DNA of 59,823 nt, taken from NCBI RefSeq assembly GCF_000177675.1, contig NZ_ADGX01000049.1, positions 1 through 59,823 on the forward strand. Reading direction: 5' to 3'. Position 1 is the first letter of the stretch. Each line of letters begins with the position of its first letter. Below, piece by piece: positions 1-59,823 of this stretch. The notes beneath the pieces were generated by a model. That model was given only the letters and a program-made list of their open reading frames with translations, did no database searches and had not been told where the DNA came from. The position numbers and the translations under genes are program-made. This DNA comes from Parafrankia sp. EUN1f. GTDB lineage: Bacteria > Actinomycetota > Actinomycetes > Frankiales > Frankiaceae.

Positions 1-226
1 CGACGGCCAGCGGCAGGGCGCCGATGGAGGCAGGTTGGTCGACGACGACCAGCACGGTGCCGTGCTTGGCTTGCAGCCGGGTGAATACCTCCCGCAGTTT
101 CGGTTCGTTGTTGGGTAGCCGCTTGTCGAACGCCTTCTTCCCGGCTGGGGTGAGAGCGGTGGCATGGTGTTCGCCCTTGCCCACGTCCAGGCCCAGGTAG
201 ACGTCGATGCCACCGGTATCGATCAC
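1..226 (-). CDS. IS110-family transposase, N-terminal part (runs off the window)
   Basis: The minus strand reads from a GTG at 226 into GIDVYLGLDVGKGEHHATAL and on through KKAFDKRLPNNEPKLREVF and VLVVVDQPASIGALPLAV to the window edge. This is the RuvC-like DEDD N-terminus typical of IS110 transposases; the first catalytic Asp lies in GLDVGKG. A GGGAG ribosome binding site precedes the GTG. The C-terminal half lies outside the window, so intactness cannot be judged. About 200 bp of non-coding IS end follow on the right. Confidence 0.85.
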   Translation of the reverse strand, partial: MIDTGGIDVYLGLDVGKGEHHATALTPAGKKAFDKRLPNNEPKLREVFTRLQAKHGTVLVVVDQPASIGALPLAV

Positions 227-423
227 GTGCTGTCTCCCGCGAGCGCTGTCTACTTTCCCGGCCTCACCTGCGGCATCAGCGTGCCGGCATCCACGTTACG
301 AAGAGCCTGTCTCGCTCACGATGAGTTCGACGGTCATGCCCCTGATCAGCGGTCTGCCGATGCCTCCGGAACTTGGTGACACCACTTTTTCGATCATGAC
401 CGACGAGGGGCTCAAGTCATGCC

Positions 424-1346
424 AGGTCCGGAGGCCGGGAGCCCCGTTGCGGGGCCATCCAGAAGGTAACGGGGTTCGGGTTCCGCCCGCTGTGGGCGTT
501 CGCCGACCACGGCCCGGACGGGTCCGGGGAGCCGCTGGCAGTGCTGCTGCGACCGGGTAACGCCGGAGCGAACACGGCCGCCGACCACGTCATCGTGGCC
601 ACCGCTGCACTGGCGCAGCTACCCCGGCGGCTGCGCCGGAGCCGGTCGGTGCTGATCCGGACCGACAGCGGCGGCGGCACACACGCGTTCCTCGACTGGC
701 TGCACCGCCGCCGGCTGGCCTACTCGGTCGGGTTCACCCTGCCCGACACCGCCGCCGAGGCGATCGCGAAGGTTCCCGCGGGCGCGTGGACCCCCGCCTA
801 CGACGCAGACGGGCAGCCCCGCGACGGCGCGTGGGTCGGTCGAACTGACCGGGCTGATGGACCTGTCCGGCTGGCCGGAAGGCATGCGGGTCCTCGTGCG
901 TAAGGAACGCCCGCATCCGGGCGCCCAGCTGCGGATCGTCGACCCGGACGGGAACCGCTGCACCGCATTCGCGACGAACACCCGCCGCGGACAACTCGCT
1001 GACCTGGAGCTACGTCACCGCCGCCGGGCCCGCTGCGAGGACCGGATCCGCGCCGCGAAGGACACCGGTCTGACCAACCTGCCCCTGCACGACTTCACCC
1101 AGAACCAGATCTGGTGCGCTGTCGATCGCCCTCGACCTGCTCGCCTGGACCCAGACCCTCGCCCTAGCCGGCCACACCGCACGCCGCTGGGAACCGAAAC
1201 GCCTACGGCACCGGCTGTTCACCATCGCCGGACGCGTCGCGTGCCACGCCCGCAACACCGTGATACACCTATCCGCCCACCACCCCTGGGCAGCGCTCGC
1301 CGTCCAGACCCTGACCGTTCTCCGTGAGTTGCCCGACCCCGGATAG
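424..1346 (+). pseudogene. IS1380-family transposase, 5'-truncated and frameshifted
   Basis: Translation in three successive frames rebuilds one DDE transposase: FGFRPLWAFADHGPDG, then a LRPGNAGANTAADHV block, RTDSGGGTHAFLDWL (central catalytic Asp region), a switch near 835, GLMDLSGWPEGMRVLVRKERPHP, a switch near 1118, and LDLLAWTQTLALAGHTARRW to a stop at 1346. This order matches IS1380 transposases. The N-terminal third is missing and two indels break the frame, so it is dead. Confidence 0.8.
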
Positions 1347-1557
1347 CCACCCGGACCTGCCCTGCCCCGACGACCCGCACCACCCCCGGCCGTGGACCGG
1401 CGCCCCAGCCCGCGCGACAGCGGGCCACCCCGTCACACCCCAACCACACAACTCAACATCAAAAACGGGGCGGGACGACCGACAAACCGACCCAGCCACC
1501 CGGCGAAAGATCGAGGCTAGATAGTTGAACTGCGGTGGGGAACGAGGTATTCTCTCG

Positions 1558-1580
1558 TTTTGAGACATGCTGAATCTAAA
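1558..1580 (+). promoter_or_regulatory. Recurrent 23-bp motif, copy A
   Basis: TTTTGAGAC, six variable bases, AATCTAAA. The motif ends 39 bp before the TTG start at 1620 and shares 17 of 23 positions with copy D at 27035. See the finding on the shared motif. A TetR or similar operator, or a promoter core, is an inference. Confidence 0.45.
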
Positions 1581-1619
1581 TTGGTGAGACCGGCGAGACA
1601 AAGGTTGAGAGGAGTAACG

Positions 1620-2021
1620 TTGCGCAGCACTGCCGCAACCGAGCCACTCCCCCGGTGCTACGCGCCCACCTGCCAGGCGCGTGACTATGAGCGGATCTGG
1701 ACACGCTACGACGACGAGATCATCTATGATGACCACGTACCCGGAACCGTGAACGACACGATCGAGGCGACGAAGAAGTTTTTCGGCGAAACAATGTCGG
1801 GGCCGAACACGAATCGGGTCGTCATCGCGATTCACGCGACAGACGACAGATTCGAGCCAGAAGGGCATTTGAGGGGAGTGCGCGACATTCCTGGCGTGAC
1901 ACACCAGCCGGAGCTTAGAGGTGCCCTGCACCTCCGTCGGCGAGGTGCGCAATGGCAATATCATCGCGAACCAGCCTACTGGGACAATCACGGTCTGCTG
2001 CGGCAGCTCGGGTTGAGGTAA
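1620..2021 (+). pseudogene. NTF2/SnoaL-like small protein, decayed paralogue of 29335-29745
   Basis: A TTG start at 1620 follows GAGAGGAG. The product aligns along its length with the intact protein at 29335: RDYERIWTRYDDEIIYDD corresponds to RDFERIWTFYDDDIVYED, and both end in QLGLR. Between roughly 1905 and 1975 the aligned reading is in another frame (VPCTSVGEVRNGNIIAN against VPCASVGEVRNGKILAN), so two compensating indels scramble about 20 residues while leaving the frame open to the stop. Members of this cone-shaped fold act as small-molecule isomerases, cyclases or hydrolases; the substrate is unknown. The stop is 4 bp before the next gene, so they form one unit. It may be non-functional. 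Confidence 0.6.
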
Positions 2022-2025
2022 TCTG

Positions 2026-3168
2026 ATGTCGCTACTCGGCCCTCTCGACGAACATCTCAACCACCAGACCTCCCGACCCTTTCTGGTACCCGGGTCCACT
2101 GACCACCGCTTCTACGACCGGCACTGGTTCGAGGTCGTTCACCCCACGGGAGAGTTGCTGCTGCTGTGCGGCATAGGCATCTACAAGAACATGGGGGTGG
2201 CCGACGGCTTCCTGGTCGTCCAGCATCAGCGGCAGCAGACTAATGTGCGGGTGTCCCGACCGCTGGGCCAGGATCCTTCGGCCACGGTGGGTCCGCTGAG
2301 CATCGAGGTGCTCGAGCCCTACGAGCGCATCCGGCTCCGGCTCGCCGCCGGCGATCACCCGCTCGCCGCGGATTTGTCGTGGGCCAGCACGTCCCCGGCG
2401 CACCTCGAGGCCCCGCACTTCACCTTCCGGGACGGCCGGGTCGTGCAGGACACCAGCCGCTACGACCAACTGGGCTCGCTCTCCGGTTGGGTGGACCTGG
2501 ACGGCGTTCGATTCAACTCCGACGACTGGTGGGGCGTCCGTGACCATTCCTGGGGGGTGCGGCCCGACATCGGCGGTTTCGAGCCGAAGCACGGGCACCC
2601 CCCGCGGTCGTCGTTCCTGTGGCTGTGGGCATCGGCCTCCACGCCGAAACTGTCACTCTTCTTCCAATACCGCGAGGACGGCGACGGACGGCAGCAGCAC
2701 CTCGACGGGGTCGTGGTCCAGACCGGCGCCGAGCCGGGTCTCCCGGTCCCGATCGAGCGCATCGAGCACGACATCACGTTCATCCCGGGCAGCCGGGACT
2801 GGACCGCACTGGTCTACCGGCTTCATCTGGCCGACGGCCGGCTGATCACCGTCGAGGCCGAGGCACTGCAGAGTGCCTGGGCCTACCGTGGAACCGGATA
2901 CGAGAACGGATACTTCGACAGTCTCGGCGTCGGCGTTCCGCGTGGGACGGCCATCGAGGCCGATGTCATCGACCTCACCGTCCCGGGCAACGTCACGAAG
3001 GACGGCGTGCCCTACTTCCCCGGCCACCGAGAGCAGCCGGCCCGCGTCCGCATCGACGGCGTACCCGGGACCGCGCACCTACCGGTGATGAGCGCGGGAC
3101 GCGTCCAGCGGTACGGGCTCGGGCTCGGCGTTCACCGCCCTCGAAACCTCGTAGGCCGTCGCCTCTGA
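2026..3168 (+). CDS. Lipocalin-fold-like protein (DUF7064/7065 type), 3' end altered by an IS
   Basis: A 380-residue soluble protein with RDHSWGVR (about residue 171) and repeated beta-rich segments, resembling actinobacterial proteins annotated DUF7064/DUF7065, which have a CrtC/AttH-like fold and often sit beside acyl-CoA ligases. The family role is not established. It starts 4 bp after the NTF2-like gene and probably shares its transcript. The last five residues and the stop come from the terminal inverted repeat of the small IS630-like element inserted at 3154, so the native C-terminus is replaced; a natural-looking alternative reading (AFTALETS) in another frame just before the insertion suggests further damage. 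Family assignment is from pattern only. Confidence 0.5.
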   Translation: MSLLGPLDEHLNHQTSRPFLVPGSTDHRFYDRHWFEVVHPTGELLLLCGIGIYKNMGVADGFLVVQHQRQQTNVRVSRPLGQDPSATVGPLSIEVLEPYERIRLRLAAGDHPLAADLSWASTSPAHLEAPHFTFRDGRVVQDTSRYDQLGSLSGWVDLDGVRFNSDDWWGVRDHSWGVRPDIGGFEPKHGHPPRSSFLWLWASASTPKLSLFFQYREDGDGRQQHLDGVVVQTGAEPGLPVPIERIEHDITFIPGSRDWTALVYRLHLADGRLITVEAEALQSAWAYRGTGYENGYFDSLGVGVPRGTAIEADVIDLTVPGNVTKDGVPYFPGHREQPARVRIDGVPGTAHLPVMSAGRVQRYGLGLGVHRPRNLVGRRL

Positions 3169-3629
3169 TATTCGACGGGGATGCGGTAGATCGGTGGTGT
3201 TGGCCTTCTTTCCGCTGCCGTGATGACGTGTCGTATCGAGGTCGGGGTTACCACCCGTGGTGCTGATGTGCCCAGGAGGTCGCCCAGCTCCTGGCCATCG
3301 ACTGTTCTTAGGCCGAGAGGGTCATTCTCGTCTTGGACAACCTCAAACACCCAATCACTCGGCTCCCTCTACGAAGCCTTCACACCGGCCGACGCCTCGA
3401 GATCCACCACACCCCCGACACCGCTCTTGACTCAACATCGCCGAGATCGAAGTCCGCCCTGACCTGCCAATGCCTCGGCGGTCAAATCGCCGACCTGGAC
3501 ATCATGAACACCGAACTCACCACCTGGCGGAACGCAGTCGACACCCACCAGCGGTAGGTCCCGCTTCACCGCCAGCGACGCCCGCACCAAACTCCTCCAC
3601 CTCTACCCTGAACATTAGAAGCGACGGCC
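3154..3629. mobile_element. Internally deleted IS630-like element, 476 bp, with TA target duplication
   Basis: The ends are 13-bp inverted repeats matching at 12 of 13 positions (GGCCGTCGCCTCT against GGCCGTCGCTTCT), each flanked by TA (3152-3153 and 3630-3631), the target duplication expected of the IS630/Tc1/mariner group. The interior retains the 3' part of a transposase in broken frames (LVLDNLKHPIT, IHHTPDT, TCQCLGGQIADLDIMNTELTTW). The 5' half of the transposase is gone, so any movement would need help in trans. Confidence 0.7.
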
Positions 3630-3652
3630 TACTTGTCTCCCGTGATCCTTTT

Positions 3653-4310
3653 ACCTATTGACGGCAGCTGCGTTTTTTGTTGACGAGTTTGCGGATGCGT
3701 GGTCAGGGTGAGGCGGACCTGGCGAGGATTTCGTCGGCTGTGGCTGTCCAGGTGAACGGCTCGGCGTCGAGGTTTCCAGTGGGTGATGTAATCGCGGACC
3801 TGGGGGGGGGTGAGGGCGGCCACGGAGGGAGAGGCGCCGCGACATCGCCTGCCGGGTGGTGATCCCAACGAGGTCTCGATCTGGTTGATCCATGCCGAGC
3901 CGACGGCGGTGAGGTGGAAGTGAACGTGCCTTCAGCCAGTTCTCGCCATCGGGGTGGTGTGAGTCGGCCGGTTGTCCAGCACGACGTGAACCTGCCGCGA
4001 TGGCCTTGGTCAGGCACGCGAGGAACGCCGTGCCGTCACGGACCGTGCGGCACTCGCCGTATACCTGCCCGGTCGCGGTGTTCAGAGGGGCGAACAGGTT
4101 CGTCGTACCCCGGCGGACGTAGTCGTGGGTGCGAGTCTCAGTGGTCCCGAAGCTGATCGGCAGCAGCGGCTGGGTGCGGTCCAACGCGTTGGTCGGCTTG
4201 TAGGCGTGCCACAGCACGATCCGCGCCCGGGTCGCCACGTCCGGGATGTTGACCAGCGCCACCAGCTCGAACCGCTGCTCACCACGCACTCCACGAGATC
4301 ACTCTGGCGG
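3653..4310 (-). pseudogene. IS630-family transposase, second copy, truncated and frameshifted
   Basis: The minus strand reads RTHDYVRRGTTNLFAPLNTATGQVYGECR (first catalytic Asp in THDYVRRG), then in shifted frames segments equivalent to a WINQIETWFGIITRQ block and a RDYITHWN...AEPFTWTATADEIL tail. This is a DDE endonuclease of the IS630 type but a different lineage from the 476-bp element next to it. Several indels and loss of the N-terminus make it inactive. Confidence 0.7.
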
Positions 4311-4373
4311 AGCACCAGGGGATGTAAAGGAAGCAGGATCACGAGGTACTAGCCTGACGCTTTCCCCCGTGAC

Positions 4374-4385
4374 TGCATATATGCA
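4374..4385. promoter_or_regulatory. TGCATATATGCA palindrome before the acyl ligase
   Basis: A perfect 12-bp palindrome lies 41 bp upstream of the ATG at 4427 in the only non-IS sequence before that gene. It is AT-rich against a GC-rich background, so it could be part of a promoter or operator; nothing else supports this. Confidence 0.25.
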
Positions 4386-4426
4386 CCCGCGGCGCCTGTG
4401 AACGGAGACTCTCTAGGAGAAGGCCA

Positions 4427-6073
4427 ATGTCCTCCCATGACAACAACGCAACATCCGAGTACGGTCCTCTGGTGGTCGACCCCGACACAGTTCTCGACGC
4501 GCTCGACCGGGCCGTCCGCCAGGCACCCGATCGGCTCTTCCTTGATTTCGAGGGCGATACGTACACGTTCGCCGAAACCGCTGAGCGCGCAGCGAAGTTC
4601 GCCCACGCTCTGCGTGAGATCGGTGTCGGTCACGGGCAGACCGTGGTGACCCAGCTCGAGAACTCCATCGACATCATCACCGCCTGGTTCGCCATCAACA
4701 AGCTCGGCGCGGTCTGGGTGCCGCTCAACACCGCCTACCGGGGCGAGTTCCTGCGGCACCAGGTCGAGGACTCGCTGGCCGAGGTCGTCATCTGTGAGAG
4801 CTCCTACCTCGGTAGCGTGGCTCAGATCAGCGACCGGCTCACCCATCTGCGTCTGGTCCTCGTCCGGGGATCGATCGACTCTTCGGTGCCCTGCGCCGTC
4901 CCGGTGCAGGCGCTCGATGACCACCGTGGTTCGGACACCACGCCGATCGAGTCCACCGCGCGCCCCGGGGATCTGTCGATGCTCCTCTACACCTCCGGTA
5001 CCACGGGCCCCTCCAAGGGCTGCATGGTCTCGCACAACTACATCTGCAACCAGGCCAGGCAGTCCAACCAGTCCATCCCTCCCGGGCCGGGAGACGTTGT
5101 GTTTACGCCGCTGCCATTATTCCATGCCGCCGCCGTGGACACTGTCCTGAGCGGGCTGCTCGCCCAGGTGAGGGTGGCCGTGGCGGCCCGGTTCTCGGTC
5201 TCGAGATTTTGGCCCGAGATCGAGAGATCCGGAGCCACTGTCGCCCGACTGATGGCCTCCATCCTCCCGCTGGTCGCCCACGCGCCGGACACCGAAGCCA
5301 TGAAACGGTGCTACGGCCAGTTGCGCGCCGTCGTCGGCGGGCCGTTCCCCATCACGGTGCGGACGATCTGGCGCGAGCGCTTCGGCGTGGCCTTCACCAG
5401 CGCCCAGCAGTACGGTCTGACCGAGGGCGTGCGCCTAAGCATGGTCCGCATTGACGACGAGCCGCTCCCGGAGGACTGCGTCGGGCGGATAGTAGCCGAC
5501 CAGTACGATGTTGTCGTCCTCGACGAGTATGACAACATCCTCAAGGACGGCGAGCAGGGCGAGATCGCCTTCCGGCCGCGCCGCCCCGACATCATGTTCT
5601 CGGGATACTGGAACCGCCCCGAGGACACGGCGGCGGCCTGGCGGAACCTATGGATGCACACCGGGGACTACGGCCGCATCGAGGACGGTTGCCTGTTCTT
5701 CCTCGACCGGAAGAAGGACTACGTCCGTAACCGGGGCGAGAACATCTCCAGTTTCGAGATCGAGCGGGCCTTCCTGGCCCACCCCGGCATCGTGGAGATT
5801 GCCGCCCACGCCGCGGGCGCCGGCATCGCCGAGGACCAGCTGAAGATCACGGTCGTGCTGCGCGAGGGCTTCGTGCTCACCCCGGCCGATCTGTGTCACT
5901 GGGCCATGGACCACGTCCCGCACTTCGCGGTGCCCCGCTTCATCGAGTTCCGGGAAGAGCTGCCCCGCACTCCGACGAACAAGGTGGAGAAGTTCCGGCT
6001 GCGCCAACAGGGCGTCACGGCCACAACGTGGGACCGGGAAGCAGCCGGGATCCAGGCGCGGCGCCGGCGATGA
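4427..6073 (+). CDS. ATP-dependent acyl-CoA/acyl-AMP ligase (ANL superfamily)
   Basis: A 548-residue adenylate-forming enzyme that would activate a carboxylic acid with ATP and normally transfer it to CoA. Visible motifs: TSGTTGPSKG phosphate loop (about 189-198), QYGLTEG (A5), HTGDYGRIEDG with DRKKDYVRNRGENIS (hinge, A8) and PRTPTNKVEKFR near the end with the catalytic Lys. It starts after AGGAGAAGG. The stop overlaps the next start (ATGA at 6070), coupling it to the phosphotransferase. It is closely similar along its length to the ligase at 29763, sharing GCMVSxNYxC, FSVSRFWxEIERSGA and WMHxGDxGRIEDG. The CaiC-like appearance does not define the substrate. Confidence 0.85.
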   Translation: MSSHDNNATSEYGPLVVDPDTVLDALDRAVRQAPDRLFLDFEGDTYTFAETAERAAKFAHALREIGVGHGQTVVTQLENSIDIITAWFAINKLGAVWVPLNTAYRGEFLRHQVEDSLAEVVICESSYLGSVAQISDRLTHLRLVLVRGSIDSSVPCAVPVQALDDHRGSDTTPIESTARPGDLSMLLYTSGTTGPSKGCMVSHNYICNQARQSNQSIPPGPGDVVFTPLPLFHAAAVDTVLSGLLAQVRVAVAARFSVSRFWPEIERSGATVARLMASILPLVAHAPDTEAMKRCYGQLRAVVGGPFPITVRTIWRERFGVAFTSAQQYGLTEGVRLSMVRIDDEPLPEDCVGRIVADQYDVVVLDEYDNILKDGEQGEIAFRPRRPDIMFSGYWNRPEDTAAAWRNLWMHTGDYGRIEDGCLFFLDRKKDYVRNRGENISSFEIERAFLAHPGIVEIAAHAAGAGIAEDQLKITVVLREGFVLTPADLCHWAMDHVPHFAVPRFIEFREELPRTPTNKVEKFRLRQQGVTATTWDREAAGIQARRRR

Positions 6074-7404
6074 CGACAGCCCGCAGAGAGGATCGACCGA
6101 TCATGTCGGCTGACGACGCAGCGGCGCTGCCTGGCCGTGTGCTCGCCTCGCTCGCCGGTGAACTGGATACGCTGAGCGCCGAGCTTACCGACGGGGACGT
6201 GTCGGCCCGGCTGCGACAGGCCGCCGATCTGGCGCGCTGGGTGCGCGGTCGCATCCTGAGGGATCCCGACCTCGAGCGCGACGAGGCATTGACTCTGAAC
6301 GCACGGCTGGCAGACGGCGCAGAACCACCGGAGGTCGGCGAGGCTCTACGTCGCATCCTGAACGCCCGCTCCGTTCCTGAACCAGCGGAACGGGCGGATC
6401 GTTCGGGTGAGGTCGGCATACCGGCCCTGTCCACTCCCGAGGTGACCGCCTACCTGCGGTCGAGCCGGGACGACGCCTCGGCGACCGCCCACAGCGTGCG
6501 GGTCATGACCGGCGGCTTCTCCAAGCAGACCTTCCTCGTCGACGCGACCCTCGACGGCACCCGGCAGGAGCTCGTGTTCCGCCAGGTCCCGTCGAGCCGC
6601 CGGGCCGGTTCCCTGGCGCCCGAGTTCAATGTGCTCAAGGCCGTGCACGCGGCGGGCCTACCGACGCCGGAACCACTCTGGATCGAATCCGGCGACAACG
6701 CATTGGGTGGAGCCTTCTTCGTGACCCGGCGCGCCCCCGGCCACACTGTGGGCGACGTTTGGGGGGCACGCTCCGCCGACGTCCAGCTGTGTCTTGACGT
6801 CGCCCGGTTCTACGCCCGTCTGCACCGCATGGACCATCGCGACCTCACACCGCCGATCTCGCCGCGACACACACCGGAACAACTTGATTTCATGATCACC
6901 TGGCAGATGGAGACGCTGGCCAAGCGCGGGATCGTTCCGGAACCGGAACTACTCATTCTGATCACGTGGCTGCGGGCCAATACTCCGCAGCCGGCCGAGC
7001 GAGCCTCGCTGATTCACGGTGACGCCGCTTTCTCTAATCTGCTGGTCGACGACGGCCGGATCAGCGCCGTCCTGGACTGGGAGGCGTCCCATGTCGGGAA
7101 CGCCGCGGAAGAACTGGCTTATCTGCGTTCCTCCGTCGAGCCTCTCCTGCCCTGGAGCCAGTTCCTGGACGCCTACCAGGACGCCGGCGGCGTTGTGCCC
7201 GACGCGCAGTCACTGCGCTACTTCGCGGTGTGGAGCCACACGTGGCGCTACATCGGGTGTCTCTGGCTGAGCCAGACATACGAACAGACGGGAAGGTACG
7301 AATCCGCCATCGCGGCCTACGTCAACGGGCCCCGGTTCCTCCAGGCTGCGGTCGACGCTGCCTTCCCGTCTCGTGGCCCGCACCTACGAAGGGAATCTGA
7401 ATGA
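6070..7404 (+). CDS. APH-type phosphotransferase family protein
   Basis: A 444-residue protein with an N-terminal helical segment (to about 120) and an APH/choline-kinase-like domain. HGDAAFSNLL (about 316) carries the catalytic Asp and the metal-binding Asn, and DWEASHVG gives the second metal ligand; FSKQTFLV corresponds to the glycine-loop region. Relatives near acyl-CoA genes include ACAD10-like kinases and putative hydroxyacyl or alkanol kinases. The ATG overlaps the stop of the ligase gene (ATGA), so the two are probably translated together. The substrate cannot be read from sequence; antibiotic resistance is not implied. Confidence 0.8.
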   Translation: MTTARREDRPIMSADDAAALPGRVLASLAGELDTLSAELTDGDVSARLRQAADLARWVRGRILRDPDLERDEALTLNARLADGAEPPEVGEALRRILNARSVPEPAERADRSGEVGIPALSTPEVTAYLRSSRDDASATAHSVRVMTGGFSKQTFLVDATLDGTRQELVFRQVPSSRRAGSLAPEFNVLKAVHAAGLPTPEPLWIESGDNALGGAFFVTRRAPGHTVGDVWGARSADVQLCLDVARFYARLHRMDHRDLTPPISPRHTPEQLDFMITWQMETLAKRGIVPEPELLILITWLRANTPQPAERASLIHGDAAFSNLLVDDGRISAVLDWEASHVGNAAEELAYLRSSVEPLLPWSQFLDAYQDAGGVVPDAQSLRYFAVWSHTWRYIGCLWLSQTYEQTGRYESAIAAYVNGPRFLQAAVDAAFPSRGPHLRRESE

Positions 7405-7409
7405 CCGTG

Positions 7410-8092
7410 TCAAGCCGCCGCGGTAGCGGGTTGGGGCGCGGTTGGTGCGAATGTGCGGCCGTCGCGCAGCGTGCCCAGAGGACGTCGACCAGGCGAGGGC
7501 GAGGGCGAGCTTGGATGTGAATGAGCTGTTCGTAGCGTCTGCGGTCGTAGAAGGTCCTCGACGATCCTGGTGCGCGGATGCTGGACGAGGCCGGCATATA
7601 GAACACCCGTGGCAGCCTGCGACTGTAGCGCTTGGGACGGCTCAGGTTCCCGGTGGCCCGGCCCGAGTCCTGAGCGACGGGCACAGGCCCGGCGTAGGAC
7701 GCCAGACGGCCGGCGGCGGCGAACCCGCCCAGGGTGCCGCCGGTGGCGACCATGAACTCCGCGCCGAGGTTCGGTCCGGACCCGGCAACACGATGATCCC
7801 CGCCCGGGGGTGGGTCCGGAACCGGCTGGTGATCAGCTTGTCGGTGGGCTTGATCTGCCGGTCCAGGTCCAGCATCTGGCGGGCGAGCCGAGCGACGAGC
7901 ACCGCCGTGGCGGCCTCGCCTGGCAGCCGCACGGTCTGCCCGGCCGGCGCCGTGGTGGCTATGGCGGGGATGCCCTTGGGCCAGGCGCCCTGCTCACACA
8001 GGTGGGCCGCGACGCCGTCCACCCCAGCGGCCGATCCGCCAACACCCGAACTCCTGTTATCGCAGCTCAACCCCACGGATGCCAACAGGTCC
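7410..8092 (-). pseudogene. IS110-family transposase, C-terminal part, frameshifted
   Basis: Minus-strand segments LVARLARQMLDLDRQIK, then in other frames ATGGTLGGFAAAGRLASYAG, RPKRYSRRLPRVFY, RAPGSSRTFYDRRRYEQLIH and a RDGRTFAPTAP-like tail rebuild the helix-rich C-terminal part of IS110 transposases, with the catalytic Ser region lying among them. It ends 5 bp after the phosphotransferase stop. Multiple frame changes make it inactive. The N-terminal RuvC-like domain is not present here. Confidence 0.75.
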
Positions 8093-8261
8093 CTAAACAG
8101 GGACGGCCCGCATCAGATCTGAATCAGTGGCCAAGGCGTCCAGAACAACAGGGCGGCCATTCCTCTCGAGCCACCAAGCGGCAACTCCCCATCAGACACA
8201 CCCCGTCGCCCCGAGCATCCAGGGCACCAAACCCAGACAACACCAACCTTAGGGAGGTCCC

Positions 8262-9173
8262 ATGAACACTACCTACGACCTGACCGTCCTCGCGACCGGC
8301 GGCGCCTACTTCGAGGCGCCCCGCTGGCGGGACGGCCGCTGGTGGGTCTCCGACCTTTACCGCAAGGGCATCTACACCCATACACCGGACGGAAGGCAGG
8401 AGCAGGTCGTCGCCCTCGAGCACCAGCCATCCGGCCTCGGTTTCCTGCCCGACGGCAGCCTGCTCTACGTCAGTCAAGAAGACCAGCTGATCTACCGGCG
8501 CTCGATCGACGGGTCGTCAACCACCGTCCACGCCGACCTTTCCGGTGTGTGCGTCGGTGACCTCAACGACCTGGTGGTCGACGACCGCGGGTTCGCCTAC
8601 GTGGGCTTCTTCGGCTTCGACCCCTTCGCGGATCAGCCCCCCGTACCCGCATCCGTCGTCTGTGTCCGGCCCGACGGCACCTTCTTCGTCGCCGCCGACG
8701 ACCTGATGTTCCCTAATGGATCGGTGATCACCGAGAACGGGTCCGAGCTCATCATCGGTGAGGGTATGGCGGGGTGCTACACCGCCTTCGACATCGGCGC
8801 CGACGGCTCGCTGAGCGGGCGCCGGCCGTGGGCGGTCCTGTCCCGCCCGGGCGACCGGTCCTCGACCACCTCGGCATTGCTGCAGAGCCTCGACGTGATC
8901 CTCGACGGTTGCTGCCTGGACGCGGAGGGAGCGATCTGGTCCGCAGACGTCCAAAACTGCCGGGTGATCCGCGTCGCGGAGGGCGGCGAGATCCTCGACG
9001 TCATCCCCGCACCGGAGGGGCAGAATGTCTTCGCGTGCATGTTAGGCGGAGACGACGGCCGCACCCTGCTCATGTGTGTAGCGCCCGGGCTGCGAGACAA
9101 CGACCGGCTCGGCGATCTGTCCGCCACTCTTCAGACCACCCGTGTTGCGGTTCCCCGGGCCGGACGGCCCTGA
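8262..9173 (+). CDS. SMP-30/gluconolactonase/LRE family protein
   Basis: A 303-residue six-bladed beta-propeller candidate: EAPRWRDGRWWVSD (first metal-binding Glu), GVCVGDLNDLVVDDRGFAYVG (conserved Asn/Asp), LMFPNGSVI (Asn) and LDAEGAIWSADV (Asp). Family members hydrolyse lactones or related esters using one divalent metal. AGGGAGGTCCC precedes the ATG. No partner gene overlaps it; the region upstream is IS110 debris. In this setting it could open a lactone produced by ring oxidation, which is inference. Confidence 0.85.
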   Translation: MNTTYDLTVLATGGAYFEAPRWRDGRWWVSDLYRKGIYTHTPDGRQEQVVALEHQPSGLGFLPDGSLLYVSQEDQLIYRRSIDGSSTTVHADLSGVCVGDLNDLVVDDRGFAYVGFFGFDPFADQPPVPASVVCVRPDGTFFVAADDLMFPNGSVITENGSELIIGEGMAGCYTAFDIGADGSLSGRRPWAVLSRPGDRSSTTSALLQSLDVILDGCCLDAEGAIWSADVQNCRVIRVAEGGEILDVIPAPEGQNVFACMLGGDDGRTLLMCVAPGLRDNDRLGDLSATLQTTRVAVPRAGRP

Positions 9174-9340
9174 GAACCCGTCCGAAGCCCACTCGCACAA
9201 TGGAGCTCGTCCGCGGTGGCGCACGCGCCCGATGTGGTGTCAGCACCTTCATGCGTAGGGGCCGGGCCTCGGCCGAGCACGGGTTCAGTCCACGCCGGGT
9301 AGACAGACCTGTCAAATCTGACGAGGAACGCGACCAGTGT

Positions 9341-9363
9341 GGTAGAAACGGGGCGTCTCAAAA
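9341..9363 (-). promoter_or_regulatory. Recurrent 23-bp motif, copy B
   Basis: On the minus strand the sequence begins TTTTGAGAC and ends CGTTTCTACC, matching copy D at 15 of 23 positions. It is inverted relative to the downstream gene and ends 25 bp before its ATG at 9389. Confidence 0.4.
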
Positions 9364-9388
9364 ATTAGAGCGACGAAGGAGGTTGTGT

Positions 9389-9805
9389 ATGTCGAACGTT
9401 TCGAGCGAGGTCTACACCGGGATCGCGGCGGTAGTCGCCCGTTACGCGGACTACTGTGACCACGGTCGCTGGGCGGATGCCGCTGACCTGTTCACGGAGG
9501 ACGGAGTCTTCGACGCAGGTGAGATCTTCGGCGAGGTCGTCAGCGGCAGGGCAGCGCTCACCGAGTTCATGTCCACCCGACCTAAGGCCCTTGCACACCA
9601 CCCTACGACCTTCTACGTCGATGCGATGGACGGCAGCGAGTACTCCGTGCGGATGAAGATGCTGGTTGTCTTCGACGGCGCAATTTCCTCGATCGACTAC
9701 TACTGGGTGGTCGTCCCGGAGGGTCACGAGTTCCAGATCAAGCGTCAGGAGATCGCCATGGTCGGCCGCCTCAAGACACGCCCCGCGGCGCAGCCTGCGG
9801 CCTAA
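9389..9805 (+). CDS. SnoaL/NTF2-like small protein
   Basis: A 138-residue protein. RYADYCDHGRWADAADLFTEDGVFD is the usual opening helix and first strand of the SnoaL_4 group, used by dehydratases, isomerases and steroid-type isomerases. A GAAGGAGG ribosome binding site lies 7 bp before the ATG. It is not closely similar to the NTF2-like pair at 1620 and 29335, so it belongs to another branch of the fold. The stop codon lies at the left end of the IS at 9804. The reaction is unknown. Confidence 0.75.
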   Translation: MSNVSSEVYTGIAAVVARYADYCDHGRWADAADLFTEDGVFDAGEIFGEVVSGRAALTEFMSTRPKALAHHPTTFYVDAMDGSEYSVRMKMLVVFDGAISSIDYYWVVVPEGHEFQIKRQEIAMVGRLKTRPAAQPAA

Positions 9806-9814
9806 GCTTGATCT

Positions 9815-11350
9815 TTAACCTTTCCGTTCCTGGCGGGCGGTCATGCTCAGGTCCCGTTTGATGGTCTTGCCGACGTCGTGGTGGGGTGCGGGCCTGCGGT
9901 TGGTTGAGCCGGGAGGGCGTCCGGGGCCTGGTTTGGTGGGTTTCGGTGCGCTGGCGGGGAGGGGCATGATCGCGCGGATGTTCCGGAACCCGCGGCGGAC
10001 CCGGGCGGGGGTGAGCCGTCCTGGTAGGACGGGTTTCTCCCAGGGGCGGCGCAGGTCGCGGGCCAGGGTGCGAGCGAGACGGAGCTGGGTGTGGACGGTG
10101 ATGATCAGCCAGGTCCAGCGGTCGGCGGCCTGCGGGGTGCGCAGTCTCGGGCGGGTCCAGCCCAGAGTTTGTTTGAACAGCCGGAAGGTGTGTTCCAGGT
10201 CGAAGCGGCGCAGGAACGCCTGCCAGGCCCGGTCGATGTCGGCGGCGGTGGCACCGGTAGCGGAGGACCACAGCCAGACGGGCTTGGGGTCACGGTCCCC
10301 GGGCAGGTGATCGACCTGCAGGCGGATGAGGGTGCCCTCGATGATCGGGAGGTCGCCGGAGTGGTCGAGCCAGCAGGTGCGGTGGGTCAGCCGGGGGTGT
10401 AGCCGGTCCCAGCTGGTCGCGACGGCCTGCCCGTAGCGGCTGGTGTTGGTGATCGTGGTGTGCTGCGGCGCGGGCCAGGTCGCGGGCCTGTCGAGGGCGA
10501 ACTCGGGGCCGTGCTTGGGCGGACGGCCGTTCGTGCCTGGCTGCCGGGACGGCTTGGCCAGGCGCAGGACGCGGTCGGAACGGATCCGGCCAAGCAGGTC
10601 AACGGGAAGATCGGCCAGGACGAACGTCAGCCGGGTGACGTCGTAGCCGGCGTCCATCACGATCAGGATGTTCGGGTCTCCGTCGCGCCAGTGCCCGGCG
10701 GCGGTCAGGCGGCCCACGACCGCCCGCAGCTGGTCGGCGGTCACCGCCGTGGCATCGTCGGCGGGACCGAGGCGGACCGCGTCGAGGACCGCGGTCCACG
10801 ACGTCCGACCAGGTTCGAGGGCGGCGACGAAGGAGTACGGCCAGCCCGGGATCAGCTGGGCCTGGTTCTTCGCCCGGCCATGGACATGGCAGAACGGCCT
10901 CTCGGCACTGGTCTGCGCGTCCGAACGCAGCCACGGGCTGACATCCACGGCCAGTACGAGCCGTCCGCCGGCGGCCACGGGCAGCGGAAGGTCCGTGAGC
11001 GCGCGTCGTAGCCGGGCGATCTCTAACCGGCCGCTGTTCAGCCCGTCATACAAGGCCCCGTGGCCGCGGCGATGCTCCGGGGCCAGTGTCAGCTCGACCA
11101 GCGCCCGGACCGGGCCCTCGGTGCACAGCACTGCCTCCGCCGCTTCGAACAGCGCGTCCGCCCGGCGGGTCAGACAGGTGTAGAACTCCTGCCGGAAGCG
11201 ACACAGCCGCCCCAGAGCCTCGACGCGTCCCGGTTCGTCCTGCACACTGCCCATCACGACCTTCGGTGCGATCACGGCTTCTTTGGCGAGAGCACGCTCT
11301 TCCGAAGGTCGTCCCACGTCACGAGGACACGCCCACCCACCCCACAACAC
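9815..11350 (-). CDS. DDE transposase (IS701/IS4-like, NF041680-type)
   Basis: An open reading frame of up to 511 residues with three candidate catalytic acids: LVLAVDVSPWL (Asp), LIVMDAGYDVTRL (Asp) and RRFDLEHTFRLFKQTLGW (Glu), in the order and spacing of IS4/IS701-like enzymes. The C-terminus is basic and proline-rich. The GTG at 11350 is the furthest upstream start; an internal GTG nearer VVMGSVQDEPGR is more typical, so the first ~30 residues are uncertain. It is the only transposase here without visible damage and may be active. Confidence 0.75.
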   Translation of the reverse strand: MLWGGWACPRDVGRPSEERALAKEAVIAPKVVMGSVQDEPGRVEALGRLCRFRQEFYTCLTRRADALFEAAEAVLCTEGPVRALVELTLAPEHRRGHGALYDGLNSGRLEIARLRRALTDLPLPVAAGGRLVLAVDVSPWLRSDAQTSAERPFCHVHGRAKNQAQLIPGWPYSFVAALEPGRTSWTAVLDAVRLGPADDATAVTADQLRAVVGRLTAAGHWRDGDPNILIVMDAGYDVTRLTFVLADLPVDLLGRIRSDRVLRLAKPSRQPGTNGRPPKHGPEFALDRPATWPAPQHTTITNTSRYGQAVATSWDRLHPRLTHRTCWLDHSGDLPIIEGTLIRLQVDHLPGDRDPKPVWLWSSATGATAADIDRAWQAFLRRFDLEHTFRLFKQTLGWTRPRLRTPQAADRWTWLIITVHTQLRLARTLARDLRRPWEKPVLPGRLTPARVRRGFRNIRAIMPLPASAPKPTKPGPGRPPGSTNRRPAPHHDVGKTIKRDLSMTARQERKG

Positions 11351-11383
11351 CTGCAGGTATCACGCATCGTGACACCTGCAGGT
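11349..11383. repeat. Inverted repeat at the transposase promoter
   Basis: Two ACCTGCAGGT boxes, each itself palindromic, flank a TCACG/CGTGA pair, giving 16-bp arms with one mismatch around a 3-nt loop. The repeat lies between the IS right end and the transposase coding region, where it could bind transposase or form a hairpin limiting expression. Confidence 0.5.
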
Positions 11384-11499
11384 TAAATGGCAAGCTAAGA
11401 CCGTCTTGGTCTCTATTCGACGAGTCTACGATTGGCTACAAGATCTTCGAGCGCGTCGCCATGATCGCTTGATTCCGCCAGTGCGAGAGAAATTTTACA

Positions 11500-12228
11500 G
11501 GGAGGCCGTATTGGCGGCATGGCCTGGATACAGACCTTGAACGGTCGGAGTCTGGTTGATCACCTCTGATGCGGTCGGGTATGAGCCGGTCGAAACCGGC
11601 GCATACCGGAGGTAAGCGGATGGTAGTGACCGTACCGCAGAGGGTCGTTCATGCCAGGAAGCGGTCAGGCTACAGGCCGCTGACATATTCGCCCAAGGTG
11701 TCGATCCGATCGAGTGGGAGCCCAGACAGAAGTGGGGCCCCGACCCGCCGAAGGAAAGATTCGTGTTCGGCGACCGGGTGATGTCGAGGCGGTCCGGCTC
11801 TGGGAGGATTCGTTCGTCGCGGTTGGCGGCAGCGTAGAAGAGCAGGACCTTGTCGCCAGCGGTCAGCTGATGCTCGTTCAGCATGGTGTCGCGGGTCACC
11901 GTGCGGCGCATTGTGGCAATCGGTGTGCAGTAGCGGAGGATCTCCTCGACGGCGGTGGAGGCCAGCCGGTCGAAGTCCCCGGCCCAGGCGTGGTGTGCTG
12001 CCGGGTTGTTGTGGAGTGCCCAAAGGCCGAGGCTGATTGCGTTGCGGGTGGTCTCCTGGCCGGCGATCGCCAGGAGGATGAAGAAGGAGGCGATCTCCTG
12101 AGTGCTGAGCTGGGTGTCGTCGACCTCCGCCTGAACCAGCTCGGTGAGGAGGTCGTCGGCGGGTCTGCGGCGACGGTCCTCGGCGAGTTCGGTGGCGAGC
12201 ATCGCCAGGTCGTTGCCGGCGTGGAGGA
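11500..12228 (-). pseudogene. Cytochrome P450, C-terminal half only
   Basis: The minus strand carries LLAIAGQETTRNAISLGLWAL (I helix, AGxETT), VEEILRYCTPIATMRRTV (ExxR), and FGGSGPHFCLGSH with the haem Cys. The N-terminal ~190 residues are missing, replaced at 12229 by an IS110 fragment, and the frame is lost just after the haem loop. Intact relatives with this haem loop are bacterial CYP125/CYP142-like or similar actinobacterial P450s; this copy cannot make an enzyme. Confidence 0.75.
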
Positions 12229-12395
12229 AGGCGCTGGGACCGAATCGAGCCTTCTACCGCAAGAAGCGCGGCGAGGGCCTCAAGCACGTCCAGGCCGTCA
12301 TCGCCCTCGCCCGCCGCCGCGTCGACGTCCTCAGGGCACTCCTGCGCGACAAACGGATCTTCACCGCCACCCCGCCTGCCGCGCTTGGCACTTGA
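12229..12395 (+). pseudogene. IS110-family transposase, C-terminal tail
   Basis: The sequence reads ALGPNRAFYRKKRGEGLKHV and AVIALARRRVDVLRALLRDKR, then FTATPPAALGT and stop, the usual end of an IS110 transposase. It is bounded by the P450 fragment on the left and an acyl ligase fragment on the right, so it marks the insertion that separated them. Confidence 0.75.
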
Positions 12396-12399
12396 CTCA

Positions 12400-12952
12400 G
12401 TCATTGCGATTCTTGGGGATGGTGCCGGGCGGCAGCAGGTGCACATGGGCGGGACGCGCTCCGGCGGACGCCAGCGCCGCAGCCGTGGCCTCGTCGCGGA
12501 TCGTGGCCCACTTGTGGCTGGGACGGACCTCGGGCGGCGACATCGCAAGCCAGACCCCTGGGACTCGCGGCGGCCTGCTCGATCTCCTCGGGGTGCAGTG
12601 TGTCCACCAATAATAATTGGATCTTTGGCGCGCCCGCAGGCCACCAGCTCACCGTCGACGAGATGGCCCAGGTCCCCGGTGACCAGCCAGCCATCGTCCA
12701 GCGGTCTGACCCCGCTGCCTCCGTTCACCGCTCCGGATTCCTGATTCGGAATCTCGGGATGGGACGCGCGGCCGCCGTTCCGACGTATCCAGCAGTCACG
12801 GACTCCCCGCGTATGTTGATTTTACCGCCGGCCCACTCCGGGAGCGGCTGCCCTGTCGCCGGGTCGACGACACGAATGTGATTCCAACATTGGCGGACCG
12901 AGCTGGACCAGGCAACGCAATAGAGCATCACCCTGTGCGGAAACGGCAACAA
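12400..12952 (-). pseudogene. Acyl-AMP/acyl-CoA ligase fragment, C-terminal region
   Basis: Pieces in different minus-strand frames read VVDPATGQPLPEWAGGKINIRGESVTAGYVG, then DDGWLVTGDLGHLVDGELVACGRAKD, then LHPEEIEQAAAS. This order is typical of fatty acyl-AMP ligases (A7-A8 region). No intact N-terminal adenylation domain is present and at least two indels occur. It lay upstream of the P450 on the same strand before the IS110 insertion. Confidence 0.7.
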
Positions 12953-13284
12953 GCGATGCCTTGCTGAGCCAACAGATCAGTGCTGATCTCATCGAGCCGC
13001 AGTGCCTGCGCGGAAGACATCGTAGGCGGGGACAAGAGGCCGATGCATTACTCGATCATGAATGATCAGGATCCGCGGCGCCGGACCTCTGCCGGTACAA
13101 TAGTACCGATCAGCCTTTCTTTGGATAGGGCCATCCGCAGCTCGAATTCGTTAGTCGAACGCGAATTGTCTCTAGGCACTTCAACAAGCCGATGTTGCGA
13201 CGACCGGTTGAATCCGGTCAGTATACGTCAGGTTCGTACCATCGCACTGAAACACCATGGCGCACGCCCGTCGGCCGGAGCCAC

Positions 13285-13507
13285 CGGAGCGTGCTGGGAT
13301 AATTCCACTGCAGAGTCCGTCTTCGGGACGCTGAAGAACGAACTCGTCTACCGGACACTCTCCGCTACCGCACCCCAGAACAAGACGAGCGCGCACATAC
13401 CACGCGACCCAGACCGAAACCAAGAATGCAGCATAAGCTGGTATAGTCCGTCTACGTCGGCATCCGAGGAATGGGCATCGCCTCACCGACCTTTCAAGGG
13501 TCTGTAA
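13285..13507 (+). pseudogene. IS3-family OrfB fragment
   Basis: CWDNSTAESVFGTLKNELVYRT is the DDE-domain block around the last catalytic Glu of IS3 OrfB. Neither flank continues the protein convincingly. The rest of 12953-13523 is degenerate sequence with no gene that I can support. Confidence 0.6.
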
Positions 13508-13523
13508 TCGGCGCCACGGAACC

Positions 13524-14792
13524 TTACCGAGAACGGCTCACTACGGTGCCGCAGCGCCGGCTGGGGTTGAGCGGGATGAACTCCCTTCCGTCCTGGGATA
13601 TCTGCACGAACTGGTAGCAGGTGCTGAGCTGCCCGACGTTGGTCGCAAAGTCGACCTTGCTAGACAGGAGTCCGCCCGCATCGTAATCGTGGACGGCGCG
13701 CAAGGCGTTCACGAACCCCTTGCGGGTAGGACATTCGCCGGAGTCTCGCAGCCCGCGCAGGTACAGGTCGGCCGAGATCCATCCCCACACGGCACTCTGC
13801 TGTTGCGGCGGCGAGGTCTCAGGTGTGTAGCGGGCCAGGGCGGAGATGAATCTCTGGTGGGCCGGCAGGTTCAGTTCGAACGGCGCGAAATCAATGTAGA
13901 TCGTCGTTCCGGCGAGCTGCGGGCCGAGTTGCTGAAGCAGGGCGGGGTCGTAGCCCGTGGGTGTCAACACCAGCTTCAGCTGGAGGCCGGCGGCGCGAAC
14001 GGCCGGCATGACCTGGGCCAGTACCTCGGGACTCACCGCACCAGTGATCGTGTCGACATTCGCGGCCTTCAACTCCTGTGCCAGCCGGTTGAAACTGGTG
14101 GCACCGACCGTCACATCCGGGTTGAGGACGACCGGGATCCCGGCCGAGTCCATACTTGCCTGTAGCTGAGCCTGGTAGGTCGCGGCGCCCGGATTGAGGG
14201 CCAGGCCGAGGATGGCTGCGCGGGTAGCCCCCTGGGACAGCGCGAAGGCACCCCAGGTGCTGACGGACGATCTCGCGGACTGGGCGTAGAACCAGCTGAT
14301 CATGTTCGGGTGGTCTGGCCAGGACTCGTCCATGCTGGGCCCGACCACCGGGATGCCGTGCTCCTCGGCGTAGTCCGCCGAGCCGACGGCCGTGAGCGAG
14401 CGCTGCGAGCCCTGGATGATGCCGAACACGCCCTTGGTCTCGACCAGTTCACGCACGGCGTCCTGGGTGGACGACGGGTCGGACCGGGTGTCCTCCCAGT
14501 CATAGACGACCTTCCGGCCATTGACCCCACCGTTGTCGTTCGCCACGCCGAGACGGGCATCGATCCCGGCACGGAACGCAGCGAAGGTGCCCGCGCCGAT
14601 CCCCGTATCGTCAAAGGCCGTTCCGAGAGTGACCTGGGTCGAGGTCACACCGGGTGTCGCACAGCCTTCAGTCGCTGGCCTGGACCCGTCTCCCCCGCCC
14701 ATGATCCCGCAGGTTGCCACCACGCTCGTCAGGCTGCTGATCACGATCACGCTGACAGCAGCGTTCAGCCGCCGTGGGCGACGAAATAACAT
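13524..14792 (-). CDS. ABC transporter substrate-binding protein, branched-chain amino acid type
   Basis: A 422-residue secreted protein of the Peripla_BP_6 family (LivJ-like). It has a basic start (LFRRPRRLN), a hydrophobic stretch and a Cys near residue 28 (VVATC), a poor lipobox, so lipoprotein anchoring is uncertain. The mature part shows VTLGTAFDDTG, NDNGGVNGRKVVYDWEDT and VFGIIQGSQRS, the usual ligand-binding lobes. The ATG at 14792 follows GAGGG; an alternative ATG lies at 14819. No permease or ATPase gene is adjacent, so it is an orphan receptor here. Relatives bind amino acids, aromatic acids or amides. Confidence 0.85.
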   Translation of the reverse strand: MLFRRPRRLNAAVSVIVISSLTSVVATCGIMGGGDGSRPATEGCATPGVTSTQVTLGTAFDDTGIGAGTFAAFRAGIDARLGVANDNGGVNGRKVVYDWEDTRSDPSSTQDAVRELVETKGVFGIIQGSQRSLTAVGSADYAEEHGIPVVGPSMDESWPDHPNMISWFYAQSARSSVSTWGAFALSQGATRAAILGLALNPGAATYQAQLQASMDSAGIPVVLNPDVTVGATSFNRLAQELKAANVDTITGAVSPEVLAQVMPAVRAAGLQLKLVLTPTGYDPALLQQLGPQLAGTTIYIDFAPFELNLPAHQRFISALARYTPETSPPQQQSAVWGWISADLYLRGLRDSGECPTRKGFVNALRAVHDYDAGGLLSSKVDFATNVGQLSTCYQFVQISQDGREFIPLNPSRRCGTVVSRSR

Positions 14793-14856
14793 AAGCCCTC
14801 GATTCCCGCCGACCAACATGTGTAGCTGCCAGTATTTGCTAGGTCACTTCCGGTAA

Positions 14857-15512
14857 GCTCTAGGGAAGGGTGTGTCCCGGCTCGGAGTACTACGGCGGCT
14901 CCGCCCCGTCCCGGACCGATCGGCGGTCGATGCGCCCAGCCCCCGCTCGTCCACACCGACGGAAAGGGCAAGGTCCGGGACGGTTCCCGTGTTCACTGTG
15001 CTTCGCTCGACGAAGGAGGAGCCCGACTGTGTCCCCGCGGCCTCGCCACGAGTACGCCGCGGTCTTTCCTCGTGGCCTCCCGAGCGAGTCTTGTATACCG
15101 CCCCAGGAGTTACCCACCGTCACACTCACGACAGCGGGCGCGCACCGCTCCCGGCCCAGATCCACCAGGTTCGAGCCGGTGTCGCATGAGGGGACGTAGA
15201 ACGCCGGTTCCTCGCGTACTCCTCTCCGTCCCGCTCGCCGGACCCGCCCCATCTGGCAGTACTGGGACGTCCCGGCTTTGTCAGGGCTGCTCCCACCCTC
15301 CCCGGCACCACCCGGATCAGGCTGCCCCCAGCTCCACCCGCCCTAGAACGACAGGGCCGGCGGCGAAGGTCTCCCACCTCCACTCGAAACACAGCGCCTC
15401 ACGGCGCAAACAAGATCATGGACAGAACCAACGCCCAGTGTCATAGTCCTGGGCAGGGCTGTGTCCGGGGAACAGCGAATCCGCAGGCAAGCACTACTCC
15501 GGCCGCATCCCG
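14857..15512. other. Stretch without a supported gene
   Basis: About 650 bp upstream of the substrate-binding protein. It has open frames on both strands but none with a family pattern, convincing start or codon bias. It probably includes the promoter of the binding-protein gene at its left edge. Confidence 0.5.
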
Positions 15513-15759
15513 CCGCGGCGTCAACAGCTACGCGGAGCCCTCGGGGAAGCCGCCTCCTCGTCGAAGACCACCTACCTGTCCGCCCACTACCAGCAGGTCA
15601 TCACGCCGCGGCAGCAAACGCGCTCTCGTCGCGGTCTCGCACACCATCTCATGATCGCCTGGCACCCGCCAGGACCCCGAACGCCAAACCCGCCGGCTCA
15701 GTGACCAGCTCCAACAGCTCGGCCACCCAATCCCCCTGACAGCCTCACCCTGGATCCTC
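15513..15759 (+). pseudogene. IS110-family transposase, C-terminal remnant
   Basis: Mixed frames read EAASSSKTTYLSAHYQQVI, RRGSKRALVAVSHTI and DPERQTRRLSDQLQQLGHPIPL, matching the end of an IS110/IS1111-type transposase of a different subgroup from the other IS110 fragments in this window. It is short and frameshifted. Confidence 0.6.
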
Positions 15760-15777
15760 TTCGACTCAGGGTGAGGC
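15742..15777. terminator. Hairpin downstream of the thiolase gene
   Basis: Perfect 10-bp arms GCCTCACCCT and AGGGTGAGGC around a 16-nt loop, 28 bp beyond the thiolase stop. There is no T-run. It is a plausible terminator for the minus-strand thiolase, or an end structure of the IS110 remnant. Confidence 0.4.
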
Positions 15778-15804
15778 CGTTCCATGCCCGCGCCTGCCAG
15801 TCGA

Positions 15805-16992
15805 TCAGGGCAGTTGAGGACACAGGGGCGTCTGCGCCCTCGGCACCTCGATCAAGACGGCACCCCCCTGACCACCACCGGCGCACATCGCGGCGACGGC
15901 CCGACCGCCGCCGCGACGATGCAGCTCGTGGACCAGCGACACCACCATGCGGCCGCCGGAGGCCGCTACCGGATGGCCTAGGCTGCATCCGCTGCCCGAC
16001 ACGTTGACGAGCTCGTCGTTAAGGCCCAGCGCCTGGCAGGCCGCCAGCGGCACCGCGGCGAACGCCTCGTTGATTTCCCACAGATCGATGTCGGAGGTCC
16101 GGAGTTTTGCCCGCCCCAGGACGGCCTCGATCGCGTCGATCGCAGCGACGCCGGTGAACTTCGGGTCGACTCCGACAGCACTCCACCCCCTCACATGCGC
16201 CAGCGGTCGCAGGCCACGCGACTGCGCCAAATCCTCGCTCGTGACCACGAGGGCCGATGCGCCATCGTTGAGGCCTGACGAATTCCCGGCGGTGACGGAA
16301 AAGCCCTCGATCTCAGGATGCAGAGGCGGCAGTGCGGCAAGCTTCTCAGCCGTCGTGGTGCGACGAGGGTGCTCATCGACCGAGAACATCGTCCCCTTGC
16401 CGAGATCGACCTCGATGATCTCGGCATCGAAGGTTCCGCTGTCAATCGCCTTGACGGCACGCTGGTGAGAACGCAGCGCCCAAGCGTCCATCTGCATACG
16501 GCTCAGGCCGAACCGCTCCGCCACGTTGAATCCAGTCGACAAGGTGACGTCATCGTCCGCATCGGCTCTGTAAGGAAAGGTCGGAGCCATTCCCTGCCAC
16601 TGCGTGCCGTCCAGGCGCTTCCACGTCATGGTAGGAGCAGTCGAGAACGAGTGGACGCCACCGGCCACCACCGCACCAGTCATGCCCGACATGACGGAGG
16701 CCGCCGCGTTGCCGATGGCTGTCAGGCTACCGGCGCAGTGCCGGTTGACCGCCTGACCCGGCACCTGGATCATGCCAAGCTCGACCGCGGCGTATCGTGC
16801 CAGGTCACCGCCCCCGTAGGCAGACTCGGCGAAGATCACGTCGTCGATGTCCGAGCCGTCCAGCCCGGATCGATCAACGGCCGCCCGCAGGATGGTCGCT
16901 GCCAAACTCTGCGCCGGTACGTTTCGTAGCGAGCCCTTAAACGCTGTTCCGATCGGCGATCGAACCGCGCTGACGATGACCGCAGGGTTCAT
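15805..16992 (-). CDS. Thiolase family acetyl-CoA acyltransferase
   Basis: A 395-residue thiolase that would cleave a 3-oxoacyl-CoA with CoA (or condense two acyl-CoAs). Nucleophilic Cys86 lies in VNRHCAGSLTAIGNA; the active-site blocks NEAFAAVPLAA, GCSLGHPVAASGGRM and MCAGGGQGGAVLIE are all present, so it looks catalytically complete. The ATG at 16992 follows GGAGAT. It is transcribed alone on the minus strand, downstream of the carotenoid oxygenase and TetR remnant. Together with the ligases and thioesterase it points to CoA-ester degradation. Confidence 0.88.
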   Translation of the reverse strand: MNPAVIVSAVRSPIGTAFKGSLRNVPAQSLAATILRAAVDRSGLDGSDIDDVIFAESAYGGGDLARYAAVELGMIQVPGQAVNRHCAGSLTAIGNAAASVMSGMTGAVVAGGVHSFSTAPTMTWKRLDGTQWQGMAPTFPYRADADDDVTLSTGFNVAERFGLSRMQMDAWALRSHQRAVKAIDSGTFDAEIIEVDLGKGTMFSVDEHPRRTTTAEKLAALPPLHPEIEGFSVTAGNSSGLNDGASALVVTSEDLAQSRGLRPLAHVRGWSAVGVDPKFTGVAAIDAIEAVLGRAKLRTSDIDLWEINEAFAAVPLAACQALGLNDELVNVSGSGCSLGHPVAASGGRMVVSLVHELHRRGGGRAVAAMCAGGGQGGAVLIEVPRAQTPLCPQLP

Positions 16993-17308
16993 GGGATCTC
17001 CATTGCGAATGGTAGATGGTGCGTCACAGCCCTGTACCCGCGGACGGGTGGCTGAGCGTATCGAGCCGGCCGGCACGGGGGACCTGACCACTGCTCGGGT
17101 CTGCGTCTACTCGGCCGTCGAGATCGCAAATGATTGGCATGATGGCGGCCTGCGCAGAGTTCACCACGAGCCATGCACCGTTCGATCTAGCGCGCCCCGC
17201 ACGAATAGGCGCCGGCGGTCAGCGGTTAGTGACCGCTGCTCGCATTGCCGACTCATCGACCGCCAGGACTTTTCCATCGTGAAGCCATGTGAACGTCAGT
17301 GAGAAGGA

Positions 17309-17531
17309 CTAGCTCGTCGCGGGCGTCGGGTTACGAAGGCCCGAGCCCGACCAGCGGCTCACGAAGTGATCGGACAGCGCTGCAAGTTTCTCGTACTTAC
17401 CCGAAAGGTTCCGGCACGTGGCCGACTCGGACACTCCTGCCGCCGTGGTAACGGCCTTTACCCCACGGCCTCAAAGCCTGAGCCGCGAACAGCTTTTCGA
17501 CGGCCCTGAGGGTGCGCTCTTGCGTGCTCAT
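17309..17531 (-). pseudogene. TetR-family regulator remnant (HTH only)
   Basis: From ATG 17531 the minus strand reads STQERTLRAVEKLFAAQ. After shifts in frame it reads GFEAVG, then VTTAAGVSESATCRNLSGKY and EKLAALSDHFVSRW, to a stop at 17309. This is a TetR helix-turn-helix domain with two small indels and no ligand-binding domain. It starts 2 bp after the stop of the carotenoid oxygenase gene, so it was once cotranscribed with it and may have been its regulator. Confidence 0.6.
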
Positions 17532-17533
17532 CG

Positions 17534-19033
17534 TCACCTCCGGAAGTCCATCCAGTGACCGTGAGCCGTCCAGCCGAGCCTGAAGGGGATCTCGATCCGG
17601 CAGATCGGTCCCCTGGTGATGTCATACGTGTCGAAGATTAGGTACTCGCCGCGGTTCTCGGCCCACCACGACACTGGCACGATGACGAACCCGTCCCCCT
17701 CGAGGGACGTCGGCGTGCGTGGGACGAAGGTGGCCTCGAGCACGGCCGCGGGCTGATCGTGACGAATATGGTACTCCTGATCGGCAAGGGTCCTCATGTT
17801 GGTGGTGACCAGGCTATTCATGGACATCCCGGAGCGCTTGACTCGACCTCCGATCTGGCAGGCCCACGTGTAGTTCTTGCCGTAGTATCTTTCGTCGATC
17901 TTGGGCAACTCGGACGGTCGGTCCGAGAGCTGTTCTGTCATGCTCTCGCCCGTCGTGAGGTTCACCGTCCACCGACCGAGCTGGCTTTTCGCGATGCTGA
18001 AGAAGAGAGCGACGTCATCGCCTTCATCGAAGTCCTGCTCGAACGGGAAGGGTGGGCGGTTGAAGATCGGCGCGTCGAGCGTCAGGATGTCGCCGTCAAT
18101 GTTTGCCGACATGGTGTGCATGACGTACTGCGGATCGATGTTCAGCGTGATCCAGCGAATCTCGTCTTGGAGGTTGTGGCGCGGGATCAGACCGAGGACG
18201 ATTGGACGGTTCGGCTCCCAGGAGTAGACGCTCTTGCCCTTGTCGACGCGTCCCACGTCCGCGAGGAATGGCTGGAACGGCATGACGATGTAGTCGGTCG
18301 TGAGCCAGATGTCGTGGGCAACGGTGTTGTAGGGTGCATCACGCAAGTCAAGCGAGTCCACCCGCCCGTCCGGATGGACATAGTGCATCGTGACGTACGG
18401 CGCCTCGCTCCGGTAGGTCCAGCCGTAGAGGACGCCGGTGTCTGGATCCCATTTCGGATGCGCCGTGAAGCCTGCGTCGCCGAAGGCGGCCTTCTGATGT
18501 AGTCCCGCGGACAGCTGCGGCGACCAGTCGACGACACCGACGGTCTCGAGGGTAAAGGGGTCGATGGCAATCGGGGCACCGACCGAATCGGCCGTGGCGA
18601 CCATCATGCCCTGGAACGGGAAGATGTTGACGTTGTTCGTGCCCTGCGGTACACCGCGGGTGAAACCGTCGCGGGAGACATTGCCCAGCCCCATCGAGCG
18701 CCAATCGTTCCACGCACCGTCCGACCAGGCGAACATACCCTTGCCGTGCCTCTGCTCCAGGTTGTACTTAGGGGTGCGGATCCACCGGTTGCGGAAATCG
18801 GCGCGACCGTTGTCCAGGACGAGACCTTGGACCATGCCGTCCATCGCCAGTAGCGCGTTGGCCTGGTTGCCCTTGAATGGACGCTTCCAGGTGGGACCAG
18901 CGCGGTAAAATCCACCCGAGATCTCTTTCGGGATCTCGCCCTCAGTGACGATGCACTCCTCAATTGTCGCCTCGAAACGCATCGGCTGGAAGGGCCCCAT
19001 GAACTGACTGCCCTTCGGAATGGGATATCCCAT
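17534..19033 (-). CDS. Carotenoid oxygenase family protein (carotenoid/stilbene cleavage type)
   Basis: A 499-residue protein of the RPE65/CCD/lignostilbene dioxygenase family, which cleaves a C=C double bond with non-haem Fe(II) and O2. The four iron His are visible in order: FTAHPKWD, TVAHDIWLT, YVMHTMSAN and the C-terminal GWTAHGHWM. Length is normal. GGGAGAAGG precedes the ATG and motif copy C lies 37 bp upstream. No carotenoid synthesis genes are nearby; with acyl ligases and a carboxylase-like pair in the neighbourhood, a stilbenoid, apocarotenoid or phenylpropanoid substrate is possible but unproven. Confidence 0.85.
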   Translation of the reverse strand: MGYPIPKGSQFMGPFQPMRFEATIEECIVTEGEIPKEISGGFYRAGPTWKRPFKGNQANALLAMDGMVQGLVLDNGRADFRNRWIRTPKYNLEQRHGKGMFAWSDGAWNDWRSMGLGNVSRDGFTRGVPQGTNNVNIFPFQGMMVATADSVGAPIAIDPFTLETVGVVDWSPQLSAGLHQKAAFGDAGFTAHPKWDPDTGVLYGWTYRSEAPYVTMHYVHPDGRVDSLDLRDAPYNTVAHDIWLTTDYIVMPFQPFLADVGRVDKGKSVYSWEPNRPIVLGLIPRHNLQDEIRWITLNIDPQYVMHTMSANIDGDILTLDAPIFNRPPFPFEQDFDEGDDVALFFSIAKSQLGRWTVNLTTGESMTEQLSDRPSELPKIDERYYGKNYTWACQIGGRVKRSGMSMNSLVTTNMRTLADQEYHIRHDQPAAVLEATFVPRTPTSLEGDGFVIVPVSWWAENRGEYLIFDTYDITRGPICRIEIPFRLGWTAHGHWMDFRR

Positions 19034-19070
19034 GGCCTTCTCCCTGCCGCCGACCGGTTAGGATCCTCAG

Positions 19071-19093
19071 TTTTGAGTGCTAGTGTATCAAAA
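19071..19093 (+). promoter_or_regulatory. Recurrent 23-bp motif, copy C
   Basis: TTTTGAG, seven variable bases, then GTATCAAAA. The ends TTTTGA and TCAAAA are an inverted repeat with an 11-bp spacer. It lies 37 bp upstream of the carotenoid oxygenase start and shares 17 of 23 positions with copy D. Confidence 0.5.
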
Positions 19094-19720
19094 ACCTCGG
19101 TCAACGCGAAAGATCGTTAACGCAAGGCCAGGCGGGAGTGCCCCCTGGCGAGTGTTCCGCCGGTCTGATTGCCTCGGTGTCGACGCCTGGTTACCTAGCA
19201 CGTCTCCCGGAGGGAGAACGGGACGTTCGGCGTCAAGATCGGCGACGAGCAGGAAGGGGGATTCGCGGTGGTCCTGGGAGTTTGTCACGCCTGGGACCGG
19301 ATTGCGTGGTCAAAGGTGATGGGTCCAACGTCTTACGCGAGTCGGCCGCCACTGTTCGGATACGTAATCAGCACCCTATGAGGCGTGGGCGATGAATCCC
19401 ATCGAACTCTGCGGCCACACGCACCTCATGGTCCTCGCTGCCGTCACGCGGAGCCTGACCTCGCCATCGGACTACAAGTCCGGCTACTATTGGTCCGCCG
19501 ATCATTGTCGACAAAATCTGGCGCATCCTGCGCGATCGAATCGCTACTCGGGACCTCCATGCGGCCACTCATCGAGCGTAACCTGTGTCGCATGACCAGC
19601 GAGACCCGCCGCCTCGGCCTGACCATCCACTTCGGACCAATCGTGCTCGCCTGAGCGCCCCGGTCGCTTTATGTCGTGTCGGACCCTCCTCGTCTGACTG
19701 CCGCAGCGAATGCTCGAGGC
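19094..19720. other. Stretch without a supported gene
   Basis: Between the divergent carotenoid oxygenase promoter and the end of the PaaI-like gene. I see only short frames with no family pattern. Confidence 0.5.
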
Positions 19721-20200
19721 TTAGTCGCCGAATCGCCGGGGGGCGAAGTAATAGGCAGGTAGGTCGTCCGTCGCCTCTGTCGGATCTAGCAGATAGTCTG
19801 CCCGTGGTACGAATGTCCCTGTGCCAACATCGACGAGTCGCTCTCCACTTCGAACGTGCGTCTGCATGAAGACCAGAGCCTGGCTATGCCGGAGTACCGT
19901 CGTGCGCAGGGTGAGCGGCGGCACGGCCGGTGCGAGGTAGTCGATGTTCAACGTCGCGGTCACAGGCGCCGCTCGGGCGGTCATGACGGTCATCGCCGTC
20001 GTACCCATGGCATGGTCGATCAGAGCCGAGACAACGCCGCCGTGAACGGCACCGTTGGGGTTGGTAGCTATCGGCGACGCGACGAGCGTCATCGTGGTCG
20101 AGCCTCGCGCAGCTTCCACGCATTTGATGCCGAAGCTTGCTGCTAGGGGAAGAGAGTTCACCCAGGCAATATAGGCCTCGGTGTCTGCTTGCACAGTCAC
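19721..20200 (-). CDS. PaaI-family hotdog thioesterase
   Basis: A 159-residue hotdog-fold protein. The core motif NPNGAVHGGVVSALIDHAMGTTA contains the HGG loop with the acid (Asp) used to hydrolyse acyl-CoA thioesters. A GTG start at 20200 fits the family's N-terminus. It is a single gene with no overlapping partner. Relatives release CoA from phenylacetyl-, hydroxybenzoyl- or medium acyl-CoAs, often as a salvage step when a CoA pathway stalls. Confidence 0.85.
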   Translation of the reverse strand: MTVQADTEAYIAWVNSLPLAASFGIKCVEAARGSTTMTLVASPIATNPNGAVHGGVVSALIDHAMGTTAMTVMTARAAPVTATLNIDYLAPAVPPLTLRTTVLRHSQALVFMQTHVRSGERLVDVGTGTFVPRADYLLDPTEATDDLPAYYFAPRRFGD

Positions 20201-20454
20201 GGCTTTGCCTCACGGTTGGATGCGGCGCGACCGAGGTCATGGACCGGCCGACGAGCCGAGAAGATATGATACATGCTGTCCAGATACTATCGCGCTAGTG
20301 TCCGCCTGGGAAGTGGCTAGTCTGCGTGCCTGCTGGTCGCCGGGCGCCCTGCCTCGCCGATCATGTAAGCGACGCGGGATGCCCAGACGAGCGACCGGTG
20401 GGCTGTATTGGAGCCTCTGCTGCGTCGGAGGCAGACAGGAAGGGTCAGAGCCGG

Positions 20455-20700
20455 CCTGCGACGTGGACGCGGCCCCGGCTGATCGACGGAATCCGGTGGC
20501 GGACGCCGACCGGGACACCGTGGCAGAACGCGCCGGCCCAGCATAGGCATTGGCGCACGAAGGACGGGCTGTTCCGGGACTGGCAGCGTGACGGTACGTG
20601 GAAGGCGGGTGCTGACCGGCTTGCAGGCGCAGGCGGACGCCGCGGGCTGATTACCTGGGAGGTGTCGGCGGACTCGATGGCGGCGCGGGCACATCAGTAG
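20455..20700 (+). pseudogene. IS5-family transposase, N-terminal fragment
   Basis: WTRPRLIDGIRWRTPTGTPW, LFRDWQRDGTW, LITWEVSADSMAARAHQ and stop. This is the N-terminal part of IS5-group transposases up to the first catalytic Asp region. The 250 bp to its left hold nothing recognisable. Confidence 0.65.
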
Positions 20701-20774
20701 TAACAATCGCCGTCCCGGCGATCAACGAATGGCTACCCCGATGAACGTCCCAAACAGGCCCTAGTCGACGGCGG

Positions 20775-20795
20775 CACCAGGAGCTGCTCCTGGTG
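20775..20795. promoter_or_regulatory. Palindromic operator candidate of the TetR gene
   Basis: A perfect palindrome of 10-bp arms CACCAGGAGC and GCTCCTGGTG around one T, ending 18 bp before the ATG of the TetR-family gene. Size, symmetry and position are those of a TetR autoregulatory operator. Confidence 0.55.
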
Positions 20796-20813
20796 TGTCG
20801 AACGGAGGATGGC

Positions 20814-21425
20814 ATGACCGGATCTGATATGCGGGACCCGAAGCTGCGGCGTCCCGGGCGTCCTCGAAGCGTCATCAGCATGGAGGAGGTGGCGCGTGCC
20901 GCCGCTCAACTGTTCTCCCAGGGTGGCTACAGCGCGGTGTCCATTGAGGCGGTTGCCGAGCGGCTCTCCGTCTCCAGAGCCACGTTGTACCGCACGGTGT
21001 CGACGAAAGAGGATCTTCTCGGCATCGTGCTGGAACGCTACACCACGGACCTGGGTGAAAGGGCGCGCCAGATAATCGAGGCCGATCGTGATCCGCGGGC
21101 GACGTTGGAGGGCCTGCTGCGTATCCAGGTCGACGCGGCAATCACGACCAAGGAGTTTCTCACCGTGGTGGCCGGCGGCACGGGAGTGCAATCGGACTCC
21201 TACCGACGCTGGCAGAAGTGGTCTCACGAGTACGAGTCGATGTGGCAGGGCGTGGTGGCGAGGGCCATCGACGCCGGTGTCCTGGCGGAGGCCGATCCTG
21301 TCGTGACGACGAGACTGTTGCTGGGTATGGCGATCTGGGTGTCGCGCTGGTACCGAGACAGCGAGGGACACAGCGCCGACGAGATCGCCGATGTCGCGGT
21401 GCGACTGATCCTGGCCCCTCATTGA
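20814..21425 (+). CDS. TetR/AcrR-family transcriptional regulator
   Basis: A 203-residue regulator with an N-terminal helix-turn-helix (AAAQLFSQGGYSAVSIEAVAERLSVSRATLYRTVSTKEDL, about residues 24-62) and an all-helical ligand domain. ATG at 20814 follows CGGAGGA; a perfect 21-bp palindrome sits between promoter and start. It ends 8 bp from the end of the convergent SDR gene. It is the only intact TetR gene in the region and a candidate controller of the motif shared by four nearby promoters, although its own palindrome has a different sequence. Confidence 0.85.
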   Translation: MTGSDMRDPKLRRPGRPRSVISMEEVARAAAQLFSQGGYSAVSIEAVAERLSVSRATLYRTVSTKEDLLGIVLERYTTDLGERARQIIEADRDPRATLEGLLRIQVDAAITTKEFLTVVAGGTGVQSDSYRRWQKWSHEYESMWQGVVARAIDAGVLAEADPVVTTRLLLGMAIWVSRWYRDSEGHSADEIADVAVRLILAPH

Positions 21426-21432
21426 CCTGCGG

Positions 21433-22221
21433 TCATCCTGCGGAGATGCCGCCGTTGACGCTGATCACCTGACCGGTGACCCTGGCAGCAGCCGGTCCGG
21501 CCAGCCACAGAACTACCGCGGCGACATCGTCAGCAACCGGCAGGCCGAGCTGGGCCTTTTGCGTGATCTTGTTGAAGATCTTCGCCCCGAACTCATCGGC
21601 CAGCAGCCGGTCGGCGGTCGGCGTCTGGGCGATCAGGCTGGGCGTCACGGAATGCACTCGGATGCCGTGACGCTTCACCTCGAGGGCGAGCGTACGTGAG
21701 AACATCGTGATGGCCGCCATGGCGCCACCCGCGATGGACTCACCCGGCGTCGGGACCTTGGCGGCATCGGAGGCGACGTTGACGATGGTCCCTCCCCGGT
21801 CCTGCATGAAAGGGAGCACAGCGCGGTTCATCTGCATCACCGGCAGGACCAGTCCGAGGAGGATCCGTTCGAGTTCGACGGGGTCTTGCTGCAGGAGCGG
21901 GCCGAGGTGACCTCCCGGCGCGACGGCCGAAGCGAAGGTGTCGATGTGCCCGCCTAGGAAGGCTGCGGCCTCCGCGGCCAGCCTGTCGGAGTCGTGGGTG
22001 CCGCCAGCATCGCCGGTCACGAAGTGAACCTTCGCGCCGTGTGTAGCGACGCTGCGCGCAGCCTCGGTGCCTCGACGGGTGTCGCGACCCAAGAGAACGA
22101 TTCGTTCGGCCCCAGCTATGGCGAATTGCGTGGCAATGGCGAGCCCCACGCCCGAGGTTCCGCCGCTGACCAGCACCCGGCCCGTCATCAGAGGGCGTGG
22201 CTGTGTCGGTTCTGGGGCCAT
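21433..22221 (-). CDS. SDR-fold protein lacking the catalytic Tyr and Lys
   Basis: A 262-residue Rossmann protein. The cofactor loop SGGTSGVGLAIA (about residue 20) and the catalytic-Ser region NVASDAAKVPTPG are present, but where SDR enzymes have YxxxK this protein reads SIAGGAMAAITMFSRTLALE, with Ala at the Tyr position and Met at the Lys position. The rest of the fold is well kept (ISVNGGISAG end), so it is not a decayed gene. It may bind NAD(P) without classical reduction or use another mechanism. It may start at the internal ATG before TGRVLVSGG. It is convergent with the TetR gene. Confidence 0.8.
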   Translation of the reverse strand: MAPEPTQPRPLMTGRVLVSGGTSGVGLAIATQFAIAGAERIVLLGRDTRRGTEAARSVATHGAKVHFVTGDAGGTHDSDRLAAEAAAFLGGHIDTFASAVAPGGHLGPLLQQDPVELERILLGLVLPVMQMNRAVLPFMQDRGGTIVNVASDAAKVPTPGESIAGGAMAAITMFSRTLALEVKRHGIRVHSVTPSLIAQTPTADRLLADEFGAKIFNKITQKAQLGLPVADDVAAVVLWLAGPAAARVTGQVISVNGGISAG

Positions 22222-22392
22222 CGTCTGCTCCTGTGTCAGTGCTGCGACGGGTGCATCAGCGCTCAGGCGGCGGGCTGTCCAGGCATCCTAATTTTTGAAA
22301 GCTTTTCCAAAAGGTAGGTCTTGATTCAGGCCATTTGGTCAAAACGCCCGCCAGGAAGCGCCCCTCCCGCGGCTGATGCGCGGGGCCGGGTG

Positions 22393-24660
22393 TCAGACCT
22401 GGATGAGGATGTCGTGGAGAGGCTCGTCGTCGTCCGCGATCAGCTCAGCGTCGATCCGTAGACCGGTCACTGGGCAAAGGTACTCGCGAAGGCGAACGCG
22501 GTCGGCCATGTCAGTGTTGGCCACCTCGTGCTCGGGTGCCAGGTGACGGATGAGAGTGTCCCGCGTCAAGGCGCGGTCCTTGTAGTTCGCGGTGGCCGGC
22601 CCGAGGTCGGCGCCATTGCACCACCACCTGCCGTTGACGACGTACAGGAGATCGCCGACTCGATCAGCATCATAAGGGGCCTCGATCGATTGGCCTGGCT
22701 CGGCGCCTCCCAACCGCTCTCTGCGTATAGACAGACGCCGAGCTGCGGTGGCTGCTAGGTCCACCTGGTCGCCTGTAAAGACCACTCCGTACACCCGGTC
22801 CGCGGTCGGGACATCGACGAGCAGGTCCTCTAGGTCCCTCTTCACCAGCGCTGGGTCGCGCAACAGCGGATCGCCGTATCCGGGCGCTGCCGGGGAGACC
22901 CACTGGATTATGTCGCCGTCGCCGAAAGGGAATGGGGGACCCACATGGGTGAGCACCTCCTCCTCGCCGGCGAGTTCCTCGATGGTGATGGGCACGCGCT
23001 CGGCCGCGAGCTGCGAGTGCACGTCCGTCTTCCGCAGGATACGGCACTGGGCCATGCTGCCCGGGTTGCCGCCGAACAGACCTTGACCGGTGGTGAAGCT
23101 CTCATTCTGGTAGTTAATCATCTCGCCTCCGATCACGCCGCGGATCATCAGCGTCTCGTGGTAGCCGACACCGGCGCGATGGCGGCCGCTGCCGCCAATA
23201 CCGGAATTGATCATTTTTCGGGCAAGCACGACCACTGGCCCTTGCGCCTCGAGGTCTTCGGAGTTGTAGGCCATAGCGTCAGGGATCCACCACTGACCTC
23301 CCGCGTCGACGCCATCTCGCTGGGGGCGTCCGGCGAGGCTGCCCATGAGCCCGTTGGCGTCGATCAGGAGAAACGGAGAACCGTTCGAGTCCAGCCCGGC
23401 ACCGATCAGACTGTTGAGGTTCGGCGAGCACGGGCCCAGCGGAAGTGATCGAGCGACGTCGTCACCACACGCGAGCATCTTACTTACGACCGCACCAGCG
23501 ACGTTGCATTGAACGGCGGCCATGCGGATACCTGAGGCACTGACCGCCCCTGGATACTCGGCACAGTTCATCAAACCGGACGTGGGGTTGAAAACGACGC
23601 GCCGGTAGGCGCCGCCGTAGGCGCCGGCCAGGTCCGGAACCATCTGCTGGGTGATCGCGGCGAGCACGATGCCGCTAAGGCCGGCGAAGGTGATATTGCC
23701 GCCGCCCAGCTGCGGGGCGGTGCCCTCGTTGTCGACCATCAGCCAGTCGCCGCGTTTGGTGATGGTGATCTGCTGGGCGTGGATCTGGCGGTCGCCCGGG
23801 AATGCGCCCTCGATGTAGGTACGGTGTGACCACCGACCGTCGGGGATCGCCTGGAGTCGCTCGACGAACAGGCGCTCACCGGCGTCGACCACACGACGCA
23901 TGACGCTCTTGACAACGTCGGCCCCGTACCGTTCTAAGAGCCGCTCGACCTTGTCGCGAGTGGCCGTCGCACCACCCACGGCAGCCCGGACGTCCATCCG
24001 GGTCATGGTCGGATATCGACTCTGACGGACGAACATACTCTCAATGTCGCGGCGCAGCTTGCCGTCGCGGATCAAGGTGATCGGAGGAACCAGCATCGGT
24101 TCTTGCCACACGTCGGTCGCACCGACGCATTGACTGCCCGGGACCGAACCTCCCACGTCCGAGAAGTGCATGGAGTTAGCTATCCAGCCGAAGAGCCGAC
24201 CGTCGCTGAAGATGGGAGCGATGATGGTGACGTCGGATTGGTGGGCGGAGCCGATGTACGGGTCGCTGGCGAGGAACATGTCTCCCGCCTGGATCTCTCC
24301 CTCCTCGAAGTGCTCGAGGATATATTTGATCGTCAGCGCGTTCTGGTTGGAGAAGTAGACGACGCCCGCACCGATGCACACCAGATCGGCGTCTTCGGTG
24401 AGCAGCGACGCTTGGAAGTCGCGCGCGAGCATCACTATTGGGGACAGGCTCAGACGTTGCAGCATGTCGGCATGCTCGAGATTAATGTTCGTCAGGGCAT
24501 TACGTACGACCTCGTAGGTGATTGGGTCAACGTCGCTGTCGCTACCCTGGTGAAGATTCAACGATGCGTTGATGGGCAGCGGCTCACGCGGCACGTAACC
24601 ACGGGTCGTGCCGTCCCACAATGCGACCTCTTCGCTCGTGGCTACATTTGTGAGAATCAT
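22393..24660 (-). CDS. Hydantoinase B/oxoprolinase-type subunit, with a carboxylase-gamma-like tail
   Basis: A 755-residue HyuB family protein. It has VDPITYEVVRNALTNINLEHADMLQRLS at the N-terminus, AGDMFLASDPYIGSAHQSDVTIIAPIF, GGGNITFAGLSG and GPCSPNLNSLIGAG, then a GGSGRHRAGVGYHETLMIRG block. The last ~110 residues, including REYLCPVTGLRIDAEL and PLHDILI, resemble small gamma-type subunits of acetone/acetophenone carboxylases, suggesting a fusion. The start ATG at 24660 overlaps the stop of HyuA (ATGA). Family members hydrolyse cyclic amides or carboxylate ketones with ATP; the tail favours the carboxylase side, but this is inference. Confidence 0.82.
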   Translation of the reverse strand: MILTNVATSEEVALWDGTTRGYVPREPLPINASLNLHQGSDSDVDPITYEVVRNALTNINLEHADMLQRLSLSPIVMLARDFQASLLTEDADLVCIGAGVVYFSNQNALTIKYILEHFEEGEIQAGDMFLASDPYIGSAHQSDVTIIAPIFSDGRLFGWIANSMHFSDVGGSVPGSQCVGATDVWQEPMLVPPITLIRDGKLRRDIESMFVRQSRYPTMTRMDVRAAVGGATATRDKVERLLERYGADVVKSVMRRVVDAGERLFVERLQAIPDGRWSHRTYIEGAFPGDRQIHAQQITITKRGDWLMVDNEGTAPQLGGGNITFAGLSGIVLAAITQQMVPDLAGAYGGAYRRVVFNPTSGLMNCAEYPGAVSASGIRMAAVQCNVAGAVVSKMLACGDDVARSLPLGPCSPNLNSLIGAGLDSNGSPFLLIDANGLMGSLAGRPQRDGVDAGGQWWIPDAMAYNSEDLEAQGPVVVLARKMINSGIGGSGRHRAGVGYHETLMIRGVIGGEMINYQNESFTTGQGLFGGNPGSMAQCRILRKTDVHSQLAAERVPITIEELAGEEEVLTHVGPPFPFGDGDIIQWVSPAAPGYGDPLLRDPALVKRDLEDLLVDVPTADRVYGVVFTGDQVDLAATAARRLSIRRERLGGAEPGQSIEAPYDADRVGDLLYVVNGRWWCNGADLGPATANYKDRALTRDTLIRHLAPEHEVANTDMADRVRLREYLCPVTGLRIDAELIADDDEPLHDILIQV

Positions 24661-26783
24661 GCCTTCTTCTTCCTCAGGGTAAGGACGACGTTTCCGATCG
24701 CATCGGTCTCGAGGTGTTGACCCGGCGCCACGGAGATACTGGTGTGGGCGAGTTGAACGACTGACGGGCCGTAAATGCGTTGGCCCGTAGGCGGTGCGCC
24801 CTCGTACACAGCCGTGCGTCGCCATGCCTCGGTGCCGGGCCAGAAGACGTTTCGGAATCGGGCCGGCTCGGCATGGTCAGTGGCAGGCTGTCCGGCAGCT
24901 GCAACGGCCGGGATCGACTGCGTGTCCAGGTCGACGCGAGCCGTGACGCGGATGGCGAAGATCTCGATCGTCTGGAATACTGCAAGCGCCGCCTCGCCGA
25001 ATAGTCGCTTATACTGACTTCGGAAGGCTTCTGTCAAGGTCCGGGAGGTCTGGGCGGGATCGCCGGTCAGCGGCGGCAGGGAGAGCTCGAGCTCCTGGAG
25101 GTACTGTTCGGCGTAGCGTGCCAGTGCGGTGTACTCAACTGTCACCTGTTCGTCCGAGAAGCCGGCCTCGCGCATAGCGGCTCGGGCCTGATCTTCGAGC
25201 GAGCCCACGATGGAGCCGAGTGCATGAAGGTCGAACGGTGCCGTGATTGAGCACTCGCGCTCGAACACCTGCATGACGTTGCTCGCCGCGATCCCGTAAG
25301 CTGATAGGGTTGACGCGCCGTTGCCCATGGGAATCACGACATGGTCGGCTCCCAATTCCTCCGCGAAGTGAAAGGCGTGCACCGGTCCGGCGCCTCCGAA
25401 GGCGTACACGGTGAAGTCGCGCGGATCGACGCCTTGTTCGATCGTGCGCTGGCGGATGAGGGTCGCCGCGTTGTGATTGTTGACGCGCAGGATCCCAGAG
25501 GCTGTCTCCTCTAGCGAGAGGCCAAGTTGGTCGGCGAGTGCCTGGACGGCGTCGGCGGCCCGTTGTGCGTTCAGCTCCATGCGGCCGCCGAGGAACTCAT
25601 CGGGGTCGAGCAGCCTCAGCACCACGTCCGCGTCGGTGACGGTGGGCCGACTCCCGAACCCGTAGCACGCGGGCCCGGGCGAGGACCCCGCCGACTCGGG
25701 ACCGACCCTCAGGCCTCCGCTGTGCGGATCGACCTGCGCGATCGAGCCGCCGCCGCACGCGATGGACCGCACGTCGAGCTGCGAGACCTTGAACGTGTAC
25801 TGCTCGATGACATTCTCGCTAGACAGGATCGGCCTGCCGTCGATTAGCAGACCGACCTCAAACGACGTCCCACCCATGTCGGTCGCGATCACGTTCTGGT
25901 GACCGCTGCGACGAGCAATGGTCGCCGTCCCCGCGAGTCCGCCAGCGGGCCCGGAACCGATCGTCTGGATCGGGAGCCGTGACGCCACTGCGACGGGCAG
26001 AACGCCACCATTGGACTGCATGATGAATGGCGCGCGCCGGATCCCTCTTCGGCTCAGCTCCTCTGCCAGCTCGGTCAGGTATCGGCTCGATGCTGGGCCC
26101 ACGTAGGAGTTGATGACGGTCGCGACGGTCCTCTCGTACTCGCCCTGGCGAGGTGCGATCTCCGACGAGAGACTCACGTAGAGCCGGGGGTCGATCTCGT
26201 GGACGAGCTCGCGCAGCCGAAGCTCATGCTCAGGGTTGCGGAATGACCACAGGAGTGCGATCGAGATGGCATCGACGCCTCTATCGATGAGGTCGCTGAT
26301 CACTTCGCGCGCTGAGTCCTCGTCCAGCGGTGCCAGGATGGTGCCGTCCCGGGTGACACGCTCTGGGACCTCTGCGATGAGGCGACGCGGGACGATGGGG
26401 ACGGGCTTGTCCGTGTCGCGGACGTTCGCGCGCAGATCCGCTGCCACTCCTGCGGTGCGGCCGCGGCCACGCATCATCGACAGTGCGTCGCCGTGCCCTC
26501 GGGTCGCGACGACGCCGACCCGGGCGCCGTTGCGCTCGACCACGAGATTCGTGCCGATCGTCGTTCCGTGGCTGAACCGATCGATCGCGGCCACGAAGGA
26601 GTCGAGAGACTCGCCAGCGCCTCGCGCCAGCTGCTCGAGGCCTGCCATCACCCCCACCACGGGCGAGGAGGCATGTGTGGAAAGGGCTTTGGCGGTGAGG
26701 ACGCGTCCGCTGGGATCGATCGCGACGCAGTCGGTGAAGGTGCCCCCGATGTCGACTCCTACTACGTAGCTCACGCGATGCAT
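24657..26783 (-). CDS. Hydantoinase A/oxoprolinase-type ATP-binding subunit
   Basis: A 708-residue HyuA family protein (ASKHA ATPase fold). VVGVDIGGTFTDCVAID at the start is the phosphate-binding loop; GTTIGTNLVVERNG, MQSNGGVLP, IGSGPAGGLAGTA and ATDMGGTSFEVGL follow in the usual order. It pairs with the HyuB subunit in one operon with overlapping codons. It would use ATP to drive ring opening or ketone carboxylation. ATG 26783 matches the family N-terminus; a GTG three codons in (SYVVGVDIGG) is an alternative. It is divergent from the FadD gene at 27097. Confidence 0.87.
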   Translation of the reverse strand: MHRVSYVVGVDIGGTFTDCVAIDPSGRVLTAKALSTHASSPVVGVMAGLEQLARGAGESLDSFVAAIDRFSHGTTIGTNLVVERNGARVGVVATRGHGDALSMMRGRGRTAGVAADLRANVRDTDKPVPIVPRRLIAEVPERVTRDGTILAPLDEDSAREVISDLIDRGVDAISIALLWSFRNPEHELRLRELVHEIDPRLYVSLSSEIAPRQGEYERTVATVINSYVGPASSRYLTELAEELSRRGIRRAPFIMQSNGGVLPVAVASRLPIQTIGSGPAGGLAGTATIARRSGHQNVIATDMGGTSFEVGLLIDGRPILSSENVIEQYTFKVSQLDVRSIACGGGSIAQVDPHSGGLRVGPESAGSSPGPACYGFGSRPTVTDADVVLRLLDPDEFLGGRMELNAQRAADAVQALADQLGLSLEETASGILRVNNHNAATLIRQRTIEQGVDPRDFTVYAFGGAGPVHAFHFAEELGADHVVIPMGNGASTLSAYGIAASNVMQVFERECSITAPFDLHALGSIVGSLEDQARAAMREAGFSDEQVTVEYTALARYAEQYLQELELSLPPLTGDPAQTSRTLTEAFRSQYKRLFGEAALAVFQTIEIFAIRVTARVDLDTQSIPAVAAAGQPATDHAEPARFRNVFWPGTEAWRRTAVYEGAPPTGQRIYGPSVVQLAHTSISVAPGQHLETDAIGNVVLTLRKKKA

Positions 26784-27034
26784 CCCCGCGCGGACATCAT
26801 TTTCAAGGCGTGAAGCCCCCTGTTCGTGTCGGCGGGTCGGGTACGACGACGCCCTCGGCAATCGTGAGACTATCTGTCGCAATACCCTGTATGGTGCAGG
26901 TCACAGGTGTCAAGGGGTGCCGAGTGGCGGAGGGTCCACCGAGGGCGTCGGCGGCGCCCCACCCGTGGGGTCTCGCCGCTGGCTGTCGGTCGGGATGTCA
27001 TGGATGCTTGCGGCGCAGGTAGCGGGCAGCTAGA

Positions 27035-27057
27035 TTTTGAGACTTAACGTATCGAAA
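27035..27057 (+). promoter_or_regulatory. Recurrent 23-bp motif, copy D
   Basis: TTTTGAGAC, five variable bases, then GTATCGAAA, in the divergent region between hyuA and the fadD-like gene. It ends 39 bp before the GTG at 27097, the same distance as copy A from its start. Confidence 0.5.
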
Positions 27058-27096
27058 AACTGTTCGGATGGCTGGCAGAGGGACGAGGGAGCAGGA

Positions 27097-28944
27097 GTGA
27101 CATCGACCACGGCATCTGAGGGCACGGTCCGTAGCGCGCGCGGCGCCCCCCTGAAGGCGATGACTCTGCCAGAAGCCTTCCAGCGCACCGTGGCAACCCA
27201 CCCCGACAAGGTCGGCATCCGCACGATCGGTGGAGGTGTGGAGCTGACGTGGGCCGAGTTCGGTGACCGCGTGCGCAGCCTGGCGGGCAGCCTGGCGAAG
27301 ATCGGCTGCCGTAGAGGTGAGCGAGTGGCGGTGCTGATGCGAAACCTGGTGGAGAACCATCTCGTGGACTACGCGTTCAGCCACCTGGGTGCAGTGCCCT
27401 TCGGAATCTTCAACAGCTCGTCCCTCGACCAGATTGTCTTCCAGATTGGCCATGCCGAAGCCGAGATCGTCGTGACTGAGGCCCGCTACCTCGACAAGGT
27501 GGCGCAGGCCGTCGCGCGACTGGGTGATCAGGTGCGCCACATCGTGGTCGCCGATCCCGACGGCGAGGGGCCGGCCCTTACGGGGAATCAGATCTCCTTC
27601 GCCGAGGTCGAGGCGACCCCGAACGACGAGTTCGACGTCGACGCCTCGTGGCAGGCGATCGATCCCGAGGACATCGCGTGCATCATCTACACGTCCGGCA
27701 CGACGGGGCAGCCCAAGGCAGCTATTTGGTCGCACCGAATGATCGTCGAAGGACTGCGTGCCATCGATGCGGCCATCCCCCTGCCGCGTCGGGGTTTAAT
27801 CTCCTTCTTGCCGATGGCCCACGCGGGCGGACGTAACAACAGCCACCACTACGCTCTGGCGTATGGCGCGACGATAACCGTCTGTCCCGAGATGAACGAC
27901 GTGTCCGCAGCACTCGTCGACGTCCATCCCGATCTCTTCTCGTCGTCTCCCCGGGTGTACGAGAAGCTCCAGGCCGCCATCGAGTCGTTGATCGAGGCTG
28001 AGCCCGACGACTCCCGTCGCGCGCTGAAAGACGCCCTCCAGCTCGGTCTGCGCCTCTCCCATGCCGAGGACGCCGGCTCCGCCGAGACCGTGGCCGACCT
28101 GGCGCAGCTGCGTGAGCGACGTGAGCAGAGCGTCAAGCTCTTCAGGCCGATCCTGGCCAAAGTCGGGCTGGACCAGCTCGACGTCGTCATCATCGGGGGT
28201 GCGACCGTGGCACCCGAGCTTGTGCATTTCTTCCGGGCGATCGGGACTCCGATGCTCGAGGCCTATGGGGCGACGGAGGTCATGCTGAATATCTTCAACC
28301 GGGTCGACGACTTCAAGACCGGTAGCGCGGGGAAGGCGTTGCCGGGCGTGGAGCTGCGAATCGCCGACGACGGTGAGCTCTTCTGCCGCGGTCCGCTGAA
28401 CTTCTCGGGATACTTCAAGGACGCTGAGAAGACGGTAGAGGTGATCGACGCCGACGGCTGGGTCGGGACGGGCGACATCGCGAGGATCGACGACGAAGGG
28501 TTCGTATGGGTGGTCGACCGCAAGAAGGAGATAATCATTAATTCGCACGGCAAGAACATGTCGCCCGCCGTGATCGAGACTGCCATTCTGGAAGAGAGCT
28601 CGCTGATCGCACAGTTCGTGGCCATCGGGGAGTCGCGGCGATATGTCACCGGAGTGGCGACGCTCGACCCGGTCGCGCTGCAGACCTTCATCGATCAGCG
28701 GCCCGAGATGGCTGGACGGTCTCCGCAGGACGTGATCGACCATGAGTTGATCCAGGCAGAAGTGGCTGCCGCCGTCGAGCGCGGAAACGCCCGTCTCAAC
28801 AGCAACGAGCAGGTCAAGAAGTTCGCGATCGTCGGATTGGCCTGGGAGCCCGGAAACGAAATCCTGACTCCGACGGCCAAGATCAGGAGAAGGATCGTTA
28901 CCGCGGAGTACGGCGAGATCATCGAGAGCTTGTACGCGGCTTGA
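27097..28944 (+). CDS. FadD-type long-chain or aryl acyl-CoA synthetase
   Basis: A 615-residue ANL enzyme: YTSGTTGQPKAAIWSH phosphate loop (about residue 198), FLPMAHAGGRN, YGATEVMLN (A5), GWVGTGDIARIDDEGFVWVVDRKKEIIINSHGKNMSP (A8) and TPTAKIRRRIV with the catalytic Lys. The length and the long helical insert after PRVYEKLQ are those of very-long-chain-type synthetases (FadD15/FACS-like). GTG 27097 follows GGGAGCAGGA and is preferred over an upstream in-frame start that overlaps motif D. It belongs to a different subfamily from the ligases at 4427 and 29763. Confidence 0.85.
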   Translation: MTSTTASEGTVRSARGAPLKAMTLPEAFQRTVATHPDKVGIRTIGGGVELTWAEFGDRVRSLAGSLAKIGCRRGERVAVLMRNLVENHLVDYAFSHLGAVPFGIFNSSSLDQIVFQIGHAEAEIVVTEARYLDKVAQAVARLGDQVRHIVVADPDGEGPALTGNQISFAEVEATPNDEFDVDASWQAIDPEDIACIIYTSGTTGQPKAAIWSHRMIVEGLRAIDAAIPLPRRGLISFLPMAHAGGRNNSHHYALAYGATITVCPEMNDVSAALVDVHPDLFSSSPRVYEKLQAAIESLIEAEPDDSRRALKDALQLGLRLSHAEDAGSAETVADLAQLRERREQSVKLFRPILAKVGLDQLDVVIIGGATVAPELVHFFRAIGTPMLEAYGATEVMLNIFNRVDDFKTGSAGKALPGVELRIADDGELFCRGPLNFSGYFKDAEKTVEVIDADGWVGTGDIARIDDEGFVWVVDRKKEIIINSHGKNMSPAVIETAILEESSLIAQFVAIGESRRYVTGVATLDPVALQTFIDQRPEMAGRSPQDVIDHELIQAEVAAAVERGNARLNSNEQVKKFAIVGLAWEPGNEILTPTAKIRRRIVTAEYGEIIESLYAA

Positions 28945-29334
28945 TCGGCGACAACCGCCCTGAGGGGCATGAAGCCGCAGGTCGACGCCCGTTGGCTGAG
29001 AGGGCCCGGGGGTCTTCCTATAGCGAGCTCGCGGCGTTGGTGGTGGAGCAGGCGGGGCCGATCGCGCAATCGCGGGCCGAGTTCAAGGAGCAGCAGGGCG
29101 GCGAGCGAGTCAAGCGTCGGCCGAATCCTCGGCACCGGCCCCGGGGAGTCGCTCGACGTCCGCCAGGTGCTCACCGATAGTAATGCCGGACGCGGCGCTT
29201 GTGGTGCTTGCCGCAATGCCATAGTTTGAAAAATATCTGTCTTTGTGGGAATGTGTCGCCGCAAGGCCTCTCCCGCGTGCACTCGTTGACGCGGCCTCAG
29301 GCCGTCACGGAAGAGAAGGCGAAGGAGCAATATC
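28945..29334. other. Intergenic stretch with a possible gene remnant
   Basis: A plus-strand frame beginning near 28941 contains SYSELAALVVEQAGPIAQSRAEFKEQQG, which looks coding in composition but matches no family I know and loses order afterwards. The last 110 bp form the leader of the NTF2-like gene and do not contain the 23-bp motif. Confidence 0.35.
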
Positions 29335-29745
29335 ATGGCCAACGACCCGCAGACCGAGAAGCTCATCCGCGGGTACGTCCAGGCATGCCAGGATCGAGAC
29401 TTCGAGCGGATCTGGACCTTTTATGACGATGACATCGTCTACGAGGACCGGGCCCTAGGGCAGGTGCATGTCGGCATCGAGGCCACAAAGCAGTTCTACC
29501 TGACGACGATGAACGGCCTCGACGTGAACTGGGTCGTCAACCGCATCTACGCGACCGAGGACGGTTTCGGGCTCGAGGGCTACATGGAGGGCACGCATAA
29601 TCACGATCTGCCGGGCATGCCTGCAACGGGTCGGACCTTCAAGGTCCCGTGCGCCTCGGTTGGCGAGGTGCGCAACGGGAAGATCCTGGCGAATCGCGAC
29701 TACTGGAACAACTACGATCTTCTCAAGCAGCTCGGTCTGCGTTGA
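29335..29745 (+). CDS. NTF2/SnoaL-like small protein, intact paralogue
   Basis: A 136-residue protein of the NTF2-like superfamily: RDFERIWTFYDDDIVYEDRALG, then a VGIEATKQFYLTTMNG helix, FKVPCASVGEVRNGKILANRDYWNN and a QLGLR end. Proteins with this length and ending are usually annotated nuclear transport factor 2 family or ester cyclase-like, with unknown substrate. GGCGAAGGAG precedes the ATG. It lies 17 bp upstream of the ligase gene at 29763, the same gene order as the damaged copy at 1620 followed (after an insertion) by the ligase at 4427. Confidence 0.8.
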   Translation: MANDPQTEKLIRGYVQACQDRDFERIWTFYDDDIVYEDRALGQVHVGIEATKQFYLTTMNGLDVNWVVNRIYATEDGFGLEGYMEGTHNHDLPGMPATGRTFKVPCASVGEVRNGKILANRDYWNNYDLLKQLGLR

Positions 29746-29762
29746 TGCCAGGAGGGGCGACC

Positions 29763-31457
29763 ATGACGGCCATAGATGCGTCGGACCCGGTGAGTTCGCT
29801 GGGTGAAGGGCTGACCGTGCCGGCCCTGCTCGGCCGAGCGGTTGCCGTTGTTCCTGACGAGCCGTTCCTTGACTTCGAGGGTCACACCTTCTCGTTTCGC
29901 GACGTCGATGAGAAGTCGTCATGCTTCGCGCAGGCTCTCGTCGACCTGGGGATCACTCAGGGTTCGACGGTGGCCAGCATGCTGGAGACGTCGATCGAGT
30001 CGATCGTCACCTGGCTTGGTGCCAACAAGGCTGGCGCGGTGTGGGTCCCGCTCAACATCGCCTACCGTGGCGAGTTCCTTCGTCATCAGCTGGCGGAGTC
30101 CGACGCCGAGGTCATCGTGTGCGACGCGATGTATCTCGACCACGTCCTGCACGTCGTCCCTCAGCTCCCGAAGCTGCGGGTGGTCCTCTGTCACGGCGAG
30201 GTGCGGTCGAATCTGGCGGGAGTAGCGGTCTCCGTCCTACCGTTGTCGGTGCACCGCGGCGATCACCCGCTACCGGGCTGGGATGTGCGACCGTCGGACC
30301 TGTCCTTGCTGATCTTCACATCGGGCACGACTGGCCCTTCGAAGGGCTGCATGGTCAGCCAGAACTACATGTGCAGCCAGGGGTTGCAGTGTAACGACGC
30401 CGTTCCGCCCGAACCCGGCGAAGTCATGTACACGTGCCTGCCCCTGTTCCATGTATCCGCCCTGAGCCAGATCATCGCCGCTCTCGCAGTCAAGACGCGC
30501 ATCGCTATCTCTCCCCGGTTCTCCGTGTCGCGATTCTGGAAGGAGATCGAGCGCTCGGGCGCCCGCAACGCGCTGCTGATGGGCTCGATCTTCCCGTTGC
30601 TGGCCCACGCTGAAGAGACGCCCGAGATGCTTCGCTGCTATGGACAGCTCCGCGCCGTCACAGGAGTTCCAGTGGCTCCCGAGATCCGGCAGATCTGGAA
30701 GACGCGGTTCGGCGTCGAGCACATCAACAGCTTCGGCTACGGGCTCACTGAGGGCGCACGGCTGGCTTTGCACCGGTACCGCGGACCGGACCACCTCCCG
30801 CCGCTGGACTCGTGCGGTGAGGTGGCATCGGATCGTTTCGAGGTGGTGGTGCTCGACGAGGCAGACCGTGTCCTGCCCGATGGAGAGGTCGGCGAAATCG
30901 CCTTTCGTCCCAAGCAGCCTCACGTCATGTTCGAGGGCTACTGGAAGCGACCCGAGGACACGGCGCGCGTCCTCCGAAATCTGTGGATGCACAGCGGTGA
31001 TCTAGGCCGCATCGAGGACGGAGTCCTGTTCTTCGTGGACCGCAAAAAGGACTACCTGCGCAACCGTGGAGAGAATATCTCGAGCTACGAGATCGAGCGG
31101 TCCTTCCTGCAACATCCAGAGCTTGTCGAGGTGGCCGTGCACGAGGTCGGCGTCGGAGTCGCAGAGGACCGTATGAAGGTGACCGCCGTCCTGGCCGAGG
31201 GATCTCTACTTACCGAGGAGCAGCTGTGCCGGTGGGCTCTCGACCATGTCCCATACTTCGCGGTGCCCCGTTTCATCGAGTTCCGGTCGAATCTGCCGCG
31301 AACCGCAACGAGCAAGGTACAGAAATTTCAGCTCAGGCAAGAGGGATGCACCGCCCAGACCTGGGACCGTGAGGCTGCCGGCATCACCATTCGTCGACCA
31401 TCGGCCGACCGCCGCAGCGGCGCGGCGCTTGCGGACGGTGTCACCCTGGCCACATGA
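29763..31457 (+). CDS. ATP-dependent acyl-CoA/acyl-AMP ligase, paralogue of 4427
   Basis: A 564-residue ANL ligase with FTSGTTGPSKGCMVSQNYMC (about 186), GYGLTEGARL, WMHSGDLGRIEDGVLFFVDRKKDYLRNRGENISS and a PRTATSKVQKFQ end with the Lys. The first ~535 residues parallel the ligase at 4427; the C-terminal ~30 residues differ. ATG 29763 follows AGGAGGGG. It is coupled to the NTF2-like gene and followed by decayed sequence. Both paralogues share the unusual GCMVS loop and the FSVSRFWxEIERSGA segment, so they probably act on related acids. Confidence 0.85.
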   Translation: MTAIDASDPVSSLGEGLTVPALLGRAVAVVPDEPFLDFEGHTFSFRDVDEKSSCFAQALVDLGITQGSTVASMLETSIESIVTWLGANKAGAVWVPLNIAYRGEFLRHQLAESDAEVIVCDAMYLDHVLHVVPQLPKLRVVLCHGEVRSNLAGVAVSVLPLSVHRGDHPLPGWDVRPSDLSLLIFTSGTTGPSKGCMVSQNYMCSQGLQCNDAVPPEPGEVMYTCLPLFHVSALSQIIAALAVKTRIAISPRFSVSRFWKEIERSGARNALLMGSIFPLLAHAEETPEMLRCYGQLRAVTGVPVAPEIRQIWKTRFGVEHINSFGYGLTEGARLALHRYRGPDHLPPLDSCGEVASDRFEVVVLDEADRVLPDGEVGEIAFRPKQPHVMFEGYWKRPEDTARVLRNLWMHSGDLGRIEDGVLFFVDRKKDYLRNRGENISSYEIERSFLQHPELVEVAVHEVGVGVAEDRMKVTAVLAEGSLLTEEQLCRWALDHVPYFAVPRFIEFRSNLPRTATSKVQKFQLRQEGCTAQTWDREAAGITIRRPSADRRSGAALADGVTLAT

Positions 31458-32167
31458 GCGGCTCGTGGAAAGAACCGCGCGTCCCACGCATCATCCGACT
31501 GAAGTTCTCGCCTGTCGTCGATGAAACCCGCGATGGCAACGTTCGGTGATTCAGAGCCTCGCCTCATGTGGCGAATTCCTTCCAGAAGGTCAGCGTCGCT
31601 GCCAAGGTGCCGAATGCGTGGAATTGGTGGCCGCTGCGTTCTAGCGGAAGAGATACGACGGTTGCCGCCGAGCCAGGCCGCCGTGCGTTCAAGCTTCCTT
31701 CGGTGGCGACCGATCTTCTCGACCGGACTCGACGCTTTCGTGAGCGATCCGCAGCGCAAATCCCTCACTCAGGCAGGAATCGGTGCTGGTCATCACTGTC
31801 GTTTTCCTTCTCGGCATGCAGCTCACGGCGCCAGCATGTTTCCGCCGAACGAAAGCGGCAGATTCTGCCGAGCACGGCCGTACGGCAGCACGTACAGCAC
31901 CGTGGTGATTACGGCCCGCTCGTCCACGTGCGCAGTCCCAGTATGCGGGTGCCGAGAAAGGAAGGTAGTAGCGGCTTCATGAACTCCTGGAGCTCGTTCG
32001 GTACTAGCCGCACGATAACCGGTCGTTCGCACATCGCGGCGAGAAGATTCACTACTCCTGCGTGAGGGAGCATTTGGGGCCTGAAGTCCGGCGGTCAAAT
32101 CAGGTAACAGCCCGTACCGTCGGCTATCGACGTCGGCGGGCGGCAATAGGGAAGATCGGTGCACATC
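31458..32167. other. Decayed stretch without a supported gene
   Basis: About 700 bp. On the minus strand near 31970-32060 the reading ERPVIVRLVPNELQEFMKPLL and TRILGL faintly resembles the C-terminus of some actinobacterial SDR proteins, but no start, cofactor loop or frame continuity was found. The last ~40 bp include the leader of the next gene. Confidence 0.3.
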
Positions 32168-33022
32168 ATGGGAATGTTGGACGGAAAAGTAGTACTGGTC
32201 ACCGGCGGAAGTCGGGGCCAGGGACGAGCTCACGCGCTGACCTCGGCACGTGAGGGCGCAGACATCGTCATCGTCGACGTGGCGGAGAACCTGCCGACGG
32301 TGACTTACCCGATGGCACGCACGGACGACATGACCGCGACCGTCGAGGCCGTCGAGGCGCTTGGCCGTCGCATCGTCGCCATGGAGGCCGATGTGCGCGA
32401 CCAGGCCCAGCTCGACGCGGCTGTCGCGCGGGGTATCGCCGATCTGGGGCAGATCGATGTCCTGATCGCCAATGCCGGCATTTGGACGCAGGCGCCGTTC
32501 TATGAGCTGACCGATGACCAGTGGGAGGAGATGATCGATGTGAACCTGAGCGGCGTTTGGCGATCAGCCAAGGCGGTTGCGCCGCACATGATCGAGCGAA
32601 ATTCTGGTTCGATTGTTATGATCTCGTCGGTCAATGGCCTCGAACCCGGACCGAACTTCGCGCACTACACGGCCGCGAAGCACGGGGTCGTGGGACTCAT
32701 GAAGACCGTGGCACTCGAGCTCGCTCCTCATGGCATCCGCTGCAACTCTATCCATCCCGGTGCTGTGCGCTCAGGCATGACTGAAAACCAGATGGCCTTC
32801 GACATGTACGCAGGTGGCCCCGGAGGAACGATCGACGATCTCATCAAAGCAGGCAAGCACTATGGCGCACTTAAGGGCAGCACCTTCATGGCCCCTGAGA
32901 CCATCGCGAATGCAGCGCTCTTCCTGAACTCCGAGCTCGCGTCATCGATAACGGGTATCACGCTGCCCGTGGAGGCCGGTCATCTGCTGATGGCTGGGGT
33001 CAACGTGTCGCCGGTCGACTGA
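32168..33022 (+). CDS. Mycofactocin-type SDR oxidoreductase
   Basis: A 284-residue SDR enzyme. TGGSRGQGRAHALTSAREGADIV is the cofactor site with the RGQGR variant, and the insert YPMARTDDMTATVEAVEALGRRIVAMEADVRD is the signature of the mycofactocin-coupled subfamily (TIGR03971-like), whose nicotinamide stays bound and is reoxidised by mycofactocin. The NAG motif, ISSVNG Ser and YTAAK (Tyr/Lys) are intact. It starts at ATG 32168 (or ATG 32174). It probably oxidises an alcohol. A truncated relative follows at 33055. No mycofactocin synthesis genes are in the window. Confidence 0.85.
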   Translation: MGMLDGKVVLVTGGSRGQGRAHALTSAREGADIVIVDVAENLPTVTYPMARTDDMTATVEAVEALGRRIVAMEADVRDQAQLDAAVARGIADLGQIDVLIANAGIWTQAPFYELTDDQWEEMIDVNLSGVWRSAKAVAPHMIERNSGSIVMISSVNGLEPGPNFAHYTAAKHGVVGLMKTVALELAPHGIRCNSIHPGAVRSGMTENQMAFDMYAGGPGGTIDDLIKAGKHYGALKGSTFMAPETIANAALFLNSELASSITGITLPVEAGHLLMAGVNVSPVD

Positions 33023-33054
33023 TGGGTGCGATTCACTCGAGGATAGATCATAGA

Positions 33055-33146
33055 TCCGAAAACTAGACGGCAAAGTCGTTTTCATTACCGGTGCCGCGCC
33101 CGACCAAGGGCGCGGTCACGCCGTCGCCCTTGCCATGGCCCTACCT
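33055..33146 (+). pseudogene. Second SDR gene, only the first ~30 codons remain
   Basis: LDGKVVFITGAAPDQGRGHA is the N-terminus and cofactor loop of another SDR of the same type. It is cut at about 33147 by the end of an IS3 fragment. Confidence 0.65.
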
Positions 33147-33261
33147 TGTTCACGCCTGGGCTGGGATAATGACCCAGGGAGGAGTGCAGGTGCCGAGATC
33201 AAAACCGCCGCACACGAAGGAGTTCCACCGATAGGCGGTGGAACTTGTCCGGGCTGGGTGG
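33147..33261 (+). pseudogene. IS3-family left end with OrfA start
   Basis: The sequence begins TGTTCACGCC and encodes VPRSKPPHTKEFHR, an in-frame stop, then AVELVRAGW, the N-terminus of IS3 OrfA. It is cut at 33262 by an IS21-type end. Confidence 0.6.
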
Positions 33262-33822
33262 TGTCGGCGGCCACGAGATCCTGCCCAGTGACGGCCGTGT
33301 AGGTGCCCGCTGGTGGCGAGGAGAACTGCCCGCTGACGGCCCGTTGATCTGCCCACTGTGACTGTCTGTTGCGGCCTGTCGTGATCGGTCGGCGTCCCCT
33401 TCCCGGTGTGCTGGGCGGTGCGAACCGAGCTCAGCACGGTCCCGGGAAGGGACGAGATTGAAGTCTGCCGGGGAGATCATGGACATTCTCCAGGCGTACG
33501 ACCTGACGGGGTCGTTGCGTGACGCGGGTGAGCTCGCGGGCTGTTCGCATCACGCAGTCGGCCGGTACGTCGCCGCCCGTGCCGCGGGTGCGCTGGTACG
33601 CGGTGCGCGGCCGGTCCGGGCGAGCGTGGTAGACCCGCTCCCGGGGAGATCAAGGAGCTGGTCGAGCGGTCGCGGGGGAAGATCCGCGCCGATGTGGTCC
33701 ACGACAACCTCGTGGCCATGGGCTGTCCGGGGGCGGCGCGCACGACGCGGCGCGCGGTGGCCCAGGCGAAGGCGGCCTATGGGGTCGGACGGCGGCGGGT
33801 GTTCCGGCCGTGGGTGCCTTGT
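33262..33822 (+). pseudogene. istA: IS21-family end with 5' part of istA
   Basis: The first ~48 bp (TGTCGGCGGCC...) match the IS21 end at 59185 with one difference. From 33458 the frame reads KSAGEIMDILQAYDLTGSLRDAGELAGCSHHAVGRYVAAR, the helix-turn-helix of IstA; after a frame change it gives EIKELVERSRGKIRADVVHDNLVAMG and TRRAVAQAKAAYG, and ends near 33822. The catalytic domain and istB are missing. Confidence 0.75.
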
Positions 33823-34020
33823 CTGAACCAAATAGTCAAGGATTGTCGCCGTGGGTGGGGCTCTCCCGGTGGGCCGGTTGGGCCCTGGTCGTGAGGACGG
33901 TGCGAGCGGCAATCTGAGGGAAGCTGAGCATACCGAGCTCCGTAGCGGTCTTTCGGCGTCGGATGACGTTGTTGATCTGGGCGAGTGTGTCTCGGGCGGC
34001 GGCGAGGCTAAGAGCTGAAT
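33823..34020. other. Unassigned sequence between IS fragments
   Basis: A minus-strand frame reads ARDTLAQINNVIRRRKTATE and LGMLSFPQIAARTVL, which looks coding-like but matches nothing I recognise. Confidence 0.3.
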
Positions 34021-34622
34021 TCAGAATGATTCTCGGAGTTTCCGGAGGCAGATGATCGAGCAGGCGAGGGTGAGGAAGGCCTGGTGAAGGTCGGCCTTGC
34101 GTTCCCAGCGGGTGCGGAGCCGGCGGAACTGGTGCAGCCAGCAGATCGTGCGCTCCACCGGCCAACGCTGGGTGCCCAGTCCGGAGCCGTGAGGGTGCCC
34201 GCGGCGGGCGATGACCGGGGTGATCTGGCGGAGGCTGAGCTGCCGGCGGTAACGGTTGTGGTCGCAGGCCCGGTCCGCGAGCAGGTAGCGGGGCCGGTCT
34301 CGTGGCCGACCGGCCCGGCCTCGGATCGCGGGGATGGCCTCGACGAGCGGGATGAGCTGGGTGACGTCGTGGCGGTTCCCGCCGGTCACGGTGCTCGCCA
34401 GCGGTACTCCGGTCGCGTCGGTGATCACATGATGTTCTCTGCCGGGGTGGCCGCGGTTGACCGGGCTCGGACCTGTGCGGTCCCCCCTTTATCGCGTGCA
34501 GGTGTTTATCGCGTGCAGGTGCGAGGAGTCGACCAGCGTCCGGTGCAGGTCGAGGCAGCCGGTAGCGTTGCACTCGGCCAGCAGGTTCTCGTGCAGACGC
34601 TGCCAGACTCCGACAGCGTCCA
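34021..34622 (-). pseudogene. IS5-family transposase, frame broken by a 17-bp duplication
   Basis: The minus strand reads CNATGCLDLHRTLVDSSHLHA, then after the duplication a KGGPHRSEPGQ region and HHVITDATGVPLASTVTGGNRHDVTQLIPL, RGRPRDRPRYLLADRACDHNRYRR, GLGTQRWPVERTICWLHQFRRL and a stop at 34021. These are the IS5-group DDE blocks. A 17-bp tandem duplication at 34488-34521 shifts the frame between the first Asp and the rest. The N-terminal part is missing. Confidence 0.75.
34488..34521. repeat. Perfect 17-bp tandem duplication
   Basis: TTTATCGCGTGCAGGTG occurs twice head to tail inside the IS5 transposase, adding 17 bp and shifting its frame. Confidence 0.85.
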
Positions 34623-34860
34623 CTAGGAGTCCGTCGGTGCGGACGCGCGCTGCTCACGGCTTCCCTGCATAACGGGCCACCTGCACCCAGGGCCAACCTG
34701 CGGTTCTTCGGGAAGGGTCGTGCCGGAGCCCGCGGACACCATCGACAGCGTCCGGTAAGGCAGCAGCGCGGCGCTGACCGTGCAGGCGAGTCCGGCGAGG
34801 AGCAGCGTGGTCCTGACATCGGTGAGCGCGACGAGCCCACCCCCGGCGAGGATGAATAGC
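34623..34860 (-). pseudogene. MFS transporter, displaced C-terminal part
   Basis: The minus strand reads LFILAGGGLVALTDVRTTLLL and AGLACTVSAALLPYRTLSM, two membrane helices typical of the end of an MFS exporter, then a hydrophilic tail to a stop at 34623. It fits as the missing end of the MFS gene at 40284-41372, from which it is separated by the recombinase element. The two pieces together give a protein of normal MFS length (~415 residues). Confidence 0.55.
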
Positions 34861-34958
34861 GAAATGTTGACCGGACTACGGAGACCCTGGTCTGCGTGTC
34901 GCGGAGGACGCTGACGGCTTGATCGATATGAACTCCCGCAGCTTCGGAGGGAGGCCGC

Positions 34959-36194
34959 GTGGTGGTTCGCGATGAGCTGGAGCGGGATGTCCTGGCGATC
35001 CGGCTGCCTGGTTGGGGTCGGGTGGTGCCAAATGAAGGTGTCGTGCCCTGGCTGGTGCTGGGTTCGGATGACTCCCCGGTTGTGCCGATCAAGCGATTTC
35101 TTCACGACTTCGCGGCCCGGGGCTACACGGCGGGCAGCGTGCGCAGCTACTGCTACGCGCTGCTGCGCTGGAGGCGATTCCTCGACGTCGTCGGGGTGGA
35201 GTGGGACCGGGCCACGTCTGCCGAGGTGCGTGACTTCGTGCTGTGGCTGGCGCACGCCAGCAAGCGAGTGCGTCGAACGAAGTCGGCCACCACCGCGGGG
35301 ACAATCAATCCCGTCACCCGCAAGGCCTATCTGGACGACAGCTACCAGCCGCGGACGATCCGGCACAGCAACGCGGTGCTGCGTACGTTCTACGGGTTCT
35401 GGATCGAGCGGGGGCACGCACCGCTGGTCAATCCGGTGCCGCTGAGCCGGCAGACCGGACGCCGGCCGCACGCGCACCACAACCCGCGGGAACCGTTCCG
35501 GACGGAGGGGCGGCTGCGCTACAACCCGAAGATCCCCCGGCGCCCTCCGCGGGCGATGCCGGACGAGCGGTGGAACGACCTGTTCGGCGCGATGCGCTCG
35601 AACCGGGACCGCGCGTTGCTCGCCCTGGCGGTCAGCACGGCCGCCCGGGCGAGCGATCTGCTGGGCCTTCGGTGCACGGATCTCGACTGGGGGGACCAGT
35701 TGATCCGGGTCCGCCGCAAGGGCACTGGCGCCGAGCAGTGGCTCCCCGCGAGCCCTGAGGCGTTCGTCTGGCTGCGTCTCTACCTCGCGGACATCGGAAG
35801 GCTTCCGACGGACGCGGTGCTCTGGTGGACGCTGAGGCGTCGCTGCGACGACGGCGTCCCCGCACGGCGGCCGTTCACCTATGACGCTCTGCGGGCGGTC
35901 CTGCGCCGCGTCAATGAGCAGCTTGGCAGTAACTGGACCATGCACGACCTGCGCCACACCTGCGCGATTCGAATGGTCCGCGACGAGGCCCTGTCGCTGC
36001 GGGATGTGCAGACGATCCTCGGTCATGTCCACCTGACGACCACGCAGATCTACGTCGAGGACGACGACGCCGAGGTCTTCCGCCGGGTCCGCCAGCACCT
36101 CGCGGACCGAGACACCTCTGCTCCGCCGCCGCCGGCGGGACGGGGTTACGACGCCGGCGACCTCGCCGTGCTGTTCGGGGGAGCCGCGCGATGA
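34959..36194 (+). CDS. Tyrosine recombinase A (site-specific integrase)
   Basis: A 411-residue phage-type integrase. An N-terminal SAM-like DNA-binding domain (RFLHDFAARGYTAGSVRSYCYALLRWRRFL, from about residue 45) precedes a catalytic domain with Arg in STAARASDLLGLR, a beta-strand Lys region (IRVRRKGTG), HDLRHTCAIRM (about 329-339) and GHVHLTTTQIYVE with the nucleophilic Tyr near 365. GTG 34959 follows GGAGGGAGG. The stop overlaps the next start, so A and B are made together. Confidence 0.85.
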   Translation: MVVRDELERDVLAIRLPGWGRVVPNEGVVPWLVLGSDDSPVVPIKRFLHDFAARGYTAGSVRSYCYALLRWRRFLDVVGVEWDRATSAEVRDFVLWLAHASKRVRRTKSATTAGTINPVTRKAYLDDSYQPRTIRHSNAVLRTFYGFWIERGHAPLVNPVPLSRQTGRRPHAHHNPREPFRTEGRLRYNPKIPRRPPRAMPDERWNDLFGAMRSNRDRALLALAVSTAARASDLLGLRCTDLDWGDQLIRVRRKGTGAEQWLPASPEAFVWLRLYLADIGRLPTDAVLWWTLRRRCDDGVPARRPFTYDALRAVLRRVNEQLGSNWTMHDLRHTCAIRMVRDEALSLRDVQTILGHVHLTTTQIYVEDDDAEVFRRVRQHLADRDTSAPPPPAGRGYDAGDLAVLFGGAAR

Positions 36195-38626
36195 CGGCCA
36201 CCACGATGGACGCGGCGGCTACCGCCGGCACGTCGACACGGGCGCCGGTTTTCGTCAGGCACGAACTGGGTTCCTTTTCTGGGCAGCGGCACGTCGGGCC
36301 GGTTGACGCGTTGCCACCAGAGGAGATCCTTGCGCTGGTCTCGTCGTCCCCGCTCTGGCCCGGTGATGGCGCGCTCAAGGATCAGCGAACCTGGACCCGT
36401 GGAACGCTCACGATCCTGACCTGGCTTTCGAGCTTTCCCGGGCAAGGGTGGCAGGAACGCTGGATCGCCGCCGGGGCAGACAGCGGGACGAGCTGGCTCG
36501 ACGGAATCGACCCCACCGACCAGCGAAAGACGATCACGCAGCGCGACGAGCTGGGGAAGGGGCTCCTTGCTCTGCTTCTGCACCGAGTCGTCCTGCCGAG
36601 CTACGGGTTCCTCGCGGACTACAAGGCGTTCAATCTCTTCAGCTACGCCCGGCAGGTAATGCGCCCAGACCTGTTCACGCGCATCGACCGGAAGGCAGCG
36701 AGCAACGGCATCGAGGGCCGCCGCCTGGCGATCGGCCTGATCGTCATCACGAAGATTGTTCTGCATACGGGCCGGGATGTGGACCAGCTCACCGCGGAGG
36801 ACATGTTCGCCTATCGTGCCTGGAACATGGCGGCCTACGGCACCGCCCCGGTTGGCATCCACACCGCTTGGTGGCTGCTGCACGGGATCGCCGACCTGGG
36901 CGAGCACGAGCACCTGCGCTCGGCGCTGCGCCACGGCCAGCGCCCGACCGCCGAACTCGTCGGTTTCTACCGCATCCAGTGCGAGCCGATCCGCCAGTTG
37001 CTGATCCGTTACCTCGACGAGCGCCGCCCCGCCATGGACTACGGCTCGTTCCTGGACCTTGCCCGCACCCTCGCGGGCACCTTCTGGGCGGACATCGAGC
37101 GGCACCACCCCGGCATCGCCTCCCTGCACCTACCAGAAGACGTCGAGGCCGGATGGAAGCAGCGGGTGTCGTTCCTGACCATGAAAGGGAAGGCCGGGCG
37201 CCCGCGCCGCAACCGGTTCGCCGTCTTGATGCGGGTCCGGGCCTTCTATCTCGACATCCAAGAATGGGCACTGGAAGACCCTTCCTGGGCGCCCTGGGCA
37301 GTGCCCTGCCCGGTCCGCCGCGGCGACACCACCGGCATGGCGAAATCCAGACGCCAGACGACCGCGACGATGCACCAACGAGTCCGTGACCGGCTCCCGC
37401 ACCTGCCAGCTCTGGTCGACGTCGTCGAGCGCCACCTCGCCGAGCAGACCGCGCTGCTCACCGCAGCGAGTGCGACGGCGGTGGGCGAGACCTTCGAATA
37501 CGGCGGCCGGCCGTTCCGCCGCATCGCGTCCAGGACCTCAGCCCGCGGCGGCGCGCACGCCGGCGTCCCAAAGATCCTGATCGAGAACACCGCCGGCGGT
37601 GAGCCGATCGACGTGACCCGCGCTGAGGACGACGCGTTCTGGACCTGGGCCATCATCGAGACCCTTCGCCACACCGGCGTGCGGATCGAGGAGCTGCTCG
37701 AGATCACGCACCTCGCGCTGGTCTCCTACCGACTCCCGGACACCGGCGAGACCATCCCGCTTCTGCAGATCGTGCCGTCCAAGAGCAACGAGGAACGGCT
37801 CCTGCTCGTCAGCCCCGAACTCGCCAGCGTCCTCGCGACGATCGTGACCCGGCTCCGGGCTATCGGCGGCGGCACGATTCCGCTGACCAGCCGCTATGAC
37901 GCCCAAGAGCGCTCGGAAGGGCCGCCGCTGCCGCACCTGTTCCAACGGAGAGCTGGCTGGCGAACCGCAGTGATCGGCTACGGCGCCATCGAGAGCCTCC
38001 TCGCCGGTGCGATCGACCGGGCCGGCCTCGTCGACGCCGCCAACCGACCCCTGCGCTACACCCCACACGACTTCCGCCGCATGTTCGCCACCGAGGCCGT
38101 CACGGGCGGTCTCCCGGTCCACATCGCCGCCTGCCTGCTCGGCCATCACAGCCTGACCACCACCCAGGCCTACCTCGCGGTGTTCCAGGACGACCTCGTC
38201 CGCGCCTACCGGGCGTTCCTCGACCAGCGCCGCGCAGTCAGACCCCAAGCCGAATACCGCGAACCGACCGACGAGGAATGGCAGGACTTCCAGCAGCACT
38301 TCGAGCTGCGCAAGCTCGAGCTCGGCACCTGCGGACGCCCCTACGGCACCCCCTGCAAACACGAGCACGCCTGCATCCGCTGCCCCAGCCTGCGCCTCGA
38401 CCCCGGCGCCCGGCCCCGCCTGACCAGGATCGTCCGCAACCTCCAGGACCGCGTCGCCGAAGCCCGCACGAACGGATGGCTCGGCGAGGTCCAAGGCCTC
38501 CAAGTCAGCCTGAACGCCGCGAAGACCAAGCTCAGCAGCCTCGACCGTAAGCCGCCAAGCCCACCCGGCCGGATCACCGACCTCGGCATCCCGATCATCG
38601 GCAGCCCCTCGCGGGACTCAACGTGA
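36191..38626 (+). CDS. Tyrosine recombinase B, long form with Cys-rich tail
   Basis: An 811-residue integrase. The catalytic domain lies in the middle-to-C-terminal third: RHTGVRIEELLEI (Arg), YTPHDFRRMFATEAV (about 624) and LLGHHSLTTTQAYLAV with the Tyr near 662. After it comes CGRPYGTPCKHEHACIRC (about 713), a candidate zinc site, and a helical tail. Large partner integrases with this tail occur next to smaller integrases in Tn554-like elements. The N-terminal ~450 residues show no recognised catalytic motif. ATG 36191 overlaps the stop of recombinase A. Confidence 0.8.
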   Translation: MTATTMDAAATAGTSTRAPVFVRHELGSFSGQRHVGPVDALPPEEILALVSSSPLWPGDGALKDQRTWTRGTLTILTWLSSFPGQGWQERWIAAGADSGTSWLDGIDPTDQRKTITQRDELGKGLLALLLHRVVLPSYGFLADYKAFNLFSYARQVMRPDLFTRIDRKAASNGIEGRRLAIGLIVITKIVLHTGRDVDQLTAEDMFAYRAWNMAAYGTAPVGIHTAWWLLHGIADLGEHEHLRSALRHGQRPTAELVGFYRIQCEPIRQLLIRYLDERRPAMDYGSFLDLARTLAGTFWADIERHHPGIASLHLPEDVEAGWKQRVSFLTMKGKAGRPRRNRFAVLMRVRAFYLDIQEWALEDPSWAPWAVPCPVRRGDTTGMAKSRRQTTATMHQRVRDRLPHLPALVDVVERHLAEQTALLTAASATAVGETFEYGGRPFRRIASRTSARGGAHAGVPKILIENTAGGEPIDVTRAEDDAFWTWAIIETLRHTGVRIEELLEITHLALVSYRLPDTGETIPLLQIVPSKSNEERLLLVSPELASVLATIVTRLRAIGGGTIPLTSRYDAQERSEGPPLPHLFQRRAGWRTAVIGYGAIESLLAGAIDRAGLVDAANRPLRYTPHDFRRMFATEAVTGGLPVHIAACLLGHHSLTTTQAYLAVFQDDLVRAYRAFLDQRRAVRPQAEYREPTDEEWQDFQQHFELRKLELGTCGRPYGTPCKHEHACIRCPSLRLDPGARPRLTRIVRNLQDRVAEARTNGWLGEVQGLQVSLNAAKTKLSSLDRKPPSPPGRITDLGIPIIGSPSRDST

Positions 38627-38661
38627 CGGCCGATGTTGGGCCAGCTCGAGATCTTACAAGC

Positions 38662-40044
38662 CTAATCGGCAGTCGTCCTCGCGAGCTCGATGAGACGGTT
38701 GACGGCGTGGGGGATCTGGGCCTCCAGCTCCGCGGTCATGCTCGACATGACCGTTTCAGCATCGGCTGACGGCACGAAACTCTGCTTCTCACCTCGCCAC
38801 ACAACCTCGAGCGGCGGACGCATGGGCGACGCCGATATATAGATTCCAGCGACGAGCCTCGACCGCCGGTTCCCTATCTGTTCAGAAACTGTGAACAGGA
38901 TATTGAGCGTGACACTGCGGGGCCCGCTTTGATTCGTCGTGAGGATCGCGGTAGCGAGCCACTGTCCTCGAGACATGTTCACACCGAGCGCTGCCGCTGC
39001 AAAGTGATCGCGGCCAATTGTGAACCGGTTCGCCTCTGTGAATCCATCGTCGTGCAGCCAGGTCGCCAGCCCCGCGGCGGAGGATGCCCACGCCGCTGCC
39101 GAGGCAAGGAGAACCTCCCCGAGCCGTGCGTGCTCCGCCCGCGCGTCCACGACCGGTTCGGTGAGCGTGCGCAGTTCCCGCGCTTGCTCCGCGAGGCTCG
39201 GCCGCGGCCCGCTTCGTGGAGGTTCCGGATCGAGCCACGACTCGAGATTCTGGTGCAGCTCTTCCATCGTGGGCCTTTCGTGAGGGTCGTGGGCGGTGCA
39301 GTGCTCGACCAGACGATCGAGGAGGTCGCCGCGGCGTACCTCAACGTAGTCGGTGATGCGGTGCCCCCGGACCCCCGACAGATGCATCCCTGGGATGGGA
39401 TAGGTCTGGCCGGTTGCAAGCACCCAGAGGGTCTTGGCGAGAGAGTAGACGTCGGCGGCCCGGCCGTCGGAATCCGCGGGATGGTCGAGCATCTCGGGGG
39501 CGATGTACCAATGCGGGCCGAGCTTGCGATCGTTGTCCGTCAGCGCTTCCTGACCAGGCGCGCTGACCAGCCCGAAGTCACCCAGCGCTGGCCCGTCGTC
39601 GTACCAGTACAGGTTCTCGGGCTTGATGTCGCGATGCGAGATCCTCCGTGCCGCAAGCGTCGCGAGCGTTCCAGACAGAGCGGCGAACGCGCCGATGAGG
39701 TCGGTGATGGGTGCCCCGGCGAGGTGCTGCTTCAATCCCAATGCCTGCGGCATGACCAGATAGGCCCTGCCATCCCTCGGGTGATCGGGAAGATGGGCGT
39801 CGACCACTGGAACGATGCCCTTGACGTCGGTCAACTCCCGTACGCGCTCGACCTCGTTGAGGAACCGCTGGTAGAGCACATTGCCCTTGTTCGGCCTCGC
39901 CTTGAAGAGCTTGATCGCCCAGCGTTCTTGTCTGCTGTTCGTGGCGAGCCAGACCTCGCCGCTGCCCCCACCGCCGAGATAGTCGACGAGCAGGTACTCG
40001 CCGAAGCGGTCGTTGCGCTTGAAGACGGTTCTCGGTGGTCTCAC
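38662..40044 (-). CDS. Serine/threonine protein kinase with an unrecognised C-terminal domain
   Basis: A 460-residue cytosolic kinase. YLGGGGSGEVW (23-32, ATP loop), WAIKLFK with Lys45, HRDIKPEN (137-144), DFG (156-158) and WYIAPEML are all intact. After the kinase domain (to about 290) there is a ~170-residue region with no transmembrane helix, PASTA repeats or other familiar sensor domain. The start was placed at GTG 40044, just before the domain, with AAAGG upstream; longer in-frame starts give low-complexity sequence. It is cargo of the recombinase element, convergent with recombinase B. Target unknown. Confidence 0.78.
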   Translation of the reverse strand: MRPPRTVFKRNDRFGEYLLVDYLGGGGSGEVWLATNSRQERWAIKLFKARPNKGNVLYQRFLNEVERVRELTDVKGIVPVVDAHLPDHPRDGRAYLVMPQALGLKQHLAGAPITDLIGAFAALSGTLATLAARRISHRDIKPENLYWYDDGPALGDFGLVSAPGQEALTDNDRKLGPHWYIAPEMLDHPADSDGRAADVYSLAKTLWVLATGQTYPIPGMHLSGVRGHRITDYVEVRRGDLLDRLVEHCTAHDPHERPTMEELHQNLESWLDPEPPRSGPRPSLAEQARELRTLTEPVVDARAEHARLGEVLLASAAAWASSAAGLATWLHDDGFTEANRFTIGRDHFAAAALGVNMSRGQWLATAILTTNQSGPRSVTLNILFTVSEQIGNRRSRLVAGIYISASPMRPPLEVVWRGEKQSFVPSADAETVMSSMTAELEAQIPHAVNRLIELARTTAD

Positions 40045-40208
40045 GAGCCAGAAGCCTTTCCGGAGGGCGTTCGATCTTCCCAGATCGGATGCCGGGCTGG
40101 TGAACTGGGCGTCATGAGGCGACCGGCGACAGCTACGCCCTCGACCACGCCGACGGGTTCGCCGCCCTCGCCAAGGTCCTCGTCGGACTGACCACCCAGC
40201 AAGAACGG
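40045..40208. other. Right part of the element, possible small remnant
   Basis: A plus-strand stretch (about 40114-40243) reads TGDSYALDHADGFAALAKVL and VGLTTQQERSARPDDSRRRS to a stop. It looks coding but lacks a start, so it may be the tail of a lost gene. Confidence 0.3.
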
Positions 40209-40283
40209 TCAGCTCGGCCCGACGACAGCCGGCGGCGTTCCTGAGCCCATCACAGGGCCGTGAGCATCGAGATCCAAGTTCGG

Positions 40284-41372
40284 TAAAGGCTGCACGGTCC
40301 TGGCGCTGATTCCCCAGGCGGTCCGTACGCGGGTCATGTAGGCGTCGGCGGTGACCTCCATCCTGTAGGTCGCGAACACCGGGTTGAACACTCCCGCGCA
40401 CGTCAGGATCGCCGTGTCCGCTGCGATAATGATCACCAGTCCGGTGAGGCCGTGGGGAGCGAGCGGGTACAGCAGCAGCCAGGGAGCGCGCGCCGCGCCG
40501 GCGACGAGCAGCACACGCCGCTGCCCGTACCTGCGGGCCAGAACCGGCGCGAGCCGGGACCCGGCGATCCCACCGAGACACGGCACGCCCAGGGACAGCC
40601 CGTAGGCGAACACGGACAGCCGGAGATCATCGAGGATGAGGACCGCGAGCAACGGAATGGTCATGACCACCGGGCCGCCGAACAGCATCGCGTTGAAGAA
40701 CAGCGGCCGCAACCCGGGGTGAGCGAGGATGTAGCGCCATCCGGGTCGGATACCGGAGTCGGCGGAGCGCTCGGGCGGTGGTGGTTCGCTCGCCCGGAGC
40801 CGCCGCACGCCAAGAGCGGAACCGAGGTAGGAGACGGCGTCGAGAGCCATCGTCGCGGTGGCCCCGAGACCTCCGATCAGCAGCCCTCCCACCGGCGGAC
40901 CAGCCATATTGGAGATCCAGTCGGTGGTCTCGAACCAGCTGTTCGTCGCCAGGCGACCTGCCGGATCCGTCATCGCTTTCAGATGCGCTCCGCTGGCGGC
41001 GGCGAAGGCGATCGACGCCGTGGTGGAGATGGCCCCGACCGCGACCAGCTGCGGGTAGGTCAGGAGATCCAGCGCGGCAGCGGCGGGCACGCTCGCGAGC
41101 GCGGCGAACCGCACCAGATCGGCCGCGATCATGACAGGGCGTTTGCGTCGGTGCTCGATACCGGCGCCCAACGGCAGCAGAACCGCCGCGGCGGCCAGCC
41201 CGGCCAGGCCGGACAGCAACGACACCTCGAACGCGGAGGCGTACAGAACGAGAACGGCGACGATCGGCAGCGCCCCGGACCCGACCCCACTGCCCGCCGC
41301 GCTTACGGCGTACGCGAGGAGCAGATTGCGGCGATCTTGATCCCGCACCCGGCGCACGCTACCACCCGCCAT
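40284..41372 (-). pseudogene. MFS transporter, N-terminal ~363 residues
   Basis: The start at ATG 41372 is followed by about eleven hydrophobic segments (LLLAYAVSAAGSGVGSGALPIVAVLVL onward) with the cytoplasmic loop GIEHRRKRPVM between helices 2 and 3, as in MFS drug-efflux-type permeases. The protein is normal to ARTVQP near 40284, then continues as unrelated hydrophilic residues to a stop at 40209. The natural end appears at 34623-34860. The gene was therefore probably split by the recombinase element. If expressed it would lack its last helix or helices. It is divergent from the exonuclease gene. Confidence 0.65.
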
Positions 41373-41536
41373 TTTCACGTCCGCCTGAAACCGCTGCGCG
41401 GTCAGGCTGGGACGCGGCCCGCACACAGGCCGACCGACCCGGTACGCTATGCCACTACGTGTGGCGCTGCGTACTACCGGTCACGGGACTTCCGGCCCAC
41501 CACGGTCGCTGACGCATTTCTGAAAGCGGTGTGGTG

Positions 41537-42451
41537 ATGACAACCGGAATACCCCTGTTCCTCATCGACGGTCATAACCTCCTGTTTCGCGCCTGTTTCG
41601 GGACCCCTGCGGAGATCTACTCCCGGGACGCCGAGCGGCGCGACATCACCACCCAGTTCATGTTCTTCGCACTCCTGCGCAAGGCGGTGACCGCGGAACT
41701 CGACAGCTGGCCGGAGATCCTCGTTGTGTTCGACGGGGAGCACGGCTCCGCCGAGCGACAGGCCAGCGACGCCGGCTACAAGGCCAACCGCGACACCAGC
41801 GACCCCGCCCGCCGGCCGCTGGAAGCACTCGCCGACGTCAAGACCGGCCTGGATCTGCTCGGGATCGCCTGGATCGAGATCGACGATGTCGAGGCCGACG
41901 ACGTCATCGCGACCCTCGCCGCAGCCACCTGCGCCGAACGGGATGTCCTGATCCTGTCGATGGACCAGGACTTCTACCAGCTCCTCGCTGATTCCGACTC
42001 CGACGGCACACGGCAGTCGGTCCGGATCCTGAACACCGCACAGCGGCCCGGAAGCCGGCTCATCGGCCCCGCTGACGTCCTCGCCCGCTACGGAGTACAT
42101 CCGGCTCAGTTCGCCGACCTGCGCGCCCTGAGCGGGGACACCAGCGACAACATCCCTGGCGTACGCGGCATCGGACCGAAGACCGCCGCCACCCTGCTGG
42201 CCGGCGGCCTGGCCCTCGAGGACCTGCCCGCCTCCGGCCGGCTCATCGGCGCGAAGGGTGCGGCCATCCAGGCAGCCTGGCCGCAGATCCTGACATGGCG
42301 GGCAATGATCCGCATGCGCCGCGATGTGCCGCTGCCTCGGACACCGACGGGCATCGCCACCACGCCGCTGCCCATTCCCGGCGACGTCATCGCCCAGCTC
42401 GGCCTGTGGGCGGCCACGCCACCGGCGCCGACCACGTCCATGGCGTCATGA
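41537..42451 (+). CDS. 5'-3' exonuclease (PolI N-terminal/FEN-like)
   Basis: A 304-residue FEN-family nuclease. LFLIDGHNLLFRACFG (first metal Asp), VVFDGEHGSAERQ, IDDVEADDVIATLA (paired acids), ILSMDQDFYQLL (Asp pair) and GDTSDNIPGVRGIGPKTAATLL (Asp and helix-hairpin-helix) are all present. It resembles the stand-alone exonucleases of actinobacteria that act beside DNA polymerase I in primer removal or repair. Starts at GTG 41531 or ATG 41537 are both possible. The next gene is ~890 bp away, so it is monocistronic. Confidence 0.88.
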   Translation: MTTGIPLFLIDGHNLLFRACFGTPAEIYSRDAERRDITTQFMFFALLRKAVTAELDSWPEILVVFDGEHGSAERQASDAGYKANRDTSDPARRPLEALADVKTGLDLLGIAWIEIDDVEADDVIATLAAATCAERDVLILSMDQDFYQLLADSDSDGTRQSVRILNTAQRPGSRLIGPADVLARYGVHPAQFADLRALSGDTSDNIPGVRGIGPKTAATLLAGGLALEDLPASGRLIGAKGAAIQAAWPQILTWRAMIRMRRDVPLPRTPTGIATTPLPIPGDVIAQLGLWAATPPAPTTSMAS

Positions 42452-43286
42452 ACCCGACGCCAGACCGGCACCGGCCAGCCGGCGGGGTCCTTGCCCTTCC
42501 CAACGTCGACGTTCCGCCGCGACGAACGGGCGGCCGGGTCTGACGGGGTCCTGTTCGGCGTGCATGTGCGGCGCCCTCGGTCTCGTCTTTCGGCCTGGTG
42601 AGCGCGGGGACCTGAAACCGTACTGACCAGTCACAGCCGCAGCCACGGCACCGAGCGGCCCGATACCCCTTCAGGAGGCTGGCGGGCCAGCCGAACGAAT
42701 CGACATGATCGCGCCGAAGAGATGTACTCCGACATCGCTGTCTGCGCAGGTCAGACGCATCTCGAGGGCCGAAGAGAAGCTTCGTGGTGGCGGGAATGAC
42801 TTGCCCCCGGGCTCCGACCATCGTGGTGTCGTGCCATACACGACGGGTCATGTCACCCGAGGGAAACGAGATGATCATGCTCTTGCGTCAGTCAACCTGG
42901 CCTGCATGCAAGCGTCTCGCCGCCCCAAAGCGGTGCTGGAGAACACGGCGTTCGCCGGTAGCTGGCCCTCGCCGACCGGGGGAAGCCGCGCCAGGTCGAC
43001 GAGGCCGGAACCGGGGTCGAGCACATCACCCATACCTACAAACCCGGCACGGCCGTGACCACCAGACGGAAGGCCGACCAGATCCTCCGGCGCGGCCGAA
43101 GCCGGCCGCGCCTTCCCGAAGCGGTGCCTCTTCCCGATCGAACCATTCGCGAGCATCGGCGTATGGAAAGGCTGGCGCTGGACAGAGGCACAAGTCGCAT
43201 GATTCTCGCTCGGCCGTACTCGATATTGCCACCGAAACATCGTCGGACCATTCCCACCACCTAACTACTCGCCGCTTCCCTACTCT
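42452..43286. other. Stretch without a supported gene before the lanthipeptide cluster
   Basis: About 830 bp. A plus-strand frame near 43000 reads GVEHITHTYKPGTAVTTRRK and ADQILRRGR, possibly a remnant of a mobile-element protein, but no family could be named and no start fits. I see nothing else. Confidence 0.4.
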
Positions 43287-43304
43287 AGGTCGGAGGAGCG
43301 ACCT
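43287..43304. promoter_or_regulatory. Inverted repeat in the promoter of the lanthipeptide cluster
   Basis: AGGTCG and CGACCT separated by GAGGAG, just after TACTCT, a possible -10 box, and 37 bp before the methyltransferase ATG. It could be the operator of a cluster regulator; support is positional only. Confidence 0.3.
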
Positions 43305-43340
43305 GGGCTGCCATTTCCCGTCTCATTAAGGTGTCGAAAA

Positions 43341-44567
43341 ATGACTTCAGTCCGAGATTCAAGCGCCACCGACAGTGCGGCCACGTTGCGGGCCGCGATG
43401 GTGGACCAGCTTCGCGCGACGGGAGACGCCATCAAGACCGGGGAGGTGGCTGCGGCGGTCGGCAGGGTGCCCCGGCACCTTTTCGCACCCGACGAACCGC
43501 TGGAGGCGGTCTACGCAGCGAACAAAGCACTTGTGATCAAACGTGACGGGAACGGCGCGGCACTCAGCTCGCTTTCCGCCGCTCACATTCAAGCGGTCAT
43601 GTTGGAGCAGGCCGAGCTCGAACCGGGAATGCGTGTCCTGGAGATTGGCTCGGGCGGCTACAACGCCGCCCTCATCCAGGAGCTGGTCGGCGGCGGAGGC
43701 TCGGTGACGTCCGTCGACATCGACCAGGAGATCGTGAGCCGGGCCCGTGCCTGTCTGGACGCGGCCGGCTATCACGGCGTCGAGGTCGTCGCGGCCGACG
43801 CCGAGGCCGGCGTACCCGAAAAAGCACCCTACGACCGGATCATCGTGACCGTCGGCGCCTGGGACATCCCGCCAGCGTGGCGCGATCAGCTTGCGGGTGG
43901 CGGCAGGATCGTCGTGCCGCTCCGGCTGCGGGGGCTGACCCGGTCGATCGCGTTCGACCGGGTCGATGAGGACGACGAGGCTGGTCTGGTCAGCCGCAGC
44001 TATCGCCTATGCGGATTCGTCCCGATGCAGGGTGTCGGGACGTTTCACGAAAGACTCGTCCGTATTGCCGACGAGGTCACGCTTCGGGTTGACGACCCGT
44101 CCCAGGAGTTCGATGTCGAGGGGCTGCGCGACGCGCTGCACACGCCGAGGCTGGAACGCTGGTCCGGAGCGGCCTTCGATCTTCCTGACGAGCTGGAACT
44201 TTTCCTCGTCACGAATTTTCCTCAGGTCGCGCAACTATATGTGGACGAGACACAGGTCAAGAACGGCGGTTTCGCGCCCTCAGCCGCCAGAGGTGTGCCC
44301 ACGCTGGTCAGCGGTGGCAGTTTCGCCTACCGCACCAAGCGCCCGAACGAGAAGACCGGCGGGTTCGAGAGCGGCGTCGTCGCGCACGGTCCCGACGCTG
44401 ATCGCGTCGCCGAGCAATACGTGGAACTGCTCCGCCGGTGGGCCAGCGATCACCGCCGTTCCGGTGCCGCCCGAATCCAGTACGTCCCGAAGGCCGCGGG
44501 GACGCCGGCGCCGTCCGTGGGGCTGGTGCCGAAACGGCATGGCGCTGTCGTCGTCCGCTGGCCCTGA
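43341..44567 (+). CDS. FxLD-system methyltransferase (PIMT-like), copy 1
   Basis: A 408-residue protein. The N-terminal half is a protein-isoaspartate-methyltransferase-like domain: VPRHLFAP (43-50), then a SAAHIQAVMLEQ helix and MRVLEIGSGGYNAALI (97-112) as the SAM site, followed by SVDIDQE; the C-terminal ~200 residues are specific to the FxLD system (TIGR04364-like). Related enzymes in other lanthipeptide clusters (OlvSA and similar) methylate a core Asp, which cyclises to succinimide and ends as isoAsp. The Asp pair in the core of the peptide encoded 71 bp downstream would be a possible site. It is the first gene of the operon. Confidence 0.85.
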   Translation: MTSVRDSSATDSAATLRAAMVDQLRATGDAIKTGEVAAAVGRVPRHLFAPDEPLEAVYAANKALVIKRDGNGAALSSLSAAHIQAVMLEQAELEPGMRVLEIGSGGYNAALIQELVGGGGSVTSVDIDQEIVSRARACLDAAGYHGVEVVAADAEAGVPEKAPYDRIIVTVGAWDIPPAWRDQLAGGGRIVVPLRLRGLTRSIAFDRVDEDDEAGLVSRSYRLCGFVPMQGVGTFHERLVRIADEVTLRVDDPSQEFDVEGLRDALHTPRLERWSGAAFDLPDELELFLVTNFPQVAQLYVDETQVKNGGFAPSAARGVPTLVSGGSFAYRTKRPNEKTGGFESGVVAHGPDADRVAEQYVELLRRWASDHRRSGAARIQYVPKAAGTPAPSVGLVPKRHGAVVVRWP

Positions 44568-44638
44568 GTTTCCGCGCTCCCGAACGGATGTCCGGGCGCC
44601 GGAATCGCACCACCACCATCACAACCCAGGAGGTCTTC

Positions 44639-44833
44639 ATGTCCATCCAGCTCGATGACCCGGTGTTGGCCGTGCCCCCGCAGGCGGGGCGGGACCAGGA
44701 GGAGGACTTCACCACATGGGACCTGGACGTCTCGATCGTCGAGTCCGGACCGGCCGCTGACCGGCTCATCCGGATGACCGACGACGGCTGCGGCACGACG
44801 TGCGAGACGGCCTGCTCGACCACCTGCCCGTAA
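44639..44833 (+). CDS. lanA: FxLD-family lanthipeptide precursor
   Basis: A 64-residue peptide. The leader carries an acidic patch and the recognition box WDLDVSIVESG (27-37), where the usual Phe of the F-x-L-D box is Trp; a Phe occurs three residues earlier (F24). The core (about 47-64) reads TDDGCGTTCETACSTTCP, with Cys at 51, 55, 59 and 63, exactly every fourth residue, and seven Ser/Thr for dehydration. CCAGGAGG lies just upstream of the ATG. It sits between the methyltransferase and LanB and is followed by a strong hairpin. The leader cleavage site is not evident and no protease gene is adjacent. Confidence 0.85.
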   Translation: MSIQLDDPVLAVPPQAGRDQEEDFTTWDLDVSIVESGPAADRLIRMTDDGCGTTCETACSTTCP

Positions 44834-44857
44834 CCAGCGCCCCGACGACCTGAGAAC

Positions 44858-44900
44858 GCGGCGTCCGTCCGGCCGGCCTCGGCGGCCGGACGGACGCCGC
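44858..44900 (+). terminator. 18-bp perfect hairpin between precursor and lanB
   Basis: Arms GCGGCGTCCGTCCGGCCG (44858-44875) and its exact complement (44883-44900) enclose a 7-nt loop. There is no T-run. Its position 24 bp after the precursor stop and 18 bp before the LanB GTG suggests partial termination or mRNA stabilisation that would give more precursor than enzyme, as known for other lantibiotic operons. Confidence 0.65.
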
Positions 44901-44918
44901 CCGACTGCGGAGTGGCCG

Positions 44919-47900
44919 GTGTATCAGCATCTCGACACCGTGGTGGTGCGTGCCGCGGTGAACCCACCTGCGGACGCGGTGGACGAGCAATGGCCCGACC
45001 TGGTCGGACCGGCGGCCACGCCAGAGTCCTGGCGCCTCTGGTTACGGGAGGTGATGCAGAATTGCGCCTTCGAGATGGCGCTGGAGCAGGCCAGCCCTGT
45101 GCTCGCTCGCCGCGTTCAGGAGATCCGCAACGGACGCCAGATACCCGAGGCCGGGGTGCGGCGGGCAGTGCTGTCGGTGATGCGCTACCGGCTTCGTGCG
45201 TCGGGGCGGGCGACGCCGTTCGGCCTGTTCGCGGGGGTCGCGCCGGCGCGCGTCGCTGACCACGCCTCGGTGCGCGCCGGCGCGGCGCACCGTGCCGTCG
45301 CGCGGGTCGAGGCTGGCTGGCTCTGCGCGGTGGTCAACCGGCTGGAAGCCGATCCGGCCGTCCGGGCGCGGCTGGATGTGGTGGCGAACAACCTCGTGTT
45401 CGAGCGTGACGGCCATCTGGTGCTGGAGCACTGTGCCGGAGGAGGCACCGACGGTGCTCCGACGCGCGTACAGGTACGCGCGAACGCACCTGTACGCGCC
45501 GCGATGGGCATCGGCCGCCGATCGGTGCGGCTCTCCGACCTCGCGGCCGGACTCGCGTCCGAGTTCGCCCCGGTTCCGACCGACGTCGTCGACAAGCTTC
45601 TGGCCGATCTGGTGGCGCAGCGGTTCCTGATCACGAACCTGCGGCCTCCGATGACGGCGACCGGCCCTCTCCGTCATGTCGTGGGTGTACTCCAGGCAAC
45701 CTTGGACGGCGGGCCGGTCACCGCCGAGACGGCCTGGGTCGCCGAACGCCTGAACGGGATCGTCGATGGGCTGCGCAGTCATGACAGCGCGCCGAGCTGG
45801 GCCGCCGCGCGCAGCCGCCGCGAACGCCTCGGCGTGGACATGGCTGAGGTCCACCCTTCGGCGGAGCCGGCGCTCCGGGTTGATCTGCGGATGGACTGGT
45901 CTCTGGCTGTGCCCCGCTCGGTCGCGGCCGAGGCCGCGGCGGCGGCAGGTGTGCTGGTGCGCCTGGCGCGGCGCTCGACGCTCAGCTCCGGCTGGGACGT
46001 CTGGCATGGCCGGTTCCTCGAACGGTATGGGCCGTGCGCTCTGGTTCCCGTTCTCGACGCGGTTGACCCTGAGATCGGACTGGGCTATCCCGCCGGCTAT
46101 GCCGGAAGCCCCGCATCACCCGAGGGCGTGACGTTCACCGATCGGGACGCGAAGCTGTTGGCGTTGGCGCAGAACGCCGCGCTGCGCCGCGAACGGGAGA
46201 TCCTCCTCGACGACAGGATGGTCAGCGACCTTACGGTCATCGACAAGGACGACCGCGTTCAGCCCACCACGGAACTCACCGTACGCGTCCACGCCGCGAG
46301 CACCCGCTCGCTCGACGAGGGCGCGTTCACGCTCGCGGTCGTCGGGGTGTCGCGCAGAGCCGGCACCACGACCGGACGATTCCTGGACCTCTTCGACGCT
46401 CAGGACGGTGCGCGGATGTCCGCGCTGTACGCGGGTCTTCCCACCGCGAGCCGCGACGCGCTGAGCGTGCAGATCTCCGCGCCCGCTCGCTATACGAACA
46501 CCGACACGGTAGGACGCTCCCCCCAGGTCATGGCGCACCGGCTCTCCCTCGGCGAGTACGACGACAGCGAGGGCGGGGGCTCGCTGTCGCTGGACGACAT
46601 CGTGGTGACGGCCGATGTGCACCGGATCTATCTGCTCTCGCTCTCCCGCCGCCAGCTGGTGGAACCGGTGGCGCTCAACGCGGTGGAGCCGGTGCGACGC
46701 GCGCATCCGCTGGCGCGTTTCCTCACCGAGGCGCCAGGCGCGCTGAGCGTTCCCTGCGCCCCTTTCGACTGGGGGGCCGCGGCCCGGCTGCCGTTCCTGC
46801 CGGCGCTGCGGCATGGACGAACAGTCCTCTCGCCGGCGCGCTGGCTGCTGGGGGCCGAGGACCTGCCCGGCTCCGCAGCCGGCTGGACGGAGTGGGACCG
46901 TGCCCTGGCCAGCTGGCGGGAGCAGGTCAACCTCCCGTCAGCGGTCTACCTCGGCGACGGTGACCAGCGCATCGGACTGGACCTGTCCGAGCCGGCCCAC
47001 CGGGCACTGCTGCGCTCCCACCTCGACCGCTCCGGCACCGCTCTGCTGCGCGCCGCCCCCGACGCCGACGCGGCCGGCTGGGTCGACGGGCATGCCCACG
47101 AGATCGTCGTCCCCCTGGCAGCCGCCACCGCGCAGGCGGCGACACCGCGCTGGGTAAGCCAGGCGCAGGCCGTCGGCCGCGATCACGGGCATCTTCCGGG
47201 CTGCGACGCACGGTTCTCGGTCAAGCTCTACGCCGGCCTCGGTGTCCAGGACGCCATCCTCACCCACCATCTGCCGCACCTCGTCGACGAGCTGAACGGG
47301 CAGGCCACGGGCGAGGCGCGGTGGTGGTTCCTGCGCTACCACGACCCCGACGACCATCTGCGCCTGCGGCGCACGGTCACCACCGACGGTGTGGGGCCGG
47401 CCGCTGACCGGATCGGTGCCTGGACCCGGCGGCTCCGCCGCGCCGGCCTGATCTCCCGCGCGCAGTGGGACACCTACTTCCCCGAGACCTCACGCTTCGG
47501 AGGCACCGCCGCGATGGACACCGCGGAGGCGTACTTCGCCGCTGACTCAGTGGCAGCCCTCGCCCAGCTCGCCGCCTCCCGGGAGAAGTACGGACCCGAC
47601 CGTCGCGCGTTGACCGCCGCCAGCATGCTCGCCATCGTGACCGGCCTGATCGGCGACACCGTCGAGGCGACACGCTGGCTCATCAGCCACACCCGAACGG
47701 AGCCGTCCGCCCCGGCCCGCGCGCTGTACCAGCAGACCATCGCCCTGGCGAACCCGGCCGACCCACGCGCCCTGGCCGCACAGCCCGGAGGCGAAGACGT
47801 CCTCTCCTGCTGGACTCACCGGCGCGAGGCACTCGCCGCCTACCGACACGTCCTCCAGGAGACCCGCGCAGAGTCCCCCACCACCCTGCTGCCTGATCTT

Positions 47901-48017
47901 CTGCATCTCCACCACGTCCGTATGGCCGGAGTCAGCCTGCCCGGTGAGCGCGCCTGCCTGCACCTGGCTCGCGCCGCCGCGCTGAGCTGGACCGCGCGCA
48001 CGAGGAACCCATCATGA
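44919..48017 (+). CDS. lanB: Lantibiotic dehydratase LanB, full length
   Basis: A 1032-residue class I dehydratase, which glutamylates Ser/Thr from glutamyl-tRNA and eliminates glutamate to give Dha/Dhb. The N-terminal glutamylation domain has the family hallmark MRYRLRASGRATPFGLFAGV (88-106), and LDDIVVTADVHRIYLLS further on. The C-terminal ~250 residues are the elimination (SpaB_C) domain: SVKLYAGLGVQDAIL, then WWFLRYHDPDDHLRLR and FGGTAAMDTAEAYFAAD. GTG 44919 with GGAG upstream is the only start that keeps the N-terminus. The stop overlaps the LanC start (ATGA). Confidence 0.9.
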   Translation: MYQHLDTVVVRAAVNPPADAVDEQWPDLVGPAATPESWRLWLREVMQNCAFEMALEQASPVLARRVQEIRNGRQIPEAGVRRAVLSVMRYRLRASGRATPFGLFAGVAPARVADHASVRAGAAHRAVARVEAGWLCAVVNRLEADPAVRARLDVVANNLVFERDGHLVLEHCAGGGTDGAPTRVQVRANAPVRAAMGIGRRSVRLSDLAAGLASEFAPVPTDVVDKLLADLVAQRFLITNLRPPMTATGPLRHVVGVLQATLDGGPVTAETAWVAERLNGIVDGLRSHDSAPSWAAARSRRERLGVDMAEVHPSAEPALRVDLRMDWSLAVPRSVAAEAAAAAGVLVRLARRSTLSSGWDVWHGRFLERYGPCALVPVLDAVDPEIGLGYPAGYAGSPASPEGVTFTDRDAKLLALAQNAALRREREILLDDRMVSDLTVIDKDDRVQPTTELTVRVHAASTRSLDEGAFTLAVVGVSRRAGTTTGRFLDLFDAQDGARMSALYAGLPTASRDALSVQISAPARYTNTDTVGRSPQVMAHRLSLGEYDDSEGGGSLSLDDIVVTADVHRIYLLSLSRRQLVEPVALNAVEPVRRAHPLARFLTEAPGALSVPCAPFDWGAAARLPFLPALRHGRTVLSPARWLLGAEDLPGSAAGWTEWDRALASWREQVNLPSAVYLGDGDQRIGLDLSEPAHRALLRSHLDRSGTALLRAAPDADAAGWVDGHAHEIVVPLAAATAQAATPRWVSQAQAVGRDHGHLPGCDARFSVKLYAGLGVQDAILTHHLPHLVDELNGQATGEARWWFLRYHDPDDHLRLRRTVTTDGVGPAADRIGAWTRRLRRAGLISRAQWDTYFPETSRFGGTAAMDTAEAYFAADSVAALAQLAASREKYGPDRRALTAASMLAIVTGLIGDTVEATRWLISHTRTEPSAPARALYQQTIALANPADPRALAAQPGGEDVLSCWTHRREALAAYRHVLQETRAESPTTLLPDLLHLHHVRMAGVSLPGERACLHLARAAALSWTARTRNPS

Positions 48018-49252
48018 CCAGTTCCGATCCGGGCGCGCTCGCCGCCGCGGACGCCGTCGCCGAAGCCCTGGCCGACCCGAACACCGCCTGGGCCGCCCAG
48101 CGACCAGCCGGGGGAAGGGCGTGGCCGCAGTCGCTCGCCGGCGGCGCGGCGGGCGTCGCCCTGCTCCACATCGAACGTGCCCACTCCGGGCACGGCGACT
48201 GGGGCACCGCGCACGCCTGGCTGTCCGCCGCCGCGTCCGACGACCTGACCGCGGCGGCCAACGCGGGCCTGTACCTGGGCGCTCCGGCCCTGGCCTTCAC
48301 CCTGCACACCGCAGCCGGACCATCACGCCGGTATAACCGTGCTCTCGGCAGCCTGGATCAGGCCGTCGTCGCCATGACCCGCACCCGACTTGCCGCGGCC
48401 CACCTACGTATCGAGCAGAGTCGGCGGCCCGCGATGAAGGAGTTCGACCTGATCCGGGGCCTGTCCGGACTCGGCGTCTACCACCTGCGCCGCCACCCCG
48501 ATCACCCGATCGCCGGCGAGCTGCTGTCGTACCTGGTCAGGCTGACCGAACCACTGGCCGTCCGAGACGACCTCCCACCCTGGTGGACGGACTCGGCACC
48601 CAACGGCGAACCCAGCCCCGAGCTCCCCCAGGGACACGGCAACGTCGGCCTCGCGCACGGCATCGGCGCCGTTCTCGCCCTGCTCTCCCTGGCCCGCCTG
48701 CGCGGCCTGCCCATCCCTGGCGCCGACGAAGCTATCGCACGGATCTGCACCTGGACCGACCGCTGGCGCCAGCACGGCGACGCCGGCCCCTGGTGGCCCG
48801 GATTCATCACCCACCGCCAGGTCCGCGAGGGCCAGGTCGCGGCGACCCTGCGGCCCCGCCCCTCCTGGTGTTACGGCGTCAGCGGCACCGCCCGCGCCCA
48901 GCAGCTCGCCGGCATGGCCCTCGGAGACACCGCACGCCAGCACGCCGCCGAGAACGCGCTACTCGCGGCACTGCGGGATCAGGCGCAACTCGACCAGCTC
49001 ACCGAGATCGGCCTGTGTCACGGCACCGCCGGGCTGCTCCAGTCCGCCTGGCGCATGGCGGCCGACTCTCACAACCCCCAGATCGCCGCGGAACTCCCCG
49101 GCCTGTCAGCCAGGCTGATCGCACAGATGGACAGAACCGTGCTCGACCCCGAGCTTCTCGACGGTGCCGCCGGCGCCGCCCTCGCCCTGCACACCGCCGG
49201 CACCGGCGCCGCCCCGGCGTCGGGCTGGGACGCCTTCCTCCTGCTGGCCTGA
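48014..49252 (+). CDS. lanC: Lanthionine synthetase C-like cyclase
   Basis: A 412-residue LanC-fold (alpha/alpha toroid) protein that joins Cys thiols to Dha/Dhb. The zinc ligands are visible: Cys in RPSWCYGVSGTAR (about 287) and Cys-His in IGLCHGTAGLL (about 335). GHGNVGLAHGIGAVLALL supplies the conserved active-site His region, and LDGAAGAALAL closes the fold. Start overlaps the LanB stop. The first ~130 residues are less conserved than in NisC. Ring formation with the four regularly spaced Cys of the precursor is expected. Confidence 0.87.
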   Translation: MTSSDPGALAAADAVAEALADPNTAWAAQRPAGGRAWPQSLAGGAAGVALLHIERAHSGHGDWGTAHAWLSAAASDDLTAAANAGLYLGAPALAFTLHTAAGPSRRYNRALGSLDQAVVAMTRTRLAAAHLRIEQSRRPAMKEFDLIRGLSGLGVYHLRRHPDHPIAGELLSYLVRLTEPLAVRDDLPPWWTDSAPNGEPSPELPQGHGNVGLAHGIGAVLALLSLARLRGLPIPGADEAIARICTWTDRWRQHGDAGPWWPGFITHRQVREGQVAATLRPRPSWCYGVSGTARAQQLAGMALGDTARQHAAENALLAALRDQAQLDQLTEIGLCHGTAGLLQSAWRMAADSHNPQIAAELPGLSARLIAQMDRTVLDPELLDGAAGAALALHTAGTGAAPASGWDAFLLLA

Positions 49253-49264
49253 TCAGGAGCCGAC

Positions 49265-50110
49265 ATGAACACCCTCACCTGGCACCAGGTCAACGTCGCC
49301 TTCCCCAACTGGGTGAGCGCCGAGGCCACCGCCGTGGACCACCTCACCCCTCTGCTGGATAGCGCCGAGACCGACGGGCTCATCACCTCCTGGTTCTTGG
49401 TGCGAAAGGCGCCCTGCTGGCGCATCCGCTACCTGCCCCGCGAGACGACAGGAGAGGCCGAGGCGTACATCCACACCCGTCTCGCCGGCCTCCAGGAGAC
49501 ACGCCTCATCCAGGACACCACGTTCACCCTCTACGAACCAGAAAGCCATGCCTTCGGCGGCGCCGAAGGCATGGACACCGCCCACCGGCTCTTCCACCTC
49601 GACAGCCGACACCTGCTCACCTACCTGAACGACACCAGCCACAACCCGGCCGACCGGCGCCGCCGTGAACTGTCGGTCCTGCTGTGCTCGCACCTGCTAC
49701 ACGCCGCCGGACTCGACTGGTACGAGGAAGGCGACGTATGGGCGAGAGTCGCCGATCACCGGCAACCACCCGAGCGCATCCCCGACGACGGGCTCCGCAC
49801 CCTGCACGACGGCCTGCGACGCCTGATGAGCATCGATAACCGCCTTCTGCCCACGGATGCCCTGCCGCCGGCCTTCACCGCCTGGACCAGCGCCTTCGCC
49901 GCCGCCGGCACCGAACTGGCCATCCTGGCCACCGACGGCCGGCTACACCGCGGCCTGCGCGCCGTCCTCGCCCACCACGTCATCTTCGCCTGGAACCGGC
50001 ACGGTCTTCCCCACACAGCGCAGGCTGTCCTCGCGCACGCCGCCAAGACCGTGGTGTTCGGGCATAAGCCCACCGCCGATCACCAGCCGCACGAACGGGA
50101 ACCGACATGA
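49265..50110 (+). CDS. Thiopeptide-type bacteriocin biosynthesis protein (stand-alone SpaB_C)
   Basis: A 281-residue protein with the family opening WHQVNVAFPNW, then LITSWFLVRKAPCWRIRYLP, GGAEGMDTAHRLFHLDSRHLL and a helical end. This is the separate glutamate-elimination/SpaB_C type domain (TIGR03891-like) seen in thiopeptide and FxLD clusters. The full-length LanB next door already has such a domain, so the cluster carries two. CAGGAG lies just upstream of the ATG. Its stop overlaps the next start. Confidence 0.82.
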   Translation: MNTLTWHQVNVAFPNWVSAEATAVDHLTPLLDSAETDGLITSWFLVRKAPCWRIRYLPRETTGEAEAYIHTRLAGLQETRLIQDTTFTLYEPESHAFGGAEGMDTAHRLFHLDSRHLLTYLNDTSHNPADRRRRELSVLLCSHLLHAAGLDWYEEGDVWARVADHRQPPERIPDDGLRTLHDGLRRLMSIDNRLLPTDALPPAFTAWTSAFAAAGTELAILATDGRLHRGLRAVLAHHVIFAWNRHGLPHTAQAVLAHAAKTVVFGHKPTADHQPHEREPT

Positions 50111-51258
50111 CGAAGGTCGGAACAGACCCGACCGACGAGAATCTGCGTGCCTGGTTCCCGCTGGTCCAACGCCCCCGCCCACCCGGCCTCCCCCTCGAAG
50201 ACCGAGTCAGACACCTACAAGACCTGGCCGCACGAACAGCGAACGGCATCCCACTCGTCCGAGCCGCCGAAGTCTGCAACAAGGCGGCACTGATCGCGTC
50301 CGACTGCGGACAACCAGACCTCGCCCAGGACCTGTGCTGGCGACAGCACACGCTGTTCGACCAGGCACGGCCACTGCCCGCCTCGGCTGCCGAACTCGCC
50401 CTCCAACCGGTGCTCAACCTGCCGCGCCAACAGATACGCGACGGTGACGGCAACCGCGCCTACGCGATCCTTCAGACCCTGTACGAAGCCGCCCTCACGC
50501 AGACCAGCGCACTGATCGACGGACGGTCTGTCAGTCTCCACAACGTCACCTGCGCCCCCGATGACCATCGGACCATGCGCACCCTGACCTGGACGGCGCT
50601 CCTGGCGGACGGAGTCCGGGCACTGGCACGGGCCGGGCGCTGGCACGAAGCCGCCGAACGAGCAGCCGCCCACCGCGGAGTCGGCCGCCGGCTGCTCGAC
50701 GGCCGACAGGCGACCGTCCTGGCACTCGCCCAGGCCGGGCACACCGAGCAGGCCGCAGAGCTGGTCGACCAGAGCACCACCCCCGAGCCCTGGGAACAGG
50801 CGGTCCAAACGATCCTGCGGGTGTACTGCCTGCGACAGGCCGGCGCCGACACCGGCCCTCAGATCGCCCCGCTCGTCACCACCGCGCTCATCCTGATGCG
50901 ACAACCCGACCCGTCCACCAGGGTCTTCCGCGCCCGAGCAGGCATGATCACGCTCAACCTCGCCGACGGCCACGACCATCCGCGCATCGACTCACTACGG
51001 CAGGCCCTGATCGCAGGCGCGTTCGATGACGCATACACGGCCCGCGACACGCTCGCGCACCGCCTCCGGGAGTCGATGACCACGGCGCAGCGACATGCCC
51101 TGACCGACGTCATCTATGCCGCTGGCCTCGATGCCGGTGGCCTCCCCGAAGCGTTGTATGGAGACCTGATGGACACGGTGAACTCCGCCGAAGATCAGCT
51201 ACGCGGGCATCTGATCCACCACACCAGACGGTGCGAGTGCACAACAACGACAAGCTGA
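50107..51258 (+). CDS. Uncharacterised helical-repeat protein of the FxLD operon
   Basis: A 383-residue protein of mostly alpha-helical, TPR-like sequence (AILQTLYEAALTQ, ALARAGRWHEAAERAAAHR, VLALAQAGHTEQAAELVDQ). No catalytic motif or membrane segment is visible. It is coupled by ATGA to the SpaB_C gene and is the last gene of the operon, so a scaffold or regulatory partner role is likely but unproven. It ends with RRCECTTTTS, an unusual Cys/Thr-rich tail. Confidence 0.65.
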   Translation: MTKVGTDPTDENLRAWFPLVQRPRPPGLPLEDRVRHLQDLAARTANGIPLVRAAEVCNKAALIASDCGQPDLAQDLCWRQHTLFDQARPLPASAAELALQPVLNLPRQQIRDGDGNRAYAILQTLYEAALTQTSALIDGRSVSLHNVTCAPDDHRTMRTLTWTALLADGVRALARAGRWHEAAERAAAHRGVGRRLLDGRQATVLALAQAGHTEQAAELVDQSTTPEPWEQAVQTILRVYCLRQAGADTGPQIAPLVTTALILMRQPDPSTRVFRARAGMITLNLADGHDHPRIDSLRQALIAGAFDDAYTARDTLAHRLRESMTTAQRHALTDVIYAAGLDAGGLPEALYGDLMDTVNSAEDQLRGHLIHHTRRCECTTTTS

Positions 51259-51327
51259 ACAACGGGTCGACGGAGGGACGGCACCATCTCCTACCACTCG
51301 GTCCGTGACAGAAGGACTACCCTGAGA

Positions 51328-53088
51328 ATGGTTCCAGTCAGGAACCACCGGCAGCTCGGCCAGCTGGTTTCGGAGGGGATCGAGCGCGTCGTGACGGCCA
51401 AGCCAAGTCAGCGGGTGGAGCAGGACGAGCTGCGGGCACGGATGCGCGCGGTCGGCATGTCCCACGACGAGATCGCGATCGAGTTCGCCCGTCGCTACCA
51501 CTACCGTCCCCGCGCCGCCCATCGCCATGCCCGCGGCTGGACTCAGACGCAGGCCGCGAACCACATCAACGCCCGCGCCGCCCGCGCCGGTCTCGACCCG
51601 GACGGCGCTGCCCCCATGACCGGCCCGAAGCTGTCGGAACTGGAGAACTGGCCGCTGCCGAGCAACCGTCGCCGACCCACCCCCCAGCTCCTCGCTCTGC
51701 TCGCCGAGGTCTACGGCACGAGCATCCACAGTTTGATCGACCTCGACGACCGCGAGCATTTCGGCCCCGCCGACCTGCTCCTCATCGACAAGACGTCGAA
51801 AACCGCCCAGCCTCAGCCGGTAGAACTGCCGGGACAGACGAGGCGCCAGAGCGACAGAACCGATGCCGGCGCCATGGCGGAGCCCACCGCCGTCCTGGGA
51901 ACTCGATCGCTGGTGGAACTGGGCACGAGTCCCGTCGGCCGCCTTTCCGAGGAAACGACAGGTCCCATGACGTGGGAAATGGCACCGACGACAGAGGCGG
52001 TGGATAAGATCGTCAGGGATGATCTCTCCCTTGATCGCCGCGAGGCGGCTCGCGCGATGGCAGACGTGATCGTCGGCGCTGCTCTTCTCGAAGGGGCGGA
52101 GCGCTGGCTGAACACCATCGAGCCGCCCGCCGGGCAGCGTCGCACCGCGGGCGTCGGCGATGAGGAGATCGAGCAGATTGAGCAGGCCGCGCGGACCTTC
52201 CGGGCCTGGGACAACCAGTTCGGCGGTGGCCTTCGGCGGAAGGCGGTCGTGGGTCAGCTCGCTGAGATCGCGGATGAGCTTCGCGACTTCTCGCATCCAC
52301 AGGATCTGACCCGGCGGCTGCACGGTGTGATGGCCGATCTTGCTGGTACCGCCGCGACGATGTCCTGGGACTCGGGTCAGGGAGGGGTCGCGCAGCGCTA
52401 CTATCTGCTCGCTCTTCGATCGGCCAAGGCGGCTGACGATCCCGTGTTCTGCGCGAACATCCTCGCTGGCATGGCGCGGCAGCAGTTCTATCTCGGCCGG
52501 ACGACCGAAGGACTTGAGCTCGTCCGGCTCGCGCAGGACGTCGCCGGCGTTCGGGCGACCCCGGCGGTGCGTGCGATGCTGTTCACGCGCGAGGCATGGG
52601 CCTACGCCCAGCAAGGTCGGCTCTCCGCCTTCCGACGTGCGACAGGCCGGGCGCAGGACGCCTTCCGGGACGTCGACCCGGCCGTTGAACCGTACTGGAT
52701 CTCCTACTTCGATCAGGCGGAACTGGCCGGCGTCACCGGAGGTCGTCTTCTCGACATCGCGCACCAGGCGCCCGAGTATGCCGACGAGGCAGCCACCTGG
52801 TTGAGCCAGGCCGTCCGGGCTCGGGGCGTCGGCAGCGTCCGTAGCACCGCTCTTGATCAGCTCGGGCACGCCGAGATCAGACTGGTACAGGGCGAATTCG
52901 ACGAGGCAGCACGGCTGGGCCACGCCGCCGTGACAACGGTCGAGCAGACCCGGTCCAGCCGCGTCCGGGTCAAACTAGGCCAGTTCTATCGGCATGCCGA
53001 GACCAGAACATCCGCCCGCCCCATCGCCGAGCTGTGCGGGAGGATCAAACCCATGCTTCGCGCCGAAGACACGGCGGCCCGGATATGA
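51328..53088 (+). CDS. XRE-type regulator with TPR-like C-terminal region
   Basis: A 586-residue protein. Residues about 30-140 form a helix-turn-helix region (DELRARMRAVGMSHDEIAIEFARRY, GWTQTQAANHIN, GPKLSELENWP, LLALLAEVYGTSIHSLIDLD). After a linker (150-230) come long helical repeats to the end. Such HTH-TPR proteins are common in actinobacteria beside peptide natural-product genes and may sense a peptide. It starts 69 bp after the helical-repeat gene and may share its transcript. The stop overlaps the following ATG, pairing it with the SLOG-like protein. Confidence 0.78.
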   Translation: MVPVRNHRQLGQLVSEGIERVVTAKPSQRVEQDELRARMRAVGMSHDEIAIEFARRYHYRPRAAHRHARGWTQTQAANHINARAARAGLDPDGAAPMTGPKLSELENWPLPSNRRRPTPQLLALLAEVYGTSIHSLIDLDDREHFGPADLLLIDKTSKTAQPQPVELPGQTRRQSDRTDAGAMAEPTAVLGTRSLVELGTSPVGRLSEETTGPMTWEMAPTTEAVDKIVRDDLSLDRREAARAMADVIVGAALLEGAERWLNTIEPPAGQRRTAGVGDEEIEQIEQAARTFRAWDNQFGGGLRRKAVVGQLAEIADELRDFSHPQDLTRRLHGVMADLAGTAATMSWDSGQGGVAQRYYLLALRSAKAADDPVFCANILAGMARQQFYLGRTTEGLELVRLAQDVAGVRATPAVRAMLFTREAWAYAQQGRLSAFRRATGRAQDAFRDVDPAVEPYWISYFDQAELAGVTGGRLLDIAHQAPEYADEAATWLSQAVRARGVGSVRSTALDQLGHAEIRLVQGEFDEAARLGHAAVTTVEQTRSSRVRVKLGQFYRHAETRTSARPIAELCGRIKPMLRAEDTAARI

Positions 53089-53597
53089 GACGTGAGGAAG
53101 GTCAGGACTTGACCCGCATCGGTGTCACCGGCCACATGAACCTCACCCCCGCGACCGTCCCCCTCGTCCGGGCCGCTCTCACCGCGGCTCTCCTGCCGTA
53201 CGCGCCAGACCTGACCGGCGTCAGCTGCATCGCGGCCGGCTCCGACAGCATCTTCGCCGACGTCGTCCTGGAAATCGGCGGCACACTCGAGGTGATTATC
53301 CCTGCCGCTGACTACCGCGCGAGGAAGGTCAAATCCGACCACGCCCCTCTGTTCGACGACCTCGTCCGTCGGGCTGCCGCCGTACGGGTCCTGCCGCACG
53401 AGGTCTCCGATCGGGCAGCGTATGAGGCCGCGAACGAGGCGCTCCTCGACACCGTCGATCTGCTCATGGCGGTCTGGGACGGCCAGGCTCCCGCGGACCA
53501 GGGCGGCACAGCCGCCGTCGTCGCTCGTGCCCAAGCGAACGAACGCGCCGTCCAGGTCATCTGGCCAACCGGGGCAGCGCGACAGCCGCAGCTGTAA
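53085..53597 (+). CDS. SLOG-superfamily-like Rossmann protein
   Basis: A 170-residue protein. GVTGHMNLTPATVPLVRAAL, then GVSCIAAGSDSIFADVVLEIGGTLEVIIP and DTVDLLMAVWDGQAP with GGTAAVVARAQ, the pattern of SLOG/DprA-like nucleotide-binding folds (G-GH start, GSD loop, D-x-VWDG-x-GGT). Stand-alone forms often bind nucleotide ligands in signalling. Its ATG overlaps the stop of the XRE/TPR gene, and its 3' end overlaps the convergent gene at 53557 by 41 bp. Function in the cluster is unknown. Confidence 0.65.
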   Translation: MRREEGQDLTRIGVTGHMNLTPATVPLVRAALTAALLPYAPDLTGVSCIAAGSDSIFADVVLEIGGTLEVIIPAADYRARKVKSDHAPLFDDLVRRAAAVRVLPHEVSDRAAYEAANEALLDTVDLLMAVWDGQAPADQGGTAAVVARAQANERAVQVIWPTGAARQPQL

Positions 53598-54126
53598 TCC
53601 CGCTTTGCTCGGACAAGCGGACCAGAGCCAGACAAGCGCCGAGCACGGCGAAGACCTCGGCTGGCATCGTCTGATCAGCCGCTGGTGACGTGCGGGCGCC
53701 GATCGCGGCCCAGAACGGCTGGGAGGAACGGAAATGGCCGCCGAGGGTGTGCCAGGACAGGCCGGGATACTCAGCCCGCAGGGCGGCGAGGCCAGCGCTG
53801 GCCAACCCGCACCGCTGGTGGGGCTCCAGGGTGTAAGGCTGTTCCACCCAGCCTAGCCGGCAGCGGCGGCAGACCTGGTAGTCGACGGCGAACACCTGCT
53901 GGCCGTGGAGGTTCGCTGCCCGCTGACGCCAGCCGGATCGTTCACCTGAGACAGTGTCCTGCCAGGGCGTGTCGACCCGATGTACGCGCGGCCAGCTGGC
54001 ACGGTGACCGAACCGCCCGCGGCTGACCCAGCGGACAGCATCGCGCCAGGGCTCCCGTCCGGACACGCGGCCGACCACGCGAGCCTGAGCGGCCAGACGC
54101 CGGGCGGCCTCGTGGTCGCCGGTCAT
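53557..54126 (-). CDS. GNAT-like acetyltransferase candidate
   Basis: A 189-residue protein from ATG 54126. The central part has VCRRCRLGWVEQPYTLEPHQ (a CxxC pair) and then RCGLASAGLAALRAEYPGLSWHT with SQPFWAAIGA, which resembles the acetyl-CoA-binding RxGLA loop and final strand of GNAT enzymes in actinobacteria. The substrate is unknown. It is convergent with and overlaps the end of the SLOG-like gene, which is unusual and leaves room for mutual interference. Confidence 0.5.
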   Translation of the reverse strand: MTGDHEAARRLAAQARVVGRVSGREPWRDAVRWVSRGRFGHRASWPRVHRVDTPWQDTVSGERSGWRQRAANLHGQQVFAVDYQVCRRCRLGWVEQPYTLEPHQRCGLASAGLAALRAEYPGLSWHTLGGHFRSSQPFWAAIGARTSPAADQTMPAEVFAVLGACLALVRLSEQSGITAAAVALPRLAR

Positions 54127-54238
54127 GCCCCCTATCCGACCACAGGGCGGGCGCTCCTTCAGGTCCCTTCGCCAAGGTTGCTGTAGCCAGGCGAGAAGAG
54201 TGGTCGACGGCCGTAGATCGCCGGCCTTACCGTGAATC

Positions 54239-55042
54239 ATGCGTTGGCGGCGAAGGACCAAGCCCGAGCACCACGGTCCCTCCGCCGGCGACGAGACCCG
54301 CCCGCCGGGCGCCACGCGGGAACAGCATGCTGAGGCGATCCGGGACGCGTTGCGCGGCGCAGGGTGTGCCGAACGCGGCGAGCGGCATGGCGGGTTCATC
54401 GTCGAATCCCAGGAGAGGCACAAGGCACTTCTCGTGCGCTGCGTCACCGACGACGACCTTCTCGACCGTCCTGGTGAGGAACAGCGCTACCGGCACGTCC
54501 TGGCCGCCGCCGGGTTCGGTGTGGTGACCGGTATCGAAGACGACGGCGGGCTGTGGGTCTGGCCGGTCGGGATTCGACCGGTAGTGCCCCGGCCGTCGCC
54601 ACGGGAGCTGGCCGAGGACTGGCTGCGCACCCTGACGATCACCGGCGAACCAGGCATCACGCCAGCGCGGGCGATGGAGCTGATCGCGCAGGTCAACCAG
54701 CCACGCAAACTCGGGGTGCGGATGCGTACCCCGTTGCCCCTGGAGGACGTGCAGACCCTGGAGGACGCGCTGGCCTGGCACGCCGAGGTGCGCACCCGTG
54801 AGGTTGGGCTGCATCTGCTGCTGGAGGGCCTGCTGATCGGCTGGCTGGCCGACGCGACCGGACAGGATCGTGCCGCGATCGTAACGCCTGGCCTTGGCGG
54901 TCGAGAACATGCTGCCTTCGGATACCGGTTCCTCGGCTGGTTGAACGGGCACGTGGGGCCCGAACACGTGCGAAATCGGGGCCGGCTCCCGGTGTTGCAA
55001 TCACGGCGGGACCGCGGCGCGTATCTGGCCCGAGCGAAGTGA
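54239..55042 (+). CDS. Hypothetical protein
   Basis: A 267-residue protein with a basic start (RWRRRTKPE), IEDDGGLWVWPVGIRP near the middle and a helical second half (QTLEDALAWHAEVRTREVGLHLLLEGLLIGWLADATGQD). No signal peptide, membrane helix or known motif was found. It is divergent from the GNAT-like gene (112 bp apart) and lies 227 bp before the second methyltransferase locus. Confidence 0.6.
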   Translation: MRWRRRTKPEHHGPSAGDETRPPGATREQHAEAIRDALRGAGCAERGERHGGFIVESQERHKALLVRCVTDDDLLDRPGEEQRYRHVLAAAGFGVVTGIEDDGGLWVWPVGIRPVVPRPSPRELAEDWLRTLTITGEPGITPARAMELIAQVNQPRKLGVRMRTPLPLEDVQTLEDALAWHAEVRTREVGLHLLLEGLLIGWLADATGQDRAAIVTPGLGGREHAAFGYRFLGWLNGHVGPEHVRNRGRLPVLQSRRDRGAYLARAK

Positions 55043-55269
55043 GCCGAAAGATTCAGCGGGTTCGAGCCGAAGAAATACACCCCGCCGCTGCCGTCGCCGC
55101 AGGTCAGCGGCACTGTACAGACCCGAAACGGATGTTCGTTTCCCGGGGAAAGACGGGCCCGCAGTCGGTTGGAAAGCTGAGGGCGTTCAGCGGCGGCGCG
55201 TCAGCTTGCCACCACAAGGGCGGTGGTCGGCTGGCTCTGTCGTCGAGGCCCTACATCGAGGAGGACCTG

Positions 55270-55359
55270 ATGATCTCCACTTCTCTGTGCCCGCTAGCTG
55301 CGGATACCGCGACCGAACGCGGCGGGGATGATGGCCGCTCCCCGGCGGTGGCGTCGTGA
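55270..55359 (+). CDS. 29-residue peptide coupled to the second FxLD methyltransferase
   Basis: A strong GAGGAGG site lies 8 bp before ATG 55270. The peptide reads MISTSLCPLAADTATERGG then DDGRSPAVAS, with one Cys, five Ser/Thr in the first half and an Asp pair. Its stop overlaps the methyltransferase start (TGATG at 55357-55361). It could be a leader peptide controlling translation of the methyltransferase, a very small or degenerate RiPP precursor, or the end of a decayed gene. It lacks an F-x-L-D box. Confidence 0.5.
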   Translation: MISTSLCPLAADTATERGGDDGRSPAVAS

Positions 55360-56558
55360 TGCTGCCCATCGCGGACGCCTCGCCCGTGCAGCTGCGGAAC
55401 GCGATGGTCGAGCGGATCCTGGCCGCCGGACCGGTGCCCATGGCCGTGGAGGCCGCGTTGCGTACCGTTCCGCGGGAGCTGTTCCTTCCGAACCTGCCGC
55501 CCGAGGTGGCGTACCAGGACCGGACCGTCGTCCTCAAACGCGACGTCTACGGGAACCCTGTGGGCTCGGTGTCCCAGCCCTCGGTGATTGCGGCGATGCT
55601 GGAAGCGTTGCGGGTCGAACCCGGCCAGCGGATTCTCGAGCTGGGATCCGGGGGCTACGGCGCCGCGTTGTTGGCGAGGCTGGCCGGCCGGACAGGTTCG
55701 GTGGTGAGCCTCGATCTCGATGAGGCCGTGGTTCACCGGACCCACGAATGCCTGCGTGTGGCCGGCTACACCGGGATCACGGCTCTGGTCGGCGATGGGC
55801 GTTTCGGGTTCGGGCTCCGCGCCCCCTACGACCGGATCATCGTCACGTGCGACACGCCGGACGTGCCGCAGGACTGGTTCGACCAGCTTGTCGAGGGCGG
55901 CAGGATCATCATCCCGCTGCACCTCCGCGGTCTCACCCGCACCGTCGCGTTCACCAAGGTCGGCGGGATCCTGACCTCGGATGCGATCCGCCCGTTCGCG
56001 TTCGGACCGATGCAGGGTTTCGGGGTCCCCCGCCGGACCACCGTGACCCTGGCAGGCGGGGCACGGCTCAACGTCGGCCCCGACCAGGACGTCGACATCG
56101 ACGCCCTGGTCGCCGCCCTCGCCGAGCCACGTCACACGGTGGGAACCGGTGTCATCCTCACCCCCGACGACACCCTGCTGCTGAGCCTGGAGCTGTGGCT
56201 GGCGACAGCCCAACAGACCTTGGGCCGGTTCCACCCCGACACCCGCACCGATCAGCAAGGCCCGATCGCCTCTGCCGTCCCGCCTGGTGTGCCAGCGACC
56301 TGGACCGACGACACGATCGCCTACCTCGCCCTCGGACAGACCACCGGTACGGGCCTGGAACTCGGTGTGATCGCCTACGGGCCACACCGGGTCCGGCTCG
56401 GAGACCAGCTCGCTCACGACGTCCGTGCCTGGAACACCGAGCACCGCGGGCAGCTCCCCACGATCCACGTCTACCCCCGCGGCATCGTCGAGAAGTCCCC
56501 ACCACCCGGCCGGCTTTTCAATCTGCCGTCCGCGCAGGTCCTGATCAGCTGGGGCTGA
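55359..56558 (+). CDS. FxLD-system methyltransferase (PIMT-like), copy 2
   Basis: A 399-residue protein, homologous to the methyltransferase at 43341: VPRELFLPNLPPEVAYQD, SQPSVIAAMLEALRVEPGQRILELGSGGYGAALL (SAM loop), then a YDRIIVTCDTPDVPQDW block and GGRIIIPLHLRGLTRTVAF, followed by the FxLD-specific C-terminal region (AIRPFAFGPMQGFG). The ATG at 55359 overlaps the preceding stop; a GTG one codon earlier is possible. No LanB, LanC or recognisable precursor is beside it, so it may serve the cluster 4 kb upstream or a lost one. Confidence 0.83.
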   Translation: MLPIADASPVQLRNAMVERILAAGPVPMAVEAALRTVPRELFLPNLPPEVAYQDRTVVLKRDVYGNPVGSVSQPSVIAAMLEALRVEPGQRILELGSGGYGAALLARLAGRTGSVVSLDLDEAVVHRTHECLRVAGYTGITALVGDGRFGFGLRAPYDRIIVTCDTPDVPQDWFDQLVEGGRIIIPLHLRGLTRTVAFTKVGGILTSDAIRPFAFGPMQGFGVPRRTTVTLAGGARLNVGPDQDVDIDALVAALAEPRHTVGTGVILTPDDTLLLSLELWLATAQQTLGRFHPDTRTDQQGPIASAVPPGVPATWTDDTIAYLALGQTTGTGLELGVIAYGPHRVRLGDQLAHDVRAWNTEHRGQLPTIHVYPRGIVEKSPPPGRLFNLPSAQVLISWG

Positions 56559-56561
56559 ACC

Positions 56562-57449
56562 GTGGCTTCCTCCCGTCCCTCCTCCAAATCCGTGCGGAGC
56601 GGCCGGCCCACCGGCCGCTCCACCACCGGATCCGCCGAGGCGGATCTTCTGATCGTGCACCGTCACCAAGAGCATCTCGAGGGCCGGCGCCGGCTGTCAC
56701 CCGCCGAGACCACGGTCCTCACCGGGGCACGGGTCCGTCCCGGGCAGGACCTGGTCGACCTCAGCCAGGCATCGACCCTGACCCCTGCCGCGCTCTGGGC
56801 CGTCGTCCCCGGCGGCAGCGTCACCACCCTCGCCCCGACCACCGTCGCGCTGCAGCGGATCCGGCCGACCCCGGAGAACGGCCACACCTGGGGATCGGTC
56901 TGGGACTTACTCGAACACCCCGTACCCCTGCCAGACGCCAGTGTCGACGCGGTCATCGGCCGCAGTGTCCTCGGCCCACTCCGCCACCCCCGCCGGATGC
57001 TGACCGACATCGCCCGCGTCCTCAAACCCGCAGGACGGCTATCGCTGTGCGAACCCCTGCTCGGGCAGAGCAAACCTGTCAGCCTCGACGGACTCAGCGC
57101 TCACGAGATCGCCCAGGCCGAACGAGTCCTCGCCGGCGTCCGTCCCGCCGCGCATCTGTTCACCGCGGCGCACGCCGTCGGCAACGCCCGCCTCGCCGGC
57201 CTCCTCCCGGTCTCACACACCGAGGAGACGGTCACCGCCCCCATCATCGGAGTCGCCGCCGCCGACGCCGCCCTACGCGCCGTAGGCCCGGCGGGAGAGT
57301 CCGCCTACCAGGCGATCAGCCGCGTCCTCGGCGCGGCCGTCGCCCGCAAGTACGCCGAAGCATGGCGCTCGACCGCCCGCCGACGCCCCCTCCTCCTGGA
57401 AACACCCATCGCCTACCTCACCATGATCAAACCAGACACCACCCAATGA
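56562..57449 (+). CDS. Methyltransferase-like protein with degenerate SAM site
   Basis: A 295-residue protein. LPDASVDAVIGRSVLGPLRH, then RRMLTDIARVLKPAGRLSLCEPL is the second half of a class I (Methyltransf_11) fold. The first SAM motif, normally a DLGCGTG-type loop, here reads QDLVDLSQASTLTPAALWAV, without the glycines, so SAM binding is doubtful. GTG 56562 lies 3 bp after the stop of methyltransferase copy 2, so the two are cotranscribed. It may be a structural partner of that enzyme or a pseudoenzyme. Confidence 0.7.
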   Translation: MASSRPSSKSVRSGRPTGRSTTGSAEADLLIVHRHQEHLEGRRRLSPAETTVLTGARVRPGQDLVDLSQASTLTPAALWAVVPGGSVTTLAPTTVALQRIRPTPENGHTWGSVWDLLEHPVPLPDASVDAVIGRSVLGPLRHPRRMLTDIARVLKPAGRLSLCEPLLGQSKPVSLDGLSAHEIAQAERVLAGVRPAAHLFTAAHAVGNARLAGLLPVSHTEETVTAPIIGVAAADAALRAVGPAGESAYQAISRVLGAAVARKYAEAWRSTARRRPLLLETPIAYLTMIKPDTTQ

Positions 57450-57456
57450 CGGCGCC

Positions 57457-57483
57457 GAGGCCGGCCGCCTCCCGGCCGGCCTC
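57457..57483 (+). terminator. Hairpin after the second methyltransferase operon
   Basis: Perfect 10-bp arms GAGGCCGGCC and GGCCGGCCTC with a 7-nt loop, 7 bp after the stop of the preceding gene. It is a GC-rich hairpin without T-run, as usual for actinobacterial terminators. Confidence 0.65.
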
Positions 57484-57607
57484 CCCGCCGACGGCTGTCG
57501 TTACTTTCCGGTACATCGGCGGGCGTTGATCTTTTCCCGCCCCATTTTTTGCTGGCAGCGAAATGTCCTGAAGATGCCATGCACTTGCATCGGCACGGCA
57601 TGATGCC

Positions 57608-57634
57608 GAGTGATGTCCATCCTGGACATCACTC
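57608..57634. promoter_or_regulatory. Perfect 12-bp inverted repeat in a 540-bp gene-free stretch
   Basis: Arms GAGTGATGTCCA and TGGACATCACTC around a TCC loop. A second hairpin-like set (GGCATGATGCC and a GATGCC/ATCGGC pair) lies just to its left. No coding gene was found in 57484-58023. The structure could be an operator or the fold of a small RNA. Confidence 0.45.
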
Positions 57635-58023
57635 TCCGCTTTCGCACTGTCAGCTTTTCAGGGTGGACCGGACGGATCCCGGCGTCGACGCGGCCAACGA
57701 TCCGCGTCACACCCCTCGGCTCGCGTAGATGCCCTTGGCCAGCGGATTCCCGCCAGGCCCACCCAGCCACTTTTGCGATCTTGGCCGCGCCAGGTGGGCG
57801 TGTCACCGCCGGGTCGTGGGCGCCCGTCTGCCCACTAGGGTGCCGAGATTGCAAGTGCGGAGTGTAGTCACGCTCTTTGCTCGCGCGCATGTTAGTTCGC
57901 ATCTTGGCGAACGAGTCTGTGACGCTTACCTCTCTTGTCATTCGTTGCCGCTAATGGTCTAACTCTCTGGCACTCCGGCGGGTCACCTACGCGATGAGGC
58001 AGAGGTCAGATGGGTAACGGAAC

Positions 58024-58578
58024 GTGAGGCGGCGCGGATGGACGGTTGCCCTGCTGGTCCTGTTCGCGGCCGGTGCCTGCACCGACGGTTCCGGCGATCC
58101 ACCGGCGCCTCCTGCGTCGGTGGCGCCTTCTCCGTCCGATGCCGGCCCCTCGGCGTCGTTGACCCCGGCGGAGATCGCTGAACGCGACGCGCTCACCGCC
58201 TATCGGGGGATGTGGGAGGACTGGATCGCCATCGCCGCCACTGGCGACTACCAGGACCCGCGCCTTGCGCGGCACGTCAGCGGCGAGGCGCTTTCCTCGA
58301 TCTATAAGGCCGTGTACGCGAACCAGCGGGACGGCCTCGTCGCGCGGGGAGCGCCAACCTATGCCGGTTCGGTGACGGCCGCAGAACCAGCCGCAAATCC
58401 AGATCGTATTACCATCGTTGATTGCTCCGATGGAAGTAGCTGGCTCAACTACCGCGCCGATGGCCAGCTGGAGGACAACGAACCCGGAGGGCGTCACGCC
58501 ATCCAAGCCCTGGCCCTGAAGAATTCCAACACATGGAAGATCGACGTCCTGGTTATCCAGGAAGTTGGCACATGCTGA
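58024..58578 (+). CDS. Secreted lipoprotein of unknown function
   Basis: A 184-residue protein from GTG 58024. It has a basic start (RRRGW), a hydrophobic core and a Cys at residue 19 in LFAAGACTDGS, an acceptable lipobox, then a Ser/Pro/Ala-rich linker typical of actinobacterial lipoproteins and a globular domain (AYRGMWEDWIAIAATGDYQDPRLARHVSGEAL, IVDCSDGSSW) resembling NTF2-like lipoprotein domains. Two Cys in the domain could pair. It ends 62 bp before the first CRISPR repeat and has no evident link to it. Confidence 0.72.
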   Translation: MRRRGWTVALLVLFAAGACTDGSGDPPAPPASVAPSPSDAGPSASLTPAEIAERDALTAYRGMWEDWIAIAATGDYQDPRLARHVSGEALSSIYKAVYANQRDGLVARGAPTYAGSVTAAEPAANPDRITIVDCSDGSSWLNYRADGQLEDNEPGGRHAIQALALKNSNTWKIDVLVIQEVGTC

Positions 58579-58640
58579 CAGTTAAATCCGCCGTCTTTCT
58601 CACAGCAGGAATGCTCATCTTGTCCTTGCCGTGCGCAGCT

Positions 58641-59184
58641 GAGGCGCCCGCGCACGCGGGGGTCTTCCCTGCGCGATGCCCTGCGCCCCGGCCGCCGACC
58701 GGTCGTCCCCGCGCACGCGGGGGTCTTCCCAGGATCGCCCTGTACGAGCTGCGCCCGCACGAGTCGTCCCCGCGCACGCGGGGGTCTTCCCCAGTCGTGC
58801 GGGTCCGCGCACGCGGGGGTCTTCCCGCGACGCAGCCGCGCCGGAACGTGACCGGTGGGTCGTCCCCGCGCACGCGGGGGTCTTCCCCAGTTGAGGATCT
58901 CCACACCCTTGTTCTTGATGTCGTCCCCGCGCACGCGGGGGTCTTCCGTCAGTGAGGTCGGGAAGGTTGCCGACCGGGTGGTCGTCCCCGCGCACGCGGG
59001 GGTCTTCCCGACGCCCCCGGCGTCCCCGGCGTCCCCGCAACCCTCGTCTCGTCGTCCCCGCGCACGCGGGGGTCTTCCTGTGGAGGATGACATGCCGAGC
59101 CCACTGCAGTGGTCGTCCCCGCGCACGCGGGGGTCTTCCGTACACCACCTGCCGAGCATCAGGCGCGACCGCGTCGTCCCCGCG
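58641..59184. CRISPR. Type I-E-like CRISPR array cut by an IS21 element
   Basis: The 28-bp repeat begins GTCGTCCCCGCG and ends GGGGGTCTTCC, with a CCCCGCG/CGCGGGG stem, as in actinobacterial I-E arrays. Repeats start at 58641 (first six bases diverged), 58702, 58763, 58805 (only its last 21 bases), 58859, 58920, 58981, 59051, 59112 and 59173 (first 12 bases only). Spacers are 33 nt, except 14 nt at 58791-58804 (26-nt deletion of spacer plus repeat start) and 42 nt at 59009-59050 (9-bp tandem duplication CCGGCGTCC). The last repeat is broken at 59184/59185 by an IS21 end. No cas gene is in the window. Orientation is plus by repeat sequence, but the degenerate repeat at the left would suggest the leader lies on the right; unresolved. 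Confidence 0.92.
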
Positions 59185-59823
59185 TGTCGGCGGCCACGAG
59201 ATCCTGCCCAGTGACGGCCGTGTGGGTGCCCGTGTTGACGCCGAGCGAAAACTGAGCGGTTCTTGCCGAGGTAAATCGGCGCACCCGTTGGTCAGGTTAG
59301 TCGCGGTTGGGGCGGTCTTTGGCAAGCAGTTCGCGGCGGGCTCGGGTGCGGTAGGAGTCGCCGGTGAGGGTGAGGACCTCGGCGTGGTGGACGAGCCGGT
59401 CGATCATGGCTGCGGCGACGACGTCGTCGGAGAAGGTCTCGCCCCAGCGGCCGAACGGCAGGTTCGAGGTGACGAGGATCGAGCCCTGTTCGTAGCGTGA
59501 GGCGACGAGTTGGAAGAACAGGTTGGCGGCGTCCTGGTCGAAGGGGATGTAGCCGACCTCATCGATGATGATCAGCTTGTAGCGGCGGATCTTCTTGAGT
59601 TCGGTGGTGAGGTGTCCGGCCTGGTGTGCTGCGGCGAGCCGGGTGATCCAGTTGTTGGCGGTGTCGAACAGGACCGAACAGCCGGCCTGGGCGGCCTTGA
59701 CGCCGAGGCCGATGGCCAGGTGGGTCTTCCCGATGCCGGGTGGGCCGAGCAGGATCACGTTCTCGGCTTTGGCGACGAAGGTGCCGGTGGCCAGGTGCGC
59801 GAGGACGTCGCGGCGCAGGCTGG
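59185..59823 (-). mobile_element. IS21-family element, istB-side end (continues beyond the window)
   Basis: Starts at TGTCGGCGGCC inside a CRISPR repeat. Its first ~48 bp match the IS21 end at 33262 with one difference, consistent with long terminal inverted repeats. About 110 bp of non-coding end separate it from istB. The istA gene and the other terminus lie outside the window. Confidence 0.8.
59297..59823 (-). CDS. istB: IstB ATP-binding transposition helper, N-terminus outside the window
   Basis: The visible ~175 C-terminal residues include LRRDVLAHLATGTFVAKAEN, the Walker A loop VILLGPPGIGKTHLA, Walker B YKLIIIDEVGYIPF, the sensor SILVTSNLPFGRWGETFSDD and IDRLVHHAEVLTLTGDSYR, all typical of the DnaA-like AAA+ protein IstB, which directs target choice for the IstA transposase. 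No damage is visible in this part. Confidence 0.92.
   Translation of the reverse strand, partial: SLRRDVLAHLATGTFVAKAENVILLGPPGIGKTHLAIGLGVKAAQAGCSVLFDTANNWITRLAAAHQAGHLTTELKKIRRYKLIIIDEVGYIPFDQDAANLFFQLVASRYEQGSILVTSNLPFGRWGETFSDDVVAAAMIDRLVHHAEVLTLTGDSYRTRARRELLAKDRPNRD

Follow-up and report, generated by a model that had tools for sequence, protein, structure and literature searches.

Which peptide do six adjacent genes of Parafrankia sp. EUN1f, a Frankia-group actinomycete, encode, and how closely does it follow the class I lanthipeptides already characterised? The genes occupy positions 43341-51258 of a contig stretch of 59,823 nucleotides, referred to here as the window. All six lie on the plus strand with tight junctions and open reading frames, and the positions and strands given for them in a preliminary description, which had proposed an FxLD-type class I operon of six same-direction genes, were all borne out (Table 1). 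The family matches of the methyltransferase, the precursor, LanB, LanC and the stand-alone SpaB_C protein are much stronger than random similarity would give. The cluster is very probably of the coi type of class I lanthipeptide ('lanthimiditide'). Gene identity, retention of the catalytic residues, conservation of the gene order and the core pattern are shown here, and the chemistry would follow that of characterised relatives.

Table 1. Features of the lanthipeptide locus and its neighbourhood.
Feature	Position	Strand	Properties
MFS-family transporter gene	40209-41426	opposite	Pfam
LanSA, PIMT-type Asp O-methyltransferase with extra C-terminal domain	43341..44567	+	408 aa; TIGR04364, PF01135
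LanA, 64-aa FxLD precursor	44639..44833	+	TIGR04363; leader motif WDLD; core ...TDDGCGTTCETACSTTCP
G+C-rich hairpin, 43 bases, LanA-LanB gap	44858..44900	+	stem about 18 bp
LanB, full-length tRNA-dependent dehydratase with own elimination domain	44919..48017	+	1032 aa, GTG start; PF04738 and PF14028
LanC cyclase	48014..49252	+	PF05147, E 1.2e-33
Stand-alone glutamyl lyase, predicted syn-eliminating (CoiSA(ED)/SptBb-like)	49265..50110	+	PF14028, E 6e-28
CoiH-like TPR-fold helical protein	50107..51258	+	TPR matches; AlphaFold pLDDT 92.7
NsdA-family HTH + TPR regulator gene	51328..53088	+	NF053720, 263.8 bits, cut-off 75

The preliminary description had named other FxLD clusters as a comparison; among these the gene order recurs across genera and the core pattern is kept. 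With LanSA written as PIMT, the stand-alone glutamyl lyase as GL and the helical protein as HEL, the order PIMT-LanA-LanB-LanC-GL-HEL is present at 28 of the 115 compared loci, spanning Streptomyces, Actinomadura, Nonomuraea, Micromonospora and Amycolatopsis, among others. Thirteen further loci have the coi-like order LanA-LanB-LanC-GL-PIMT-HEL, and where GL and PIMT are neighbours in that order they form a single open frame (17 of 19 tested loci).

Modification enzymes and the core peptide

The precursor LanA, whose start is preceded by AGGAGG, matches the model TIGR04363 'FxLD family lanthipeptide' with 57.8 bits (cut-off 30). It contains the Cys residues at 51, 55, 59 and 63 and the Asp pair described before, the latter at 48 and 49, and the TDDGC stretch at residues 47-51 fits the published TxDGC motif. 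In a hand-chosen set of 40 precursors, 37 from PIMT-first loci and three from loci in which a PIMT was not detected, T47, D49, C51, C55, S/T57, A58 and C59 are invariant (40/40), and position 54 is Thr in 39 and Ser in one. A structure search found no solved structure resembling the precursor.

LanB matches PF04738 with an E-value of 1.2e-210 and has residues identical to NisB R83, R87, T89, R784, R786, E823 and R826 at the aligned positions. Its gene overlaps that of LanC by 4 bases, and the WCYG and CHG motifs of LanC (C286, C335, H336) align with the matching NisC motifs. We take these to be the catalytic and zinc-ligand residues of the two enzymes, and the conserved residues whose loss had been named as an argument against the operon are thus retained on alignment to NisB and NisC. 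The locus is assigned to class I, with a LanB predicted to comprise glutamylation and elimination domains and a LanC predicted to hold the zinc ligands. LanB, presumably bound at the WDLD leader motif, would glutamylate Thr and Ser residues of the core using Glu-tRNA and would eliminate most of them to (Z)-Dhb or Dha.

The stand-alone SpaB_C protein scores 216.6 bits against TIGR03891 (cut-off 48.45). Its K48, R53 and R55 have the same spacing as K46, R51 and R53 of CoiSA(ED), and K48, which is Lys in all 12 aligned stand-alone proteins, aligns with Tyr807 of LanB; this Lys versus Tyr difference between syn-lyases and LanB has been pointed out before (PMC9011353). A stand-alone syn-lyase beside a full LanB is likewise a published variant (PMC9486935). 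Judged by these residues, syn-glutamyl lyase is the most likely identity of the protein, which would convert one glutamylated Thr near the C-terminus into (E)-Dhb by syn elimination. In the olv/coi work, a second lyase leads to an unusual methyllanthionine (PMC9486935, PMC13001092).

LanSA matches TIGR04364 'methyltransferase, FxLD system' with 543.7 bits (cut-off 320) and PF01135 with an E-value of 1.6e-40, and its SAM motif EIGSGG is at residue 101; NCBI names the genes of such methyltransferases fxlM. An Asp had been proposed as the likely target of this PIMT homologue, and the present analysis upholds that proposal. LanSA would methylate Asp49 within the first ring, and the ester would pass to a succinimide that opens mostly to isoAsp. 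By analogy, isoAsp is the expected end product, in preference to a stable methyl ester, the other alternative named before.

The Thr and Cys residues of the core correspond to T43/C47/T50/C51/C55/T57 of CoiA1 at +4, mapped by the residue numbers printed in PMC9486935. In CoiA1 a single small ring comes first; behind it two rings overlap, and one of these is closed between Cys51 and the downstream Thr57 (PMC9486935). Since C-x3-C spacing is compatible with this arrangement, it does not imply small regular rings, and the regular small rings predicted in the preliminary description are unlikely. On the model of CoiA1, LanC would close Thr47-Cys51 first and then the overlapping rings Thr54-Cys59 and Cys55-Thr61/62.

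Whereas CoiA1 has three rings, the window core has a fourth Cys, Cys63. A fourth ring, Thr57-Cys63, is probably formed, as predicted from co-conservation: among precursors with the fourth Cys, S/T57 is present in 44 of 45 and Ser or Thr directly precedes that Cys in 44 of 45, compared with S/T57 in 7 of 11 precursors that lack it (Fisher p 0.004 on hand-chosen rows, uncorrected for relatedness). In one precursor, L073, the fourth Cys occurs without S/T57. The comparison comprises 57 typed precursors, from which L072a was dropped as it has no anchor. Copies that are almost identical were left out, as were the majority of precursors lacking C-x3-C-x3-C (such as L043, L044, L053, L056, L062, L074, L075, L078, L079, L124, L125, L128, the L138 type and L147), several of which would fall on the three-Cys side. 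Of the 24 precursors whose Cys residues are spaced 4-4-3, 23 have Ser directly ahead of the final Cys and one has Thr; a Thr-specific syn-lyase can therefore not share one target across all members. The fourth-Cys subgroup would represent a structural variant outside both characterised products, OlvA and CoiA1.

The helical protein, the lanA-lanB hairpin and the flanking genes

The last gene of the set overlaps the lyase gene by 4 bases and encodes a helical protein whose family set has 42 members with a mean column identity of 50%. Among its Frankiaceae matches, 28 of 30 have an FxLD methyltransferase match within 10 kb, and at loci with the GL-PIMT order, as well as in two plasmid records, it follows the GL-PIMT fusion. 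The predicted model is a TPR fold tied to FxLD loci; by gene position the protein is a putative counterpart of CoiH. Sequence search for solved relatives returned one match (E 1.2), taken as chance, Foldseek gave nothing convincing (best E 9.9e-4, 9mg8, TM 0.12), and a single-sequence scan of genome contigs confirmed no relatives. Superposition on RRNPP peptide receptors by VIA-align gave Z 13.3 against NprR (5dbk; 270 aligned, rmsd 7.5) and Z 12.3 against Rap (4gyo; 249 aligned, rmsd 6.9), values that unrelated TPR proteins also reach, for instance Scc4 with Z 13.7. A possible role of the TPR protein is that of an accessory factor or receptor that binds either the peptide or one of the modification enzymes.

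The gap between lanA and lanB contains a G+C-rich hairpin absent from the preliminary description, with a folding energy of z -3.51 against dinucleotide shuffles. Gaps of this kind fold better than shuffles (z below -2) at 32 of 40 loci; the gap of L085 is no better than shuffles (z +0.4) and that of L097 only weakly better. Stems of at least 10 bp are found in all 40 gaps, yet 307 of 880 dinucleotide shuffles have one too, so the claim is based on energies and not on stem length alone. The hairpin is probably a read-through attenuator, which would pass only part of the transcripts on to lanB and leave LanA in excess over the enzymes.

Two flanking genes were also absent from the preliminary description. 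One encodes the MFS-family transporter; the other, on the same strand and 69 bases 3' of the helical-protein gene, encodes the NsdA-family regulator. Ten of 150 listed NsdA-family members have an FxLD methyltransferase match within 10 kb, where 1.07 are expected, and the family is about tenfold enriched near these loci; the gene is possibly a local regulator. Kinship between its TPR part and the helical protein was considered and rejected (hhalign probability 0.2, no profile similarity).

The earlier observation that no ABC transporter or leader protease lies nearby agrees with Pfam, which detects neither an ABC transporter nor a peptidase family in ten neighbour genes (34.9-57.4 kb). No exporter or protease was conserved in the ORFs flanking 32 loci that have the PIMT-first layout or a variant of it. 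The ORFs, called by a simple GC3 heuristic, were 83 of 84 on the upstream side and 82 of 86 on the downstream side, the five excluded running off an end of their own stretch. The families seen include ABC_tran (3), MFS_1 (1) and amino acid permease (3); these results cover the 25 most frequent families out of 60 and of 68, so that single proteases could be hidden. Among 117 loci, the neighbours in the window almost never recur as linked genes: the MFS, exonuclease, two recombinase, 187-aa, 267-aa, second SAM methyltransferase and 184-aa genes are each found at 0 to 3 loci, and the ORF of the kinase region recurs at five. Leader removal and export, if any, would depend on enzymes coded elsewhere.

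Alternative readings and relation to known systems

The first 230 residues of LanSA resemble housekeeping PIMTs, as would befit a protein-repair enzyme unrelated to the lanthipeptide; but LanSA has an extra C-terminal domain, its match covers all 394 positions of the FxLD equivalog model, and in the usual layouts its gene stands next to that of LanA or follows GL; OlvSA, of the same type, is active only on the cyclised peptide (PMC13001092), which leaves that reading extremely improbable. A pamtide or imiditide, in which the PIMT is the sole modifying enzyme, was ruled out by the presence of LanB and LanC, and the LanSA sequence has no WxxxGxP motif. It is very improbable that the SpaB_C protein acts as a [4+2] pyridine synthase of the thiopeptide kind or as some other novel tailoring enzyme, giving a product that is not plainly of the coi type. 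Its best-fitting NCBIfam model is named 'thiopeptide-type bacteriocin biosynthesis protein' and Walker et al. left the possibility open (PMC7268733); against this, the syn-lyase Lys and both Arg residues at CoiSA(ED) spacing led us to reject a thiopeptide identity, the CoiSA domain has been demonstrated to eliminate glutamate (PMC9486935), and further thiopeptide enzymes were not found among the scanned neighbours.

That the cluster has decayed or fallen silent and yields no product, which we regard as highly improbable, would fit the missing exporter and protease, the lack of any reported native product of this type as of 2022 (PMC9486935) and the absence of LanB from 10 of the 40 Frankiaceae stretches taken. 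However, every frame is open, the aligned catalytic residues are kept and the layout is maintained across genera; a copy from a different genus shares 91% DNA identity across roughly 9 kb, the proteins being 98% identical for LanA and 85-91% for the remaining five.

The coi-type assignment places the cluster beside that of Streptomyces coelicolor A3(2) (CoiA1/B/C/SA/H; PMC9486935, PMC9011353), which also has no protease gene. In coi the lyase is fused to the methyltransferase (CoiSA), whereas in the window the two are separate genes and the methyltransferase comes first. The olv cluster of Streptomyces olivaceus NRRL B-3009 (OlvA/B/C/SA; Acedo 2019, as described in PMC13001092, PMC9486935 and PMC7268733) shares LanB, LanC and LanSA, the last turning an Asp in the MeLan ring into isoAsp, but has neither second lyase nor CoiH, and OlvA has an additional N-terminal Lan ring. 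Families I 1 to I 4 of Walker et al. 2020 (PMC7268733) resemble the present system in their actinobacterial precursors, conserved Asp and PF01135 methyltransferase, and according to PMC13001092, Frankia class I clusters with an adjacent O-methyltransferase, the same enzyme pair in the same bacterial group, were reported in 2010.

The preliminary description understated what is known of the products: OlvA and CoiA1 have been reconstituted, with rings and stereochemistry established and isoAsp obtained in OlvA (PMC9486935, PMC13001092). That work describes rings made by LanB and LanC and conversion of Asp to isoAsp in the first ring, and already states that a protease gene is missing (PMC9486935, PMC13001092). 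The cluster type and its chemistry were thus known, and what is added here is the TPR-protein link, the lanA-lanB hairpin and the NsdA enrichment.

We consider it unlikely that the modified peptide has the TPR protein as its own receptor or escort, that neighbouring HTH-TPR regulators of the NsdA family sense this peptide too and that it serves as a signal acting at short range or within the cell; if true, this would account for the lack of an accompanying exporter or protease gene and of a known antibiotic product. The window cluster adds little chemistry, and its value is that of a pointer. The four largest families in the 2020 listing of class I lanthipeptides, every one actinobacterial, belong to clusters of this type (PMC7268733), and concrete handles on their function come from the conserved TPR protein, the enrichment of NsdA-type regulators and the hairpin between lanA and lanB.

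Gene set and layouts of related loci

Reading of the window sequence from the source genome, a 9.35-Mb draft of the Frankia group in 396 contigs, confirmed the six genes of the preliminary description, together with their junctions and shared strand. Its assignment to the FxLD system also holds, as the methyltransferase and the precursor both score well over the cut-offs of curated models. The LanA leader has the motif WDLD; FxLD is the recognition motif of lanthipeptide leaders, with tolerance for variants such as LxLD according to the consulted part of a 2025 paper (PMC12710340). Alignment of LanC against NisC showed that the WCYG and CHG motifs are kept. In the alignment of LanB against NisB, residues R784, R786 and E823 are identical, as are R83, R87, T89 and R826, which we take to have functional roles, and NisB Asp121 is replaced by Glu131. 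Roles for R784, R786 and E823 are given in PMC9486935, which also presents a stand-alone syn-lyase next to a full LanB as a recognised variant. The stand-alone SpaB_C protein (GL) has Lys48 at the position of LanB Tyr807, in addition to Arg53 and Arg55; such a constellation of one lysine and two arginines has been tied to syn-elimination and D-allo-L-methyllanthionine in the sections consulted of PMC9011353 and PMC9486935.

Among the 100 FxLD methyltransferase matches listed, those at E 1e-60 or better cover 28 of 35 Frankiaceae genomes. For locus comparison, 40 Frankiaceae stretches around mostly the strongest of these matches were combined with 80 named loci, the top-scoring among 548 located through a separate alignment with LanB, leaving 115 loci once five duplicates were dropped. 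Layouts were determined by tblastn with the window proteins, and the counts are not frequencies in nature, as loci were picked by similarity. The exact order PIMT-LanA-LanB-LanC-GL-HEL, with HEL the helical protein, recurs in 28 loci; the same order without HEL and the coi-like order LanA-LanB-LanC-GL-PIMT-HEL each occur in 13, and the olv-like LanB-LanC-PIMT in six. The rest comprise loci with LanB absent (10), LanB alone (5) and other variants (40). Absence of LanA from a layout is often a tblastn miss, and reading of open frames recovers FxLD precursors in many such loci. Of 19 loci tested, all but L060 and L077 have GL and PIMT in a single open frame (17 loci). Altogether, the cluster in the window is genuine and complete, and typical of its kind.

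Several related loci depart from these layouts. The same genome has another class I cluster (G000:C209:4237-10279), with the layout PIMT-LanB-LanC-GL and no helical gene; its short precursor ends TDDECGSGDTNSDACSGGSGR, and its LanB matches are split over two reading frames. Locus L042 (G028:C1), which may be a relic, has LanA, PIMT and a partial helical gene adjacent to one another, with neither LanB nor LanC. Five Streptomyces loci (L090, L091, L094, L095 and L101) possess a full-length LanB of 51-52% identity, and tblastn found no LanC, LanSA or lyase match in these stretches. All five have a near-identical 50-residue peptide frame just upstream on the opposite strand, and a radical SAM gene (L091 and L095 tested) and a B12-type radical SAM gene (L091 tested) lie beside this LanB, suggesting a possible hybrid RiPP pathway.

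Precursor core and predicted rings

The statement that such products are little characterised stands in part. The type itself is established, with PIMT homologues as the commonest auxiliary enzymes of class I clusters and TxDGC in most precursors of the PIMT-associated type, according to the consulted parts of PMC9486935, PMC9011353, PMC7268733, PMC10787088 and PMC13001092; according to PMC9486935, the native product of the olv/coi type was unreported in 2022 and a protease gene is absent. OlvSA requires its peptide to be cyclised first and yields isoAsp via a succinimide (PMC13001092).

We compared 40 precursors, 37 from PIMT-first loci and three (L092, L093 and L144) from loci in which no PIMT was seen. 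T47, D49, C51, C55, S/T57, A58 and C59 are invariant; position 54 has Thr in all but one precursor (39 of 40), the remaining one having Ser. The last cysteine follows C59 at +3 in 24 precursors, at +4 in 15, including the window LanA, and at +5 in one. Given these invariant positions and spacing counts, the four-residue spacing is, as read from the alignment, a family trait and not a quirk of the window peptide.

The regular small rings proposed earlier are unlikely, because the window core maps at +4 onto CoiA1, whose rings join Thr43, Thr50 and Thr57 with Cys47, Cys55 and Cys51 in three different stereochemistries (PMC9486935, in part). A fourth cysteine is present in 45 of 56 precursors; S/T57 occurs in 44 of these, and S/T directly before that cysteine likewise in 44. 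Of the 11 precursors lacking it, seven have S/T57. Since Thr precedes the last cysteine in all 15 precursors of spacing +4 while position 61 varies, Cys55 may pair with Thr62. Based on these patterns, four rings are predicted in the product, the fourth being Thr57-Cys63.

Helical protein and lanA-lanB hairpin

The window helical protein is CoiH-like; the one paper found on CoiH and lanthipeptides calls CoiH a protein of "unknown function". The window protein has no match in Pfam or NCBIfam. Across 42 aligned members, weak matches to TPR_4 (18) and TPR_7 (15) were found, with a best E of 3.2e-6. The AlphaFold2 model is confident and mostly helical (pLDDT 92.7, pTM 0.89), and VIA-align groups it with TPR superhelices, the top rows including NprR (Z 13.3) and Rap (Z ≤12.3); unrelated TPR proteins score equally, such as Scc4 (Z 13.7), and helical repeats can reach 13 through their common arrangement alone. 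The family is tied to the FxLD system, as 28 of 30 Frankiaceae matches, counting partial ones, are located no more than 10 kb from an FxLD methyltransferase match; the other two are on contigs without a listed one. The invariant polar residues N58, D66, N104, R107, R111, R200 and Q201 are candidate binding residues.

The hairpin between lanA and lanB was compared in 40 stretches, one from the window and 39 from other loci, some of which are close relatives. Folding gave z below -2 in 30 of 40 against mononucleotide shuffles and in 32 of 40 against dinucleotide shuffles, with L085 as an exception in the latter (z +0.4). A longest stem of at least 10 bp is present in all 40, yet also in 307 of 880 shuffles. 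Since the sequence 3' of the window hairpin has no T run, partial read-through would be its likely effect.

Features of the window around and within the cluster
Feature	Position (window)	Location	Details
Two tandem tyrosine recombinase genes	34959-38626	One side of cluster region	
Hairpin	44858-44900	Between lanA and lanB	Stem ~18 bp; z -3.5
NsdA-type HTH part	51328-51830		N-terminal
29-aa ORF	55270-55359	Overlaps start of second PIMT	
Second FxLD-type PIMT	55356-56558		354 bits, over TIGR04364 cut-off
Second SAM methyltransferase gene	56562-57449	Behind second PIMT	
CRISPR-like array	58638-59152		Nine copies of ~28-base repeat
IS21-type IstB gene	59297-59758	Other side of cluster region	

Flanking genes and spread of the operon

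The second PIMT lacks the WxxxGxP motif, and neither LanB nor LanC adjoins its surroundings (55270-57449). A PIMT matching it at 52-63% lies directly 5' of a PIMT-LanA-LanB-LanC-GL cluster in L049, L050 and L052. The repeats of the CRISPR-like array (GTCGTCCCCGCGCACGCGGGGGTCTTCC) are mostly 61 bases apart, with some units at other spacing.

An NsdA-family HTH-TPR gene starts 69 bases downstream of the cluster. Among the 150 Frankiaceae NsdA-family members listed (the family total is larger), ten, including the window gene, are no more than 10 kb away from any of 100 FxLD methyltransferase matches, where 1.07 would be expected; ten of the 100 matches score below the curated cut-off. This enrichment is only a lead, because the genomes are related and such regulators may favour biosynthetic loci generally. 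In the same genome, seven places match the window regulator protein and ten match the NsdA family. Of 117 loci, 14 (e.g. L045, L070 and L075) have a match to the N-terminal HTH part, at 49-85% identity. With an equal threshold, 11 of these 14 have no match to the C-terminal part, as though the two ends of the regulator had been shuffled.

Window 42675-51622, covering the whole operon, aligns at 91% DNA identity with L051 of another genus (G003:C1:2382000-2401900), and the rest of the window has no alignment to this 20-kb stretch at E 1e-10, the flanks being unrelated. This single block points to a probable recent exchange or transfer of the operon, with one boundary falling within the NsdA-type gene. 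Matches to the helical gene also occur on 11 plasmid records from Streptomyces and Embleya; two of these, annotated by NCBI, have the order precursor, LanB, LanC, fxlM and helical gene. Peptides of this kind are widespread.
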